A stretch of DNA of 64,000 nucleotides, from contig JAQGDQ010000002.1 in the NCBI GenBank assembly GCA_030141605.1, positions 2,767,001 to 2,831,000 of the forward strand. The letters are read 5' to 3'. Position 1 is the first letter of the stretch. Each line of letters starts with the position of its first letter. Shown here in pieces: positions 1 to 64,000 of the stretch. The notes under the pieces are model-generated. The model was not told the origin of the DNA and made no database searches. It saw only the letters and a program-made list of their open reading frames with translations. This DNA comes from Tubiluchus corallicola. Taxonomy: Eukaryota > Priapulida > Priapulimorpha > Priapulimorphida > Tubiluchidae. Both the position numbers and the translations under genes were made by a program.

Positions 1-195
1 AATCTAGTGCAAGTGCAATTTTCATATACAAAATTTCCTTTTAAAAGGGTGATGTGAAAAGAAAAATAATGTGAGCACACATCAGTGTCCATTGAAGCTC
101 TGCAATAGCTAATATAGTATAAATATCCAGTTTTTTGCCTATATGGAATTGATTATCGTTAACAGTGTGATTTTAATGTGATTTTAATATTTCAG

Positions 196-2779
196 GTGGG
201 CTGGAATTCTCAACCAACTCGTGCAGTGATATTCGAGGATTGTAAGGTGCCTGTAACAAATATAATTGGCAAGGAGGGTCAAGGATTTAGCATTGCCATG
301 CAAGGCCTTAACGGTGGACGAATCAATATTGGTAGTTTTCGAATTCCTTTTCACTAGGTTTAATTTGAGTTGCTTTGAATAAATAATGTGCCATCGAAGG
401 TTGTTTTCTATTTAATATTTTATTAGTTATTATGTTTTAAGTTATTAATAGACTGCAATTTTAAAGCAACTTCTAAACTTTTGTACAATTAGAATGTAAT
501 TTCAATTGTTTGATTGCATGATATAGCAACTAAAGATTGTCATAATAGTGCATGTTGTGTTAGTCTTTTTACAAGTTAAAAATGGTGAGGCTCAAGAATA
601 TTAAAATTAACTTTTTAGGCCCTTTAGAGTTTTTTCATTTGTACTTTTTATAACATTTCCTTTGCCTTCCGGCTAGCAAATTAGGCTCATTGGTGTAGTC
701 TTTTATGTCTCTACTTGTGCTTTAGAGATAGCTCATGCAGTTCAATGGCACTTGCATGTGCTCACTGTCATGGTTGGTTGACTGGAGTGCTGTTATAGAC
801 TTTCATTATTAACTAATATACCTATCTTTTTAAACCCACTGCACTCAATATTCAAGTGCTATGCCTTGTGTGTAAAGAATTGCAAAGCAAATATATGAAG
901 CCTCATATGAGAATCATAATAATGTTGTGTTTAACAGAAGTTAATTTGACAGAATTGCTAACTTTTTTTGTTTCCTCAAGCCTCCTGTTCACTCGGTGCA
1001 GCACAAGAATGCATGGAACTCGCTATTGACCATCTACATGTTAGGAAGCAGTTTGGAAAATCTTTATCTGAATTTCAGGTGTGTAACATTTGTTTTTCAT
1101 GACTTTTTCTTCATTCAGCTGTATTGTGTACATTGCTTGCATAATTTTGGTCATGTATTTCTGCTTTATTACAGTATTTACAGTTCAAACTGGCAGAAAT
1201 GGCATCATCTCTAGTCGCTTCTCGGTTAATGGTACGTAATGCAGCCAGAGCATTACAAGACAAGCGGTCAGATGCTGTTGCCCTCTGCTCGATGGCTAAA
1301 TACTTTGCTACTGAACAGTGCTTTCAAGTTAGTGTGGTTTTTATTAACCTGTTACAGTGTTTTGGATTTTTTTAATTCACCCACACTTCTGCCTTCTTTA
1401 AGTTCTAAGAATAGCTGTCCAGGAATTCACTTTTCCAGTCTAACAACAAATTATTTTTCTAAGCCATTTGTAAGTGTAATAATATAACAAAAAAATTGAC
1501 AAGAATTGTTGTGAAAATTGGAAATTTTTCTGTAAAATTTCCCCAGAAACTGCAGTCAGATAATCTGCCATTTCCATTGCACTGTAGCAGCGTCATTTAT
1601 TTTGGAAATAATAAAGCTATTAAAATTTGTTAATTTTAAGGAAATGTTTCTTAAAATAGTTAAGATTCTTTTATAAAATTTATAAACATATGTTACAGGT
1701 TGTTGATGAAGCATTACAAATGCATGGTGGTTATGGATACTTAAAGGACTATGCTGTGCAGCAGTTCATGCGTGACATTCGAGTCAATAGAATTTTAGAA
1801 GGTAGGGAATAATGTGTATGATCAATGCTGTCATGTTGCTATGTCATCTAGCAAGATAAAAGTGACAAATTATAGACTTTGCAACTTCGATTTGGGAGTG
1901 TGCCGCAGGTTGTAAGAATTTGTCCGACACATCGGTAACCAGGGGGGAGCGAGGGGGGCGCACGCCCCCCTTCTCAAAATTTGCGCCCCCCCCCCTGCAA
2001 AATCGGACAAATAATTTTTTTTGCAGTGAAAATTGCAGTTCGCATGTAATCATTTTCAATATGAATTAGAATTAGGTAAAAAAAATGTTTGGTAGGTTCA
2101 GTGTATTATTTTCTTAAAATTTGCGTGTGATAAATTACTGTAAATAACAATTTAGTTAGAGGCACATTAATAACATTAGGTTAACTGAGAGTTAATTTTC
2201 TCATTATTGCTTTGTCCGCTATGCCGTCCTACACGCGCTAATTATAGGCCTGCATGCAGTATAAAAGGGGTTAAAATTGGCTTAACCATTATTTAACCAC
2301 TTCGGATACCTCGTCCCCCCCCCAGAAAATTTTTGCGCCCCCCCCCCCCCCGTTTGCCACATCTAGTTCCGGCCCTGTCGGTAACTGGTGCAACATACTT
2401 CATTCTGAGCAACCTGTGAAGAGAACAAGCTTATAAAAGAGTTAGTCTTCCCAGTTTATTCGGGGCCTTTGTTGTAGCAACTTTTTCATTTAAGTTTTGT
2501 GCTAAATGGTTAAAGGACAAAGGTCTGTGACAAGGTTTGTAATAAAAAAGAAAAACTTTTTTCATAATGTGTCTTCATAATGTACCAATGTTTTGTTTCT
2601 CGTCCACAGATAAACTACTTGTGGAGTGGAGGTCACCTGCTTTACTTGATAGTCAAATAAAAAAATTATCCATTTTTCACTTTTTTGTCTATAATATAAA
2701 CTGTTTTTAATTTAATTTTTCAGGTACCAATGAAATTATGAAAATGATCATATCTAGAGATTTATTGAAGAAGCACTGA
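196..2779 (+). CDS. ACAD8: Isobutyryl-CoA dehydrogenase, mitochondrial (3' part of gene, five exons)
   Basis: Exons 196-331, 981-1078, 1175-1327, 1699-1801 and 2724-2779 join in one frame with good GT/AG borders and end in TGA. The product is the C-terminal ~180 residues of an acyl-CoA dehydrogenase; the N-terminal part lies left of the window. Seen: [54 protein letters not shown] and RILEGTNEIM. These match isobutyryl-CoA dehydrogenase better than short-chain or branched-chain relatives (from memory of the family). The Glu of ILEG(T/S)NE is the expected catalytic base; its flanking Gly codon is split by the last intron. Known role: FAD-dependent oxidation of isobutyryl-CoA to methacrylyl-CoA in mitochondrial valine breakdown. 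No clear AATAAA was seen after the stop. Intron 4 holds a hAT-like insertion. Confidence 0.93.
1940..2377. mobile_element. Short non-autonomous hAT-like element with perfect 8-bp target duplication
   Basis: Lies in the last ACAD8 intron. TCGGTAAC occurs directly on both sides (1932-1939 and 2378-2385). The ends are CAGGG... and ...CCCTG, as in hAT transposons. Inside are poly-C/poly-G tracts with subterminal GGGGGGCGCA-type blocks in opposite orientation (about 1955-1990 and 2318-2351). At 438 bp with no long ORF it cannot encode a transposase. Confidence 0.8.
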
Positions 2780-4656
2780 CGAGTCCACATTCTTTTTGCC
2801 ATTGGTGTTTTTATAGCAAGCCCTTGTAGTGAGTTTGTTCAAATTCTTCAATGAAGTTAGATTACTTAACTTAATTAGTGCTTGAGTTCTTTTTTTTAGG
2901 TTATCTAATTTGCATTCAACTAAATTATGCCTTTTTGAGAACAGTATTTCAAACTTTTTTGATGTGAAATGTTCCGAAATAGTGTTCTTAGTTTTGACGG
3001 TGCTGTGCAAACCAAAGTTACATTGAAGCGGTTATCTTATTAGTAAATTTTGCCTGATATGCTCTACCAGTCACAGCACTGAAGGCAATATCTTATTATG
3101 CTCAGTTCACCTATTACTGACACATAAAGAAAATTTTTGTTATTCTAGTAAAACAAGTAATCTCTGTCATAATGTATGTAGTGTGTAAAATGTTCTACAA
3201 GATCTGAAATCCTGACATTTGTAATTAATGGTTAATACCATTTGACAAGAGAAAAAGATCTGTACAGCAATATAGGGAAAATAATTTAATTTCATGTGCC
3301 AGCCAGTATTTGACAGTTACCAATGAAGTTAACTGAAATTTTGTGTACTGTTAGTGTTTTAGCACTGATATTAACGAAAATTTAAGTAATGGTAAGTTAG
3401 TGATAGGCTGATAAGTAGGGAAACAGTTTGAGTTAACAGATAAATTGCACGTTTAAACCAAGCTTGTCAACTCGAAAACGTATTGCTCTCACTTTTAGTA
3501 GGTTTCAATATTGTTACAACCCATAACCAATAACTAATTGTTTGATTCTTTCCTGATGGGTGCGCCTGTCATTTTGATGGGATAAGTAAAAACTGTGTTG
3601 TCTTAATTTCCTGCCTTTCAAGTGCAAAGGCTTGTATGTAGTGTGCTTGTAAATGCACACTTAAAATGGTAATAAGGTACTATTTGCAAATAACACATGT
3701 GTACTTGCATAGCAAAATCGTCCATAAGTAGGCAATTAAGCTTTTCTAGCTATTCACACATCCTGAATCTCCAGTTCATAAGGATCATTTTGATACCAAG
3801 CTCTTTGCTCTATGTTGTTTCTAAGCTGAGATAATCCACATTGAAGTTGAAATGTATGCTATGCACTGAAAAACAATCTTGAGTAAATCGCTATTAAAGT
3901 CAGCCATTGTTTTTTGTCGCATCTCTACAAAACACTTAGCAACTGTACGAAAGTGTGCATTTGCAAGAACACATTGAAGTTATGTTTATATCTAGTAGAT
4001 GGTTTTTTCTGACGAAAATCTGGTCTTGTCAACAGAAAAAACCCGAAGCAAAATGAATGCTTCCACGAGCTACTATCAGAGTTTGAAACAAGTTTTTCAC
4101 AATTGCAGTACTAGTTTCCATTCAGAAAAGTAGGCATGGAGTTATAAAATTAAATTGTTAGTATTTTTTGGACATTTTCTTGATAATTTCATGCTAGAAT
4201 ATAAAAGTCCAATATATTTACCGTTTGTTTTTCTAAAACACAAAAAATTCACATCTAAAAAATGTTTTAGTGCATTTTTCTTTGAAGCATCATAACGTAG
4301 TTTTACTATGCCGACTTATGGATGGTTTTGGTTTGCAAGCACACATATAAATGCTGCAAGAGATGTAGATTGTATACGTAGAAACATAATATTTCGACTC
4401 CTATAATGGGAGTCATCATCAGCTGTTGATAACAAGAGCTTTTAAAAAATAGAACACGTATTTTTGAATATAGTTATGATGATATTCAAGCAAAGCTTCC
4501 ATTCAAGCAATATTTAATGATTTAAATGCGTTAAAGCTGTGTAGATGTATTTACAGCAGCAAGATAGTAAGCATGGTTAAATATAGACCAATGCATATAT
4601 AACATGCGTTCACAAAGTTATAATTGCTCCTGGCTGTTGATTTCTAGATGAAAGTT

Positions 4657-5460
4657 CGAGGCCGGCTCTAGGTAGTTTGGCATCCTAGACAAAAATTAAA
4701 TTTTTGTTGCATGTAATATAATGATACCCATGTGTTTGGCTTATACTTGTGTTATAGTTAATAACACCTATGTATTTTTAGCTTATGTTGATTGAATTTT
4801 AAATTGAATTGATGACCCCATTGACTTACATCTGTAGGAGCAATTATAATGTCTGCAATTTCCACTGCACACTCTTCATGTTCATGCTCTTGGATTTTCT
4901 TTGAGTCGTTTTATATGAAAATTTCTGAAACCCTAACTTCTCTTTTTCATGTACATCCATTTCATTAGTTTTGTAATCTTTATAACCATAATTCTAGTCT
5001 GGTTGCAAAATACTTGGCGAATCTTTTTACTGTTCAGTACCTACCAGTTTGTTTATCTCGTTTCTTGTATTATGTTCCTAAAGGCTTTGATTTCTTATAA
5101 ACTGATGCGCGAGAATTATATAAATGCTATTGCAATAACCTTTTATTATTAGAAGAAGCCAGCTGCTAGTATCAACGGTTACTTAGCTGTGTTACTGTAT
5201 GCATATCGCACAAAATATGGGCAAAAGCAACACATCACTAGTGTATGCCTAAAGTGGATAATTTTAGAAGAAGTGTTTTTTGCGGGACAACAGCTCCATG
5301 TTAACATGGACAAATCATACATTTTGGCATGGAAATAATGCTAGAAACTTAAAGTGTTGTTCGGTTAAGCAATCACACATATGCTTCGTTATTATTATTT
5401 TTGCCAACTTAAAAATTAAACAATTACTGTTTTGGCGCCCTGGATAACTGCCTAGTTTGC
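4657..5460. mobile_element. Decayed hAT-like element
   Basis: The left end reads GAGGCCGGCTCTAGGTAGTT and the right end, reverse-complemented, reads CTAGGCAGTTATCCAGGGCG. Both resemble the CAGGGCCGGCTCTAGGCAGTT terminal repeat common in hAT elements. The outermost bases at the right are eroded and no target duplication could be made out. No transposase ORF remains. Confidence 0.5.
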
Positions 5461-6291
5461 ATGAAGGTGTTTCAAGTGTTTTTTTGCAGCACTGTCGACA
5501 GATGCAAAGACGTCTTTGCAGACTACGGATGTACAAGAAATGGCATTATAGCTTTCCTGTCGGTGACATATGCGTACGAAAAAATTGCGCATTTTTTGGT
5601 AACTGTGCTTGATTATATTTCGTTAACTTATTATAAATTATTTTGGTTACACAAATAAATACCAGTATACTGATGTCTGACAGACAGTTTTATCAGAAAA
5701 GCTGAAAATTGGAACAATGGTGCTAGGTTGTAGCTGATGATTCAGAGAAATGATAGTTGTCAAATCACACGTGTCAGTTTGACAGAGGTCCAAGTATGTT
5801 ACATTCACATGGTTAGGCTAATATTAGTTTTACTTAAAATCTAACTTCTTGGTATTTCGATAAAGGAAAGTTTTCCGTTTTTTAATTAATGGTAATTAGG
5901 AGGTAGGCAATCATGTTAGAGTGGTAGATAAATTGTTATAGTTGATTACTGATGTTTGATTTTCATGTGTTTGTAAATACCTAGATAACAGATAAGCAAT
6001 TTGCATAAAATTATTGAAATAGAAAACCATGTTCACCGTGATCAGTTACACAAACAAATGTTGATTTTTCTTTTCTGGTGATTTTGTAATTCACACAATT
6101 GTAAACATGCCGGTGTAAGTTTTATCCACAAGTATAAAAAAATCACAGAAAAATTTTAACTGAACTTCCGTGATGAGTAAGACAACATACATACATGTGT
6201 ACATTTAATGAAAGTCATATTACTGCCTTATGTATGAACAAACAATTACATAGGTAGTATGTTTACAAGCTCCTTTGTTATTTTATTGTCG

Positions 6292-6297
6292 TCTCAT
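6292..6297 (-). terminator. Possible polyadenylation signal of the LRR gene
   Basis: AATAAA on the minus strand about 180 bases past the LRR stop. It is position-plausible only; single hexamers are frequent in AT-rich DNA. Confidence 0.3.
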
Positions 6298-6476
6298 CTG
6301 CTTAAGTAAGAATTCAAAATTTTTAAAAACGTTTAGAAAAATTGAAATAAAAAAGGAAAGACTCCATCATTTTAGAAATACTCAGAAACAACTTAATTTT
6401 ATAAGGATAATTGAAACATTGTGAAGTATAGCAAACGTCTTACACTACACTATTTCAGTGACTTTCATAGTATTTT

Positions 6477-9400
6477 TCAGTAATTTCCATTTTCGTTAGT
6501 CCTGTGTCTCCTTGCTTGTGTGAAGTAGGCATATATTAAACCTAGTTTTGAAGCCACATAATTCCAGACTAAAGATTCAGGGTCTATAGATTCAGCATGC
6601 TCTAAAGATGAAACGCTTGATGATGCAGTTGGGCACATGATGTCTTCTGGTTTTAATTCATTCACACCAATTCCGTAGAGATGCTCGGGTTGTGAGCAGG
6701 TACCCCAAACATAAGGTTTTTCAACTGCATTGGCTATCCATTTCAGGTTGCATGTACAGCGTAGATTATTACCTAAAAATAAATAATGAATTGTAGTAAT
6801 GAATTATCTAGAATATAATTTGACAAAAAACCAATAGTTTCAATAAAGTGCCGGAAAAACAGCTTTTGTTTGCAAATTGATTAAAATAATTTTTTGCCAT
6901 AAAATCAAAATTGTCTTTACATAGTTTTGACTTTAAGTTTTGCACAGTTGAATCAGAGTGTTTGTTACTGCGCTACATTTGTAATAATTTTTGACAGCAC
7001 AAAAAAATCACAGCAATGCTAAATTTTCCAGTATGTGTTGCAGACTGCAGAGGCACTTGTTGAAGACTGAAAGAAGCTTGTAGTTACTGATTGTCTTGCC
7101 TCTTGTACATTTGAATTGCACCACTGTCTGCATTTGAAAATAACCTCTATAAACAATACAGCCGTCACGTGTGACAAAAAGACAAGCTTGTGTTATTATC
7201 TATCAGGGCCAGTTTTAAGCCAATAAGGCTGATTTGTTCAAACTGGGCCTCGCTCCAACAGGGGGCTCCGTACACATGGTCAAGTGGAGGACACTATGAT
7301 GAATTTATGATGCTATGGGTGTTCAATGTGCATGAAGTTTCTTAATACTGCAAAGGCAGTGAAACTATTCAATCTGTCCTCGTATATCTATGTTTCATGT
7401 TTTTTGCTGATCGTTTGTTTATTTCTTTTGTAATTTCAGTTTATCGTCGCAATTTATGCTATATGCATTAGTTAGATCATCATTGGATTTTAATTTCACT
7501 AGTTTGTGGCCGATATTTAAACCCTCAACAACAATTTCACAAGAGAGACCAAATAATTTGGTGATGCTATCTGTAGAAGTTGACTTTAAAAAAAACCCAT
7601 GGACTTTGAAATGATTACGAAAGATTTCTAGGACAAAAAAGTCAGAAAAGTCTGTTTTTAGAAGACTTATGCGCAAACAGTATGTCAGTAATTATCTTGA
7701 CTTGTTGTTAGACATTAAAACTTTCACATGGGCTTTTGACTTTTAGTACCTCAACGCTTTTTGGCTGAGACTGGCATACTGCATGAAGCGTAAAACACCA
7801 CTCTTCAGCTTTTAGCGTAGACGGCCCCAATAACAATTTTCTAATTAGGCCCAGCACTTCCTAGCGCCGGCCCTGTCCATAATATAGGAATTTACTCTTA
7901 TTTCTCCGAAGGTATGCATGAACATGGAATTTATAAACTTTGTACATACCTTCTAAGCGGATGATCATTCCAGAGATGTCAGCAAATGATCTGCTTGAAA
8001 GCCATTCAATGTGATTATCTCTTAAATCCACAATTCGTAGCTTGGTCAAATTGCTGAATGCTATGTTTCCAACATATCCGAGATCATTCCTGTACAATCA
8101 ATATAACAGACTCGTTAAGGCAGCACACCCCAGCCACGTGGCAGACAACCATACCCACATGGAGTCATCAGGTGGAATTTGACCAAGATTCGCCTTTCAG
8201 TCTCTTTTCTCACTCTCAAACCCATTCAAGCAGGGCCAGGTGCACAGTTTCGCTATAGTGACAACAAAACGAAAGCTGAGCATCTCTCCCAACACAACCC
8301 TTTCAAACTTATTCACCACATATCAAGAGACAAATTAAAAAAGAGAGCTTAGCTTCCTTTAAGCTATCCTTAAAGAGACTACCCTTTTCTGCTCCAAGTA
8401 ATATTTCCCAAGCATCCACGTAATATGCCATAAGTGTATATACAAGCTGCATGAACTTCTAGCATAACCCATGTGGTGGTAAGCGAACAATTATCCATCA
8501 ACGCTAAGAACACAAGTACTGTATAGTGTTGACTAATGTTGCTACTATTCTTTTCTGTTGGTAAGAGACAGTACAAAGATGCACTTCATAAACCAGAGGT
8601 TATAGTTAGGAAGTCAAGCATCATTGGCACTGAGTTTTGCCCACATGGTAGTGATCGGACAAATATTTGATTATAATTTTAATTATAATTCCGAAGTTAA
8701 AACAAGATGAAAATAAAAGTACACAACTAAGAATAAATGTGTGTAAAATGTCAAATACATAAATCAGTAAGGTAATAAATAAATGAAATGCTAAAAATAA
8801 TGAAAAGAGAAAAAGTATTGCAAACATAAATTTGAAACATAACTGCAGTGTACTTGTGCTACTACGTATCTTAAAGTGCCACTTTTTACCAATAGTCTGT
8901 AATATATAAAATTGCTAAGGTGCAAGAACCAGTTTTTATTACCGGCACTTATACATGAATTTGCTTTACAATTCATAGGTCTGCGACTAAGTAATGATCA
9001 CTTAGTCATCATTTGTATATTTGTCTGTAGTCATCACTTGTATATTTGACTGGCAGCATTTCTTCATTTGAAATTTCACAAAGTTAATGAAAAATATACC
9101 TTTTTAATGCTAACTCTGTCATTGCTTCTGTAAAGGACTGTAGAGCACTATCGGCAAGTGAAGAAATGTTATTGTAATTAAGATGAAGAATTCTCAGTTT
9201 CGGCATGAGAGGTACTGTGGTCTTGTTGAAAGTTTGGAAACTGTTACCATCGAGATACAGATATTGTAAATTTAGCACTTGTTTTCCACCGCTTGTAGTT
9301 TGAATACTGCCTTCTCGTAGCTCATATTTTTTGCTTATTGATCTATCAGTCCATTCTACTAGTGCATCTTCAAAGTATGAGATAAAATTATTAGAGAGAT

Positions 9401-10703
9401 CAAGAACATGTAAATTTTTCATTTTGGTCAGTGACGATGTGATTTCAATTGAATTGTTTTGAAGCAATAGCAGTTTAAGTTTCTTATTTCTTCTAAATGC
9501 ATATATGTTGATTTTGCTGATACGGTTATTTGAAATATCTAATGATTCTAATGCATGTGCATTGTCAGTCAACTTGGTATTTACTTCAGAAATTAAATTT
9601 CTGTCAAGTCGAAGGTGACGAAGTGACTGTGGCCACGTGCCATTCTGTGATATATTTCTTATTTTGTTTTTAGTTAGTATTATTTCTCTTAGTACACTTT
9701 TTTCAGAAAACCAATTGTCAACTGTTTCTATTTTATTCACTGCAAGGTCAATAGTTTTAAGTGATGTCCAGTTAGCATACGTCTTAGGTGCAATGTACTT
9801 TAACTCATTATTAGACATATAAACAACTCTGATAGATTTAGTGCTTAAGCCAGTCAATGCATCTGCAGCAAAACTACTGATCTTGTTATGAGCTAAGTTT
9901 AGAATTTTGAGATTTGGCAGATCCTGAAAGCACTTTGGTGGTATGGTTTCAATTTCATTTCCATCTAACCATATCTCTTGCAGATTTATCAGTCCAGTAA
10001 ATGGACATGTTATTGATGCGATTTTATTTGTACTCAAAACAAGTCGGCGCAGTTCCGTCATTTCACTAAACGTTCCTCCATCAATGCTGTCAACTAGACC
10101 TCCAGTTAAGTAAAATACCTGCAGGTTTCTAGATGGCACATTGCCTATTTCTCTAATAGGATTTTCTACAAGAGTTAAGCTTGCAAGCTTTGTGAAGCCA
10201 AACAGAAAGGGCATTTCTTCTATTTTATTGCTCTGAATCTCAAGCAGTTCCAAAGAATCCTTAAGAGCTGAAAGAGTGCCAGGTGCAATATATTGCAGCT
10301 GGAGGTGATGAAGGTAAAGTCGACGAACAGTGACATTTCTTAGGGCTGCTTCACCTAGCTGAGTCACCAAACTGTCCGTTATGTATAGTGAATCGATTGT
10401 AACATTTGAGAATTTGGAGTCTAGGATCCTCAACATATGTCCTGGTTCTCTACTGTTACACTCGACCCATAATTCTTCTTTTGTTGTTATGTGGCATGTG
10501 CATGGCATAGTATTTTCTGCTAATGGACACCACTGCAATTGAAGTTCAACTGTTTTCTCTAATAGTTGTTTATCTGTGTGTTCACATATCCACGTTGCTG
10601 TTGCATGCTTGCCACTAACTCTAGAACATGAGGTGATCGAATTTTGATTCAAAACTAGCATCAGTAACACTGTAAGTGCTCTGCACCTCTTCGGGTTGCT
10701 CAT
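6477..10703 (-). CDS. Secreted leucine-rich-repeat protein (679 aa, three exons)
   Basis: Minus-strand exons 10703-9100, 8089-7950 and 6772-6477 join in phase (AG|G, then G|GT) and give 679 residues. ATG at 10703 precedes a hydrophobic signal peptide (residues ~8-25). A short cysteine block, WCP...CTC...VEC (C59, C68, C70, C82), acts as an LRR N-cap. About 20 LRRs follow (LxxLxLxxNxI type) from ~95 to 580. The last exon encodes a typical LRR C-cap (GNNLRCTCNLKW, C587/C589/C607/C628) and a hydrophilic tail with no membrane segment. The CP-x-CTC N-cap resembles the arthropod family that includes the non-catalytic subunit of Oplophorus luciferase; that assignment is from memory. Likely extracellular adhesion or binding protein; ligand unknown. 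The longest single ORF alone would miss the C-cap. Confidence 0.85.
7204..7875. mobile_element. hAT-like element in intron 2 of the LRR gene
   Basis: Starts CAGGGCCAGTTTTAAG and ends ...CTAGCGCCGGCCCTG, giving inverted CAGGGCC ends. The flanking octamers (TTATCTAT and TCCATAAT) do not match, so the insertion is old or the borders are off. A minus-strand 85-codon ORF (7676-7419) inside may be a transposase scrap, but no diagnostic motif was seen. The right end stops only 74 bases from the exon starting at 7950. Confidence 0.6.
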
Positions 10704-11632
10704 TCTGCAGGCTGTTAATTTTTAAAGATGTCGCTTATACCAAAAGTGCTAATTTCAATACACTTAACTCTTGTTCTTTGTCATTTCAACAATGACACGT
10801 TCTGGTCATCTTATCACATTATCTACTCTCTAACGTTCACCGGGAATTGTAGTAGGTTCACACACTAACACTGCTCAACATAAACAGTAAGCTGCTTACA
10901 GTTAGTCGTTTTATTGTACAGATTTATCTGTCAATAAGAATGTGATCTTTGGCTGTTCAGTCTGACTTGTTATTATAAGAAGTCAATATAGTAGATATTA
11001 ACATATCAAGTAAGCAGATTTATTTACACAAAAACAAAACTACATTTATCTACTGTCTGTTACTGTCTGATCAATCTTATGTGTATTTATATACATGCTA
11101 AGTATATAACAGGCAAAACAACAAATTTGTAGGTTAAAGCTAAGGACAGTTCATTTATTTCTGCATCTTGAACTTAAAAATGAGTATGTTTCAACTATTA
11201 TTGCCTGGGTTACTGTTTTTTTACCTAAATTCTTAGTTATGAACCTTTCTTTTTGTGCTATAATGTTTGCAGAACAGATATGATGTTATTACACTCTTCT
11301 ACCATGCATTTCCTTTTTTCTAGGATGTTTTCTGTATGGTCTACTTAAATCCTAGGTAGTTTGAAAAAAATCGATAGTTGAAATAATGCTAGTCAGTGCT
11401 CACTTTCTTGCTTGATTAAATGAGCCAGGCTAATCAAGTATCAGTTTCCTTTTTAGGAAACTTTCTAAGAATTCTACACAAGGCAAAGCTGTCAATAAAA
11501 CTATACAACATGTGTAAACAGAGTCTATTTATTACTGATTTGTAACAAATGAGATCTTATATTCTTATGTTTTTACAGCCTTAACAAACTAATAAAAGTA
11601 TTTTAGTGTTTGGTATTTAAAGACTGAAACTA
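10704..11632. other. Spacer between LRR gene and gustatory-like gene (both minus strand)
   Basis: Expected to hold the LRR promoter and the 3' UTR of the upstream 7TM gene. No coding exon seen. AATAAA on the minus strand at 11533-11528 lies about 100 bases past the 7TM stop and is a reasonable polyadenylation signal. Confidence 0.5.
11528..11533 (-). terminator. Polyadenylation signal of the gustatory-receptor-like gene
   Basis: AATAAA on the minus strand, about 100 bases downstream of the stop codon of the 7TM ORF. Confidence 0.45.
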
Positions 11633-14600
11633 TCAATAACCACCTCCAATGGCACCGACTTGGCACAGAAACACAACAACAAAAGCCACTGGTAGTGTCA
11701 CGCCAAATAGATAAGACGACTTTACTGGAATCTGAAATATTTTAGCCTGTAAGTTAAATGTTGCTAGAAACAGAAGAAGGGAATCTAGTTCGTCTGCATC
11801 AGTATCCTGATAGCCAAATGGTCGAGCTCGAATAGCATGACCCAGTTTACTTAATGAGGAAAATGAAGCAGTGACACGAGCTGCCTGAACAAGAGGTATA
11901 AACAGTATGCCTGTCCACAGAATTAGTGCTGTCACTGTGTGTGCATAACTCACCCATCCAGTTATTAATTCGTGGGTTATGAGAGCATAAACAATTAATG
12001 CTGTGAAACAACCAAAATTGTACATAAGCAGAGATACTGTCATCGCTGACTGGTTGTTTAGCGTTTTCAGCAGTTTATGCATTTCTTGAATTTCTTTGTA
12101 AACTTCTTGCAATGGTATGGCTCGTTCATAGACCCTCTCCCCTAATCCACGTACTGCATATATGAGCAGTTGACACTGTACTGCATATCCAGTTACTATA
12201 GTTATATACACTAAGTGGATAAATGCCAGACATGTGACTAAAAGAATTGTCAACACAATGTCTCCCACTTTACCAGCTATGCATATCCATCTACTAAACA
12301 CTAAGCCACCACCCAGGGAAATGCGGAAAACTAAGTCACCAATGGATAGCAACAACCAAACCAAGCCAAGAAGCAACAGTAGTCTTAGTGCTCTTATTAA
12401 GTTTTTCTGAGACAGATAACCAGAAAATGGATATGGCGATGTTTGAACAAACACTGTTTCCATTAATGTTTGAATATACTCCGAGCTTCCGTATCGCATA
12501 GCATAGAAGGCATGGAAGTAAGCACAGAGGTGTAACAAGTCAGGTAAAATTAAATTCATGTGCAGTGTCCTAATTGGATAAGATGACACTTTATTGCCCA
12601 AAAGAGGCACAGTTGAATTATGTCCCAGATAGACCATTTTATCAGTCCGAAGACTTGCAGCAAACTGTAACACGTAACCAAGAATTATGATTGCCAACAC
12701 AATTACAGGATAAATAATGTTCATTACTTTACATAAGCAAGTTGATATACGCCATTGAGGCTCGTCTGGGATCGGCCGCCATCCTAACACCATCATTAGT
12801 CGTAGGTAAGGTGCAAGTACATTACGTTTACAGTATTCTAGCGCTATGTTGGTTTGGCTGTACTGCATATGTGGTATGTTGGCATCAACAGAGACCTCAA
12901 CAGTGCTGAACTCTCCATCACCATCTTCACTTTGATCACAACTTGGGCACACATCAGATGGCACTTCTGCAAACTGGCTAGACTGATAAGTGGGATGAGA
13001 AAGAGATGCACTTTGAGAAAATGCCGTACCAGGAGGTTGCAGAAAATGCTTGTCCATGTACTTGGTAGCTGTGTTGTTTGAGTTATTTGTTACCTCAGTG
13101 GGTTTACTGCAGTAGTAGTCTCCAAAGGAATGACTTCCCTGCAAAATGACAACAACTCAAATGAATATAATATTGTATAGTAGTTAGTATTTTAGGATTT
13201 TTCACTCTGTACTGTATTACACGATTGACAAACGAAGTACTATGCTAAACGATATATGGCAGATTTACAATAATTTTTACTGAAAAGTCATGCGTAATAG
13301 TGTTGTAGATCTTATCAGAGCAATTACGGACTGGTAATTAACACATTTGCTGTTTTTGACATAGCTGAGTCAAAAATATGCAGTAGTTAAATAGCATCTA
13401 TCTGTTCAACAATAATTTTAGCAAATGGCAATATCAGTCCTGTAGACGCTGTTGACAACTTGGCAGTAGTGTGATACATAATAATTGTAGAAAAAAATTG
13501 ATATTTTTATACAGTTTGGCAAGTGAGGATACAATAAATCATTGATTTAAAGTAGATTGTTGTGATGGAGTTAGAATCTGAAATGGCTTACTTGCATTCT
13601 GATACATTCCTTTTCTGACAGCAGTATCACAGATGAAACCACCCACAGCCAGTATCTAAGCAGTTACCCATCCATTTACTAACCTAGCCTGGCATTGCTT
13701 AACATTGTACACAAGGAACAAAGGTAGTGCACATTATAAACTGGTGCTCCTTAATCAGTAAATGGTGCCCAATTAAAATGTCGTGTTTGTTTTATAAACC
13801 TCTGCTAACAAGCAAACTTTTAGAGACAGTGTGAAATCGTAACTCAAAACACAACAATGAATGGCCTTATGTAATAAAAACATCTACTGACTTAGCTTTT
13901 ACGTTGCGATGTGCATTGGATACAAAGCATTTTGCTGAACATTTGTAGCATTTATACAACTGCAGATTATCCGTTTCAGCAGCAACTACTGAGTCTGATA
14001 TTATTAAACTTTTTCAATATTACAAGCTTGTTTGAGTCGTGTGAGTCGATAACGTGCGTGAAACACCTGTTTTTAAGCTTCAGATGTGGCATCACCGTGA
14101 GCAAATTTAGAAACTACAATAATAATTATATGATATGAAGATAACTTCTAATAAAACGCAAAAATTTGCAAAAAGTAAGCATTGGGCACTCCCATGTATC
14201 TGCAATTTACACTAAGCTTTCAGGTAGTATTAATCATTAAAAATAAAATAATTACCGCGGCAATACCTTGTTCTTTGCTAATGCTTCATAACGTTCATCT
14301 TAATATTCTATTACAGTACAAGTTTTACAACACAGGCACAAACAGATTTATTTGGTTACTTCTATTTTAAACCAACTCTTCACTTTTATTACAGACAACA
14401 GGCACACAGGGCTTCACGGAGGAATTCAGTATGTATAGGCCTATAAATTATTTCGATTTTCAAGTTTTAAGTAGGAAGATATGTCTGAATGAAACAGCTC
14501 ACTGTCGGTTTTTTCGTGCGCAGCATGCCTTGATATCCAGGCAAGTTTATCAACTATTCAAACCTAGTAACCTTGAGAAAAGCTAGGTCGCTGAACTAAA

Positions 14601-14955
14601 CTATTTTGCACGGCATATATTAAATGGTGTCAGCAGTGGAAAATTCCCATGGCTAAAAAATGACTGAATGAAATATAGGTTATTCGATGTCATTCTGTTA
14701 ATGTCACTGGCATTGTATTGTGACCCAGTTTTCAATTGCGTACCAGAATACCAGCGCTTTATTATTATCTTACCAACGATTTCAATGCTTGCATACTTAT
14801 TGAAATTCACAATACTAATCAAAAACTGCAATTACACGAGAAGCAGGAGAAAAGGTCGACCCTTGTTCTCTCGGGCTTTATCGTGCAAAGAATATAAGTA
14901 GGCCTACACTAATTATACATGATATTTTAACGAAAAGGCAATTTCTTACCAGCAT
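11633..14955 (-). CDS. Gustatory-receptor-like seven-transmembrane protein (503 aa)
   Basis: One long exon (13138-11633) codes 501 residues. It is preceded by a TTTTGCAG acceptor, not an ATG, so a first exon is needed. The best upstream candidate is ATG CTG at 14955-14950, followed by GTAAGAA and in phase, giving an M-L start; this small exon is inferred. A hydrophilic N-tail of ~125 residues (Ser/Gln/Asp-rich) precedes about seven hydrophobic segments, roughly at 137-160, 197-217, 250-272, 292-320, 373-397, 402-424 and 480-500. A long loop lies between TM4 and TM5, and the C-terminus after TM7 is very short. This pattern fits the insect Gr / gustatory-receptor-like superfamily: intracellular N-terminus, tetrameric ligand-gated cation channel. 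The TM7 region ends FLCQVG, close to the family's TYxxxxxQ-type signature but lacking TY. Ligand unknown; a GR-like protein of non-taste function is equally possible. Confidence 0.65.
13139..14949 (-). other. Putative intron 1 of the gustatory-like gene
   Basis: Bordered by GTAAGAA (14949) and TTTTGCAG (13139-13146) on the minus strand. No coding exon or recognised repeat seen inside. If the 6-base coding exon at 14955-14950 is wrong, the true start lies elsewhere in this stretch or upstream. Confidence 0.4.
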
Positions 14956-17900
14956 GACTGTCCTTGTTCCTGTCGAATTTCATGAGGCTTTCTGACAAAT
15001 AATCACGCAATGACCTTTAAATAGTTATTAATAGTATAGTAAGGGTCTCATCAAACAAGGTTTTCTGGTCTTTTAACGCACAAAATTTAACACACAATAA
15101 TGTAAACGAGCCTCTCCACTACTTCCAGGCATCACCAGTCGAACTAACTTGCAACACGTGAGATAGGTTGGTGCGAAAGTGATCATTGATGCGAACGATT
15201 TCGCGATAATACAGTAGTTTTATTGGACGTAAATTAAAGGAAAATGCAAGTCGAAACGGATAAAACGCATTTTTTTATGATATGACGACAGCCTTCAGGC
15301 AGGCGAGGGAAATAGCTGAATGCTAACGACGTGTTCAACGTCTTAGATCACTAAATTTAAAGCTTTCCAGTTCAAATAAAAGCTTTATTCTGATTTTTAC
15401 GCGGTTTATTTCTTGCGAACCCTGTAGGAACCCTGAAAAGACGGAGAAGATGGTTTATTTCGTCCGCAATCCGGTTCAGAGAATGGAATTTAATCACTGT
15501 GAAATTTAATAGGAAAAATTATGCTCATCACGTCGTTCTTTGTATTTCTTTTAGGACTATATAAAAAGTAAAACATGATGTAAGAATAACGAGTCATTAA
15601 ACCAGTTTTCAAAAAAGATTACTAATCAATGCGCATCGCTAGAAATACATGACCAAGTCTTCGTGTTTTTGATTAAATTCTGAGGGTTAAGATTAATGAC
15701 TCGTAAAAACGCACACCTATTTGCTGATTGTTATTAGTAATTACGCGCTTTAAGCAATATAGGCTAAAAGGCTTTCAATAGTGATGTTTCTATATTTTAT
15801 CTCTTTTCCGTCTTTGCTTAGTGTTTTTGTGCCTTGTTGGCAATTTCTCTTATATTCTGTGCAACTTGTACGTCATGTTCTTCACAAATAAAAAACAGGA
15901 CACACTGAATTTGTGTACAAAACTTTCAGACCTACAGTGGTTGTTCCCTAAAGTTGATTTAAGCATACCTTAACAAAGCTTCTTAAGGCAACAATGACAA
16001 TTATCTAACAGATGGCAGTAAAATGACAAAATTGTATACCCGGTTGTGGAACTCCTGAAGAAATTATTGAGTATATCACCAAAGGTAAAATTTTTGAGTT
16101 TGTAAACACATTTTAATTTTTACAGGCGGTTAAACTACTGAAATCTATACCAGACGCCATTTTGGCTAATCATTTCGCAAAAACAAAATTCACATGTGTC
16201 ACAAGTTTGTCATATGTGATACTTGAGTTACTCGCTTGAGACGTTGCCTTACAAACAGATCTGTATCTCCGTGAAGCCGGTGATTGTTCTCGTTGGTGTT
16301 TATGTAATAAAGTTTTAGCCAGTTTTTATATGGTGATGTCACAATAGAATAATTTCGCATTCTAAATGTTGATAAACTATGGCAACGTAAATGCTGTTCC
16401 GAATAGCATATTCACAAAATGGATTCCATGGAAACGGTAAACGGTGTTTTAAAACGACATGTGAGGTAAAAACCAAATGCTTCGCATTCCGGACAAATTT
16501 TTGTAAAATGTGCGAGACAAATTCCTTTATTAAACTCGTACGAACATGAGTTGAAAATCAATGAAAATGTACAATTATGTGCATTGCAAACACATGCCGA
16601 AACAACCCAACTTAATTCTTAATGTGTGAAGTCAAAATGTGAATTTAGGAGCGCAGAATTGCTATTTGGGGTATCTTATACTGTTTCTTTTCTAATCGAT
16701 TATGCACTATTGAAGTTAGAAACTGACAACCTTGATCCCAAAACTGTGTCGACAACCTGCAGCAGAATTTGCTGTTCTTGATTTCTATTGTTGTCTTAAA
16801 AAACAACAAATTTAGGAACAGCATCAATTTTCTTAACGACCGTACTGCTGTCATTCTGTCACACCATGGCCCTAAGAAATACGCTGTTCGTTATAAAGAA
16901 CAAAAACAACCTTGAAACTTTTTCCAGAACATGGATGAGCCCACGGCGATGACGGCAATGGCAACAAAGGCATCGTTACATATTGAGTCAATTATAGGAT
17001 GGAATTCGTTGTCCAGGCCAGCATAGCAGCATCATGTGGACTCTTTCAGAGGATTATCGAGGATTGACATCTAATTGTAATGATAAAACGAAAAGTAACG
17101 ATGCAATGAAAAGCAAACCAAACCCCACGCTCTTACATTTAATAAACTTTTTAAATCACTTTTTTTGAAATTCTTTTTTGTCCGAAAACTAGAATTTTTG
17201 CTGTACCCACAATTTTACAACTAATACTTGAATATTAGCTTCGATAAACATTATACAAATGTAACATATTTACAGAATTGTACGGGTTATTTTTATTTTT
17301 AGTAAAATAATAGTGATTTTATACAAATGTTATTATTAATTAAGCACAATTATGGGATTAAATAATAGGTGTGTTAGTCAAAAGAGCTGTTTTGAGGGAA
17401 ATGCAAGGAGTCCGGGAGGCGTTTATGTGGAAAAATAAATAGATGTCAGGCGTCTTTCATTACTCAGCTGTCTCAACACAATAACCCACCCATTTCTTCA
17501 TTGGATTTTAGTCGATTCCATTTTGTCGATTTTATCATTGAACAACGGACATCATTTTTTTTATCGTAGTTATCCAATTTTTTGTTTAGTGATTACTGTA
17601 GAACTTAAATTGAGAATGTAAAATTACGGATTTCGCTTTTAAGAGAAATTTTGCAATGTCGAGTTAGCTCGATGAAAATCGTAAGTGTGTCAGCCATTTA
17701 AGTGTCGTGCCTTACAGCTAAATGTTGTAACGTATAGCATAAGCATCAGTTGATAAAGGCAGAAAGTTTGCGGATGTCCAAACTCTGCAACATAGGCGCA
17801 CGAGCCGAGTAAGGCTGGGGGGGGGGGCTGCAGCTTCCCCCTCCCCCCCGGATTCGGGCAGTCATCAAATTTATCCAGGCACCGGCCAAGTGATGAAAAA

Positions 17901-18553
17901 ATAAAATAATATTTTTCATAAAAGGAGATCTCGAAATTTCACCATGCTGCCAAATGAAGTGCCAGAAATCCGGGCTTTTGCTTATCATGGAGTGGGGTGA
18001 GGCAATTCCTGACTCGAAGTTGATCTGCGCTTTTTCCGGGTTGGCGTTGTAGTTTTAGGGCAAAAGTGGCTCAGCCCCCTCCCTCTGAAAAAATGGGCCC
18101 GTACGCTCATGCTCTGCAAGTGGTAGTTCAGAGGTGTTTCTGTCTATCTTCGAATACCTGGCGGGTTGATGTTGCGAAGATTCTCACAAGTGACAAGTTT
18201 CTAACAGCTCGATGCCGAGCAACTATTAAGTAATTTTTATTCAAAAGAAATGACTGTTTGCCTTTCCACAACCATTAATATTAATTTTATACACATTCGC
18301 CCTGTATAAATTTGCAGAGCGAGAGGCTATCTGTCAGTACTGGAAGCGTAACCAGGGCAGGAAAAAATGTTTTCTGGATGAAAACGTGCTCAGGGTGACA
18401 ATAAACAGACAAAAATGAGACTGTCGCCAGGCAAATCATACCCTAAATGATACATGAAATGTCACAGAATTATTTTATTAATGAGGCACGTGACATGGCG
18501 CGAGAAGGGATCGTTCCCCGATGGCGAGGTGTCCTTGGGAGAGTGACTGACCT
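14956..18553. other. Intergenic stretch between divergent 7TM and secreted-protein genes
   Basis: No coding region recognised. It holds the presumed promoter of the minus-strand 7TM gene near 15 kb, one short TIR element (17791-18111), and the promoter of the plus-strand secreted-protein gene at the right end. Confidence 0.5.
17791..18111. mobile_element. Short TIR element with perfect 8-bp target duplication
   Basis: CTCTGCAA lies directly on both sides (17783-17790 and 18112-18119). The ends are imperfect inverted repeats: CATAGGCGCACGAGCC on the left against CATGAGCGTACGGGCC, the reverse complement of the right end. The interior has G10/C8-type runs near 17816-17848. At 321 bp it has no coding capacity. 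An 8-bp duplication suggests hAT mobilisation; the C/G-run architecture recalls the element at 1940-2377. Confidence 0.75.
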
Positions 18554-18567
18554 CACGTGTATAAAAG
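18487..18567 (+). promoter_or_regulatory. TATA promoter with two CACGTG boxes for the Phe/Tyr-rich secreted protein
   Basis: TATAAAAG at 18560-18567 is preceded at once by CACGTG (18554-18559); another CACGTG lies at 18487-18492. A start near 18590 would give a 5' UTR exon ending at 18649, just before GTAAGAA. A 5' UTR intron (18650-19335) follows, ending TGCAG nine bases before the ATG. CACGTG is the classic binding site of bHLH-zip factors; which factor is unknown. Confidence 0.6.
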
Positions 18568-19344
18568 GGGATGAAAGATAGCTGGAAAGCACGTTACCTG
18601 GCTAACATTTGAAGCATTGACGTCTTATCGTTTCATTGGTAGTATCAAGGTAAGAAATTGCAATTATTGGCATAGTATAGGTTTGTTTAATACCAGTATA
18701 TCAGTTTCAATCCCGAAAATTAACGCTTTTAAAAAAAGTAATCTAACTTGTAAGCGTTAATTGTAAGTAGGCCTAAACTTTATTTTCATTACACTAAACT
18801 AATTGAGTAATATTCTTTAATTTATAATATGAACAGTTTCCTTCTGATGATAACTTAAATTTAGTGTTGTTTACGGAAAAACGATTACCACTAACTACCA
18901 CCACCCCTTTTGGATCCCGGCCATACGGGATCCATTGTGTCAAAGCATATACAAACTGTGGCAAATCGGTGGTCAAGTGTGCTTAGTTGGTATGCGAAAT
19001 GGAAAAAATTAAAAAAAACACGTATCATTATTTTTCTGCCTCACTTTGGTGCAGGTCATTCAGTTTATTGCTTATGTTGGCATTTGGCTTGATTAAACTT
19101 TGTTCTATTGTTTAAGGTGCATGTGAATTTTACAGTGAGATACACTGCATTTTTTTACAGTTCTTATGCAGATCATCCTCACGACATACCAGTGTTACTC
19201 CATTTCCTAAATTTCTTATTGACCTCATCAGCTGCGTTACTTGGGGATAATCTCAAGTTTTGCCGGCTTCTATATTGTTTACGAGTGAAGTAATGGTTTT
19301 ATATAATAAAGTTAACTAGAAAATTTATTCTGCAGGTAAACGTC

Positions 19345-22300
19345 ATGAAGGTGTTTGCTCTTGCCACAGTACTTCTAGCGGCGTCCGCTCACGCGGTTTT
19401 CCAACCGGCAGTGGAAAACATCCTTCCCTATTTCGACCAAGGGCAGGTGGATCAGGTAGAAATTACACCAATATAGATTTTGCTGTAGAGTCATTTTGAT
19501 CGATTTTTTTCTATTTAGCCGGCATTTGTTTTTTTTCTACTTTCCTCGGTAGGCTAGACTGCTCGTTTCTTTTTTCTATTGTATGCACATTCGTTATAAC
19601 TTTTGAATAACATTGAATAAACCATTAGCACTGATTATTGCACAAGCATTATTTCAGTGTTGTACATCGCTTGTTTTATAAATTAAGCAGTCACAAAAAT
19701 CATCCATTACGTGTACTGTAATTAATAGCTAACCTATTTACAACCTTTTCGGTCGACCTAAGAAAGATTTTTAAAAAGTTCTTATTGTTGCAACATTAAT
19801 GCTTTAGTGATTAGCTGTGATGAATGATAAAAGTAAGCATCAACTAATTCATAATTTACAAGACAAGTGTTGATGATGATAGAACATGTTTTACTCTTTT
19901 TTCGCTAGGATGTGTACAACCCGTACGGCAACGTAGACACGCCCACGATAGACGATTTCAAGACGAACTTTAACTTCGACAAAACCGTCTTCCAGCGCTT
20001 TTTGAAAAGTCGCTTCTTTTACAGGTAAGTTGATGCGTTTGTTTGACAAATTAATTAAGATTTGCCGTAACAAAATCTTACTGTTTTTCATTGAGTTCAA
20101 ATTTTACATTATTTATTATTTATTCTCCGGCACTTTAACTCTTAATAACTCGTAAGTCTTGCAAGCTAGGGTCGCCAAACTCACAGGGTTGGTAGCCCTG
20201 GGCAGGGGACGTACAAATGTATAGCAACCGCTGACCACTGGTATTTTTCACAAAATTTTTCACTGAATTTTTTTTCACAAGTAGTTGCGTACTGTGGGGC
20301 AGGTGTGCACCTGGGGTTTAAAAAGCTGACAAGTGTTTTCGTTCATTTCCTCCTGTCAAACCACCGTCTCACAGTCAACCAGTTAAATATTTACATTGCT
20401 CTTTAACGTTTTTTTTCAATTCAATTCAGAATTTTATTTATCTCTCTTAATAAGATTATATAGGTATGAAATTATAGCTAGTAGATTATATTAACAAAAT
20501 GGAGACGAGGTGGCGATTGGCCAGGAGCCATCGAGCAGCCACCCCTATACAAATAAACGATTTCTAGATATTACAGCTTTTTTAACACAATATATGTGTT
20601 ATGTCACTGAGTTGTGCATACTATATGCTGTGGATTTAATACAACAGAAATACAGTTATGTGACACGACAGCCTACAATAGCAGCCTACAAAAGCCAAAC
20701 TATATTATTTTAGATTCGTCCAGAGCGATATCTTCAGAGAATTCTTCCGATTTGATGGTTTGGTCGATTATCTACGAGATACCACCGTTCTTGAGTTTTT
20801 CCGGGATCCGGAATTCAGACGCACTTATGATTATGATCCAACCTATTTCGTCAAGTTCTTACAGAGTCCGGAATTATTCAGGTAAATTTTAAGAAAATTT
20901 ACGATGATGAGGCTGTAAATGGAAGCCATGTGACTTGACTTGATCGTGTAGCAGACTTTTGCTCTAAGACATTCCCCTGAATCTCTATATGTAGGCGGAA
21001 GCACTCAAGTTTAATACATGTAATATGAGCCACAGAACCAGTAAGGTGCTGTGGAAAAATAAGCAAGAAAATACCAAACAACTACTTGTAGCTTGTCTGA
21101 TGCTCGATACTTGAATGATTTTCTTAGTGATTTTTGTCAATGACCTTGGTGCAGTATTACCTGTGGTTATTCATTATGCAACTAAATGAATTATTCCAGT
21201 GTTAATCGTTTGTATCCGTATGTGTGTGTCCGTATATGTGTGAGCACAAAATTTCTGCGTCCCAACACCTGGTGACCTGGAGCACGTGTTCTTTAGCTTT
21301 CGAAATGCTGCACTTACCCATGGTTTATTAACTTCATTTTCGCTATTCCATTTAGGTACTTCGAAACGGACGAATTCCTCAACTTCTTCAGAGATTTCCG
21401 CCGTGGACCTTTCAGACGATACCTCTATGGCGACTACTTCGTCAAACATGTCGGAAATGAGTTTTTCACTGATTTCTTGAAGACATCAGATATCAGCGAT
21501 TCTTTCTTAGAGTTCTTCGACGAATACTTGCCACTTGATAGGGGTAAGTGCTCAGTAGGTGTGTACATGATTATAAGCTATGAGACTAAAATACTTGAAA
21601 ATTTTGATTACCGAAGAAATCAAACAATGAACCTATATAGCCAAGCATGGTCTGTGCCACTGCTTATAACTTTCTAGAGTGAATACGAACTATAATATTG
21701 CATTAGCTTATTAACAAGAGGGTTGCACTTATGTAGCCCAGCTTGGTCTGTGCCACTGCTTACAAGTTTCTAGAGTGAATATGGACTATAATATTGCCTC
21801 AGTTTTTTAACAAGAAGGTTGTTTCAGTTACAATTACTTTTGGTCGACGGCTCATCTGGATGTTGTTGTCGTCGTCGTCGTCGTCTTTCTTCTTCTTGTT
21901 CTTCTTTTTCTCGTCCTCCCTTGTCTGGCAAATGATCCTTTTGAAATTAGAATTGTTAATAATTATGCAACAGAGTCAAGGCTTGCTTGGCAGCAACTTT
22001 GCATTTACCATTTAACAAACAGTTTGCGAAAATTGAAGAAAGTTACAATAGTTACAAAATTACATTCTTGAAATTGCCCCATTTTGTATTAGTCACATAA
22101 TTAGTGAATTGACTATATAAATTTAGTAACATGTTTTTGTCACTTTCAGAATCAAGAGAGTTCTTTCCATACAGGAGATACATGCTCCTATATATTCTAC
22201 ATGATCCTTACTTTTACTTCCATGTCTACCAATACGGACGCACTCTTCCCGTGTATAAGAAGATCTTTTACAACTTCCCACATCTGGATGAGATTTTCCA

Positions 22301-23305
22301 GAATTTCCGGTCAGTAATACAAATTATGATATTAGAAAACCATGTTGCAATGTTTAATTCTTGGTGATGGAGTAGTGAGTGAATTTCAGTTTTTGTTACT
22401 ATAGTTAGTAACATTACAGCAATGAACGGTCCTTACAGGAGCTATAATAAAAAACGGATATTTTTTTCACAAAAAGCTAATGTTATAGTTGCTACAAGTG
22501 CTTCTCAAAATTTCCAGAAAAAAAAACTTTTCTATTTTACATGTATTTCTCACTATAATTTTGCAGTTATCATACTGGGACGACGACATTCACACCGGTG
22601 GACAACACTCAGCTGCCAAGGTTCACTGAAACTGAGCATGAATTTTTCCGGCAAATCCCTGTGGAACGTCTCACTCCACGTTTGATCAATTATTACAGAG
22701 AACGTTTCGGTATCCCAGAGGAGTACCTCTACTACCTGTTGAAGCGTTACAATCCCACATACTTCAGAAACAGATGGACTGTACGGCCAGGCCAGTTCAC
22801 TGAGGAGGTGCCAAAACGCACTTTTTACCCAGTCGAGAATATTGTTCGTCGTCCATATTATCCAGTTAATAACGAAATTGGGGGGTTATTCCGCACTAAT
22901 GACAGATTTGTACCTTACAATCGATACCCTTTTACCTTCTATCCCACCAGTCGAGTTTTTCCAACTACATGGTTTCCCAGAAATGAATTTTTTCCCAGAA
23001 ATAAACCCACGTACAATGTCGACCGGCCCTATCTCACATATCCGGTTGATCAGTTTTACCCTACAAGTAACACTCCCACAGTAACTAACCGCTTTTTCCC
23101 ATCCCGCGAAGACACATTGATTAATCACTACCCTTTTTACATTAACAATTTCCCCATTGATCAGTACTATTACCCAAAACAGACTGTTGTCCCATATAAT
23201 ACCAGATACCCCCGCTTTGATGTGAACGATGTTCCTAATTATGTCGATTACACAAACTACAGAGACGTACGACCTTATTACAGAAATAATAAGTTACAAT
23301 ATTAA
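19345..23305 (+). CDS. Unrecognised secreted Phe/Tyr-rich, cysteine-free protein (493 aa, six coding exons)
   Basis: Exons 19345-19455, 19909-20024, 20714-20881, 21356-21543, 22150-22309 and 22567-23305 join in phase with clean splice sites. Start: MKVFALATVLLAASAHA, a textbook signal peptide. I do not recognise the family. The mature protein has no cysteine and no membrane segment. Residues 76-186 contain repeated modules with DxFxxFF-like cores (81-87, 137-143, 180-186), each preceded by a YFVK-type block (120-123, 159-162). Residues ~280-493 are Tyr/Pro/Asn/Arg-rich with recurring (F/Y)YP(V/T) motifs. The first exons use many C-ending codons (TTC, GTC, AAC), unlike the AT-rich surroundings. 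Most junctions split an Arg codon, which suggests exon duplication. A cuticle, tube, glue or other extracellular-matrix protein is a reasonable guess. AATAAA sits at 23357. Confidence 0.85.
21634..21825. repeat. Two tandem copies of a ~96-bp unit in intron 4 of the secreted-protein gene
   Basis: TCTGTGCCACTGCTTA occurs at 21651 and again at 21747, with long similar flanks on both sides (TTTCTAGAGTGAATA, ACTATAATATTGC, TTAACAAGA). The copies differ at several bases, so the duplication is not recent. Confidence 0.85.
21865..21918. repeat. GTC/TTC trinucleotide tract
   Basis: Runs of GTC followed by TTC/TTG triplets and CTCGTCC in intron 4 of the secreted-protein gene. Simple low-complexity DNA. 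Confidence 0.8.
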
Positions 23306-23356
23306 TTGAATGATTATTGCATGCGGTAGTATATATAAAACTATTTGGCCTAAGAT

Positions 23357-23362
23357 AATAAA
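23357..23362 (+). terminator. Polyadenylation signal of the secreted-protein gene
   Basis: AATAAA 52 bases after the TAA stop. A second AATAAA at 23539-23544 could be an alternative distal signal. Confidence 0.55.
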
Positions 23363-23544
23363 AAAGCAATGTCATTTTTATGCTAGTGTACGCTGTAGTG
23401 GGATAAGACCGAACTTACCGGATAGCAGTGAACGAGTTCACACTAATTACTAGAAATTTAGGTTGGCTGAACGATTACACTTGAAGGGAAGAGCAAAGAC
23501 ATCAATGTTATAGATGTTTGCTTAACATTTGTAACATTAATAAA

Positions 23545-25597
23545 ATGGATTCTCTCTACATTCTACGTTTATAGAATATAGTAAACCATTAGATAATTTT
23601 GGAAACTTAAATCTTGTTATGCTGTTAACTTGTTATGATAAAGAATTTTATAGCTTTTGTAATAAACTTACATTTTTTAAAACCTGTTATTTCTTAATGC
23701 TATTTTATTGTTGCAACTCTTCTTGGTTAAATAACCTGATATTCAAGTACACTAATGCCATTATTATTATTATTAATGATTATCAAATAATGTATAAATG
23801 GTGACGTAGCGAAATTGTAGCTGAATCCTTTACCGATTATTACAGTTCATTTATTTACTCAGAGACCTAAAGCAATAGCAAAAGGTTAAGTGATAGCAGC
23901 AAAGTTATTACTATACATGTAAGATATACAAATATAGATATTTACTTATCATAAGAGAAACAAAACATGCAAAACGGAACACTGACGCTGTAAGAGATGA
24001 GATGTAATTAGGTCTCTTATAAAGCAGACAAGATGTTGGAGTAATGTACACATCGAAAGCATGAGAGAAATTTTGGCGGGTGGTAGGATTTCCGCGTTTC
24101 GTGTCGATGGAATAGTTTCGATACGGCAGGCATCACTCGTAAACCACGTTGCGGTTAGGCTTCGGTCACACCGAAAATATTAGTGAGGTATGCCTTTGAG
24201 TGTTTAATTTCCAGTGTGCCAAAGTGTATAAAACAGTACAAGTTCTATTTGGCCTGAAAGAACACAAGTATAGCTGGTTTTTAATTTACTTCTATTTCAA
24301 ATTATTACGACAAATTACAAGTGGCACTAACGTCAATAAATTGATTACGAAAATCTAGATCTGGATCATCAATTTGCTAACACATGTTCAAATCTAATAA
24401 ATCTTTAATTATCTTTATAATTTTTGTAGCCGCTTCTTAGTAGATTATATACAGCAAGCAAGAAAAACGACAATCGGTTAATTATTCTAACTTTTTATTT
24501 AGATTACTTGCATTGAAATCTAATTTCAAAAAATATAATTGCTATAACAAACTTGGAAAATTGCTCTAATAAATCTTCAGTGCATGATTTACATGACTTA
24601 TTGGATACAACACTACGAAGTGTATCATTACCACTTTTGATAAAATTTGTACAATCATATATTTAACCTATATCAAACACCCATTAAACTATAACAACTG
24701 AAACAGTCAAATTAAGTTGAACAGCCAAAACAGCGATGCTAGATTTCAGTGACGTATATAGGCCAAAATGGATGGAAATGTTTTCTTTGAATCAAGTTAA
24801 TTGCTGTAATTAGTTTTAATACCTGTATGCAGGTTATAGAATAGGTAACCTGGGCAAAGATTCAAACTGTTATGTTCAGAGCTAAACTTGTACTGGTGAA
24901 ATCATCAGTTAACGTCCTCGGCGTGAACGCATTGATATAGGTCTATATTCTTTTTATGTAAACAGGTAAGAACAGTTGAAATCATTAATTATTCTTCTCT
25001 GCCGCCTGTGCACCTGTAATCCTAATTTCTATTGATATTTAACCATAGCGTCGATTAACAGGTGTAAATAATTTTGAACTATACTATATGTTATTAAGAA
25101 CGAACAGAAGAACGTTAAGTTGCTTATGAAAGATGTTTATATATTAATAAGATGTATACCTCTAATACGATGTTTATATTAGGGATATTAGTAAATGAAG
25201 CATAGCACCTTTCTTGCTTTACGCAAGTCAAGTAGGCCTATAGGCTTACTTAAAATCGTGTCGAAGTTTACTGAAAGCGATCCACAACAAAAATAAATTT
25301 ACTTTTATACGAATACTCACGCATTTTTGTTGTTTTTTGCATTGAGCAGAACACGTTCAGGAATGGAATAATATTATGTATAGTGTATATCCAAGCCCTT
25401 TGTTTTGAACCTTAATGTAAAGAATATGCTATCATGGAATTTTGCAATTAAAAACTTGTGCAAATCGTGACGTGAGAGATTTGAACGCGGTATCATAGTT
25501 AAATAAGTGAAATATTTAAAAAAATATTTTGCGTTAAACTTTAAATATATAGTAGATAAAAGTACTTTGTAACAATTGTTTTGTATTACAGTACAAT
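23545..25597. other. Intergenic stretch between the two secreted-protein genes
   Basis: AT-rich; no coding exon, known repeat or RNA gene recognised. A 5' UTR exon and promoter of the Gly/Pro-rich gene may be here: TTGTATTACAG at 25581-25591 looks like an acceptor just before its ATG. Confidence 0.45.
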
Positions 25598-28117
25598 ATG
25601 AAAACATGGACAGAAATTTTGTGGCTATATGTAGCTTTGGTAAGTTAACTATAATAATAAAGGTTTTGCTAAAGTCGCTGACCAACGTTGAATGTTGCGA
25701 CATTGTTGTCAAATGTAAAACTGCAATTCACAAATATTCGCAGAAGCTTACATGACTAAAAAACTAGAAATACAGTGTGGAATGACAAGACAAATAATGT
25801 TGGCATTATGATTAGAAAGTTGCAATTTTTAGAATTACTAGTTACGTATATGAGTGCCATATATCAAGTACAATGGCCATTAGCAGGAACGCAGCTTTGC
25901 ATTCTAAAAAACTATCTATAATTACTACAACACAATTATAGCAATTTAATTAAAATTGTCCTTGAATGGACGATATACACCAGTTTTATTACTGTCCGTC
26001 TGGGAATACTGAACAATCTCTAGCTACGTATATGAATCACACAGGCCTGAAATTTACAGGTACGTTAGGTACAGTTTCTGCAAGGAAAAATTTGATTTGG
26101 GAGTCATTCGGCGCTTAAACAACGAATTGTAGCTGTGCGGGTAGCAGGAGTCGAAAATCTTTTGCAAAAAATGCTCTAGTTATAAAATGCCAGATATAGT
26201 TATAAACAGTAGCGGCAGATGATTATGAAAATCAATAAGTTTATGTTTTGTGTAAATTTAAGCTCTGTAATAATAGTTAACCCAATTCATTCAACACTGC
26301 AGATGGGTTTTGTGGCTATGGCTATTCCTCACGGGTATTCTGGAGGTTATGCAGATGTCCATGACGTTGGTGGTTCCAGCTTTGGTTACACTGCTGGCGG
26401 AGGACCAACTGGAGCAGGTAGTGGAAGCCACCATGGCGGTAGCAGCATGAGTAGTCACGGTAGATCACGTAATGGACATTATGGAACTTACGACATGCAT
26501 CAAAGCGGCGACCATGGAGGCAGTCAATCTGGAGGTGGTTATGGTGGTGCGTATGACAACCAACAGATGGGCAGCCTTGGAAGCCAGCATGGAAGTACAA
26601 GTGGCGGAATGCAACAGCGTGGAAGCATTGGAGGCAGGTACTCAACCAGCAGTGGATATGGCCAGGGATCAGGAATTGGCTACTCCAGTGGAACTCGTGG
26701 ATCAGGTGGATATGGTGGCGGCAGAAGCTATGGTGCTGGTAGAGGCAGCAGTGGGTTTGGGGCAGGAGCTGGAGCTGGCAGTCATGCAGGTGGAAGTTCG
26801 GGAGGTTCAGCTGGAGGCTATAGTGGAAGTGGCGTAGGTGGACATAGTGGTGGACATGCCGGTGGGAGTGCATATGGTTATGGTGGAGCTGGTGGTGGAA
26901 GTACAGGTGGTGGAAGTGGGGGAGGTTTTGGTGGTTCAGCTGGCAGTGGTTATGGTGGCAACAGCAACTCTGCTAGTGGAGGTGGTGGTGGTTATGGTGG
27001 AGGAGGAGCAGGTGGGGGAGGTGGTGGTTACATGAATGATGGTAAACATGTACTTCGTAGAAGTGGAGTGGGATATGGTCATAGGAGTGCTGGACCCGCA
27101 TATGGAAATAGAGGACCTCATGCAGCTCACATTGAAGGAAATAATGAATATGATAGCCAAGATGATAGTAGCAACTATGAAGCACATCCTAGTAGAAGTT
27201 ATGAAGGGGCAAACATTGCCCCTTATCCACAAGCAGCTAATGTTCATAGAGGTGGTTATGGTCACCGTGGTTATGTTCAAGACGATGACGGTCCTTCACT
27301 ACCACCACATCCTGGTCGTCCTGGGTCACCTGGTCCACCATCACCACCAAATATAAAAGTACTGCATGGGCCACCATCCCCTCCACCCGGACCACCTGGA
27401 CCACCACAAGGTCATCCACAACGTCCCACAGTTCCTGGCCACCCAGGACGACCTCGTTTAGTTGCACCACCGGGACATCCAGCAGCTCAGGGGCCACCAG
27501 GGAGTCCACCTGATCGTCCGGGACATCCAGCAGTTATTCAGTTCAATAGTGCAGTTCCAACTGCCCCAGGTGATCCCGGTGGGCCTGCTTATAAAAATAC
27601 TATACCTGAAGTACCAGGTGCCAGTAGAGCTCCTAACGCACTAGATACAAGTCCACTAAAAGTACCAGGATCACCTGGTGGCCCTGGAGCACCCTCAGTT
27701 CCTAATCTAAGTTATACTCCTCCAGGAGCACCACAAGTACCAGGAGCACCTAGCGAACCTGAACTAATTTTACCAGTGCCAGAGATAAATGCACCAGAGG
27801 CAAGAATTGCAGGTGTCCCAGCACAAAGAGGAATAAAAGCCACCTTTCCTAGGCCCCCTATGGCACCAATGATACCAAATATTCCAGCCCTGAGGCAACC
27901 AAAGATATCTATTCCAACTATACCAAACATCCCTTTAATTAACCTGAAAGGTCCAAAGATAGGCATGCTTCCAACGATTCCTGAAATCAATCCGGGTGGA
28001 CCAAGTCCACACCCTCGAACCATTGGGGGAGATCCACATCCAATTATAAAGCACAATAATGTTCACCCTCTAGGTCCAATAATGACATTTAATGGTCATA
28101 TGGGATTTGGTCATTAA
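25598..28117 (+). CDS. Secreted Gly-rich / Pro-Gly-rich structural-type protein (618 aa, two coding exons)
   Basis: Coding exon 1 (25598-25639, 14 codons, ends TTG|GTAAGTT) joins 26303-28117 after ACACTGCAG. The splice makes a signal peptide (MKTWTEILWLYVALMGFVAMA) that neither exon has alone; the open frame continuing upstream of 26303 is intron. Residues ~24-257 are Gly/Ser/Tyr repeats (GGYGG, GSGG, GGGGGGY). ~258-343 is a Tyr/His/Asp/Asn-rich linker. ~344-510 is Pro-rich with short collagen-like stretches (GRPGSPGPP, GPPGPP) and PGHP motifs. ~520-590 is Ile/Pro-rich (IPNIP, IPTIP). There is no cysteine. The GXY runs are too short for a real triple helix. Likely extracellular (cuticle, silk, adhesive or egg-coat type); family not recognised. 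AATAAA lies 19 bases after the stop. Confidence 0.82.
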
Positions 28118-28135
28118 TGAAATTGTGGAGTAATC

Positions 28136-28141
28136 AATAAA
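28136..28141 (+). terminator. Polyadenylation signal of the Gly/Pro-rich gene
   Basis: AATAAA 19 bases after TAA, implying a very short 3' UTR. Confidence 0.55.
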
Positions 28142-31100
28142 TAATTTAATATAAATGCGAATAGATTTTATGTTACAAAGATTGCTAGTACAAATGTGTA
28201 CAACATTAAATGACCTGAATGCAAGCTAGAGGTATTAAAAGTATTGTTTTAAAAAGGTAAAGATATGACTTGGTAAGAAGTTCATAAACATATTATTGCA
28301 ACAAATGCACGATAATAGCAGCGTTTATAAATTAGACTGTGTCAAATTGTTATCGAAGTGGCAAGAAATCCTCTTATGATGTACTGTAAATTCACACAAT
28401 GTAACAAATGGTAACAGAGAGTCTCTTGATATTAAGCAAAGCTAATACAATGTTTATTGACAACAGCAGCTGCCTGAACATGATATGTTAACAAGTTGAC
28501 TCATGAAAGACAAAAAATGGAAAACTATCAGCCATACCTGGAAAAAACACATAATTTTATAAGTTACAACATACACTGTTACATAATAAACAGGATTATG
28601 GTCATACAATTCATCAAAATGTGAGCTAATGGAATGAAAAGTGTTAAATTAAGACATATTAAAGTAAAAGGCAATATGGCACCTGACAATGCAAATCATT
28701 AGAACTCTCAGGTGCCAAATAGCTAATTTAATTGCAATTAAATACTCCTATGGCAGTTCTGCCACATATTCATATACATATGCGGAAGGTAGTTAATTCT
28801 AGCGGCAGTTAATCTATTATCGGCCAATAGAGGGCGCCAGCAAAATAGTTAGCTTGTTTCCAGCTGGCACATTTATTGTGGTGGTAGAAAATTAGCCAAA
28901 CCCTCACACACAGCATTAATTCTCACACAATACTACATGTAATCTTGGAATTAGCTCTACACTAAAAATACTTGGTAACTTAACCTACGAATTTTTGGTT
29001 TAAAATATCTACACCGCTAAGTAAAACTACAAAGTTTAAAGATTTAACCGAAATGAAATTATTAAAAAACAAATTAATTTATAAGACACCTTGCAAGTAT
29101 GAATAACAAACAAACTATCATCTTAGCTCATGGGCAAGTTACTTCAAAATTACATTTACTTAAAAATTACTAAAAGAACTACCATCATCAACTGAATTGA
29201 TTAAGAAAACTTAAGACATAATTACAATTTACCAAAACTTCAAGAGTACTCCAGTCTTAATAATTATAGTACAGTGTAGTACTACCAGTACTACTACTTC
29301 ACATGTTTTCTGAAATTTATTTAGTACATATTCATTTTTACTTTTGCAGTTAAAACATTACCTTACATATATTTAAAAAAGTCCTAGCTCCTAAACAAGC
29401 AAATCATTAATATATATGGTTTTGAAGTACAATGCTAAATAACACACAAGACAAGTGTTTTAAGGCAAATGCTGACCCAAGCACAATATGTTGAAATAAA
29501 GCACCTTAATTACTACTGAAACACAGCTGATATGTTTTCACAATGGCACACAATATCGAAGGTACCTATTATGTAATTAAGCATAAATTTAATACTGTTA
29601 AAATTGAAAGTTTGTACATAAAATGAAACCAACTAAAATCATCATTAATAGTAGCACCATTAAGGTTGTAATACTGAATAATAGTGACTTTCTTAAAAAG
29701 TTTTAACTGAATATAAAGCTAGTCCATATAATGAAAATTCATTGTAACCGAAATTAAAACTGAACTTACTGAAAAGTTCAACTTCAGAATTTCAGATAAA
29801 GCTTGCAAGCATACCTTAATGTAACCAAAGCAAATCAAATTCTCAAAGATAAAAGGTCAAAAAAGATACATCCAATAGGAGTCATAAGATAGGACCATTT
29901 ACAGACCTTATAAATTAGTTATTCAGCATTCTTTTAGTCGACAGAAGTATTACTGGCATCAGTAACCAGTGTATTGATTATGTCACTTAAATAAAAAACA
30001 AAAATTGACAAATATAAATGAAACCCGTAGCACGAAATGTAAAACCAATTGCTAGATACTATAAATTGTGCATTATTTTTCCAAATTTTGTTTTAAAAAC
30101 TCAAGCCGCAAATAATAATTATGACCAGTTTCAAAATAAAGTAGGCATACTCACTTAGTCATTATTAAGTCTTATTTAAGCTAAATAATACGCACAGGTA
30201 GATGCCATAGTTACTGTTTTAATGAGAAGAATCATGGTATTCTACAAAAAAATTATTGATTTCAAAAACTAGATACAGATGATGACATGTCTGTTACCAG
30301 CATTTACCAGCATGTCTGATTACACTGGGTAATCAGTCATTAGAATACTTTGACTGTTTACTTGCTACTCACAAAGCAGCATCATGTTTACTGAAACATT
30401 AGGTATTATGCACATTATTGTCAAAATAAAATATAATATAATATAAAACAGAAAAAAAAACAAAAAACCAACATCAAGACCCGTAAGGTTATATGCTATT
30501 ATGTTTTGTTGAACTTGTTGTATGTCTTGTTGTACTTTTGTTGAAGAAAGTACTGTGCTGACACCTATTGCTCAGCATTCACTACTGATTATGAAATGGT
30601 TTCATATTTGGGATCCAAAATGTCAATTTTAATTGGAAGGACTTTAATAAGTTTAAACTAGTCAAAGTTGCCAGTCATAATGTGAAAATTAGTTAAGCGA
30701 ACATCAAATCACTAAAATAATTCATAGTATGCAGAATTCTGCAGAAACTATATCTAATCTTCCTATGGGTGCCAATCATGAATTTTTTTTTAAAAAAAAG
30801 CAAAAACATAAATACACAGTATAAAAAGTAGATTATACGAGTACCACATACCAGTGCATGGTACTCTGTCATTTGAATCTAGCATTTTAATTTATGGAAG
30901 CCATTATATATTTTAATTTTATATATAATTTAATCTACTGCATGTAAGATACCTTAAATTGTACATTCGCAAAATAGTCTGTTTTCTTTCTTTCACCAAA
31001 TAAATTCCACATAATAATTAAGTAACTATGTTAGCTGTTAACTAAATACTTTAAAATATCAGGTTAAAAAATATGCTATAATATTGAGCAACAGAGTTTT

Positions 31101-31166
31101 AGCAGTTGTTTAATAAAATATTTTTTTGTTGCATGTCATTCACTCCAAACGAAACTGATCTTGGTT
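28142..31166. other. Intergenic stretch between convergent Gly/Pro-rich gene and arginase
   Basis: AT-rich, no ORF of interest. Contains one good inverted repeat (28674-28720) and the 3' UTR of arginase at its right end. Confidence 0.5.
28674..28720. repeat. Short perfect-stem inverted repeat
   Basis: GGCACCTGA (28678-28686) faces TCAGGTGCC (28708-28716). The stem extends to 13 bases with one mismatch at the outer side; the loop is 21 bases. Function unknown. Confidence 0.7.
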
Positions 31167-34100
31167 TTATTTGTAACGTGGATACTGGACCTGATCCTGA
31201 ATAGACTGCAAGTCATGATACTCCGGCACAGGCATTCGGAAATCATGCGGAACATTTCCAGCTGTGAGCTTGCCAAAACATGATTGCAGCACCAGGCTAA
31301 CTGCCCACAGAGTTAGATTTTGGCCTCTTGCATCTGCAAGCTCTGGATTAACTTCAACTATGTCAACTCCAGTCAACACACCTAAAAAATTAATGCATTA
31401 TTATTATTAAGCAGCGATTACACATACTGCTACAAATAAATTTTTAAATTTCCATAATTTTTTAACTATCTATTGGTTCAAAAAGTGTAGTATTATGTCT
31501 AATAGTGGGCCATCCACATATAACGAGATCAAGTGTCCGGTCGATTTCAAGGACCTGCCTACCTTGCGTTATAATGGCGTTATCATATGCCCCACCACCT
31601 ACCCATCCTTTATTGATGTCGACATCACATCGATACAGCTTTTCAATCTTCCTCTTCCAAAGGATAGGCAACATCATCGCTTGTGCTGTTTAAAGGGAAA
31701 CCATCAGTGGATTCTACTGGCATCGGCGATGGAGGTGGCGGCACCCCCACTTCACTGAACTCATTGTCATCGAATGTGAAAAAAGTGTGAAGGTGAAAGA
31801 ATGTGAATTAAGTTAGATAATGATATCATGATTAAATTACCTATTGACCTTGCTTTATAATGGCGTTATCACATCTCATGCCACCTCCTACCCTAGACAT
31901 CGTTATATGTGGACGGCCCCATATACATGTAGAAATAATGATCTGTACACCTCAAGAATTAATTATCACTAACAATATACTGCAAAATTTCTAAAACATG
32001 TGCGAAGAGTAAACCAGCAAATTTAGTGCAGTAATGGCTTGTAGTTTTTCAAAAGCATTCAAATTAATCTTCATAACATTAAACTTGAACCACAGAAGTG
32101 ACTCAGAATAAGGTTTACAATACATGTGCAGCTACTGTAAATTTTTTATTTACCTGTGCTGTGAACCTCTTGTGCAATATATATTCCTTCTCTAAGAGTC
32201 AATCCGCCAGGAACTAAAAATATAAATACAAAATCCAAACATTAAAAAATAATAAGTTACAATAAGTTGTAACAAATTTCAATTATGCTTAAGCCAAAAA
32301 ATAATTGACAAACATCACTGTTTTACTTAAAGTAATATTTACACTGAAATGTAACTGACTAGATATTTCATGACTGACATAAATCCACTGAAACAGGCAT
32401 GCAATACCAGTGATAAGTGATTAGTTGCATTTAAATGAAAATCTTCAAAAATTGTAGTAGTGTAACCCGCTGTTCACAATAAAATGGTGAAATGATTCCG
32501 GAATTGTAAAGATTGTAAAACAATACAACATTATAGTTCACTAACAAAATAAACACAAAAAAATTAACAAATTTTCATCAAAAAGTGAGATCTTAACAGA
32601 GAACTGTTTTTAATGACTTTTATTTAAAAGAACTGATTATATTAAGTCTGACAAACAGTGTGTATGAAAATAAGTTTGAGACTATGCCAAAATGCAAATT
32701 TATCACACTTGTATTATAGAATTTTTAAATAGTAGCCCATCAATTCATCAATTGCTTTGTAAACGTTTCTGTCAAGATCATCTATCATGCATTGTTTAAG
32801 CAGAGAAAAAACAAAATAAGTGCAACAAGCAAAATAATAACTAAAATTTATAATTAGCAGATTAACAGAACACTGTAAAGAAAAAACACTATTTGGTTTG
32901 AATAATACCTGGAAAATAGCGATAGTCGCCAATCTTTGCTAGAAGGTGTACAAAAGTAATTCAAAAAGAATGTTTATTAGCAAAAACTAAGTGAAATATT
33001 TAGACTGCTATGGTCAGTAAGTCTGCTATTCAGAAATGTCTTACTCTGTGTTTTGCAGTTTGAATAATTTCCGAATGCACACTTTTTGGTTTTAGATAAG
33101 CTAACAAATGAAAAGCTCTATTTCTAAAAAACTGATGAATAATTCTGAAATTATTCTAAAGGCATTTACCAGTATCATAATGAATCACACTAATTACTAT
33201 TGCTATTGTACCTTTACTTACATCAAGCAGAATCAAGGAAATTAAATGACCAAAGAAATGGACAGACAGTGAGGTGGACAGACAGACACATGGTTTAAAG
33301 TATGGCAACTGTACCAATGTTATGAAGGATAAGTATAACAATATGAACATACTAATTAATAAATTTCAGAGCTCATGTGACGACCAAAAATGGGATTTTA
33401 CAATATTTATATCAATATAAGTTTGCAATACATGTTACACAACTAAGCTAAGTGAAGCAAGTTATAATGTTGTAAAGTTTTCATCCAAATAAAAACACGA
33501 AACATTTGTTTAGTTAACAATAATGCACGTGAGAATAACTACAAAGTTTCTGCTTTTTGAACTTTGAATTTTAATTAGGAAGTGCTGATTTATAATTTTC
33601 CAGTAAAATAGTGAGTACCACGTATATGAAGTTTTGTACTGGAAAAGAGAATATTTAAGAAACAGAGAAACACAAGTCAAATTTTAATTACCAGGTGTTC
33701 CTGTAGATGGAGCCCAGGACATGTCCAAGCCATCAATGTCAAAGCTTAAATGTATGGGACGACTTCGTCTGCAATTTAACCAAGAAAATAATTTAGATAT
33801 TAAACACTCCATAGTTTACTTTTTAGTGTAAATTTTCAAATCTATTTTTAGTGTAACTTTTCAAATCTTAAACATGACATCAAAGAAAAACGCACATATA
33901 AATAATAATAATAAAGGCGACAACAAACCACAAATGGAACATATACGAAACATTCATCAAAACGACTGACACAAACATTCTTGAAAGAAAATTTTTTAGA
34001 GCAGACATTACAAATGACTGCTATATTCTACAAACTTATATTCAGAATAAATCTAGGAGCATTGCAACAAATACATAAAAAGGAATTGAATTACCTTTCC

Positions 34101-37100
34101 ATGTGAAAATAAACATGCTACTGAACATTTTATTTAATTATATACATAACCGTTTATTTTATTATTGCAATATAATGTAATTTCCAAGATAGGTCGCAAA
34201 GTGTCATCTTTCATAGCATTTACAATGTAAACAAAATAATTATATTAGCAACCATTGCACATAAAATTAAGAACTACGGCTATAATCAAAGATCCCATCA
34301 AAAGTTTTTGGTACATTAATCTGATTCCAAGGTTCAGGGGAAGAGATGCTCGAAGAAGTAACACACATTCTCCACTTATTTCCCATGCGGTCTTATATTG
34401 TATCCACTTGACCCTGGTCTGGGAGATTCATGGGCACATAAATAAATTATAAAATACTTAATTGATACAATATAACAATTAAGCTACTCTCACACAAACT
34501 ACATATACCAAGCTGAGAAACTGACTAGCAATGTTAAAACATTATCCAGTACTGAAAATTGCAACTGTAAGAATGATTATAATTCTTTTTTGCATCCTTA
34601 CATAAGACTTTTTACGTAAATGCATTTTAATATTTTCAATTGTGTGTTGAAATGCATTGAAAGGTAGATCTCTGCATGCCGCACGGGTATTCTGCTAAAT
34701 ATTTGTCACCTTTTCTTGAGCCAGTGATAAACAAATTACAAAATAAACAAATAGTCATAAGCCCAAACTACATGATTATTGCCTGCCAAACTCACACTAT
34801 ACAATTATTTGCTCATCACACATTCTCTGAATTATTAGCTGCACGCAGCTCAGACCAGGCATTAGCTTGAACTAAAAGGTGCAAATAATGAGGGAAGCCA
34901 ATTAGATCTTTCCCCCACAGGTTATTTAAGAGCTCTGATTGCCAGCAAATTTGCACTTGATGCGCATTAGCCCGACAACAAGAGGCAGATGGCTTTATTC
35001 ATAGACAGCTTGCCCATGGTACAAAACAAGGTGCTCTTCCTATAAGCAGTTAATACATGAAGTTAACAGATGTTATACAAGATGTGGAAATACACACGCT
35101 TCAAATAACGATAAAGGTAAAACAATTTTTGGACTATAACTATTATTGATAGGCAAAGCGCAATGACGAACTGAACATGAGGTTTTCTTTCCAAATGAGT
35201 AAACACATATAGAAGTATTATAACAATAATAGTTATAATGAACTTAGATTGTTATTGTATGGAAAATGCTCTGTGTAGCCACAATTTTCTTCTACGTATA
35301 CTTACTAAATTGCAATTTCTATTGCTTACATAACAGCTCATATTTACAAAGCTCTGTGAGGTTTTTCTCAATTATTCATAAATTTACATTATGTTAAACA
35401 AACAAAAGGCTGAATTCTTTATACCTACTATAAATGAGTTAGGTGGTCTTAACTGTTTATCAGAATTTAGCTTCTTTACTATATGAAGGCATTAAAAGTA
35501 CATACAAATTAGAAAAACAACATGTAACTATAGTACAATCATACAAAGAAATATCATGTTATATAATACATTAAGTTAGAAATTATACTTAAATTTCAGC
35601 TTTAATTTTCAATTACTTTGAAAATCATAAACATCTGATTGGCAGGTTTGCTTTTTTCAAAATGGGGATTATGGTAAATTCTCGTGCTCTTGATGGAAAA
35701 ACAGCAATTAAGTTTCTTAAAGATTTTAAGGATTCTTCATCATAGATTTTTATTATCATTATTTGATAATGTAGTATTGGCAAATAAAAATTATTTTATT
35801 TTATTCTTGTTTTATGGACTTTAAATATCAGGAATAAAATAAATAAAAATAATAATAATAGCAAAATAATAACAATAACCTATTAATCTGTAACAGGTTA
35901 ACTAGGTAACCTAAAAGTAAGCGAGATAGCCAAAAAAGGTGAGAGATTACGAAAATAATTTTACGTTTTTATGATAAGACCTATGTCTATGATAGCTTTT
36001 TACAGAATTTGTGTACTACATTTCATGTGCAAACCACAAGTTTTGAACATTTACAAGTTCCAAGTATTTCAGCTACACATATAATTTTTTACTAGCAGAG
36101 ATCATGTGCAGTATCATGTGCATCGGTATCACTATTTTTTGTATCATGAGCAGTAACTCCTTAATCTTATAAATGGATCTAAATCACAGGAAGTGTACAT
36201 AAAGCTCACTGTTAACAGTGTGAAAATTGTCTGTGCATCAAAGAGCAACTAGCTGGCATATACCTTAGGTTGATTCGTTATGGTAACGATTAACGACTAG
36301 TAATTTGAGTGGTGTTTGAACACACACAGACAGGTTCTTCTGTTATTTTACATCATTAACGAATGGTCTCTACAGGCCCGGGGCATTATGCCGCAGTTTA
36401 AACTTGTTTTTGAGTCATTAAATGAAGTTCCAAATAAACCATTTGTTGAAAGCACTAGTCTTTTAATACTTGTTAACAGTCACGTCTTATAGTTCTGTCT
36501 GAAGATGCTAGTTTGATTATGCCAAAACTTCATGTGATAAATTTTTATATTTTTTGCATTCTAGGAATTATTACATTGACAGTTCTTGTCTGAGTTTTAC
36601 TGTAAGTTTCATAATGTTCATCAATTGTTACTTCAACATGTGCAAATGTGTATGAATATCCAATAAGCTTACGCTACAGAAAAAAATAGATTAAACTTGT
36701 ATTTATAATGCAATAGTCAATTCTGCTGAATAAAGTTACGAAGGTGCATAAAACACTGCTGCTGAACTAGACTCACAATTAATGTTATCACAATATAGTT
36801 TCGAAATAGACCAGTTTTGTCATTAAAATCGTATAATTAAATGAGATTTGCTTACTTAATGAACTGTGGTGAGATAAATAGCTTAGAGGGTGGGTGTGAG
36901 CTCTACCTCAGCTATAAATTTACACAATGATGGACATTGTTACAATGAATGGATAGGTGATGGCTACGTCTCTCATTCAGGCTGGATATACGTACATTGA
37001 ACGTGGTTAACATACCCCAGCCACGTACCTCATCTTAGAGAATTATCATTGTTAATAACTAACAAGTAACAATTGCAAAGCTAAAAACATTTCGACCAAC

Positions 37101-40100
37101 TAAGGACCTTTATATTTTTTTTACACTTCAAATCTTAATAAAGTAAAGCAAAAATATAATTTGCCCTAAAATCTTGTAGACCTACAAGATAGAAGACATA
37201 GAAGAGACAATAACTGGCTTCATACTAATGTGGCTTATTTGGACAGGCATTAGCTCTGAATAGCTAGCACACAATTAAGAGGCAATATCGTTTAGTGAGG
37301 TACATAATAGTTTTCACTAACAATAAAATTGCACTTAACTCATTAGAACCTTCATCTATTAATACAGAATGTTGAGTACAAATTTAATAATGAAAAGTTT
37401 TGTGCCAATATTTCAGGAACAACAAAGAATGAATGAAAACACCGTCTAAATCAGAAAATCAGTTATTAAAATGTGCAATAGGAATCAGTCAAGTTGGAAA
37501 ATCCCGGACAAGTGCTGAAGTCAAAAGTAAGATTTGGTCATTCGAGGCTGGAGATGTATTGGAGAAGTAACTAAAGTTAATGATGAGATATAAAAATGAG
37601 CAAGATGGTTAATGTGTTTTGAAAAACCATGGAAAACATCACCAACAGCACAATACCACAAATTCTAGACAACATAAATGATACTTTAGAAACTGTAAGA
37701 AAAGATTCAAATGTAGCACCAGCACAAGATATAAAGAAGTTGATTACAACCATATGGTGGATTTATAAGGTGCTATTTCCAACTGTTTTGATCGTTGGAT
37801 TTATTGGAAACAGTTTAAATTTGATTGTGCTGTGGGGAAAAAGAAAAAAGCTAAGTTCTGTAACGTACGTATATTTACGTGGGATAGCTATTGCTGATTT
37901 CATGACAATAGTTAGCTATACCGTGTATTTGGCAACTCAGTTTCTCATAAATCCAATAAAGAAACCAAAAGCTCTTGCCACCTACTATGCACATGCTCAT
38001 TTTCCATTTCTAAACACTTTTATAGCTACGAGTAATTTATTGGTTATGACAGTAACAGTTGATCGATTCTTGTCAATATGCTTTCCCCTGAAAACACTGG
38101 GAATGCGTACTCGCTGTTTTGCACGAATCACTGTTATCACATGTGCTCTGGTTGCATTTGCAATTCATATTCCAGACATGTTAGCGAACAGAGTAGCAAA
38201 GTTTCGAGATTTAAGATACAATGTAACGTATTGGGATCCCACGCCTAATCAAATAATCACAGAGGCAAATTGGTATAAATTGGTTTGGCCATGGGTGACA
38301 GTGTTGGTTGTTCATGTGTTACCATTATGTAGTCTGATTACTTTGAACCCATTAATACTCAGTGCACTTCGTCAGCGTTCTCTTAAACGCCAGGAAATGA
38401 CGCAGGCAAAAGTAATCAATGCAGACACATTGAAGTATGTAAGAGAAGAACGGAATCTCACTATTCTACTGGTAGCAATCTCAGTAGTATTCATATTCTG
38501 CACACTTCCGATGAGTGTTGTTAAGCTGCTGGATCGGATGCAAAGCCATTTACAAAAAATTATAAAGTATAAGATGCTCCTACACAGTGCCAACCTGATT
38601 GAAGTTGTCAACTATGCAGCAAATTTCTATGCATATAGTATTACCAATGCTCAGTTTCGTAAGGCATGCATAGAAATCTTCAAAAAATGCATTAAAGTGT
38701 TTTCATTCCAAAATCGCACTCTGGCAGTTATTCACCAAAGTAGAAATCAGGGATCATCTATAGACTCAATCAGGACAATTGGAACACAGGTCTCGCTGGA
38801 TGAATTGCAGGAGAAATCAAAACAATGGCAAGATTTTGACACTCAGGAAGGCTACAACCAATCAACTTTCTTGTAAGAAGAAGCCTCCTCAATTTCGCTC
38901 AGTTATATAATATTATCATAACTAGTAAGAGCTGTCATTAGATGGAATTGAAGTCTGGTTAAAAATATAAAGACCAAGGACAAAAAACACGATGCAGTAC
39001 TTTACCTGGCAAGTTTCGGCGGTAGCCATCATCAGCCAACTATGCCAGAATGGATCTGTTTCATAGCTTTAAGTTTAATTGGCTGACGATTGCTGTTTGC
39101 ACAGCGAAACATACTAACTAACTAAAGTTCTGTATCCTGTTTTTTTACAAAGTTTACCTTCGTATTTTTTTATTAGTAAGATTTTTTGAATGCAAATAAC
39201 CCAGAATGACTATTATGTAAGTGAGAGTTAAAGCAAAAGCCAAGTCTCAGGGGAAGTTGAGCTCATTTTAATATCTAAGAAAATGTTACGAAGTTTCAGC
39301 AATAAAATTGCGATAAGCACCTAGTGTAATTAAGAAAGTCAATTTAAAGTCGCGAACGAAAAACAACATAATCCGTTACCATGCAGTATAAACACTTATC
39401 CTACCAGGTGCTTCAGCGAACTTCTTTTGCAGCTACAGTTACCATTATAAACTATAAGCAATCCAAAATGGGATAAAGGAGAGATTATTAACACTATTTT
39501 TTGCTTTTTGATGAATCCCGTTGCCCACTACATAATGAAATAAAAATAACGATAATATAATAGTCTCCAGCCCTGCAAGTTAACGTAAACAAAGTAACAG
39601 AATAATTACTTTAACAAGCCAAAACTGAATTCTATAAGCTAAGTAAACTGCCCAGCACCTTTTATAAGCAGGCAACTTTGCAGAATTTGATGCTTATCTG
39701 TAATTATAGTAGGCGCCACTTAATAGACTCAATTGCTTAATTGACTCAAAAATGCCTGGAACGGGCAGCTTCTATTCAAATATACATAAAAACTATCGGT
39801 AAGTGACTCAAATAACTCCGCATAATTGACTCAGTATTTTTCCTTCACCTACTTAAAATAAGATATTTGTATGTACCCAAAGAACCTTTCCTACTGTTAT
39901 GTCATCTTTACTTCCCTTTTGTGCACTATGTATGCAGAAACAAACATGTTAAGTACCATTTTGTTTATAAGCAGGTACGTTTATCATGCACTAATATGGT
40001 AGCATAGCGGTTTGGCTTTGAATGTGTTACCCAAAGAATTTCTGAAAGCTAAACATTTAATCACTTGCCTAGTGGTTTCCTTTTGATGCTCTCGTTGCAA

Positions 40101-43100
40101 ATCATGCTTTCAGGCTAAATGGGTTAACAGTCAAAGATGCAGGTACAGTAATCAGCCGGTATTCCTTGTGACTTATAAGAGTAAACATCGTACAGCAAAT
40201 AAGGGCAATATAAGTGAGCAAACGATTCAGAACTGTTTTACTCACACATAACAAATAACGTTTTTATAATTACGAGAACTTAGTGGGCCAACTTCTTCGC
40301 GAGAAAATGAAGCAGCCGACTTTGAAGGAACTTTTGTAATTTTTGCAAATAAACAGAAAAGTCTGTGATTTAGAAAAGTATACATTTAAATTTATTGCTA
40401 ATTCATTTATATAAATTAATATTTTTTCCAATTTTTAACTGCACAAAGGAATTTAGGCATTACTTCATTTCTAAAATTCATTAAAAACTTTTGTAGTGCA
40501 TAGTAAGCTGATGACTCATGCTCCTATACCTGTAATACTACACCCATCGATTAATAGATTCAGCCAATTAATTGGGTCAAAACATGTGGGTCCCAAAGTG
40601 AGTTTACTAAGCGGCGCCTACTGTATATTGTACAGTGCTTGTGCATTCTGAGGTATAATCCTGTGAATTAAAGCTATGTAAGCACTTTAAAGTTATTGCA
40701 AAAATTTAGCAAGCCAGAATAACGAAATTTCTGAGTGAATTGCAGTAGCACTGTTATGTGTTATCCTTTGTGCTGTCCACCAACTTACGTCACTCTTTTC
40801 AAATGCCCACAGCGAGGTGCACTTAGTAGGAGATACAAATGATTTAAATTTCTTTTGCATTTTGAAGCAAGGCATTTTACGTGCATATATTACGTGGTAA
40901 TTTCAATAATTTTAAGTACATATTAGAATACAATGAATGTTGTTCGATGGTTAGTTTTTCCCTTTAATAAGGAATGTCAATTGCAGAAAGAAAAATAAGA
41001 TAATTAGACTGGGTGAATCACTGGAGGATGCAAATTACATCAACTTATGCAATCTGACTTGTAGGCAGTAACATGTAAATTTATTTTAATGTAACGAATT
41101 TACTGTAATGTAATGAATGTAATTTTAATTGTAATGTAATGTAATTTCACTTTAGAGTGCCCAACTACTTTTTTTGCTGAAAAAACATTGATAAAAATAT
41201 CTTGTGTTCAGTTACATGGTTTTGCATTATTTTTTTATTACAAGACTTTCAAATGGCACAGAATTTTTTCTGGGAAATTTCTTTACCACAAAGTATAACA
41301 GGATCAAGAGTCAAAACAAGTTTAAAAATAGGAGCAAATCGTATATATTAATTTTGGTGGTATGTTATATATACATATAGAAATCTTATATATATATATA
41401 TATAAGATTTCTATAGATAAGATATATATATAAAACGCAAATATATTGTTTTGACGCAAAGCCATTGTTTTGACGTCATCCATTATATTCTGCTTATAAC
41501 CTTATAACTTTAATTCAGCAAAAGCTGCTATTGGCTTTGCGTTATAAATGAGGACTATGTAGGATGTTTGCGCATTATTGATTACAGGTGTATTTATGTG
41601 CAAAATTTTTGCGGGGCCTTCGCTAGTATATATGAATATTTAAAAATTAACGAAGATTAACTATACAATAACAAGGAGATTTAATTTTTATAATAACAGG
41701 CAGGATGAAGATGAATGGTAATTTTTAAGTCAATACAGTAATCATTTAATTATGGCACACACAAAATGCATCATTTTAGCGAGAGTGAGCTGCAAACATG
41801 TTGGCCTTGTCACAATCCAATCAAAACTGCTGTTAACAAACAGAGTTTACCATACAAGAAAGAGTGAAACAGGAAACAGGCCATAATGCACAGCACATTT
41901 AGTGTATGATTGACACCTGCACTTAGAAAAATATGCCAGATCTATAAAGCTGAATTATTTGCTACAACAATACGAAAACGTGGCCCATATTGAGATACTT
42001 GGATAACTCGGCACAAGGAATAATCTTAAGTGATTTGTGGTGATCTTTGATAATTTAATTTATTAAGTTGTTCTAAAAATCACCATAAATCACTTAAGAT
42101 AATGCCAGTAGGGGCTACGTTTTCTTGTTGCAGTACCAAATGCTTGTGCAATTAAGATAATTCTTTTTTATTACGACTAAGAATTCAGAATAAACAAACC
42201 ATACGATGTGTAACTGAGCAAGTAAAAAGAAGAATTTCAATATAACAGAACGTAGCACAACATGACATCACATGATTCGACATGATATAATGTAACTGTT
42301 TACTTATTCTTTTCCAGTAACGGTAAAAACAAGATTCCAGCCAAAAGCTTGTGCTGTAGAGTGAGTAAAGGAACTAAGAACCAAAAGAATGAGTAAATGG
42401 ATTTAGTAAAGAGAAATGAAGATAATTAATTTCACAGAAATTCCAGTATTTTTCCACGAGTTAGTGAACTTCAAGAAAGAAAAGTTACAACATAAGTTCC
42501 TTACAATTATGAAGTAAGCAAATTTTAAAGGTAAAACAGAAAAACAAACTTCATGTCAGACATGGGAATATTTTTAGATTTTCAACAACTATAGCACAAC
42601 TTCTACAAGCATCAATAGAATCAAATTCAATTCACATAAATAGAAAAATAGCCATACAAAATTTGGAAACAATACCTGGGATTAATATGGTCTAAAGCCA
42701 TCTCCATAACTTGTGCAATTCCGTACTTCTCCACTAAGTGTATATCAAAGTGCTTGATATTAAATTCGTCTAGTAAGTACCTTCAATGCAGAAGGAAAGA
42801 ATTACAAATTGAAACATTCCTTACTAATGTTAAGTTTACAATATTCAATAACTACTTTCATTTAACAGAGAAATAATAATATAAATCGGTTTCGGTGTAT
42901 TAATCTTTCTATAATTTCCACATTAGCACTACAACTAGATTTAGTACAACCAGTTTAAAGAATTTAAAAATTGCCGCATTATGAGCAAACCTACTGTTTG
43001 TGAGATAAGATGAACCAAAGAAAAATACACAAAAAAATTGCTCAAATATAACATTAGAATATTTCTTAAGGCTTACTCATTTATTATTGTGAATGTCTGT

Positions 43101-46100
43101 ATTATAATGTGTTAATGGTTGTATAAATTCATATAATGAATAACTATATCAGTCGTCGTTTTCAAATACAATCATTTAATGAAAATTCATTTTGAATAAA
43201 TGGATTTGTGATTGCTTTACCATGACAGTTTTTATAAAAAATTCATAGGTGGATGAAAAATGATGCACTTGTCAACATTAGACAGCTGGCGTTGAAGTCA
43301 AAGTCTAAAAAAAGACTAAATAAGAAATAGTAGTAAAAAGTAAAACTACACTACAATTGGAATATATAGAGCAGCTACTAAACAAAATTAATAAATACAT
43401 TGGCACAAAGGCTATAGCTGACCTAGATTTCTAATTATTTTGTTTACCATATAAATACACTGGACTGCCTACATGAGTACCTCATTGACAAGGATGTGTT
43501 TAATCACATGTGTTTGTCCATAGCATGTGGATCTATTGACATGACACAATAAATTTGTCTGGAAATATAAGCCTTTAGTGTAATGCAAGAGAAACAGAAC
43601 CTCGCTGTAGCAAGCTCAGCGATAAATATCCTTTGTTTTGGCCAGCTTTAACAGTTTCCAAGCACATCATTTATTTATACACATACTCATAATCTAATAC
43701 TTCTGTAGCATCTGCAAAAATGTCACTAAAATCGCCAAAACTGTTAACACAAAAGCTGAGACTTTGCTTGAAAAATAACATATTCAGCAGATGTAAACTG
43801 CTAAAACAGTTCAGCTTAAAGGAACTTATAGGTCTCACAGTTTGCATAGAGTAGCCAAAAGTAGGTACAGGTAATAGCATTTTTTCAGAAGCAACTGAAT
43901 AATAGTTAAAAAACAAAAAGCAAATACATGTGAGTGATATAGCACATTATTCAGAGTTCTATTTCTACAACAACTTAAATGAAATAATTAAGGTTTAGAA
44001 GTCTAGCATGTCTCTAAATCAAAACTTACTTGCTTTTAAATAAACATGCACATTTATATTCAAATTTACAGTGTAGGATCGTAGGGTTGTGATAAGTAAG
44101 GCGCTACTGTAATTTGCTATAATTCCTTGTAGATAGCGCTTTGCAAATATTTGATATAGGTGAAAGATTTGCTAATCGCAAATCCTTTGTTGCCTTCAGT
44201 GCCTTTAGTTAGACAGATGAGACGCAACTGCTTGATGTAGAAGTTAGTTTGTCAATTACCCAATTAGGATGATCAAGTTTGTGCTAATGATGACTTTGGA
44301 CAAAAAGATATGCACCTAAAAAGCAGACAATTATTCTGACAGTGACAGCATGATTGTACAAGCCTTGTTTATATTTACTGCCAAGTTTAAAAGTATTTTT
44401 TGTCAAATACCACACAGCGCTATTGTACTAAGCAATGCACCTGCTGCACGTTTGTTTAGTATTGGTGCTGGGATTAATGTGAAAAAATAAATAGACTACC
44501 TAAATTAACTTTTACTTTTTGTTTTCAAAAATCCTGTGTTTTATCTTTCTCAGTTTTATTAAGGTTTAGATAAGCATAAAGACACAGCATAAAAAAGACA
44601 AAATTGTCTTTATAATTTTTTATAATTGTCATTGTAATGACATTTCAGAGTTTTTTAATTAGCAATTTACTAGTCAGATGTACCTGTAGCTAAGTACTTT
44701 TTAATAGTAGCTGATCCAACACTGCAAATTTAAAAGTCGGCAGTAAAAATAATTAACAAGATCGTAACAATGCTATATTATAGACTCACTTCTCTCCAAC
44801 ATCAATATCCCTGAGTCCAATATACACAATATCTTTAGCTTTCAAACTGCAATAGAGAAACATATCATGAGATTAATCAGTTAGTGAACTTTGCTTCATC
44901 AATTCACATCCCAAATCTGTCTCAGGTCAATACTTTACCTTGGCTTCATCCACTCCCATCCAGGCATCTTAGGAATAAACTGTGCTAACTCCTTGATTGG
45001 AAAAGCTCCGCTCATGCCATGAATGTGCCCAGTGAAGCTAGTCAGTGCTGTGTTAATATCGGCATGTGCGTCTACCCAAATGACGCACAGGTGGGGGTGC
45101 GCCCGAGTGTGTCCATATATGGCGCCTGCGCTAAGGCTGTGATCACCCCCGAGATTTACGCAGATTCCCTGTTCTTGAACGGACTTCTTCACGGCATCAG
45201 AGATCTGTTCAGATAAAGACAACAATAAAATTGTGCTGCAATTTATGTCGGAAGTGAAGCTGATTAACAAGGAAAAGCTAGTAATATAATTTGCTTAAAA
45301 TAAGATATTGCAAGGCATACATTATTTACATTTACGACTCTGCTTACCAGTTTATTAGCTAAACCATTTGTGCGTGGGTACTTAATTCTGTTCGGACCAA
45401 AAGGTGGATCATCCTGCAGGATCTCAAACTCCAAATCCCCATAATCGTGTACTTCCCAACCTGAAAAGACGTAGTTTTGCAGGCATGAGCAGATTATTAA
45501 AATTGAAAAGAAAAAACCAGATCCTAGCAGAGACTGAATATTTGAATACCAAGAATTTACAAGCACATTCTTTACAGACAGATTTTACGAGCAATAAACA
45601 GACTTTCAAGGCTGGAACAGAAAAACGAATTTATGAGTATGGGAAACAGATGATATACATATGTGTGTGTGTGCATCTTGGGAATACGTCAGCTACAAAC
45701 TTTTATTTAATGCAAGATTTCGATAAATTTTTTTATCAATGCAAAACAAAACATTTACAAATCATTCAGCAGAAGGCATGCCATAATTTGATTGCAGCTA
45801 GCAATAATAAGACAGAACCATTTTCTAGATCAGTGCCACATACACTAGTTATTACACAAGGTTTGGTGGTTTGTCAGTTGGATTTGCATAAGAGCAAAGG
45901 TATCTGATACATCCAACATCCAAATATTGTAAATCAGGCCAACCACATTGACACTGTTGGTAAAAACCATGCAGATGAACTGACTGTAAGGTGCCAATTC
46001 TAAGTCCATATCTAATTAAAGCTAAAGCAAAAAAACAGCAATGCCCAGTGTGCTTGTTACTGACATCAAATAGACCAAGTTTTAAAATAGAACATTTGCT

Positions 46101-46371
46101 CAATATAGTTGCAACATGCCAACATACTATACTGCAAACATGATGTCCAGTGAAATTCAATTCATAAAAAGTTTAGTTTTGCTGAAGTATCCTGATTTAT
46201 AGTACATAGTCTGAATTTAATGCAGGAAGAGTTAAATAACAGTACATAGTCTGAATTTAATACAGGAAATATTAAATTATTTATAGTTTAATATTTACCC
46301 AAATTTCTTAACCCATCAATAAATCCTGTCGCTCGGATTAACTTTGGTCCAGAATGCACACCTACCTTGTC
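31167..46371 (-). CDS. Arginase (eight exons; N-terminal exon not found)
   Basis: Minus-strand exons 46371-46299, 45460-45348, 45204-44939, 44846-44790, 42780-42676, 33768-33692, 32213-32154 and 31381-31167 keep phase at every junction and end TAA, giving 321 residues. Diagnostic metal motifs are present: GGDHS, WVDAHADIN, SFDIDGLD and VEVNPEL. Together these supply the two-Mn ligands of ureohydrolases, and HDYGDLEFE, STGTPG and PGGLTLREG are arginase-like. Reaction: L-arginine + water to ornithine + urea. The usual ...GAPF..GQ N-terminal segment (~25 residues) must be on an exon upstream of 46371. Oddities: SGNxHG reads TGHIHGMS, so the Asn that normally binds the substrate carboxylate is His, and DGLDPS reads DGLDMS. 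The 8.9 kb intron 33769-42675 hosts a GPCR gene on the other strand. Confidence 0.9.
31507..31919. mobile_element. Short inverted-repeat element (GGGCCRTCCACATATAACG ends) in the last arginase intron
   Basis: The left end GGGCCATCCACATATAACGA and the reverse-complemented right end GGGCCGTCCACATATAACGA differ at one base over 20. Inside, a block with TTATAATGGCGTTATCA occurs twice in the same orientation (about 31569-31606 and 31853-31896). There is no transposase. The GGGCCGTCCA-type ends resemble a widespread class of MITEs; the superfamily is not assigned with confidence. Confidence 0.75.
37629..38876 (+). CDS. Class A neuropeptide-type GPCR, FMRFamide-receptor-like (415 aa, intronless)
   Basis: A single open frame with N-glycosylation sites near the N-terminus (NIT, NST, NDT) and seven membrane helices at roughly 46-70, 79-103, 126-149, 165-184, 218-243, 274-299 and 316-339. 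Class A marks: GN in TM1 (G60-N61), D90 in TM2, DRF (145-147) for DRY, FCTLP (290-294) for CWxP, and NFYAY (332-336) for NPxxY. ERNLT at the base of TM6 and the NFxxY variant are typical of FMRFamide and related peptide receptors. A Cys-poor, Ser/Thr-rich tail follows. The usual TM3-ECL2 disulfide partners are absent: no Cys precedes TM3 and none lies in loop 2. The gene sits inside an arginase intron, antisense to it. TTTCAG|GAACAAC at 37414-37419 may mark a spliced 5' UTR. Confidence 0.88.
   Translation: MENITNSTIPQILDNINDTLETVRKDSNVAPAQDIKKLITTIWWIYKVLFPTVLIVGFIGNSLNLIVLWGKRKKLSSVTYVYLRGIAIADFMTIVSYTVYLATQFLINPIKKPKALATYYAHAHFPFLNTFIATSNLLVMTVTVDRFLSICFPLKTLGMRTRCFARITVITCALVAFAIHIPDMLANRVAKFRDLRYNVTYWDPTPNQIITEANWYKLVWPWVTVLVVHVLPLCSLITLNPLILSALRQRSLKRQEMTQAKVINADTLKYVREERNLTILLVAISVVFIFCTLPMSVVKLLDRMQSHLQKIIKYKMLLHSANLIEVVNYAANFYAYSITNAQFRKACIEIFKKCIKVFSFQNRTLAVIHQSRNQGSSIDSIRTIGTQVSLDELQEKSKQWQDFDTQEGYNQSTFL
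39707..40623. mobile_element. Pogo/Tc1-mariner-like non-autonomous element with TA target duplication
   Basis: Both ends are flanked by TA (39705-39706 and 40624-40625). The left end TAGTAGGCGCCACTTAATAG and the reverse-complemented right end CAGTAGGCGCCGCTTAGTAA agree at most positions. CAGTA...CGCTTA is the terminal pattern of pogo/Tigger transposons (from memory of that group). At 917 bp it has no transposase-like ORF. Confidence 0.7.
41377..41414. repeat. 38-bp perfect palindrome with (TA)n core
   Basis: ATAGAAATCT followed by a TA run and AGATTTCTAT: each half is the exact reverse complement of the other. It may be the start of a small element ending near GCGGGGCCTTCGCTAGT (41610-41626); that link is weak. 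Confidence 0.85.
42022..42100. repeat. Long near-perfect hairpin in an arginase intron
   Basis: The arm ATCTTAAGTGATTTGTGGTG (42022 onward, about 29 bases) faces its near-exact reverse complement at 42072-42100 across a 21-base loop. Fourteen bases at the stem base are perfect. Inner differences are mostly G-U-compatible on the plus strand plus one C-A mismatch. This is the size and shape of a pre-miRNA or a fold-back element; conservation cannot be judged here. Confidence 0.7.
42781..44789. other. Arginase intron (2.0 kb)
   Basis: Between the exons ending at 44790 and starting at 42780. AT-rich; no exon, recognised repeat or RNA gene seen. Confidence 0.5.
46201..46267. repeat. Short tandem duplication (period 40)
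   Basis: AGTACATAGTCTGAATTTAA occurs at 46201 and 46241 with matching flanks; it lies in the arginase intron left of the 46299 exon. Confidence 0.85.
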
Positions 46372-47729
46372 CTGTAAAAATATGTATCAATTGACTATAA
46401 ACTGAAACTGTATCTATGACCGTAAATTATATTGTACAGTTAGTAGTAAATTCGGTCTCTAGAGAACTGTTTGGAAATGTTCGGATGTATCTAATGGCTG
46501 ACAGCATGTACTTACTATACTCCCTATCGAGCACATAATTTTGTACCTTTCGGGTAATTATTATTACACACTGTATTATACTTTTCATTTCTGGCAAGAA
46601 TGTGCCATATACAAATATTTACATAATTACAGACAAATTAAGATAACGTAGCTTAGTAGAGATTAGCTGAGTTTTGAATTAGCTCATTTATTATGCAAGC
46701 TTATAAACATTATGCAAAGATGTCACGATCTTCGGATCCATGCTGACAACCATGTTTGTACCATATGAAATCCTAGCATGCATACTTACAAATGATTGCT
46801 TGTTTTCGTCTTCTTTCATTTTGAAAAATGTTACTTACCTGGGACTCTACTTGCAGAATTTAATGGCACAAAATAAAGCAAAAAACAGGAATTATCTGCA
46901 AATATGCACGACTGTATTTTGGTAAATGCAATTTGTCATGGCGCAACATATAGGCCAACATCAGCAAGCGTAGATTAAGACTAAAGACTGCTGACTAGAC
47001 TTTTCAGGAAACCTCTTAATACTAAGATTTAAATGCAACCTTAATGAATAATGAGAGAAGTGAAAAGATTTGAAATGAGCTGTTAGATCATTGAAGTTTG
47101 TAGTTTACTACTACAGTATACTCCGCTTAATAAATCCACCTTGGTGCAAAGCTAAATGGACTTATTAAGTGGCTGGGTTTCTAAACCAGAGAGACCTATT
47201 AAGCAGCTTTTTCTATGTTATTACTTTTTATAATGCCAATTGATATTGTCGCACACAATTATCATACGTTTTTGCTTCCCAAATGACTACTATACTAGCT
47301 GCCATTTCTAACAAGCGAGATGTGTGAAGAAATTCTACCCGCAACCCATTCCTATAGCAACCAGACTACGTAGTAAATGATACAATGCTCTGTTATGATA
47401 ACATTTCCAAGGTTGCCTGATGCAGTGCTTGGCTTTGACTCTGCAGTGTTCAATGTTTAGTGGCTGCCTAAGCTTAAACCTTAATGAAAAAGAAACTGCT
47501 AGCTAGGTACGTATTGGTAAGAAAGATAGGTGGTTGCAAGCAAGCAGAAAGAAATTAATTAGTAGAAACCACAAAGAAACACATAAAATGTTCAATTTAC
47601 ATGATTTAAGCAGCATTGATTTGTGCCTCTGGAACTGGCTAAGCAAGGTCTTATTGTACTAGCAATTTAGCATCACTGCTTGCTCTTGCTATGCTTGCAG
47701 GCTCACTTCTATCACGAAGGCAACTTTTC

Positions 47730-47860
47730 TCTATCTCTTTCATTCTTCCATACATCCCGTCTCTCTGTATGCTTCCCTCCTCTTTTTTATTTCTCTCTTA
47801 CCACCCTTCTCTTCTTTGCTTTCTTCCCCCTTCTTTCTTGCCCTCCTCTCTGCCTATAAT
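47730..47860. repeat. Pyrimidine-rich tract
   Basis: Long stretch of C and T (CTCTTTC, CCCTCCTC, CTTTCTTCC blocks) with few purines on the plus strand. Low-complexity, no coding sense. Confidence 0.7.
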
Positions 47861-49689
47861 TTATAAAGGTGCCCGCCTCTGATAGGTGGAGAGAGTCGAG
47901 TATCGCAATCGCAATTTTTTATTTGAATCTTAATATGGAAAATCATTTATCCAAGCAAGCATCTTTCCCTCGTCGTGAAAAGCTGGCTTACAGATTAAGG
48001 TCTATCGTGAATCAAATAACACATGCCTGTCCGTGACAAAACGGAATGCCGACTATTCCTATAGCATCTCTATGAATGAACCTTTTTGGAGAAAAGTTTT
48101 TCGATATACATTCACCACAAAGTCTTACTACGCGACTGCAAAACATCACCGAAAACAAATTCAGGAAAAACAAAAACGCTTAAAGAAGTCTATTTCAAAT
48201 GACATACTACTGCACTGAAGAGAAAAGCATGCCTTGTAACACCTAACCAGATTTAATCACGAATAAGCGTGGTCAAACTGCATTTTACAATCTATGATTC
48301 TGCGCAATGTGTATGCCCCGGATGTGTATAGGTGAACTCGACACGTTGCATATCACCCGCAAGGCGCACGTGGTGTGGTTGATTTGTAGTTCGCCATCAT
48401 TCTGGCAGCAAAACAGCACAGCTTGCTCATTTAACTGTTACAGCAGACTGTAGTGTTTAATAGGCAGTATTCCAGTCAAAGTTTTGATGACTTCATCAAT
48501 TTTTAACTTACTTAGCTCAATTTGGCTTTAAAATGTTCAGAAAAAAACAAAAAATGTAAAAAATTAACCCGCATTATTGTAGTCCTTTTGTTAGAACTGA
48601 AGGAGATTGCCCTGACTAGTAGTTATAGTATTATTAGGTAGAATTTCATAAGCGGCTACAGTATGTAACAAATTGAATTAAACCTATATTAATTTTTATA
48701 AGGTTATTTATGTCAGAAAATCCTGCACTGTAACTTTTGTGTGGAATCTAGTTAAAACAATCAGCTAATGTGAGAATTCTTTATATACAAGAATGCTACT
48801 GTTTACTGTAATTTAGTGTGACTTTTTCTCATTATAGCTCTCATCAGTAAAATTAATTTTCAACAATATTCTAACTAAACTCATTTTCCTAGTCAAAATT
48901 AAAAGGTGCATGCTGTTTTTTTCAGAAAAGACACTATGATATTTTCAAGTTGAAAACCAATTAACTAAAACGCCAAAGGGGCATAGTGCACAACATTGTA
49001 CAATCATTGTAATGTTTTGCAAATCACTGTTTTCTGTACTATTTTTTTATTCTTTAACGTATTTCATGTAAATTTCAGTTGTCTGAATCAATTTATTAAG
49101 CAGAGTTATTTTGATTTTAATTTGTGCAGCATACAACATTCTCGTTTTGTAATTTTATTGTATTTTTTAATCATGTAAAGCCAATTGGCCATTATGAGAA
49201 ATCATCTTAAATATTAGTTTGATGCTTAGCAGATTGTTTTTATTTGCTCATATTTTTGCTACAGCCGTTAAGACAAGGCAAGTTTGTTTTTACGTTAAAA
49301 TTGCTTAATATTATGCAGTGGAAATGCAGCTCACTTATTTTGTTCGCTTAAATAGAAGATGGAACTTAAATCAAATAGCATGTCCAATCCTTTTCTTCTA
49401 TTTATTACTTCCCTGTTAGAGACGTAACCCTATCCCTAGGGAAGAAGAAATCAGTAGTACTTTGGCAGCAGACTCTAACCACGATTATTCCCAACCCCCA
49501 TTATTTTATTTTTTTATAATCTTTCATTTAAAAGGCTGGAACTGATACAACTTTTAAGTCACTTCTCTTTTTCTTTGCTGAATTATACAATATGTAACTG
49601 TGATTTTTGTATACTATACTATATCTTAATAGTTGTCTATAAAAATAACTTTGCATACAGCCCATTATAAAATCTTTTTTCGGTTTATG

Positions 49690-49774
49690 TAGCATTTGAC
49701 ATGTATTTTACATTGTTTTGCCAATGTACATTGTATGTATTTGTGCAAATAAAACTAAATTGAATTGAATTGGT
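49690..49774 (+). mobile_element. LINE-like 3' tail
   Basis: Ends TTGTATGTATTTGTGCAAATAAAACTAAATTGAATTGAATTGG: a short A-rich terminus followed by TTGAA microsatellite, as found at the 3' ends of CR1/L2/RTE-type retrotransposons. No reverse-transcriptase sequence was found next to it, so it is probably a 5'-truncated copy whose left border I cannot place. Confidence 0.45.
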
Positions 49775-50882
49775 GTATGGTACAGTATGTATTACCAGGT
49801 ATGACTAACCGAAATTATAATCAAAAAATATTTTGGATAATTATCACTCATGCAAAAGTCAGCATTTAAATTTAGCTTTATAATTGTTTTGCGTAAACAG
49901 GTACACCTAAAAATTATGATTTCAATTGACGAATTATCAAACCTAGAAAGTTATATCGCATTGAATTTTTTGTTTACTCTGGAACTGCGTAAATGGTCAC
50001 ATGAATTATGGCGCAGCATTTGAGATTAAACTGACGTTACTATAAACTATAAAGGTTTAGAATTTGTATTGTGTTGTTTAAATTTGCATATGTTTACACT
50101 TTGTAGCAATATTGAACATTATAATTTAAACTCTACTTGCAGAACGTGTTCCTGTAGCTGTTTTGACATGGACTAATTTCGCCTTTCCCTTCTGGAGGCA
50201 CTTGTAAGTGCAAGTTTAATTCAGTCTTGTAACGCTGACTTCTGTTATGCGTTATTGAAGTACAGTGTTACTGTAAGATATTCAGTGTGTTGTACAAAAA
50301 CTAGGCAAGTTTGAAGATAAAAATTCCAATTTCAAATTTATCGCTGTGCTCACCCATGAGCTATCGAACGTGTGTAGTTCGTCACAAATTAACACATCTG
50401 AACTGAGAAGTACAACACCTGTTTTTTTTTTGTAATGCGTGTCTGAAATGCAGGCGCTGGTGTCCGTCTGACTAGCAATTAGAGAAATGCATGTACCAGC
50501 AAAGAACTAGTGGCGCGAACATGAAATTGTGTTTGTGTGGTAATAATTCTTTCACATGTCATTTTTGAAAAAATCGAATGTTTTCTTTCAATATTTTAAA
50601 GAGTGGATTGTTTTGACCTATAGTTTAAGATTGGGTCCAGTTTTGCTTTAAACACTCAACTCCAGCATTAAAACATGCAACGGTTGTGAAAGATACAGAA
50701 CACTACAGGTTTTCACAATAATACAATAAGCATTTAGAGAAACACCACTGTTTCTCCCAAAATTGTCTATCTGCTAAGCTACACAACACCCTCCACACGC
50801 CATTAAGTAACAACATTAGCCTTTTTTCTAGGCTGTATATTGCCTCCAGCTTGCTACACTTCTGTGACTGCTAGGTCTAGAG

Positions 50883-51682
50883 TAGGGATGCACCGAATAT
50901 TCGGTCATCAAATTTTTTCCCAAATATTAGTATAAAAATCTGGTCTGGTGAACTTCTGTTGTAATTGCCAAATGTAATTGCCACATTTGGTGAAAATTAT
51001 ATTAAACAAACCGAATATTTACCAGTAATGTTTATAAGAATTTATCCAAAAAAGTTAATAATATAAAAGCTAACACGCCACAACAGCCAACATTTTGCTT
51101 TCTCTTTCTGCTTATAATTAGAAGAATCCGATGCAACGTTAGTACACAAGTCGTGTCATGTGCAGTAGCGTGGCGGTGCTGTATTTGCTTATGCACGACA
51201 AAATAAATCAATGAGAACTCAAGCTAATAAACAATTATACTATTGCAGTTTTATTTGAATACTGTTTTTTTTATACAAAATAGTTTGTTATTTGAATAGC
51301 TTTCAAAAGAATTAGGGGTGTCTTTAAAAATATACTTAATGATTTACCACATAACATTAACCATTAAATACAAACACAGATTTAGTAATCAGAATAATGT
51401 AAACTGCTCATTAATCACCACTAACTTAAAATGATAAAACACTTACAGAGTTTGTAATTCTTTTCAATTGGAATTACAAGAAAATTTGGTTCAGTTTAGT
51501 AAAAAAAATTCAGTTCGGCTTCTGTATTTAGTATTCCGTATTCCAATTTAACTTGATATTTCATTCGGAATTCGGTTCGGCAGCACTGCCGATCATTCAG
51601 TTAAGCTCCTGTTTGTGGCACCCAAGAATACAAAAATCAGCTTCGGTTTGTTTGCTGAGAATGTCCGTTCGGTGCACCCCTA
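50883..51682. mobile_element. TIR element with TAGGGRTGCACCGAA ends
   Basis: Left end TAGGGATGCACCGAATATTC; the right end is the inverse of TAGGGGTGCACCGAACGGAC. The flanking octamers GTCTAGAG and GTTTAAAA differ only by transitions (5 of 8 identical), consistent with a decayed 8-bp hAT duplication. The interior has repeated TTCGG-rich motifs near the right end and no coding capacity. Confidence 0.7.
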
Positions 51683-52212
51683 GTTTAAAAAAAGTTTCTG
51701 GTGCTCTGCATATATAAATTAATGTATGACAACATTTACCTAGGCAAGTTAAGATAACAGCTGTTTTTCTTTATAGCAATGGTAAGTTGCAAAGAGTTTT
51801 CGACTAGAAAGGTTCTATATACCTAGACTCTTTATAAAGTCCCAGATAAAAAACTTTAGTGAACAACATTCCTTTTTTGCTCGTTCATATGAGCTATATT
51901 TGAACAGTGTAGAACCTTTTTCATGCTGTAAACATGAAAATGCAATTTTAAAACAAGGCACTGCTTTAACAAAGGCCATCATGAAATCAAAACACTTTCT
52001 GATAACAGTGAAAATTTGCAGTAAAATTTCATCGGTATTAGAATGAATTGTCACTAAGCGGCAGTCATTTGGATTTATATGATCCAACAGTATTTATAAT
52101 AATATAATCTCGGTAGAACATTGTGTAGCATGTGACAATATGGTATTTAGACAAATAACCTGTGGCGTTTTTGACAGGCAAATGATTTCTGCTAGGACAG
52201 GTTTGGTTTGCC

Positions 52213-55200
52213 ATGTCAGTAGTGAAACCTGTCCCGAAGTCGACACACCAGCTTACGCTGACCGAAACCTGGGCCAATGCTGGAGTTTTTAACACTGATG
52301 TTGATTTGGGTACTGATCTGAATGATGATGATATACTTTTGTCAGAAGCGCTAAGTCGGAGCGAAATCCCACTTGGTATGTAATGCATACGGATAATTGT
52401 TAAATGTTTGTAATAAGTATTCTGAGGGTGTAGTAAACTGCATCACTAGCACTACTAAAGCCGTGCAAAAGCAAACTTCTCACTAAAACTTCATGATTAA
52501 TATGGCATTAAATCTATTCACGAAAGACAGAGTGCTCGAAACTCTCGTGTGGTGACTTATCAAAGCAGAAAATAATTGTGTCGTAACAAAAATGGACTAA
52601 CGCAGTAGTAGGGCCCTTAATAGGTGTCCTATATTGTCTTTGTGAAAAATAGTAAAACCGGAATGCCAAATTATAACATTGCCATTTTGTTTGGTGCAAG
52701 ACTGTAACTTTTTCACTGACACAATTTGTATTGTAGCTGGCATAGGTTATGTAATGTAATGTAAAATTTATTTATGTAGCGCCATCACATCATTTAAAAT
52801 CTCAGCACGCTGAACAATAAAATACATGTACATTTAAAGTTCATTAGAAACACAAAATTTAAAAGACATTAAAAATTAAAAATAATTCGTCATAAAAAGT
52901 ACAGTTTAAACAAATGTGTTTCAAGATGTTGTTTTAAACAATCTAATGAATTTGTAGAATGTATAGCAACAGGTAAGTTATTCCAGAGATGTGGAGCACA
53001 AACAGAAAAAGCTTTTTCACCATAGAATACTGTATTAGGAATTGGCTGATGTAAATTTATTTGTTCATTAGCATTAGAACGAAGTGTCAGCCTATGTTAA
53101 GGCGTATTAAAAGATAGTTAGGAAGTGCCAAGCCTTGTAGTATTTTGTAGGTGATACAAAGAATTTTGAATTGAATTCGGAACTTTATTGGCAACCAGTG
53201 TAACTCTTTTAGAATGGGTGTAATATGATCATATTTTCTAGTTTTCATAATGAGACTGGCAGCAGAGTTCGGAATTAGTTGGAGTTTGCGATTTTCATGT
53301 TCAGGGAGTCCAAAAAGTAAACTATTGCAATAATCAACTTTGGACGTTATGAAGGCATGTATGAGTTTTTCAGTTGTTTGGTGGTTGAGAATATGTCTGA
53401 TTTTTCTAAATTTTTATCAAAGCCAATGACGCTGACTGACTAAGGTTTGCTACATGGTTTGACATAGTACAAAATGTGTCAAAAGTTACCCCCGGATGGC
53501 AAATTCGTGATAAGTTTTTAACAAAGTCATCTGAAACTGCTTCAAAACATTTTAAAGGATACAATACATGAATGAGTTCATTTATAGGTTGACATGCAGA
53601 AATACAATGTCGAATTTCACAGATTTTTGACTCAAAAAAGTTAGCAAACTTAGCTACTCTGGTAGATCTAAGATGTTAGTGTTCGGAAGTATTGACGTAC
53701 TGCTTTTTTATTTCTTATGATACTGTTAAATTGTTAATAATGCGGAATAAGGTTTTCTGATCAGCATTATCAATTCTTTGACGATGGTGTGCAGCATGGT
53801 CTTCATTTAACTTTTGTCTGTAATAATTTCTTGCCTGCTTGAAAGTCTCATGATCACTGGTTAGTCTGCTTGATGGCCATTTGCGCTCTAATTTGCAAAA
53901 CCTTTACAGGAGGCAAGCAGCTGTTGGTTATACCACGGAGTATGAGGTTTGTCCAGAAACCACTTAGGTGGAGCAATTCGTACCTTGAATAGATTCAGGC
54001 CTTTTGTTCAAATGTGCTCAGCAACCACGTTTTGTCTGTCATCGCGAGAGTAGGCCTAAGTGCTTGATCTTTTTCAACATATCCTCATTAAATTTGAACA
54101 ATTCTGATTGTTGACATACAATACAGCTTAATATCCCAATTGTTTGGATAGCTTTGTAGATAGCTATGTTTCCAGCAGATTGTGCTGCAGAGGTGCAGCC
54201 GGTTGGCACAACCAACCAGCCTTAGGTTAATATTTTACGAAAAGGAAAAGTCGCTGCTGCTACAGGTACTACTGCAGACTACATATTATTGCAAGTTTTG
54301 CTAGATCACCATCAGTTTTACTTTTACAACATTTATCATCACAATCACAGCTGTTGACATCACGTCATAACTTCCAATGCTGCTGCCGCTGTTGTTGTCC
54401 ACAATCATTATCATGAGTACTGCCATTTTATCAAAACTGTCTTTATCACATCATTTCAAAAATAATTTTATTTTGTGATAGAAAATGCAAAATCTAGGAT
54501 AGAAAACAAAAGTTGCAACATAATAGACTACAGCACGCACATTCAGTAGTAACAGCAATCTTTTCTGCAAGTTTTGTCTGCCTTTTGGCTATAGGCACTT
54601 TGCAGCCTATGTATTAATTTTTGGCCAATGGAGGGCAGTACCACTGTCTATTTTCAGTAGCTTGATTCATGTGTGCCTGGCATGTGCAGGAGCATTGCTA
54701 GTACTGGTGTTCGTGTCACTTAATTTGCATATTAATCATGATGATGCAGTCTTGTAATACAGGCAAGTCAGAATAACATTTCTGTGATGAGAGATTTTCA
54801 TCATACAGGCATTGACGCGGTTAATAAAGTTCTATTCTATCGCTGTGCCTATTTTCCTTTGGATAGTCAAATAAAATGGAATTTTTCTGGGAGTGTTTAG
54901 GCAAAACTTCATGCAAGACCTTGCATGGGCTTTCCTGAAAACAAAGCTACACCATATATTCTGAATCCATAATGAGCTTTGAAACTATCGTATTTGACAT
55001 GGTCTCATTCTTTGAATTGACCTAAAAAGATGACTTTTTTCAAATTTACCTGATTCATAAAGCAAAGCTTTTTTTAGTAAGGCAACATGGTAAATCAGAT
55101 CCCAATTATGTCCAAAAACAAAGACCCAGGCTCATTCCAAAGAACAGCTTCACTTACATTCACATACCTGGCATAATACAAGGTTTGTTTGCATGTGTAT

Positions 55201-58200
55201 CCAAGTATGGCATGGTTCTTATAATAAGGCAGTTTGTTCTAATTAAGCACATGTGTATAGTAAAGTATTGCAGTCTTTTCTGTGATTCTTCTTCCCTTTC
55301 CAGTGCTGGCTAAAGCAACACAATAAAGACCTCCATTGAATAACTTTTCTTAAATCCTTACAAAGTAATTGTGTCACTCCGGATACACATTTTTGTCAGA
55401 TGGCGTATACCGGATACCATCGAATATTCTTCAATTTGACTTCGCGGTTCAGATTATAACTGCATAGGTTAGCTAAATTTGAGTCGAATATTTGAGTCAG
55501 CTCGGATAATGAAAAATAGTAACTGCTTGCAAGCTTTAGCATTTTTGCTTAGTCAATCACCTTACATGATCTTAGCTTACAAACTTTAAGAGCTATTAAG
55601 CAAAATCTGAAATGAGACTAAATAAATAACTCAGTGTGGAACAAGAATATCTTGCTGTGCTTAATTACAGGTGGGTAAATAATATACATATGTATACCAA
55701 CTTTGATATTGTTACAGTTACTGTGGCATTTTTTTATTCTTAAAATTATTTATCTATTTGTAATTGAATTCACTCAGTTTGGCAGTTATGGGAATCTTTT
55801 GTTACTGTATGAATGATCGTTTATTGCATGCCACTATGTAAAAACACATTGCAAACAGAAAGAAACTGTCCATAAAATCGTCAAACACAAACATAGCCTA
55901 AAACGAGTTTTTTGGTAGTATTTTGTTTATTTATTTTTGCCTGTGCAATTATTCAAATACCGTTTTCAATAGCATATTGCCAAAACTGGCTAGCTAGTAA
56001 CTACCAAATAATATCGGATATAAATAGGTGCAAAATCTTGCCAATATCACGACTTTCGAATATGAATTGGATATCCGGAGTATCACTGCAAAGTATAGAT
56101 AATTAACTAAGTTTGATGATACTGTTGTGAAACAATTTCAAAAAGTGCATTAATTTATGGCTGAGTAACAACAGTGGATGTTATGCTCTGCATTGCAATT
56201 TTGTTAATCTTTAAACAGAAAATTGTAAATTAATTCTTTTTATTCAAATTAAATATATGCCTTAGTCAGGTTAGTACACGGTTGACCGTGTGATTTTGTT
56301 TTTTGTTTGATTTTCCCATCAGTAACAATCTGCTAATTTGATATAGTGATCATAATCCACTCATGGAATTTTATTGCAGAGCCTTCAACATGTGATGCAT
56401 TTGTTACTAGCGACGTTGAATTTGTTCCTGGATTTGATGTAAATGCCGGTCACACGTGGATTTATCCGACAAATTATCCTATTCGCGAGTACCAATTCTC
56501 CATCACACGAGCTTCATTATTTAGTAACACTCTAGTAGTGCTACCTACTGGTCTTGGAAAGACCTTTATCGCTGCTGTGCTGATGTACAATTTCTATCGG
56601 TGGTACCCTTTGGGGAAAATTGTATTTATGGCTCCTACTCGGACCCTGGTCACACAGCAAATTGAAGCATGCTACAATATAATGGGGATGCCACAAGTGG
56701 ATACTATAGAAATGACTGGTTGGTGGTGATTAGTTGTTTTTGCTCATTAGTACTATATTTTGATATGTTTATATTTACACGTATTTTTTATCACTGTGCT
56801 TCCAACAAGCAGGGCATCTGATGCATATTTGATCAACTAGTATAGCTCTTACTTTTTGACATGTAATGCCATACCTTTTTCTACTGTTTTTGCTCTATTG
56901 GCTTTAAAGTGGGTTTCACCATTCGTGTACTGGTTTTCTAAAGGTTTCTGAGTTTAAATTAAATGTTGTGAAAACAGATTTTTTGCAAATGACTTTGTGT
57001 GTCATTTGTAAATACTTTGGACTTTCGAAGGATGCTGGCCTACATTTTTTTTCTAACTTAGTAATTTTGTGTAATTCCTAATTGGTTATCTGTTGAAGTT
57101 ATATTCTGTCAGTAATGCATAATTAAGTTTTTCATTTTCCCTGATGATGTTTCTATAAAGTTTTCATATTTTCATGTACAGATAATTCTTGATTTGAGTT
57201 AAGGCTTTTTTGTATATTCCTTATCACCAAAAACTTAAATGCTTTTATACTAAAACAACTGTTGGGCAAGTCTCTGCTTCGTTGGTCTCACATCTTGAGT
57301 TCTTGATTTGAATTTTGCAGCTACTTTGAACTCTGCAACAAGTTCAAAATACTACACTAGAGTTACTTTGTAGTTACCCAAATTTGAGCACATGACATCT
57401 GCTCTTATAAATGGCTGTCAGTTTCAGTTGCTTGTTTTAACCTATTAATGGTAAGGCGTGTGATTATTTGTCAAACATATTTGAATTTGTAACATCAATT
57501 TACTCTTTAGGATCAAACTTTAAGAAAAAGTTGAAAACTTTTTTTTTGAGAAACGTTTTACTAGTTTTAATCTGTACAATTTTAGTTTTAGCATAACAGT
57601 TATCATCATCATTATTATATTATGTGCAATGAGTTTATCCCGTGCTAATATAGCATTTTTATTTTGGCTTTAAAGTATGTAGTTGTGCTATACATTTTGT
57701 TGCTTCTTTGCAGGTACAATGAATCCAGCCACTCGGGATGAAGTGTGGCGCACCAAACGTGTTTTTTTCTTGACTCCTCAGGTGATGAGTAATGACCTAA
57801 ACCGGGGTGCTCTTAACCCATCTCACGTAAAATGCCTTGTCATTGATGAAGCACACAAAGCTCAGGGAAATCACGCCTATTGTCAGGCAAGTTCAGTATT
57901 CAAAATTTTTGTGCATTCCTATTCTGATTTCACTGTTATCATTGATAGACACGGGCCTGTGAAAAGTGCTGGAGTTATTCAGATCTGTGAGATTGAGACC
58001 ATCAAATTAGAAATTGTTTGCTATTTAATGGTATTGGGTCAGTGATTTTGTTCATATTGGGCATAAGACTAAAGACTTTAACACTTTGTTTATCAATCTT
58101 TTTTTTCTTAGTTGACCACTACTTAGATGACAAAACTTTTAGTTTTAGTTACTGTGGTGATACTGTGTAGAGTGTGCAAGGCTGTGCTAATAGTTTTAGT

Positions 58201-61200
58201 TGCTGATAATGTGCAGTGCTGATGTTATATTGTTTTCAGGTTGTACGGGAACTCAGCAGGTACAATAACGATTTCCGTGTCTTAGCACTAAGTGCAACTC
58301 CTGGAAGTGATCTAATGGTAAAAAATTTATTCATGTGTACTTCTGTACATTGATATTAGATTCAAATTTCAAAGATTGTTTCAGGTCATATACGAACTTT
58401 TCTTAGAAGGCGTATGGAAATAGCCTATACTTGTTGCACTGATTATATTAGGTATACTGGTTTATTTACCTTTTGTGATGTCATATTTTTTATTGCCCAA
58501 CTTGTCGTTAACTTAAGTATGCCTACCTGGCACAGAAGGGTTTAAAACAAACTTGGCTGGATGATATTATACAAGAAATGTTATGGTAGTCATGAACCCA
58601 CTAATGATAGTATTTTCGATACATGCATTTTTGAGTCAGTCACATATTAGATTGATTATGATGATTGTGATAAGTTCTACATTAGAAAAACTCAGTGTTT
58701 GCTTTATACTCGCTCTACTGAATATTTGTATGCCATTAAGAAACAGGATGCTGCCCATATTGTTGTCACTGAACACTTTATTACTACTGGTCATACATCG
58801 AAAATTCTTTTGTCAGGAAGGAAGAGATCATTGAAGGAAGCTTTGCACTAATTTAGCTCTTAATAATCAAAAAGATTGAAAATTTTCAAACATTTGCCTA
58901 AATGTTGGTACAATCTCTATAAATTTATATAATACATATTTATAGTCAACTCTTTAAATTTTGATAATATGTAATTGTCAACATGGTTTGTTACTGAATT
59001 TAGTTAGAGCCTTGTTGCTTGACAGTACATACTTCTTTATAACCATATTCTAAATTATGTCTAAATTACATTCTATTTTTTTAAAAAAACCTTGTTATGA
59101 ACATCTGATAATGACTTTAAATATAAAATCTACATCTTGTGCCATTTACGTGTATAATTTATCAGATGCAAAACATGTTAATTTGGTTAGGTATCTTTAT
59201 TTTTTAATGTGCTGTGTAAGTATGTGATTTAGAAGACTTGTCGACCTTTGGCTCTAAATACGGATTAACAAAATGCCATCATTCAAAAATTTGAATGTAT
59301 ATTATATTATAAGTATAATTCACATACCAAAAGGTGTTTTTCTCAAATTAATTTTTGTAAAACTGTGACATTTTTATATGATTATATCTTTTTTGTAGAG
59401 TAGACAGTGCGACACTTTATGTATCACCAGAAGGCAAATAATTAGATTAATTAACATGGATTTTACAAGATTTATGGCTTTAGCTCTACATGCTTTTTAG
59501 GCTGTGCAATCGATTATGGACAACCTTCTCATTTCCCACATTGAACTGAGATCAGAAGATTCACTAGACATACAACCTTACACGCATGAACGAATCATAG
59601 AGAAACGTGTTGTGATGCTGGGTGATGAACTTAAACAACTACGAGACAAATATCTACGGGTAAGGCAAATCAGTGCTGACATGCATTGTCTCGAAAAGGT
59701 TATACAAATCATCTAGATTATTTGGTAGTGGCTACTGTGTAACATAAATTCAAGCTTTACTTCTAAGGTTCAAATGTTAATAAAACCATTTTAACTTTAA
59801 AATTTGCTGATTTCTAGGTGTTATTAACTAGTAATTCTATTACTCAAGGCAAAGAAAGTAGAGTGCAAGTAAGTGGTCCCACTCACCTGATATAACCTTT
59901 AGCCAAAAACTAGTTTAGTCAGAATTGCTAAAGAAAATATGAAGTGACTGAATTCTTAGCAAATGAAAACCTCAGCACTCTAACCTACTGTCATTGTACT
60001 GTGACTAAGATATAAGAGAAAAATAGCTAAAAATTGGTTGTCTAAAAATGTACAGGTTGAGCTGGCCCTGTATAAGTATAGGTAATTACAAGTGTCTGTT
60101 CATGACTATTGCTGGAAGAGCCTTGTGCACATTGCTATGTGAACTAGACAAATGTTGCTTTTGTCAAACAAACAAACTAACAAATTCTACTTTTTTCTTA
60201 ACATATTATTAGATCATAGAAGTGGTAGCTCAAAGATTGGCAAATGCTCGTGTTCTCTACATTAACAATCTCCTGACAATGTCCAAGTTCATGATCTTGC
60301 AAGCACGTACAGAATTCCGGCAAAACCCACCGGCCTCTTTGCAAAGGTGTCACTTTGGTGCAATAGAAGGTGACTTTGCTCTGTGTACTAGTCTTTACCA
60401 TGGCCTAGAACTACTGCTCTTACATGGGGAAAAACCATTTTACATATTTCTACAGGTGTGCATTTGCATTTTTATCCTAGCTGTATAGTTGCTTTTATTG
60501 TTTCAGATGGTTTGTTAGTATTAAAATTGTATTACTGGAGTTTTGAAAATTTTAAAGGAAAACTAGCCACTCTCGAACAACATTCATTGTATATTAATAT
60601 TCTTAAAAATATTCAAATTACGATGCATCATATGCACATAAAATGCTTTGCTTAAAATGCAAAAGAAATTTAAATCATTCTTGTCGCCTGCCAAATGAAC
60701 ATGGTTGCCGGGGACTTGAAAAAAGCTGGACAGCATGAAGGCACTCATAACAGAACTTCTGCAGTTCAGTCAGAAGTTCCAGTATTCTGGCACAGGGATG
60801 TGCAAATTAACTGACTGGCAGGGCCACATTAAACTTTTGTGCAATTCCTGCGGGTCGCATGCAGCTTGGGCAAGGGGCCAAGAACAGAAGGACCTAATAA
60901 CGATTTTTTTGCGTTAGATCTGTCACATCATTACTACTATGCTGAGGAAAGTATTCTAGAAGTTATTAAATATAAAAAACCCATAGATTTCAACTTTCAT
61001 GTCAGATAGTGGTAATCTTATTACAATGCACATTAGTACTGATTCTGATTCCGATCTATAACAACACTACACCTGATAAAACAACCACTGATCGAGGTGT
61101 GTACTACCCAGCCTAAACAGGAACTAAACAGAAACTGGAAATCCCCCTATGTCAGGGGTGGCCAAACTTTTTCAGCTTGCAAACTACTTATAAATTGATT

Positions 61201-63740
61201 GGCCCAGTTGTCTTCTTGGTTTTAGTAGAAGATCATTTAATAATATAATAATAAATATAATATAAAATAACCAAGTCAAAATGATCTACCTATTATGACC
61301 AAGAAGATGACTGGGCTGATCAACTGGCCCGATAATAGAAGCCTAGAGATTGGCTGGTTGGTCCACCTACCAGCCAATCAGATTGCTTCTCTCATTTCTT
61401 GCACATTTGGCGTTGCAGTGGTGGCTTCCCTGGCAGTTTGCTGTGTTTACATCGCTTTTCTGTGTTCCAAGTGAACGTTGTGAAATTTGACTATGTCTGA
61501 CGGTGACATACATTAAGTGTCAACCGTCTTGTACGGGTTAATGATCTACCCGCACTATCTTTGCAATCATGGCGCTTACTTTAGCTAGAAACATCTTCCT
61601 GGTACTTGCGACTAGGTAAGTACCACAACAAATTACCAATCTAATTAGAGATAAGCATGTAATTTTGTGAGGCTGCCAGTATATAGTAGGTGCCAGGCGG
61701 GTTATTTACCTTATAGAGTTCAGTTTTAGTTAAAATAATTAATCTTTTAGAGATAGGATTGTATAACACGTTACATGTTATTATACGTTCATGCCTCTAT
61801 ATGAAGGTTATGTTAACAAGGAGCATCCCCGGAAATAGTCCCAGAGTATAGTGCAGGCTAACAACACTAGACGGATGCCCTTCGGTTTTATAAATAGAAA
61901 AGAATCACCTACGTGTAGGCCATTGTAGACCTTGTTTATGGTTAATTATGTGAACCAGCTATTTAGGTAGGCCTAAAGACACTCTATTCATAGAGCTTAG
62001 AGCATCAAGCTGTCTGTGTACTGACCTGTTTACATAGACTAATCCAGACAACTAGGTTGCTAAGGTAAATTGAACCCAGTGCGTATCTGTATCTAAAATC
62101 TGTCTACTGCCAGCACAGCAGCCGAAAGATGAAATACATTGTTTGGGAATAATTTTTAAGCAAAGTGATTTGAATAACGAATTTATTGTTAAACGAGCTT
62201 ATGCAAAAAAAAGCCCAAGTAGGTGTACAAAATTTGTTTAAGTAATTTTGAATCATGTTTGCTGTACTTTTTTCAAACACACACCAATACATTAACCAAA
62301 CATAGTGGCTTTAAACGTGAAATTTGCATGTTGATAAAAAATGGATCACTAATTTATAAGGTATTGTAATATTTAAAATATGTATAAGGAAAAGTTATGT
62401 AAATGCCTTTATACCACATGTATGCATACGCACAACATTTAGATCAGATTTGGCTGTTAGTCAAATGTATTAGGATTGGCATTTTGGATGCGGTTTTCAA
62501 AATTCGGTTAGAATTGGATTGGCATGCTCACGAATTTATTCGGAATTGGATTGGCAAAAAATTTAAAAATTCAGCAATTGTTCAGATTGGCAAAAAGGAA
62601 TTCGGCACAACACTATTTACTGAGTACAGTTAATTAAATTGATTAAAGTAAACAAAATATTCATTAAACAAAAACTATGTAGAATATACAAGTTAACTAT
62701 ATAGAAAGGTGCATGCACTTATGAGTGAGAGTTTCTTGTGTTTTATTTAAACACCATGGACAGTATAACTTATGATACTAAGTAGGTATTTTAACTTTGT
62801 TATTTCAAATTGTATTTATCATAGAGTTGTCTAAAATATAAAATCAATGTAAAAGGTGAGCTGCTGTGCCTCATTTTTAGCACTTTAATTTAATGATTGA
62901 GTTGTTTATTGCAGGGCATCGTGGATGGAGAGAAAAGCAACGCACGCGCAAGATCTGAGCTAATGCGAAATGAAGCATTTATAGACATCATGGTTAAATT
63001 GCGTCAGAAGTATGATCAGACTGTTGATGCTGCCATTAGTCCGTCAACAGTGAGATTAGTATTTGTATTTTGTACTTTACAAAGTAGTTGCTGGTCTGCT
63101 ATGATATCTGTTTGTTATCTTCTATGAAATGTCATTAAAGTTTGTTTTTTGAGCAACTTGTGTTTTAAGGCTAAGAAATAACTAATTGATCTTGGCATGT
63201 TCCTAGCAACCAAAAGTATGGATGGTGCCAAGGCTGGTCAGTGATTCGATATGTGTTCAAGGTGGAGGTGATAGTTTCCTGAAGTTAGCAGATTTATGAC
63301 CGACTTGATAAAAGATTTTTATTCTAAATGATACTGATTTGTCTTGCACACATTTTAGATAAGTATAAATGTATAAACAAACTCACATTTATTCGCTAAA
63401 AAATGTATAAACAACTCATGTTCATTTGCCAAGCGCTGCTCAAGAAATCATCATAATTAACGTGGTTTGAATATTTGCAGCATGTACTATTATTTGTATG
63501 ATTGCATTTATTTACCACTTTTATATCTGATTTTGCTTCTCTTGATTTGCATGCATAGCTTTTCTTTTAATGTCATTGGTAAGGTTGTGAACTGTAGCTG
63601 TAACTAAACAATGTTTGTGTTTCTTCTGCAGATCATGCAAGATGCTCAAGCCAAAATATCAACACCTTTTATTTACAGTCATCCAAAGCAAAAAATTTTA
63701 GAAGACATCGTTGTCAAGCACTTTAAGGATCATGCTGAAG
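52213..63740 (+). CDS. FANCM: FANCM-type DNA helicase/translocase (first eight exons; continues past window)
   Basis: Exons 52213-52375, 56380-56718, 57714-57886, 58240-58317, 59501-59659, 60213-60455, 62915-63049 and 63632-63740 stay in frame throughout (466 residues so far). The first ATG in frame after an upstream stop is 52213. Seen: WIYPTNYPIREYQ (Q-motif region), LPTGLGKTF (Walker A, K115), MAPTRTLVTQQ (Ia), VIDEAHKA (DEAH, 212-215), LALSATPGSD (III), RSEDSLDIQPYTHER and IEGDFALCTSLYHGLELL. These match the FANCM/Hef SF2 family nearly block for block. The helicase C domain begins after exon 8 and lies outside the window. Known role: anchors the Fanconi anaemia core, remodels stalled forks and branched DNA, limits crossover. 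Intron 3 starts with GC. Intron 1 (4 kb) contains an antisense LINE relic. Confidence 0.95.
52376..56379. other. FANCM intron 1 (4.0 kb): contents
   Basis: The left part holds an inactivated LINE on the minus strand (about 52970-54130). The rest (54.2-56.3 kb) is AT-rich, with no exon or recognised element. Confidence 0.55.
52970..54130 (-). mobile_element. Decayed CR1/L2-type LINE, ORF2 relic with internal deletion
   Basis: Read on the minus strand, 53950-53800 encodes the post-endonuclease linker (HTPWYNQQL, then a KWPSSRLTSDHETFKQARN-like block). 53680-53460 encodes KFANFFESKICEIR and onward. 53360-53150 encodes the reverse-transcriptase C-terminal region (HAFITSKVDYCNSLLFGLP, YDHITPILKELHWLPIKFRI). 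The catalytic RT core that should lie between the last two blocks is missing, and there are frame breaks. The element is dead. Confidence 0.8.
56719..57713 (+). other. FANCM intron 2
   Basis: GT-AG intron of about 1 kb; AT-rich, nothing recognised. Confidence 0.6.
58318..59500 (+). other. FANCM intron 4
   Basis: GT-AG intron of about 1.2 kb. The 83-codon plus-strand open frame at 58583-58834 inside shows no family motif and would not join in frame with known exons; treated as chance. Confidence 0.55.
60456..62914 (+). other. FANCM intron 6 with hAT-like debris
   Basis: At 61153 CAGGGGTGGCCAAACTTTTT resembles a known hAT terminal pattern, but the matching right end was not found. At 60820-60870 GGCAGGGCCACATTAAACTT and a CGGGTCGCATGCAGC block look like debris of the same class. 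A long inverted repeat follows at 61195-61323. Around 62480-62610, GGATTGGCA and AATTCGG words recur. No exon recognised. Confidence 0.45.
61195..61323. repeat. Inverted repeat with 28-base arms
   Basis: TTGATTGGCCCAGTTGTCTTCTTGGT (start 61195) faces its inverse, TTGATCAGCCCAGTCATCTTCTTGGT when reverse-complemented (61298-61323), around a ~75-base AT-rich centre. The differences are transitions. Confidence 0.8.
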
Positions 63741-64000
63741 GTAAGGAAACATTTGTAAGAAGTAAATTAAGTGTTTTATAGGGTTTGTCAACAACGTGTT
63801 ATAATCACTTAAAGGACAAGAAAAGTGGTACCTGAAGTACATTTCAAAAAAATTTTCTAAAAAAATTATATTACTTTACAGCTGTTTTATGCATAAGTTG
63901 TATCGTACTCACGTTAAAGGGAATTTTTGTTTGTTTTCATTTTAAATATCCCGCAAGACTGTTCCGACAGTGCCATTACATGACTTCACTTAACGCCAAC

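Follow-up and report, generated by a model that had tools for sequence, protein, structure and literature searches.

A putative secreted, cysteine-free and Phe/Tyr-rich orphan protein with an internal duplication in Tubiluchus corallicola

What kind of protein is encoded between positions 19345 and 23305 of the window, i.e. the whole stretch of 64,000 nucleotides that was analysed, and what might it be made for? An earlier note had proposed a six-exon gene for an orphan secreted protein of 493 residues. A scripted join of six GT-AG exons (19345-23305) reproduced this protein exactly and thus confirmed the model, with intron phases of 0, 2, 2, 1 and 2. The features of the locus, all on the forward strand, are the following:

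18560..18567, +, TATA box TATAAAAG of a likely promoter (pattern match and sequence; putative function)
18590..18649, +, likely noncoding first exon; the start is a guess, the donor AAG/gtaaga lies at 18649 (predicted from sequence)
19336..19344, +, putative remaining 5' UTR, nine bases 5' of the ATG, with the acceptor ctgcag just upstream
19345..19455, +, coding exon 1, residues 1-37; signal-peptide-like start at 19345-19395 (residues 1-17)
19909..20024, +, coding exon 2, residues 38-76; first part of repeat copy 1 at 19954-20024
20714..20881, +, coding exon 3, residues 76-132; end of copy 1 at 20714-20750, start of copy 2 at 20811-20881
21356..21543, +, coding exon 4, residues 132-195; end of copy 2 at 21356-21392, weaker copy 3 at about 21432-21533
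22150..22309, +, coding exon 5, residues 195-248; alternative joins possible at both ends
22567..23305, +, coding exon 6 including the stop, residues 248-493
22595..22774, +, predicted small helical bundle, residues ~258-317 (AF2 of exon 6 alone)
22814..23302, +, Tyr/Pro/Asn/Thr/Arg-rich tail with [FY]P motifs, residues 331-493, predicted to be disordered
23357..23362, +, AATAAA polyadenylation-type signal (pattern match)

Scripted combination of neighbouring GT donors and AG acceptors gave 32 joins, five of which were free of stops. One of these was the 493-residue protein, whose splice sites were judged by eye to be closest to consensus. The remaining four joins gave 490-492 amino acids, with the variation confined to the exon 4 and exon 5 ends; in two of these joins exon 5 lay in a different frame, which introduced two cysteines. 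The flanking DNA has a stop rate of 0.0656 per codon, and the chance of 493 open codons was about 3e-15 and that of the 248-codon frame of exon 6 about 5e-8, both figures preceding correction for the choice of joins.

As described in the earlier note, the protein is free of cysteine and rich in aromatic residues (Phe 13.0%, Tyr 10.8%; 24% together). It has 53 tyrosines, and lysine is low at 2.8%. The start, with a putative cleavage between MKVFALATVLLAASAHA and V, is signal-peptide-like and by eye agrees with the (-3,-1) rule for signal peptide cleavage, in line with the clean signal peptide that had been reported. The two halves carry opposite charge: the N-terminal block of residues 18-248 is acidic (net -8, calculated pI 5.09) and the second half is basic (net +9, calculated pI 9.45). 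Such a composition is a convergent trait and proves no function.

We then asked whether the N-terminal half consists of repeated exon modules, as had been claimed. Residues 18-248 contain three DxFxxFF motifs (mean of 0.13 in shuffles; three reached in 1 of 2000) and two YFVK motifs (0 of 2000), so both are above shuffle expectation. Residues 53-88 can be aligned to residues 109-144 without a gap at a score reached in 0 of 200 shuffles, and a phase-2 intron crosses both copies at the identical place (junctions R76 and R132). This gapless alignment upholds the proposed ancestral duplication. Among the exon pairs, the score of exon 2 against exon 3 was reached in 0 of 300 shuffles, and that of the other 14 pairs in at least 5 of 300. 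Comparison of 56-residue units across exons gave 0 of 300 shuffles both for 53-108 against 109-164 and for 109-164 against 165-220, with at least 16 of 300 for the other 13 pairs. The claim of repeated exon modules is thus correct only in part: there is a single clear duplication of 56 codons, which spans an intron, and a weaker third copy. Residues 55-190 show a nine-residue hydrophobic period (P=0.0008 over lags 3-30); it is marginal across residues 18-248 (P=0.049) and gives P=0.056 for residues 109-190 alone.

The earlier note had also taken Arg-codon junctions after an aromatic residue as a sign of duplication. Three of the five junctions are of this kind (R76, R132 and R248, the last codon being split into CG and T). 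However, they are weaker evidence than was held, since a phase-2 intron after an exon-end AG forces Arg or Ser, as at R76 and R132; the real support is the alignment across these two junctions. Introns 2 and 3 lie at equivalent positions of the two copies, and no match between them exceeds 14 bases or improves on E=0.14. The duplication is therefore old. It looks like the sole trace of origin that we found for this apparently lineage-specific gene.

The C-terminal half differs in its motifs. In residues 249-493, [FY]P occurs 14 times against an expected mean of 6.5 (14 reached in 4 of 2000 shuffles), and the previously noted [FY]YP[VT] motif is present in four copies, a number reached in none of 2000 shuffles. 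For structure prediction, exons 4 and 6 were each folded singly with AF2. Exon 6 alone gave the small bundle, with pLDDT block means of 84-90 for residues 269-308, followed by a tail that is predicted to be of low order (block means mostly 30-37, and 56-67 for the final ~15 residues). Exon 4 alone gave four low-confidence helices with a mean pLDDT of 56.8. Foldseek returned no match to the bundle at E<=0.001, and the enzymes that it ranked highest, at E>=0.46, were unrelated. In VIA-align the best Z of the bundle against homeodomains was 4.9 (rmsd 3.9 over 59 residues), and a Z under ~13 for helical bundles may reflect merely a common arrangement. Homology to homeodomains was rejected on these scores (Z<=4.9), and a nuclear role conflicts with the signal-peptide-like start.

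Does the protein belong to a known family? The spliced protein matched no Pfam family at E<=10, nor did the 81-residue piece holding the bundle, and the R&R cuticle domain (PF00379) was not matched in the spliced protein. Among four pieces searched against Pfam (exons 3-5 and the bundle), the only match was Chlamy_scaf on exon 3, which at E=0.18 was taken as chance. PDB sequence matches were likewise rejected (best E 1.2 in a first search and 0.13 in a second). In its own genome, the full-length protein, its N-terminal 37 residues and the 69-residue bundle, used as queries, returned the gene's own exons only. The same held for 3781 stop-to-stop frames of the window and of a total of 100 kb of flanking DNA, searched with the whole protein (next best E 0.16) and with an HMM of the three repeat copies (next best E 0.61). 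An exon 6 query of viral and prokaryotic collections gave 1 and 23 pattern matches, none of which was confirmed. No protein of comparable layout was found in the titles and abstract openings of the papers listed by literature searches, and six short peptides of the protein were printed in none of the papers searched. The claim that no known family is involved agrees with these results: nothing in Pfam or PDB was convincing, and no second copy was found in the genome. On the Pfam, PDB, viral, prokaryotic and own-genome searches, the protein is provisionally an orphan.

To place the gene in its setting, we considered the genome and the neighbouring genes. An arthropod/ecdysozoan setting, as in the searches that the earlier note had suggested, was not supported, and the genome is probably not that of an arthropod: arthropod cuticle (PF00379, Chitin_bind_4) and hemocyanin/phenoloxidase (PF00372) each gave no match in the genome at E<=0.001, and the odorant-binding families gave none either, although absence is not thereby proven. 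PF14830, used to probe for a mollusc, likewise had no match in the genome, and COX1 was not found. A menin fragment speaks against a cnidarian origin: 22 of its 23 PDB matches, most of them human, score 100-107 bits, and 3re2, from Nematostella, scores 65. Tyrosinase-family exons gave 10 matches on 4 contigs. Three genes or ORFs within ~51 kb are of note. One encodes a Cys-free protein of 618 residues that is rich in Gly and Pro and starts like a signal peptide, and another is a Gly/Arg-rich ORF. The third, ~47 kb off, encodes a Gly-Tyr protein in which a signal-peptide-like start is combined with tandem EGF exons and an Arg-rich terminus. In a weakly controlled comparison, 11 matrix-like ORFs were flagged in 164 kb near the gene and 3 in 100 kb farther away. 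Three of the 11 are exons of this gene, one is antisense to the Gly-rich gene and four are noise-like, leaving three. Some of the neighbouring genes thus look matrix-like. Because of these neighbours and the tyrosinase-family exons, the role in an extracellular material that had been suggested is plausible, as an inference.

The open gene model, the composition, the repeats and the charge blocks are established from the sequence. We consider it about an even bet (probability roughly 0.5) that the gene encodes a single-copy, lineage-restricted extracellular structural protein, in which a helical block of acidic character and a disordered, basic Tyr/Arg tail would allow self-assembly and possibly cross-linking. 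Judging from its start, the protein would be secreted. The short Phe-rich, probably helical repeats of residues 18-248 may pack via their aromatic faces, and the acidic block would pair electrostatically, within one molecule or between neighbours, with the basic, proline-broken Tyr/Arg-rich half. A dense phase or a fibrous layer could form in this way without disulphides, and the 53 tyrosines may become oxidised to DOPA or dityrosine and harden it. The tissue or material might be an adhesive, a tube, a shell or an egg covering. A bolder version, which we hold to be decidedly unlikely, is that a new helical-repeat block (nine-residue Phe-rich units in a 56-residue module duplicated across an intron) and an oppositely charged Tyr/Arg tail together form a single-chain extracellular material that is free of cysteine, coacervates by itself and can be cross-linked. 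If the reading as a structural protein is right, nature would have joined an aromatic, acidic helical block to a basic Tyr/Arg tail as a compact way to make a secreted material without disulphides. This architecture would add to those of byssus, tubes, shells and cuticles and be simple to express and test.

Alternatively, the N-terminal part with its helices may be a conventional folded domain. Bla g 1, an allergen of cockroaches, binds a hydrophobic ligand in a cavity, and a folded, soluble helical-repeat secreted protein with a lipid or pigment in a Phe-lined cavity and a disordered tail would fit the duplication, the nine-residue period, the helices predicted in exon 4 and the short amphipathic-looking units read from the sequence, e.g. 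SPELFRYFETDEFLNFF. PF06757, the Ins_allergen_rp family of Bla g 1 and microvillar proteins, has short amphipathic SPEF-like helical units that, by eye, resemble the repeats here. However, neither it nor another Pfam family matched the spliced protein at E<=10, the pieces gave nothing above the chance level, PF06757 was not found in the genome (absence not thereby proven), and the exon 4 model is of low confidence. The basic disordered tail and the Phe/Tyr richness also set the protein apart. Membership in this family is thus not supported, and a cavity function in general seems unlikely though worth keeping in view; it would represent an unusual Phe-rich helical repeat.

Insect arylphorins store Tyr and Phe for tanning, and the 24% Phe+Tyr would suit a nutritional reserve for later tanning. 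Storage proteins are often multicopy, whereas this gene is single copy by own-genome searches; the Pfam search of the protein found no hemocyanin/hexamerin domain, nor was one found in the genome (absence there not proven), and ordered repeats and [FY]P motifs above composition expectation also make storage improbable. Orphan secreted proteins are often of immune, seminal or precursor type, and dibasic pairs at eight places could point to a precursor whose disordered tail is cleaved into peptides. Six of the eight pairs nevertheless lie outside the tail (331-493), their spacing lacks the regularity of a peptide precursor, no repeated peptide flanked by cleavage sites was found in the protein, and some neighbours look structural, so we give an immune, seminal or precursor role little probability. 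Finally, the model could have fused two adjacent genes or misplaced a splice between exons 4 and 5 or 5 and 6, given the five stop-free joins that differ at the exon 4 and 5 ends and an exon 6 that could end a separate gene. The aromatic-rich composition carries on from exon 5 into exon 6, an alternative start or stop is unnecessary and the selected sites match consensus by eye, which makes this very improbable.

Returning to the structural protein, how does it compare with known secreted materials? Byssal and other adhesive foot proteins combine a signal peptide with a Tyr/Pro-rich, largely disordered secreted chain; the C-terminal part here would suit such a chain, but the Phe-rich N-terminal half is of another type. 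A study of dreissenid byssal proteins (quagga and zebra mussel, including Dbfp2 and Dbfp9) describes secreted, Tyr-rich proteins, among them Dbfp2 with YP(T/D) motifs and a quagga mussel protein in which YPTYPEKK is repeated; in several of them the N- and C-terminal blocks differ in pI in opposite directions (PMC6474901). In contrast, the protein here is Phe-rich and, unlike the YPTYPEKK protein, Lys-poor, has a helical-repeat half and lacks a tandem short peptide array; the likeness is no evidence of homology. The shell matrix of the limpet Lottia gigantea contains, in the part of its protein table considered here, uncharacterised extracellular proteins, including one whose Y content is 12% and another that bears the name glycine and tyrosine-rich, together with EGF-domain proteins, and none in that part has a composition like ours (PMC4094399). 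The 493-residue protein has neither an EGF match nor cysteine. Mytilus foot protein 2 has EGF repeats with DOPA, and its likeness lies in the gene ~47 kb away, with its Gly-Tyr stretches and tandem EGF exons.

The earlier note had proposed a six-exon gene encoding a secreted protein of 493 residues at window positions 19345-23305 (+). Re-joining the exons reproduced this model exactly, with all introns being GT-AG and having the phases 0, 2, 2, 1 and 2.

Coding exons (1-6) and flanking elements of the orphan gene, window coordinates
18560, TATA-type element TATAAAAG upstream of the gene (sequence pattern)
end at 18649, likely short noncoding exon (read from sequence)
3' end nine bases upstream of the ATG, 5' UTR intron (read from sequence)
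19345-19455, plus strand, exon 1, GT-AG join
19909-20024, plus strand, exon 2, GT-AG join
20714-20881, plus strand, exon 3, GT-AG join
21356-21543, plus strand, exon 4, GT-AG join
22150-22309, plus strand, exon 5, GT-AG join
22567-23305, plus strand, exon 6, GT-AG join
23357, AATAAA 3' of the CDS (sequence pattern)

The TATA-type element, noncoding exon, 5' UTR intron and AATAAA likely round off an ordinary gene layout. Five of 32 combinations of nearby splice sites gave stop-free joins, which vary exclusively at the ends of exons 4 and 5; two of them place exon 5 in a different frame, with 2 Cys. Given 0.0656 stops per codon in the flanking DNA, the chance of 493 open codons is about 3e-15 before correcting for the choice of splice sites. 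The GC content is 0.43 in the CDS versus 0.344 in the five introns. The intron between exons 4 and 5 carries a 96-bp tandem duplication (21634-21821, +; 2 copies, 86% matches).

The predicted protein contains 13.0% Phe, 10.8% Tyr, 9.7% Arg, 8.7% Pro and 2.8% Lys, has no N-glycosylation sequons and, as previously claimed, zero Cys among its 493 residues. Minus the signal-peptide-like start, its calculated mass is about 59.5 kDa and its pI 7.8. Residues 18-248 are net acidic (charge -8, pI 5.1) and residues 249-493 net basic (charge +9, pI 9.5). Phe is foremost in the first half (17.8%), and Tyr (12.6%), Pro (12.2%), Arg (11.4%) and Thr (11.4%) prevail in the second.

The top self-match pairs residues 53-88 with 109-144; the offset of 56 equals the length of exon 3. 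Its score of 78 was reached by none of 200 shuffles (37.5±5.3), and the copies are identical at 13 of 36 residues and, in the DNA, at 55 of 108 bases. A phase-2 intron cuts both copies at the identical repeat residue, so either the intron was duplicated with the unit or one ancestral exon pair gave rise to both. The two introns show no convincing similarity to each other (best E 0.14), indicating that the duplication is old. A third copy at about residues 158-191 retains YFVK and DxFxxFF, with an insertion. Among 56-residue units, 53-108/109-164 and 109-164/165-220 each gave 0/300 shuffles and the remaining 13 pairs at least 16. As for the proposed repeated exon modules, comparing whole exons strongly supported only the pair of exons 2 and 3 (0/300); the remaining 14 exon pairs gave at least 5/300. 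Arg codons, which had been read as a trace of exon duplication, occur at three of five junctions, but at two of these three phase 2 together with the AG|gt consensus largely dictates the Arg codon.

Within residues 55-190 hydrophobic residues show a nine-residue period (z 3.9, P=0.0008, best of lags 3-30), which is no more than suggestive, as this stretch was picked after the sequence had been seen. For the wider stretch 18-248 P was 0.049, and lag 9 tested alone gave 0.0004 for residues 53-108 and 0.056 for 109-190. A cruder test of residues 63-146 preferred 14 (0/300 shuffles) to 9 (15/300); the repeat offset of 56 equals four times 14. In the C-terminal half the previously described (F/Y)YP(V/T) motifs were recovered, with four [FY]YP[VT] occurrences (reached by 0/2000 shuffles) and 14 [FY]P pairs versus a shuffle mean of 6.5 (4/2000). 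The self-match within this half is weaker (56 versus 39.5±5.9, 3/200 shuffles).

Structure was predicted for exon 4 and exon 6, each alone. The exon 4 model has four helices (mean pLDDT 56.8). The exon 6 model (mean 47.4) places a small bundle of helices at roughly residues 258-317, with block means of 84-90 across 269-308; pLDDT is below 50 over residues 317-482, and the last 15 or so residues average 56-67. Homeodomains head the structural matches of the bundle (Z 4.9, rmsd 3.9, 59 residues). We did not conclude homology, since this Z is compatible with a merely common arrangement and Foldseek returned no match at E<=0.001.

The predicted protein is an orphan among Pfam (0 families at E<=10), the PDB (nothing convincing; best E 1.2, and 0.13 for the bundle piece), its own genome (six matches, all its own exons; one for the bundle, its own) and viral and prokaryotic contigs (no confirmed relative).

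Composition, repeats and charge blocks are directly readable from the predicted protein; its secretion, assembly, cross-linking and tissue we infer. We think that it would be secreted and then assemble without disulphides, the aromatic helical repeats and the oppositely charged Tyr/Arg tail attracting each other within or between chains; its tyrosines might be oxidised. Alternatively, it could be a helical protein that binds a ligand, serve as a storage protein or be secreted and processed, or the model could be a mis-join of exons. On the first reading it would belong with secreted low-complexity structural proteins. According to excerpts of PMC6474901, quagga byssal proteins offer precedents for YP-type motifs and blocks of opposite pI.

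The assembly (343.5 Mb, 2344 contigs) gave 10 tyrosinase matches (PF00264) across 4 contigs in a genome profile search, and 0 matches, which do not imply absence, to arthropod cuticle (PF00379), hemocyanin/phenoloxidase (PF00372) and OBP (PF01395) families. There were six matches (best E 6.8e-6) to 7tm_6, an insect odorant-receptor family. Three lie in long open frames (392-417 aa) at 85-115 kb of contig C2218 and may form a cluster of chemoreceptor-like genes poor in introns. A menin fragment scored 100-107 bits to the bulk of menin entries, presumably human, versus 65 bits to 3re2, presumably Nematostella. Together these searches suggest a bilaterian that probably lies outside the arthropods and may be a spiralian; the 7tm_6 matches, taken alone, would weakly argue for the opposite.

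Neighbouring genes (window coordinates unless stated)
9087-10721, minus strand, LRR protein
11636-13156, minus strand, multi-pass membrane-like 507-codon ORF, hydrophobic in several segments, without a Pfam match at E<=1
25598-25639 and 26303-28117, plus strand, two-exon gene model, 618-residue protein
37623-38873, plus strand, 7tm_1 receptor
44938-45294, minus strand, arginase exon
56337-56726, plus strand, DEAD/ResIII helicase exon
L011:2553-5000 (a separate stretch; contig C1209 about 2739.5-2742.0 kb), Gly-Tyr/EGF gene about 47 kb upstream of the orphan gene

By eye, the 507-codon ORF resembles a chemoreceptor-type membrane protein. The 618-residue protein begins with a signal-peptide-like segment and lacks Cys; it contains 24% Gly and 14% Pro, with a Gly/Ser/His/Tyr-rich first and a Pro/Gly-rich second half, and its main ORF had no Pfam match at E<=1. 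The Gly-Tyr/EGF gene has Gly-Tyr stretches and tandem EGF exons (at least six, two by EGF profile and the others by eye) besides a signal-peptide-like start and an Arg-rich end, a combination that resembles mussel foot protein 2. Two EGF exon copies (L011 3672-3848 and 3936-4117) are near-identical, and its TATA and 5' UTR intron arrangement looks like that of the orphan gene. On stretch L010, the Gly/Arg-rich ORFs 8478-8864 and 1617-1949 have Cys-rich segments alike by eye; the former, near the orphan gene, has a Cys-rich end and no Pfam match at E<=0.1. In a crude control, we counted 11 biased ORFs across 164 kb near the orphan gene and 3 across 100 kb far from it. Of the 11, 3 are exons of the orphan gene, 1 is an antisense frame and 4 are likely noise; with 3 near ORFs remaining, their clustering is suggestive only. 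Window 53090-53413 (-) and 8597-9815 (+) of stretch L018, where RVT_1 matches 8597-9235 and the remainder was judged by eye, are likely remnants of LINE-type reverse transcriptase frames.
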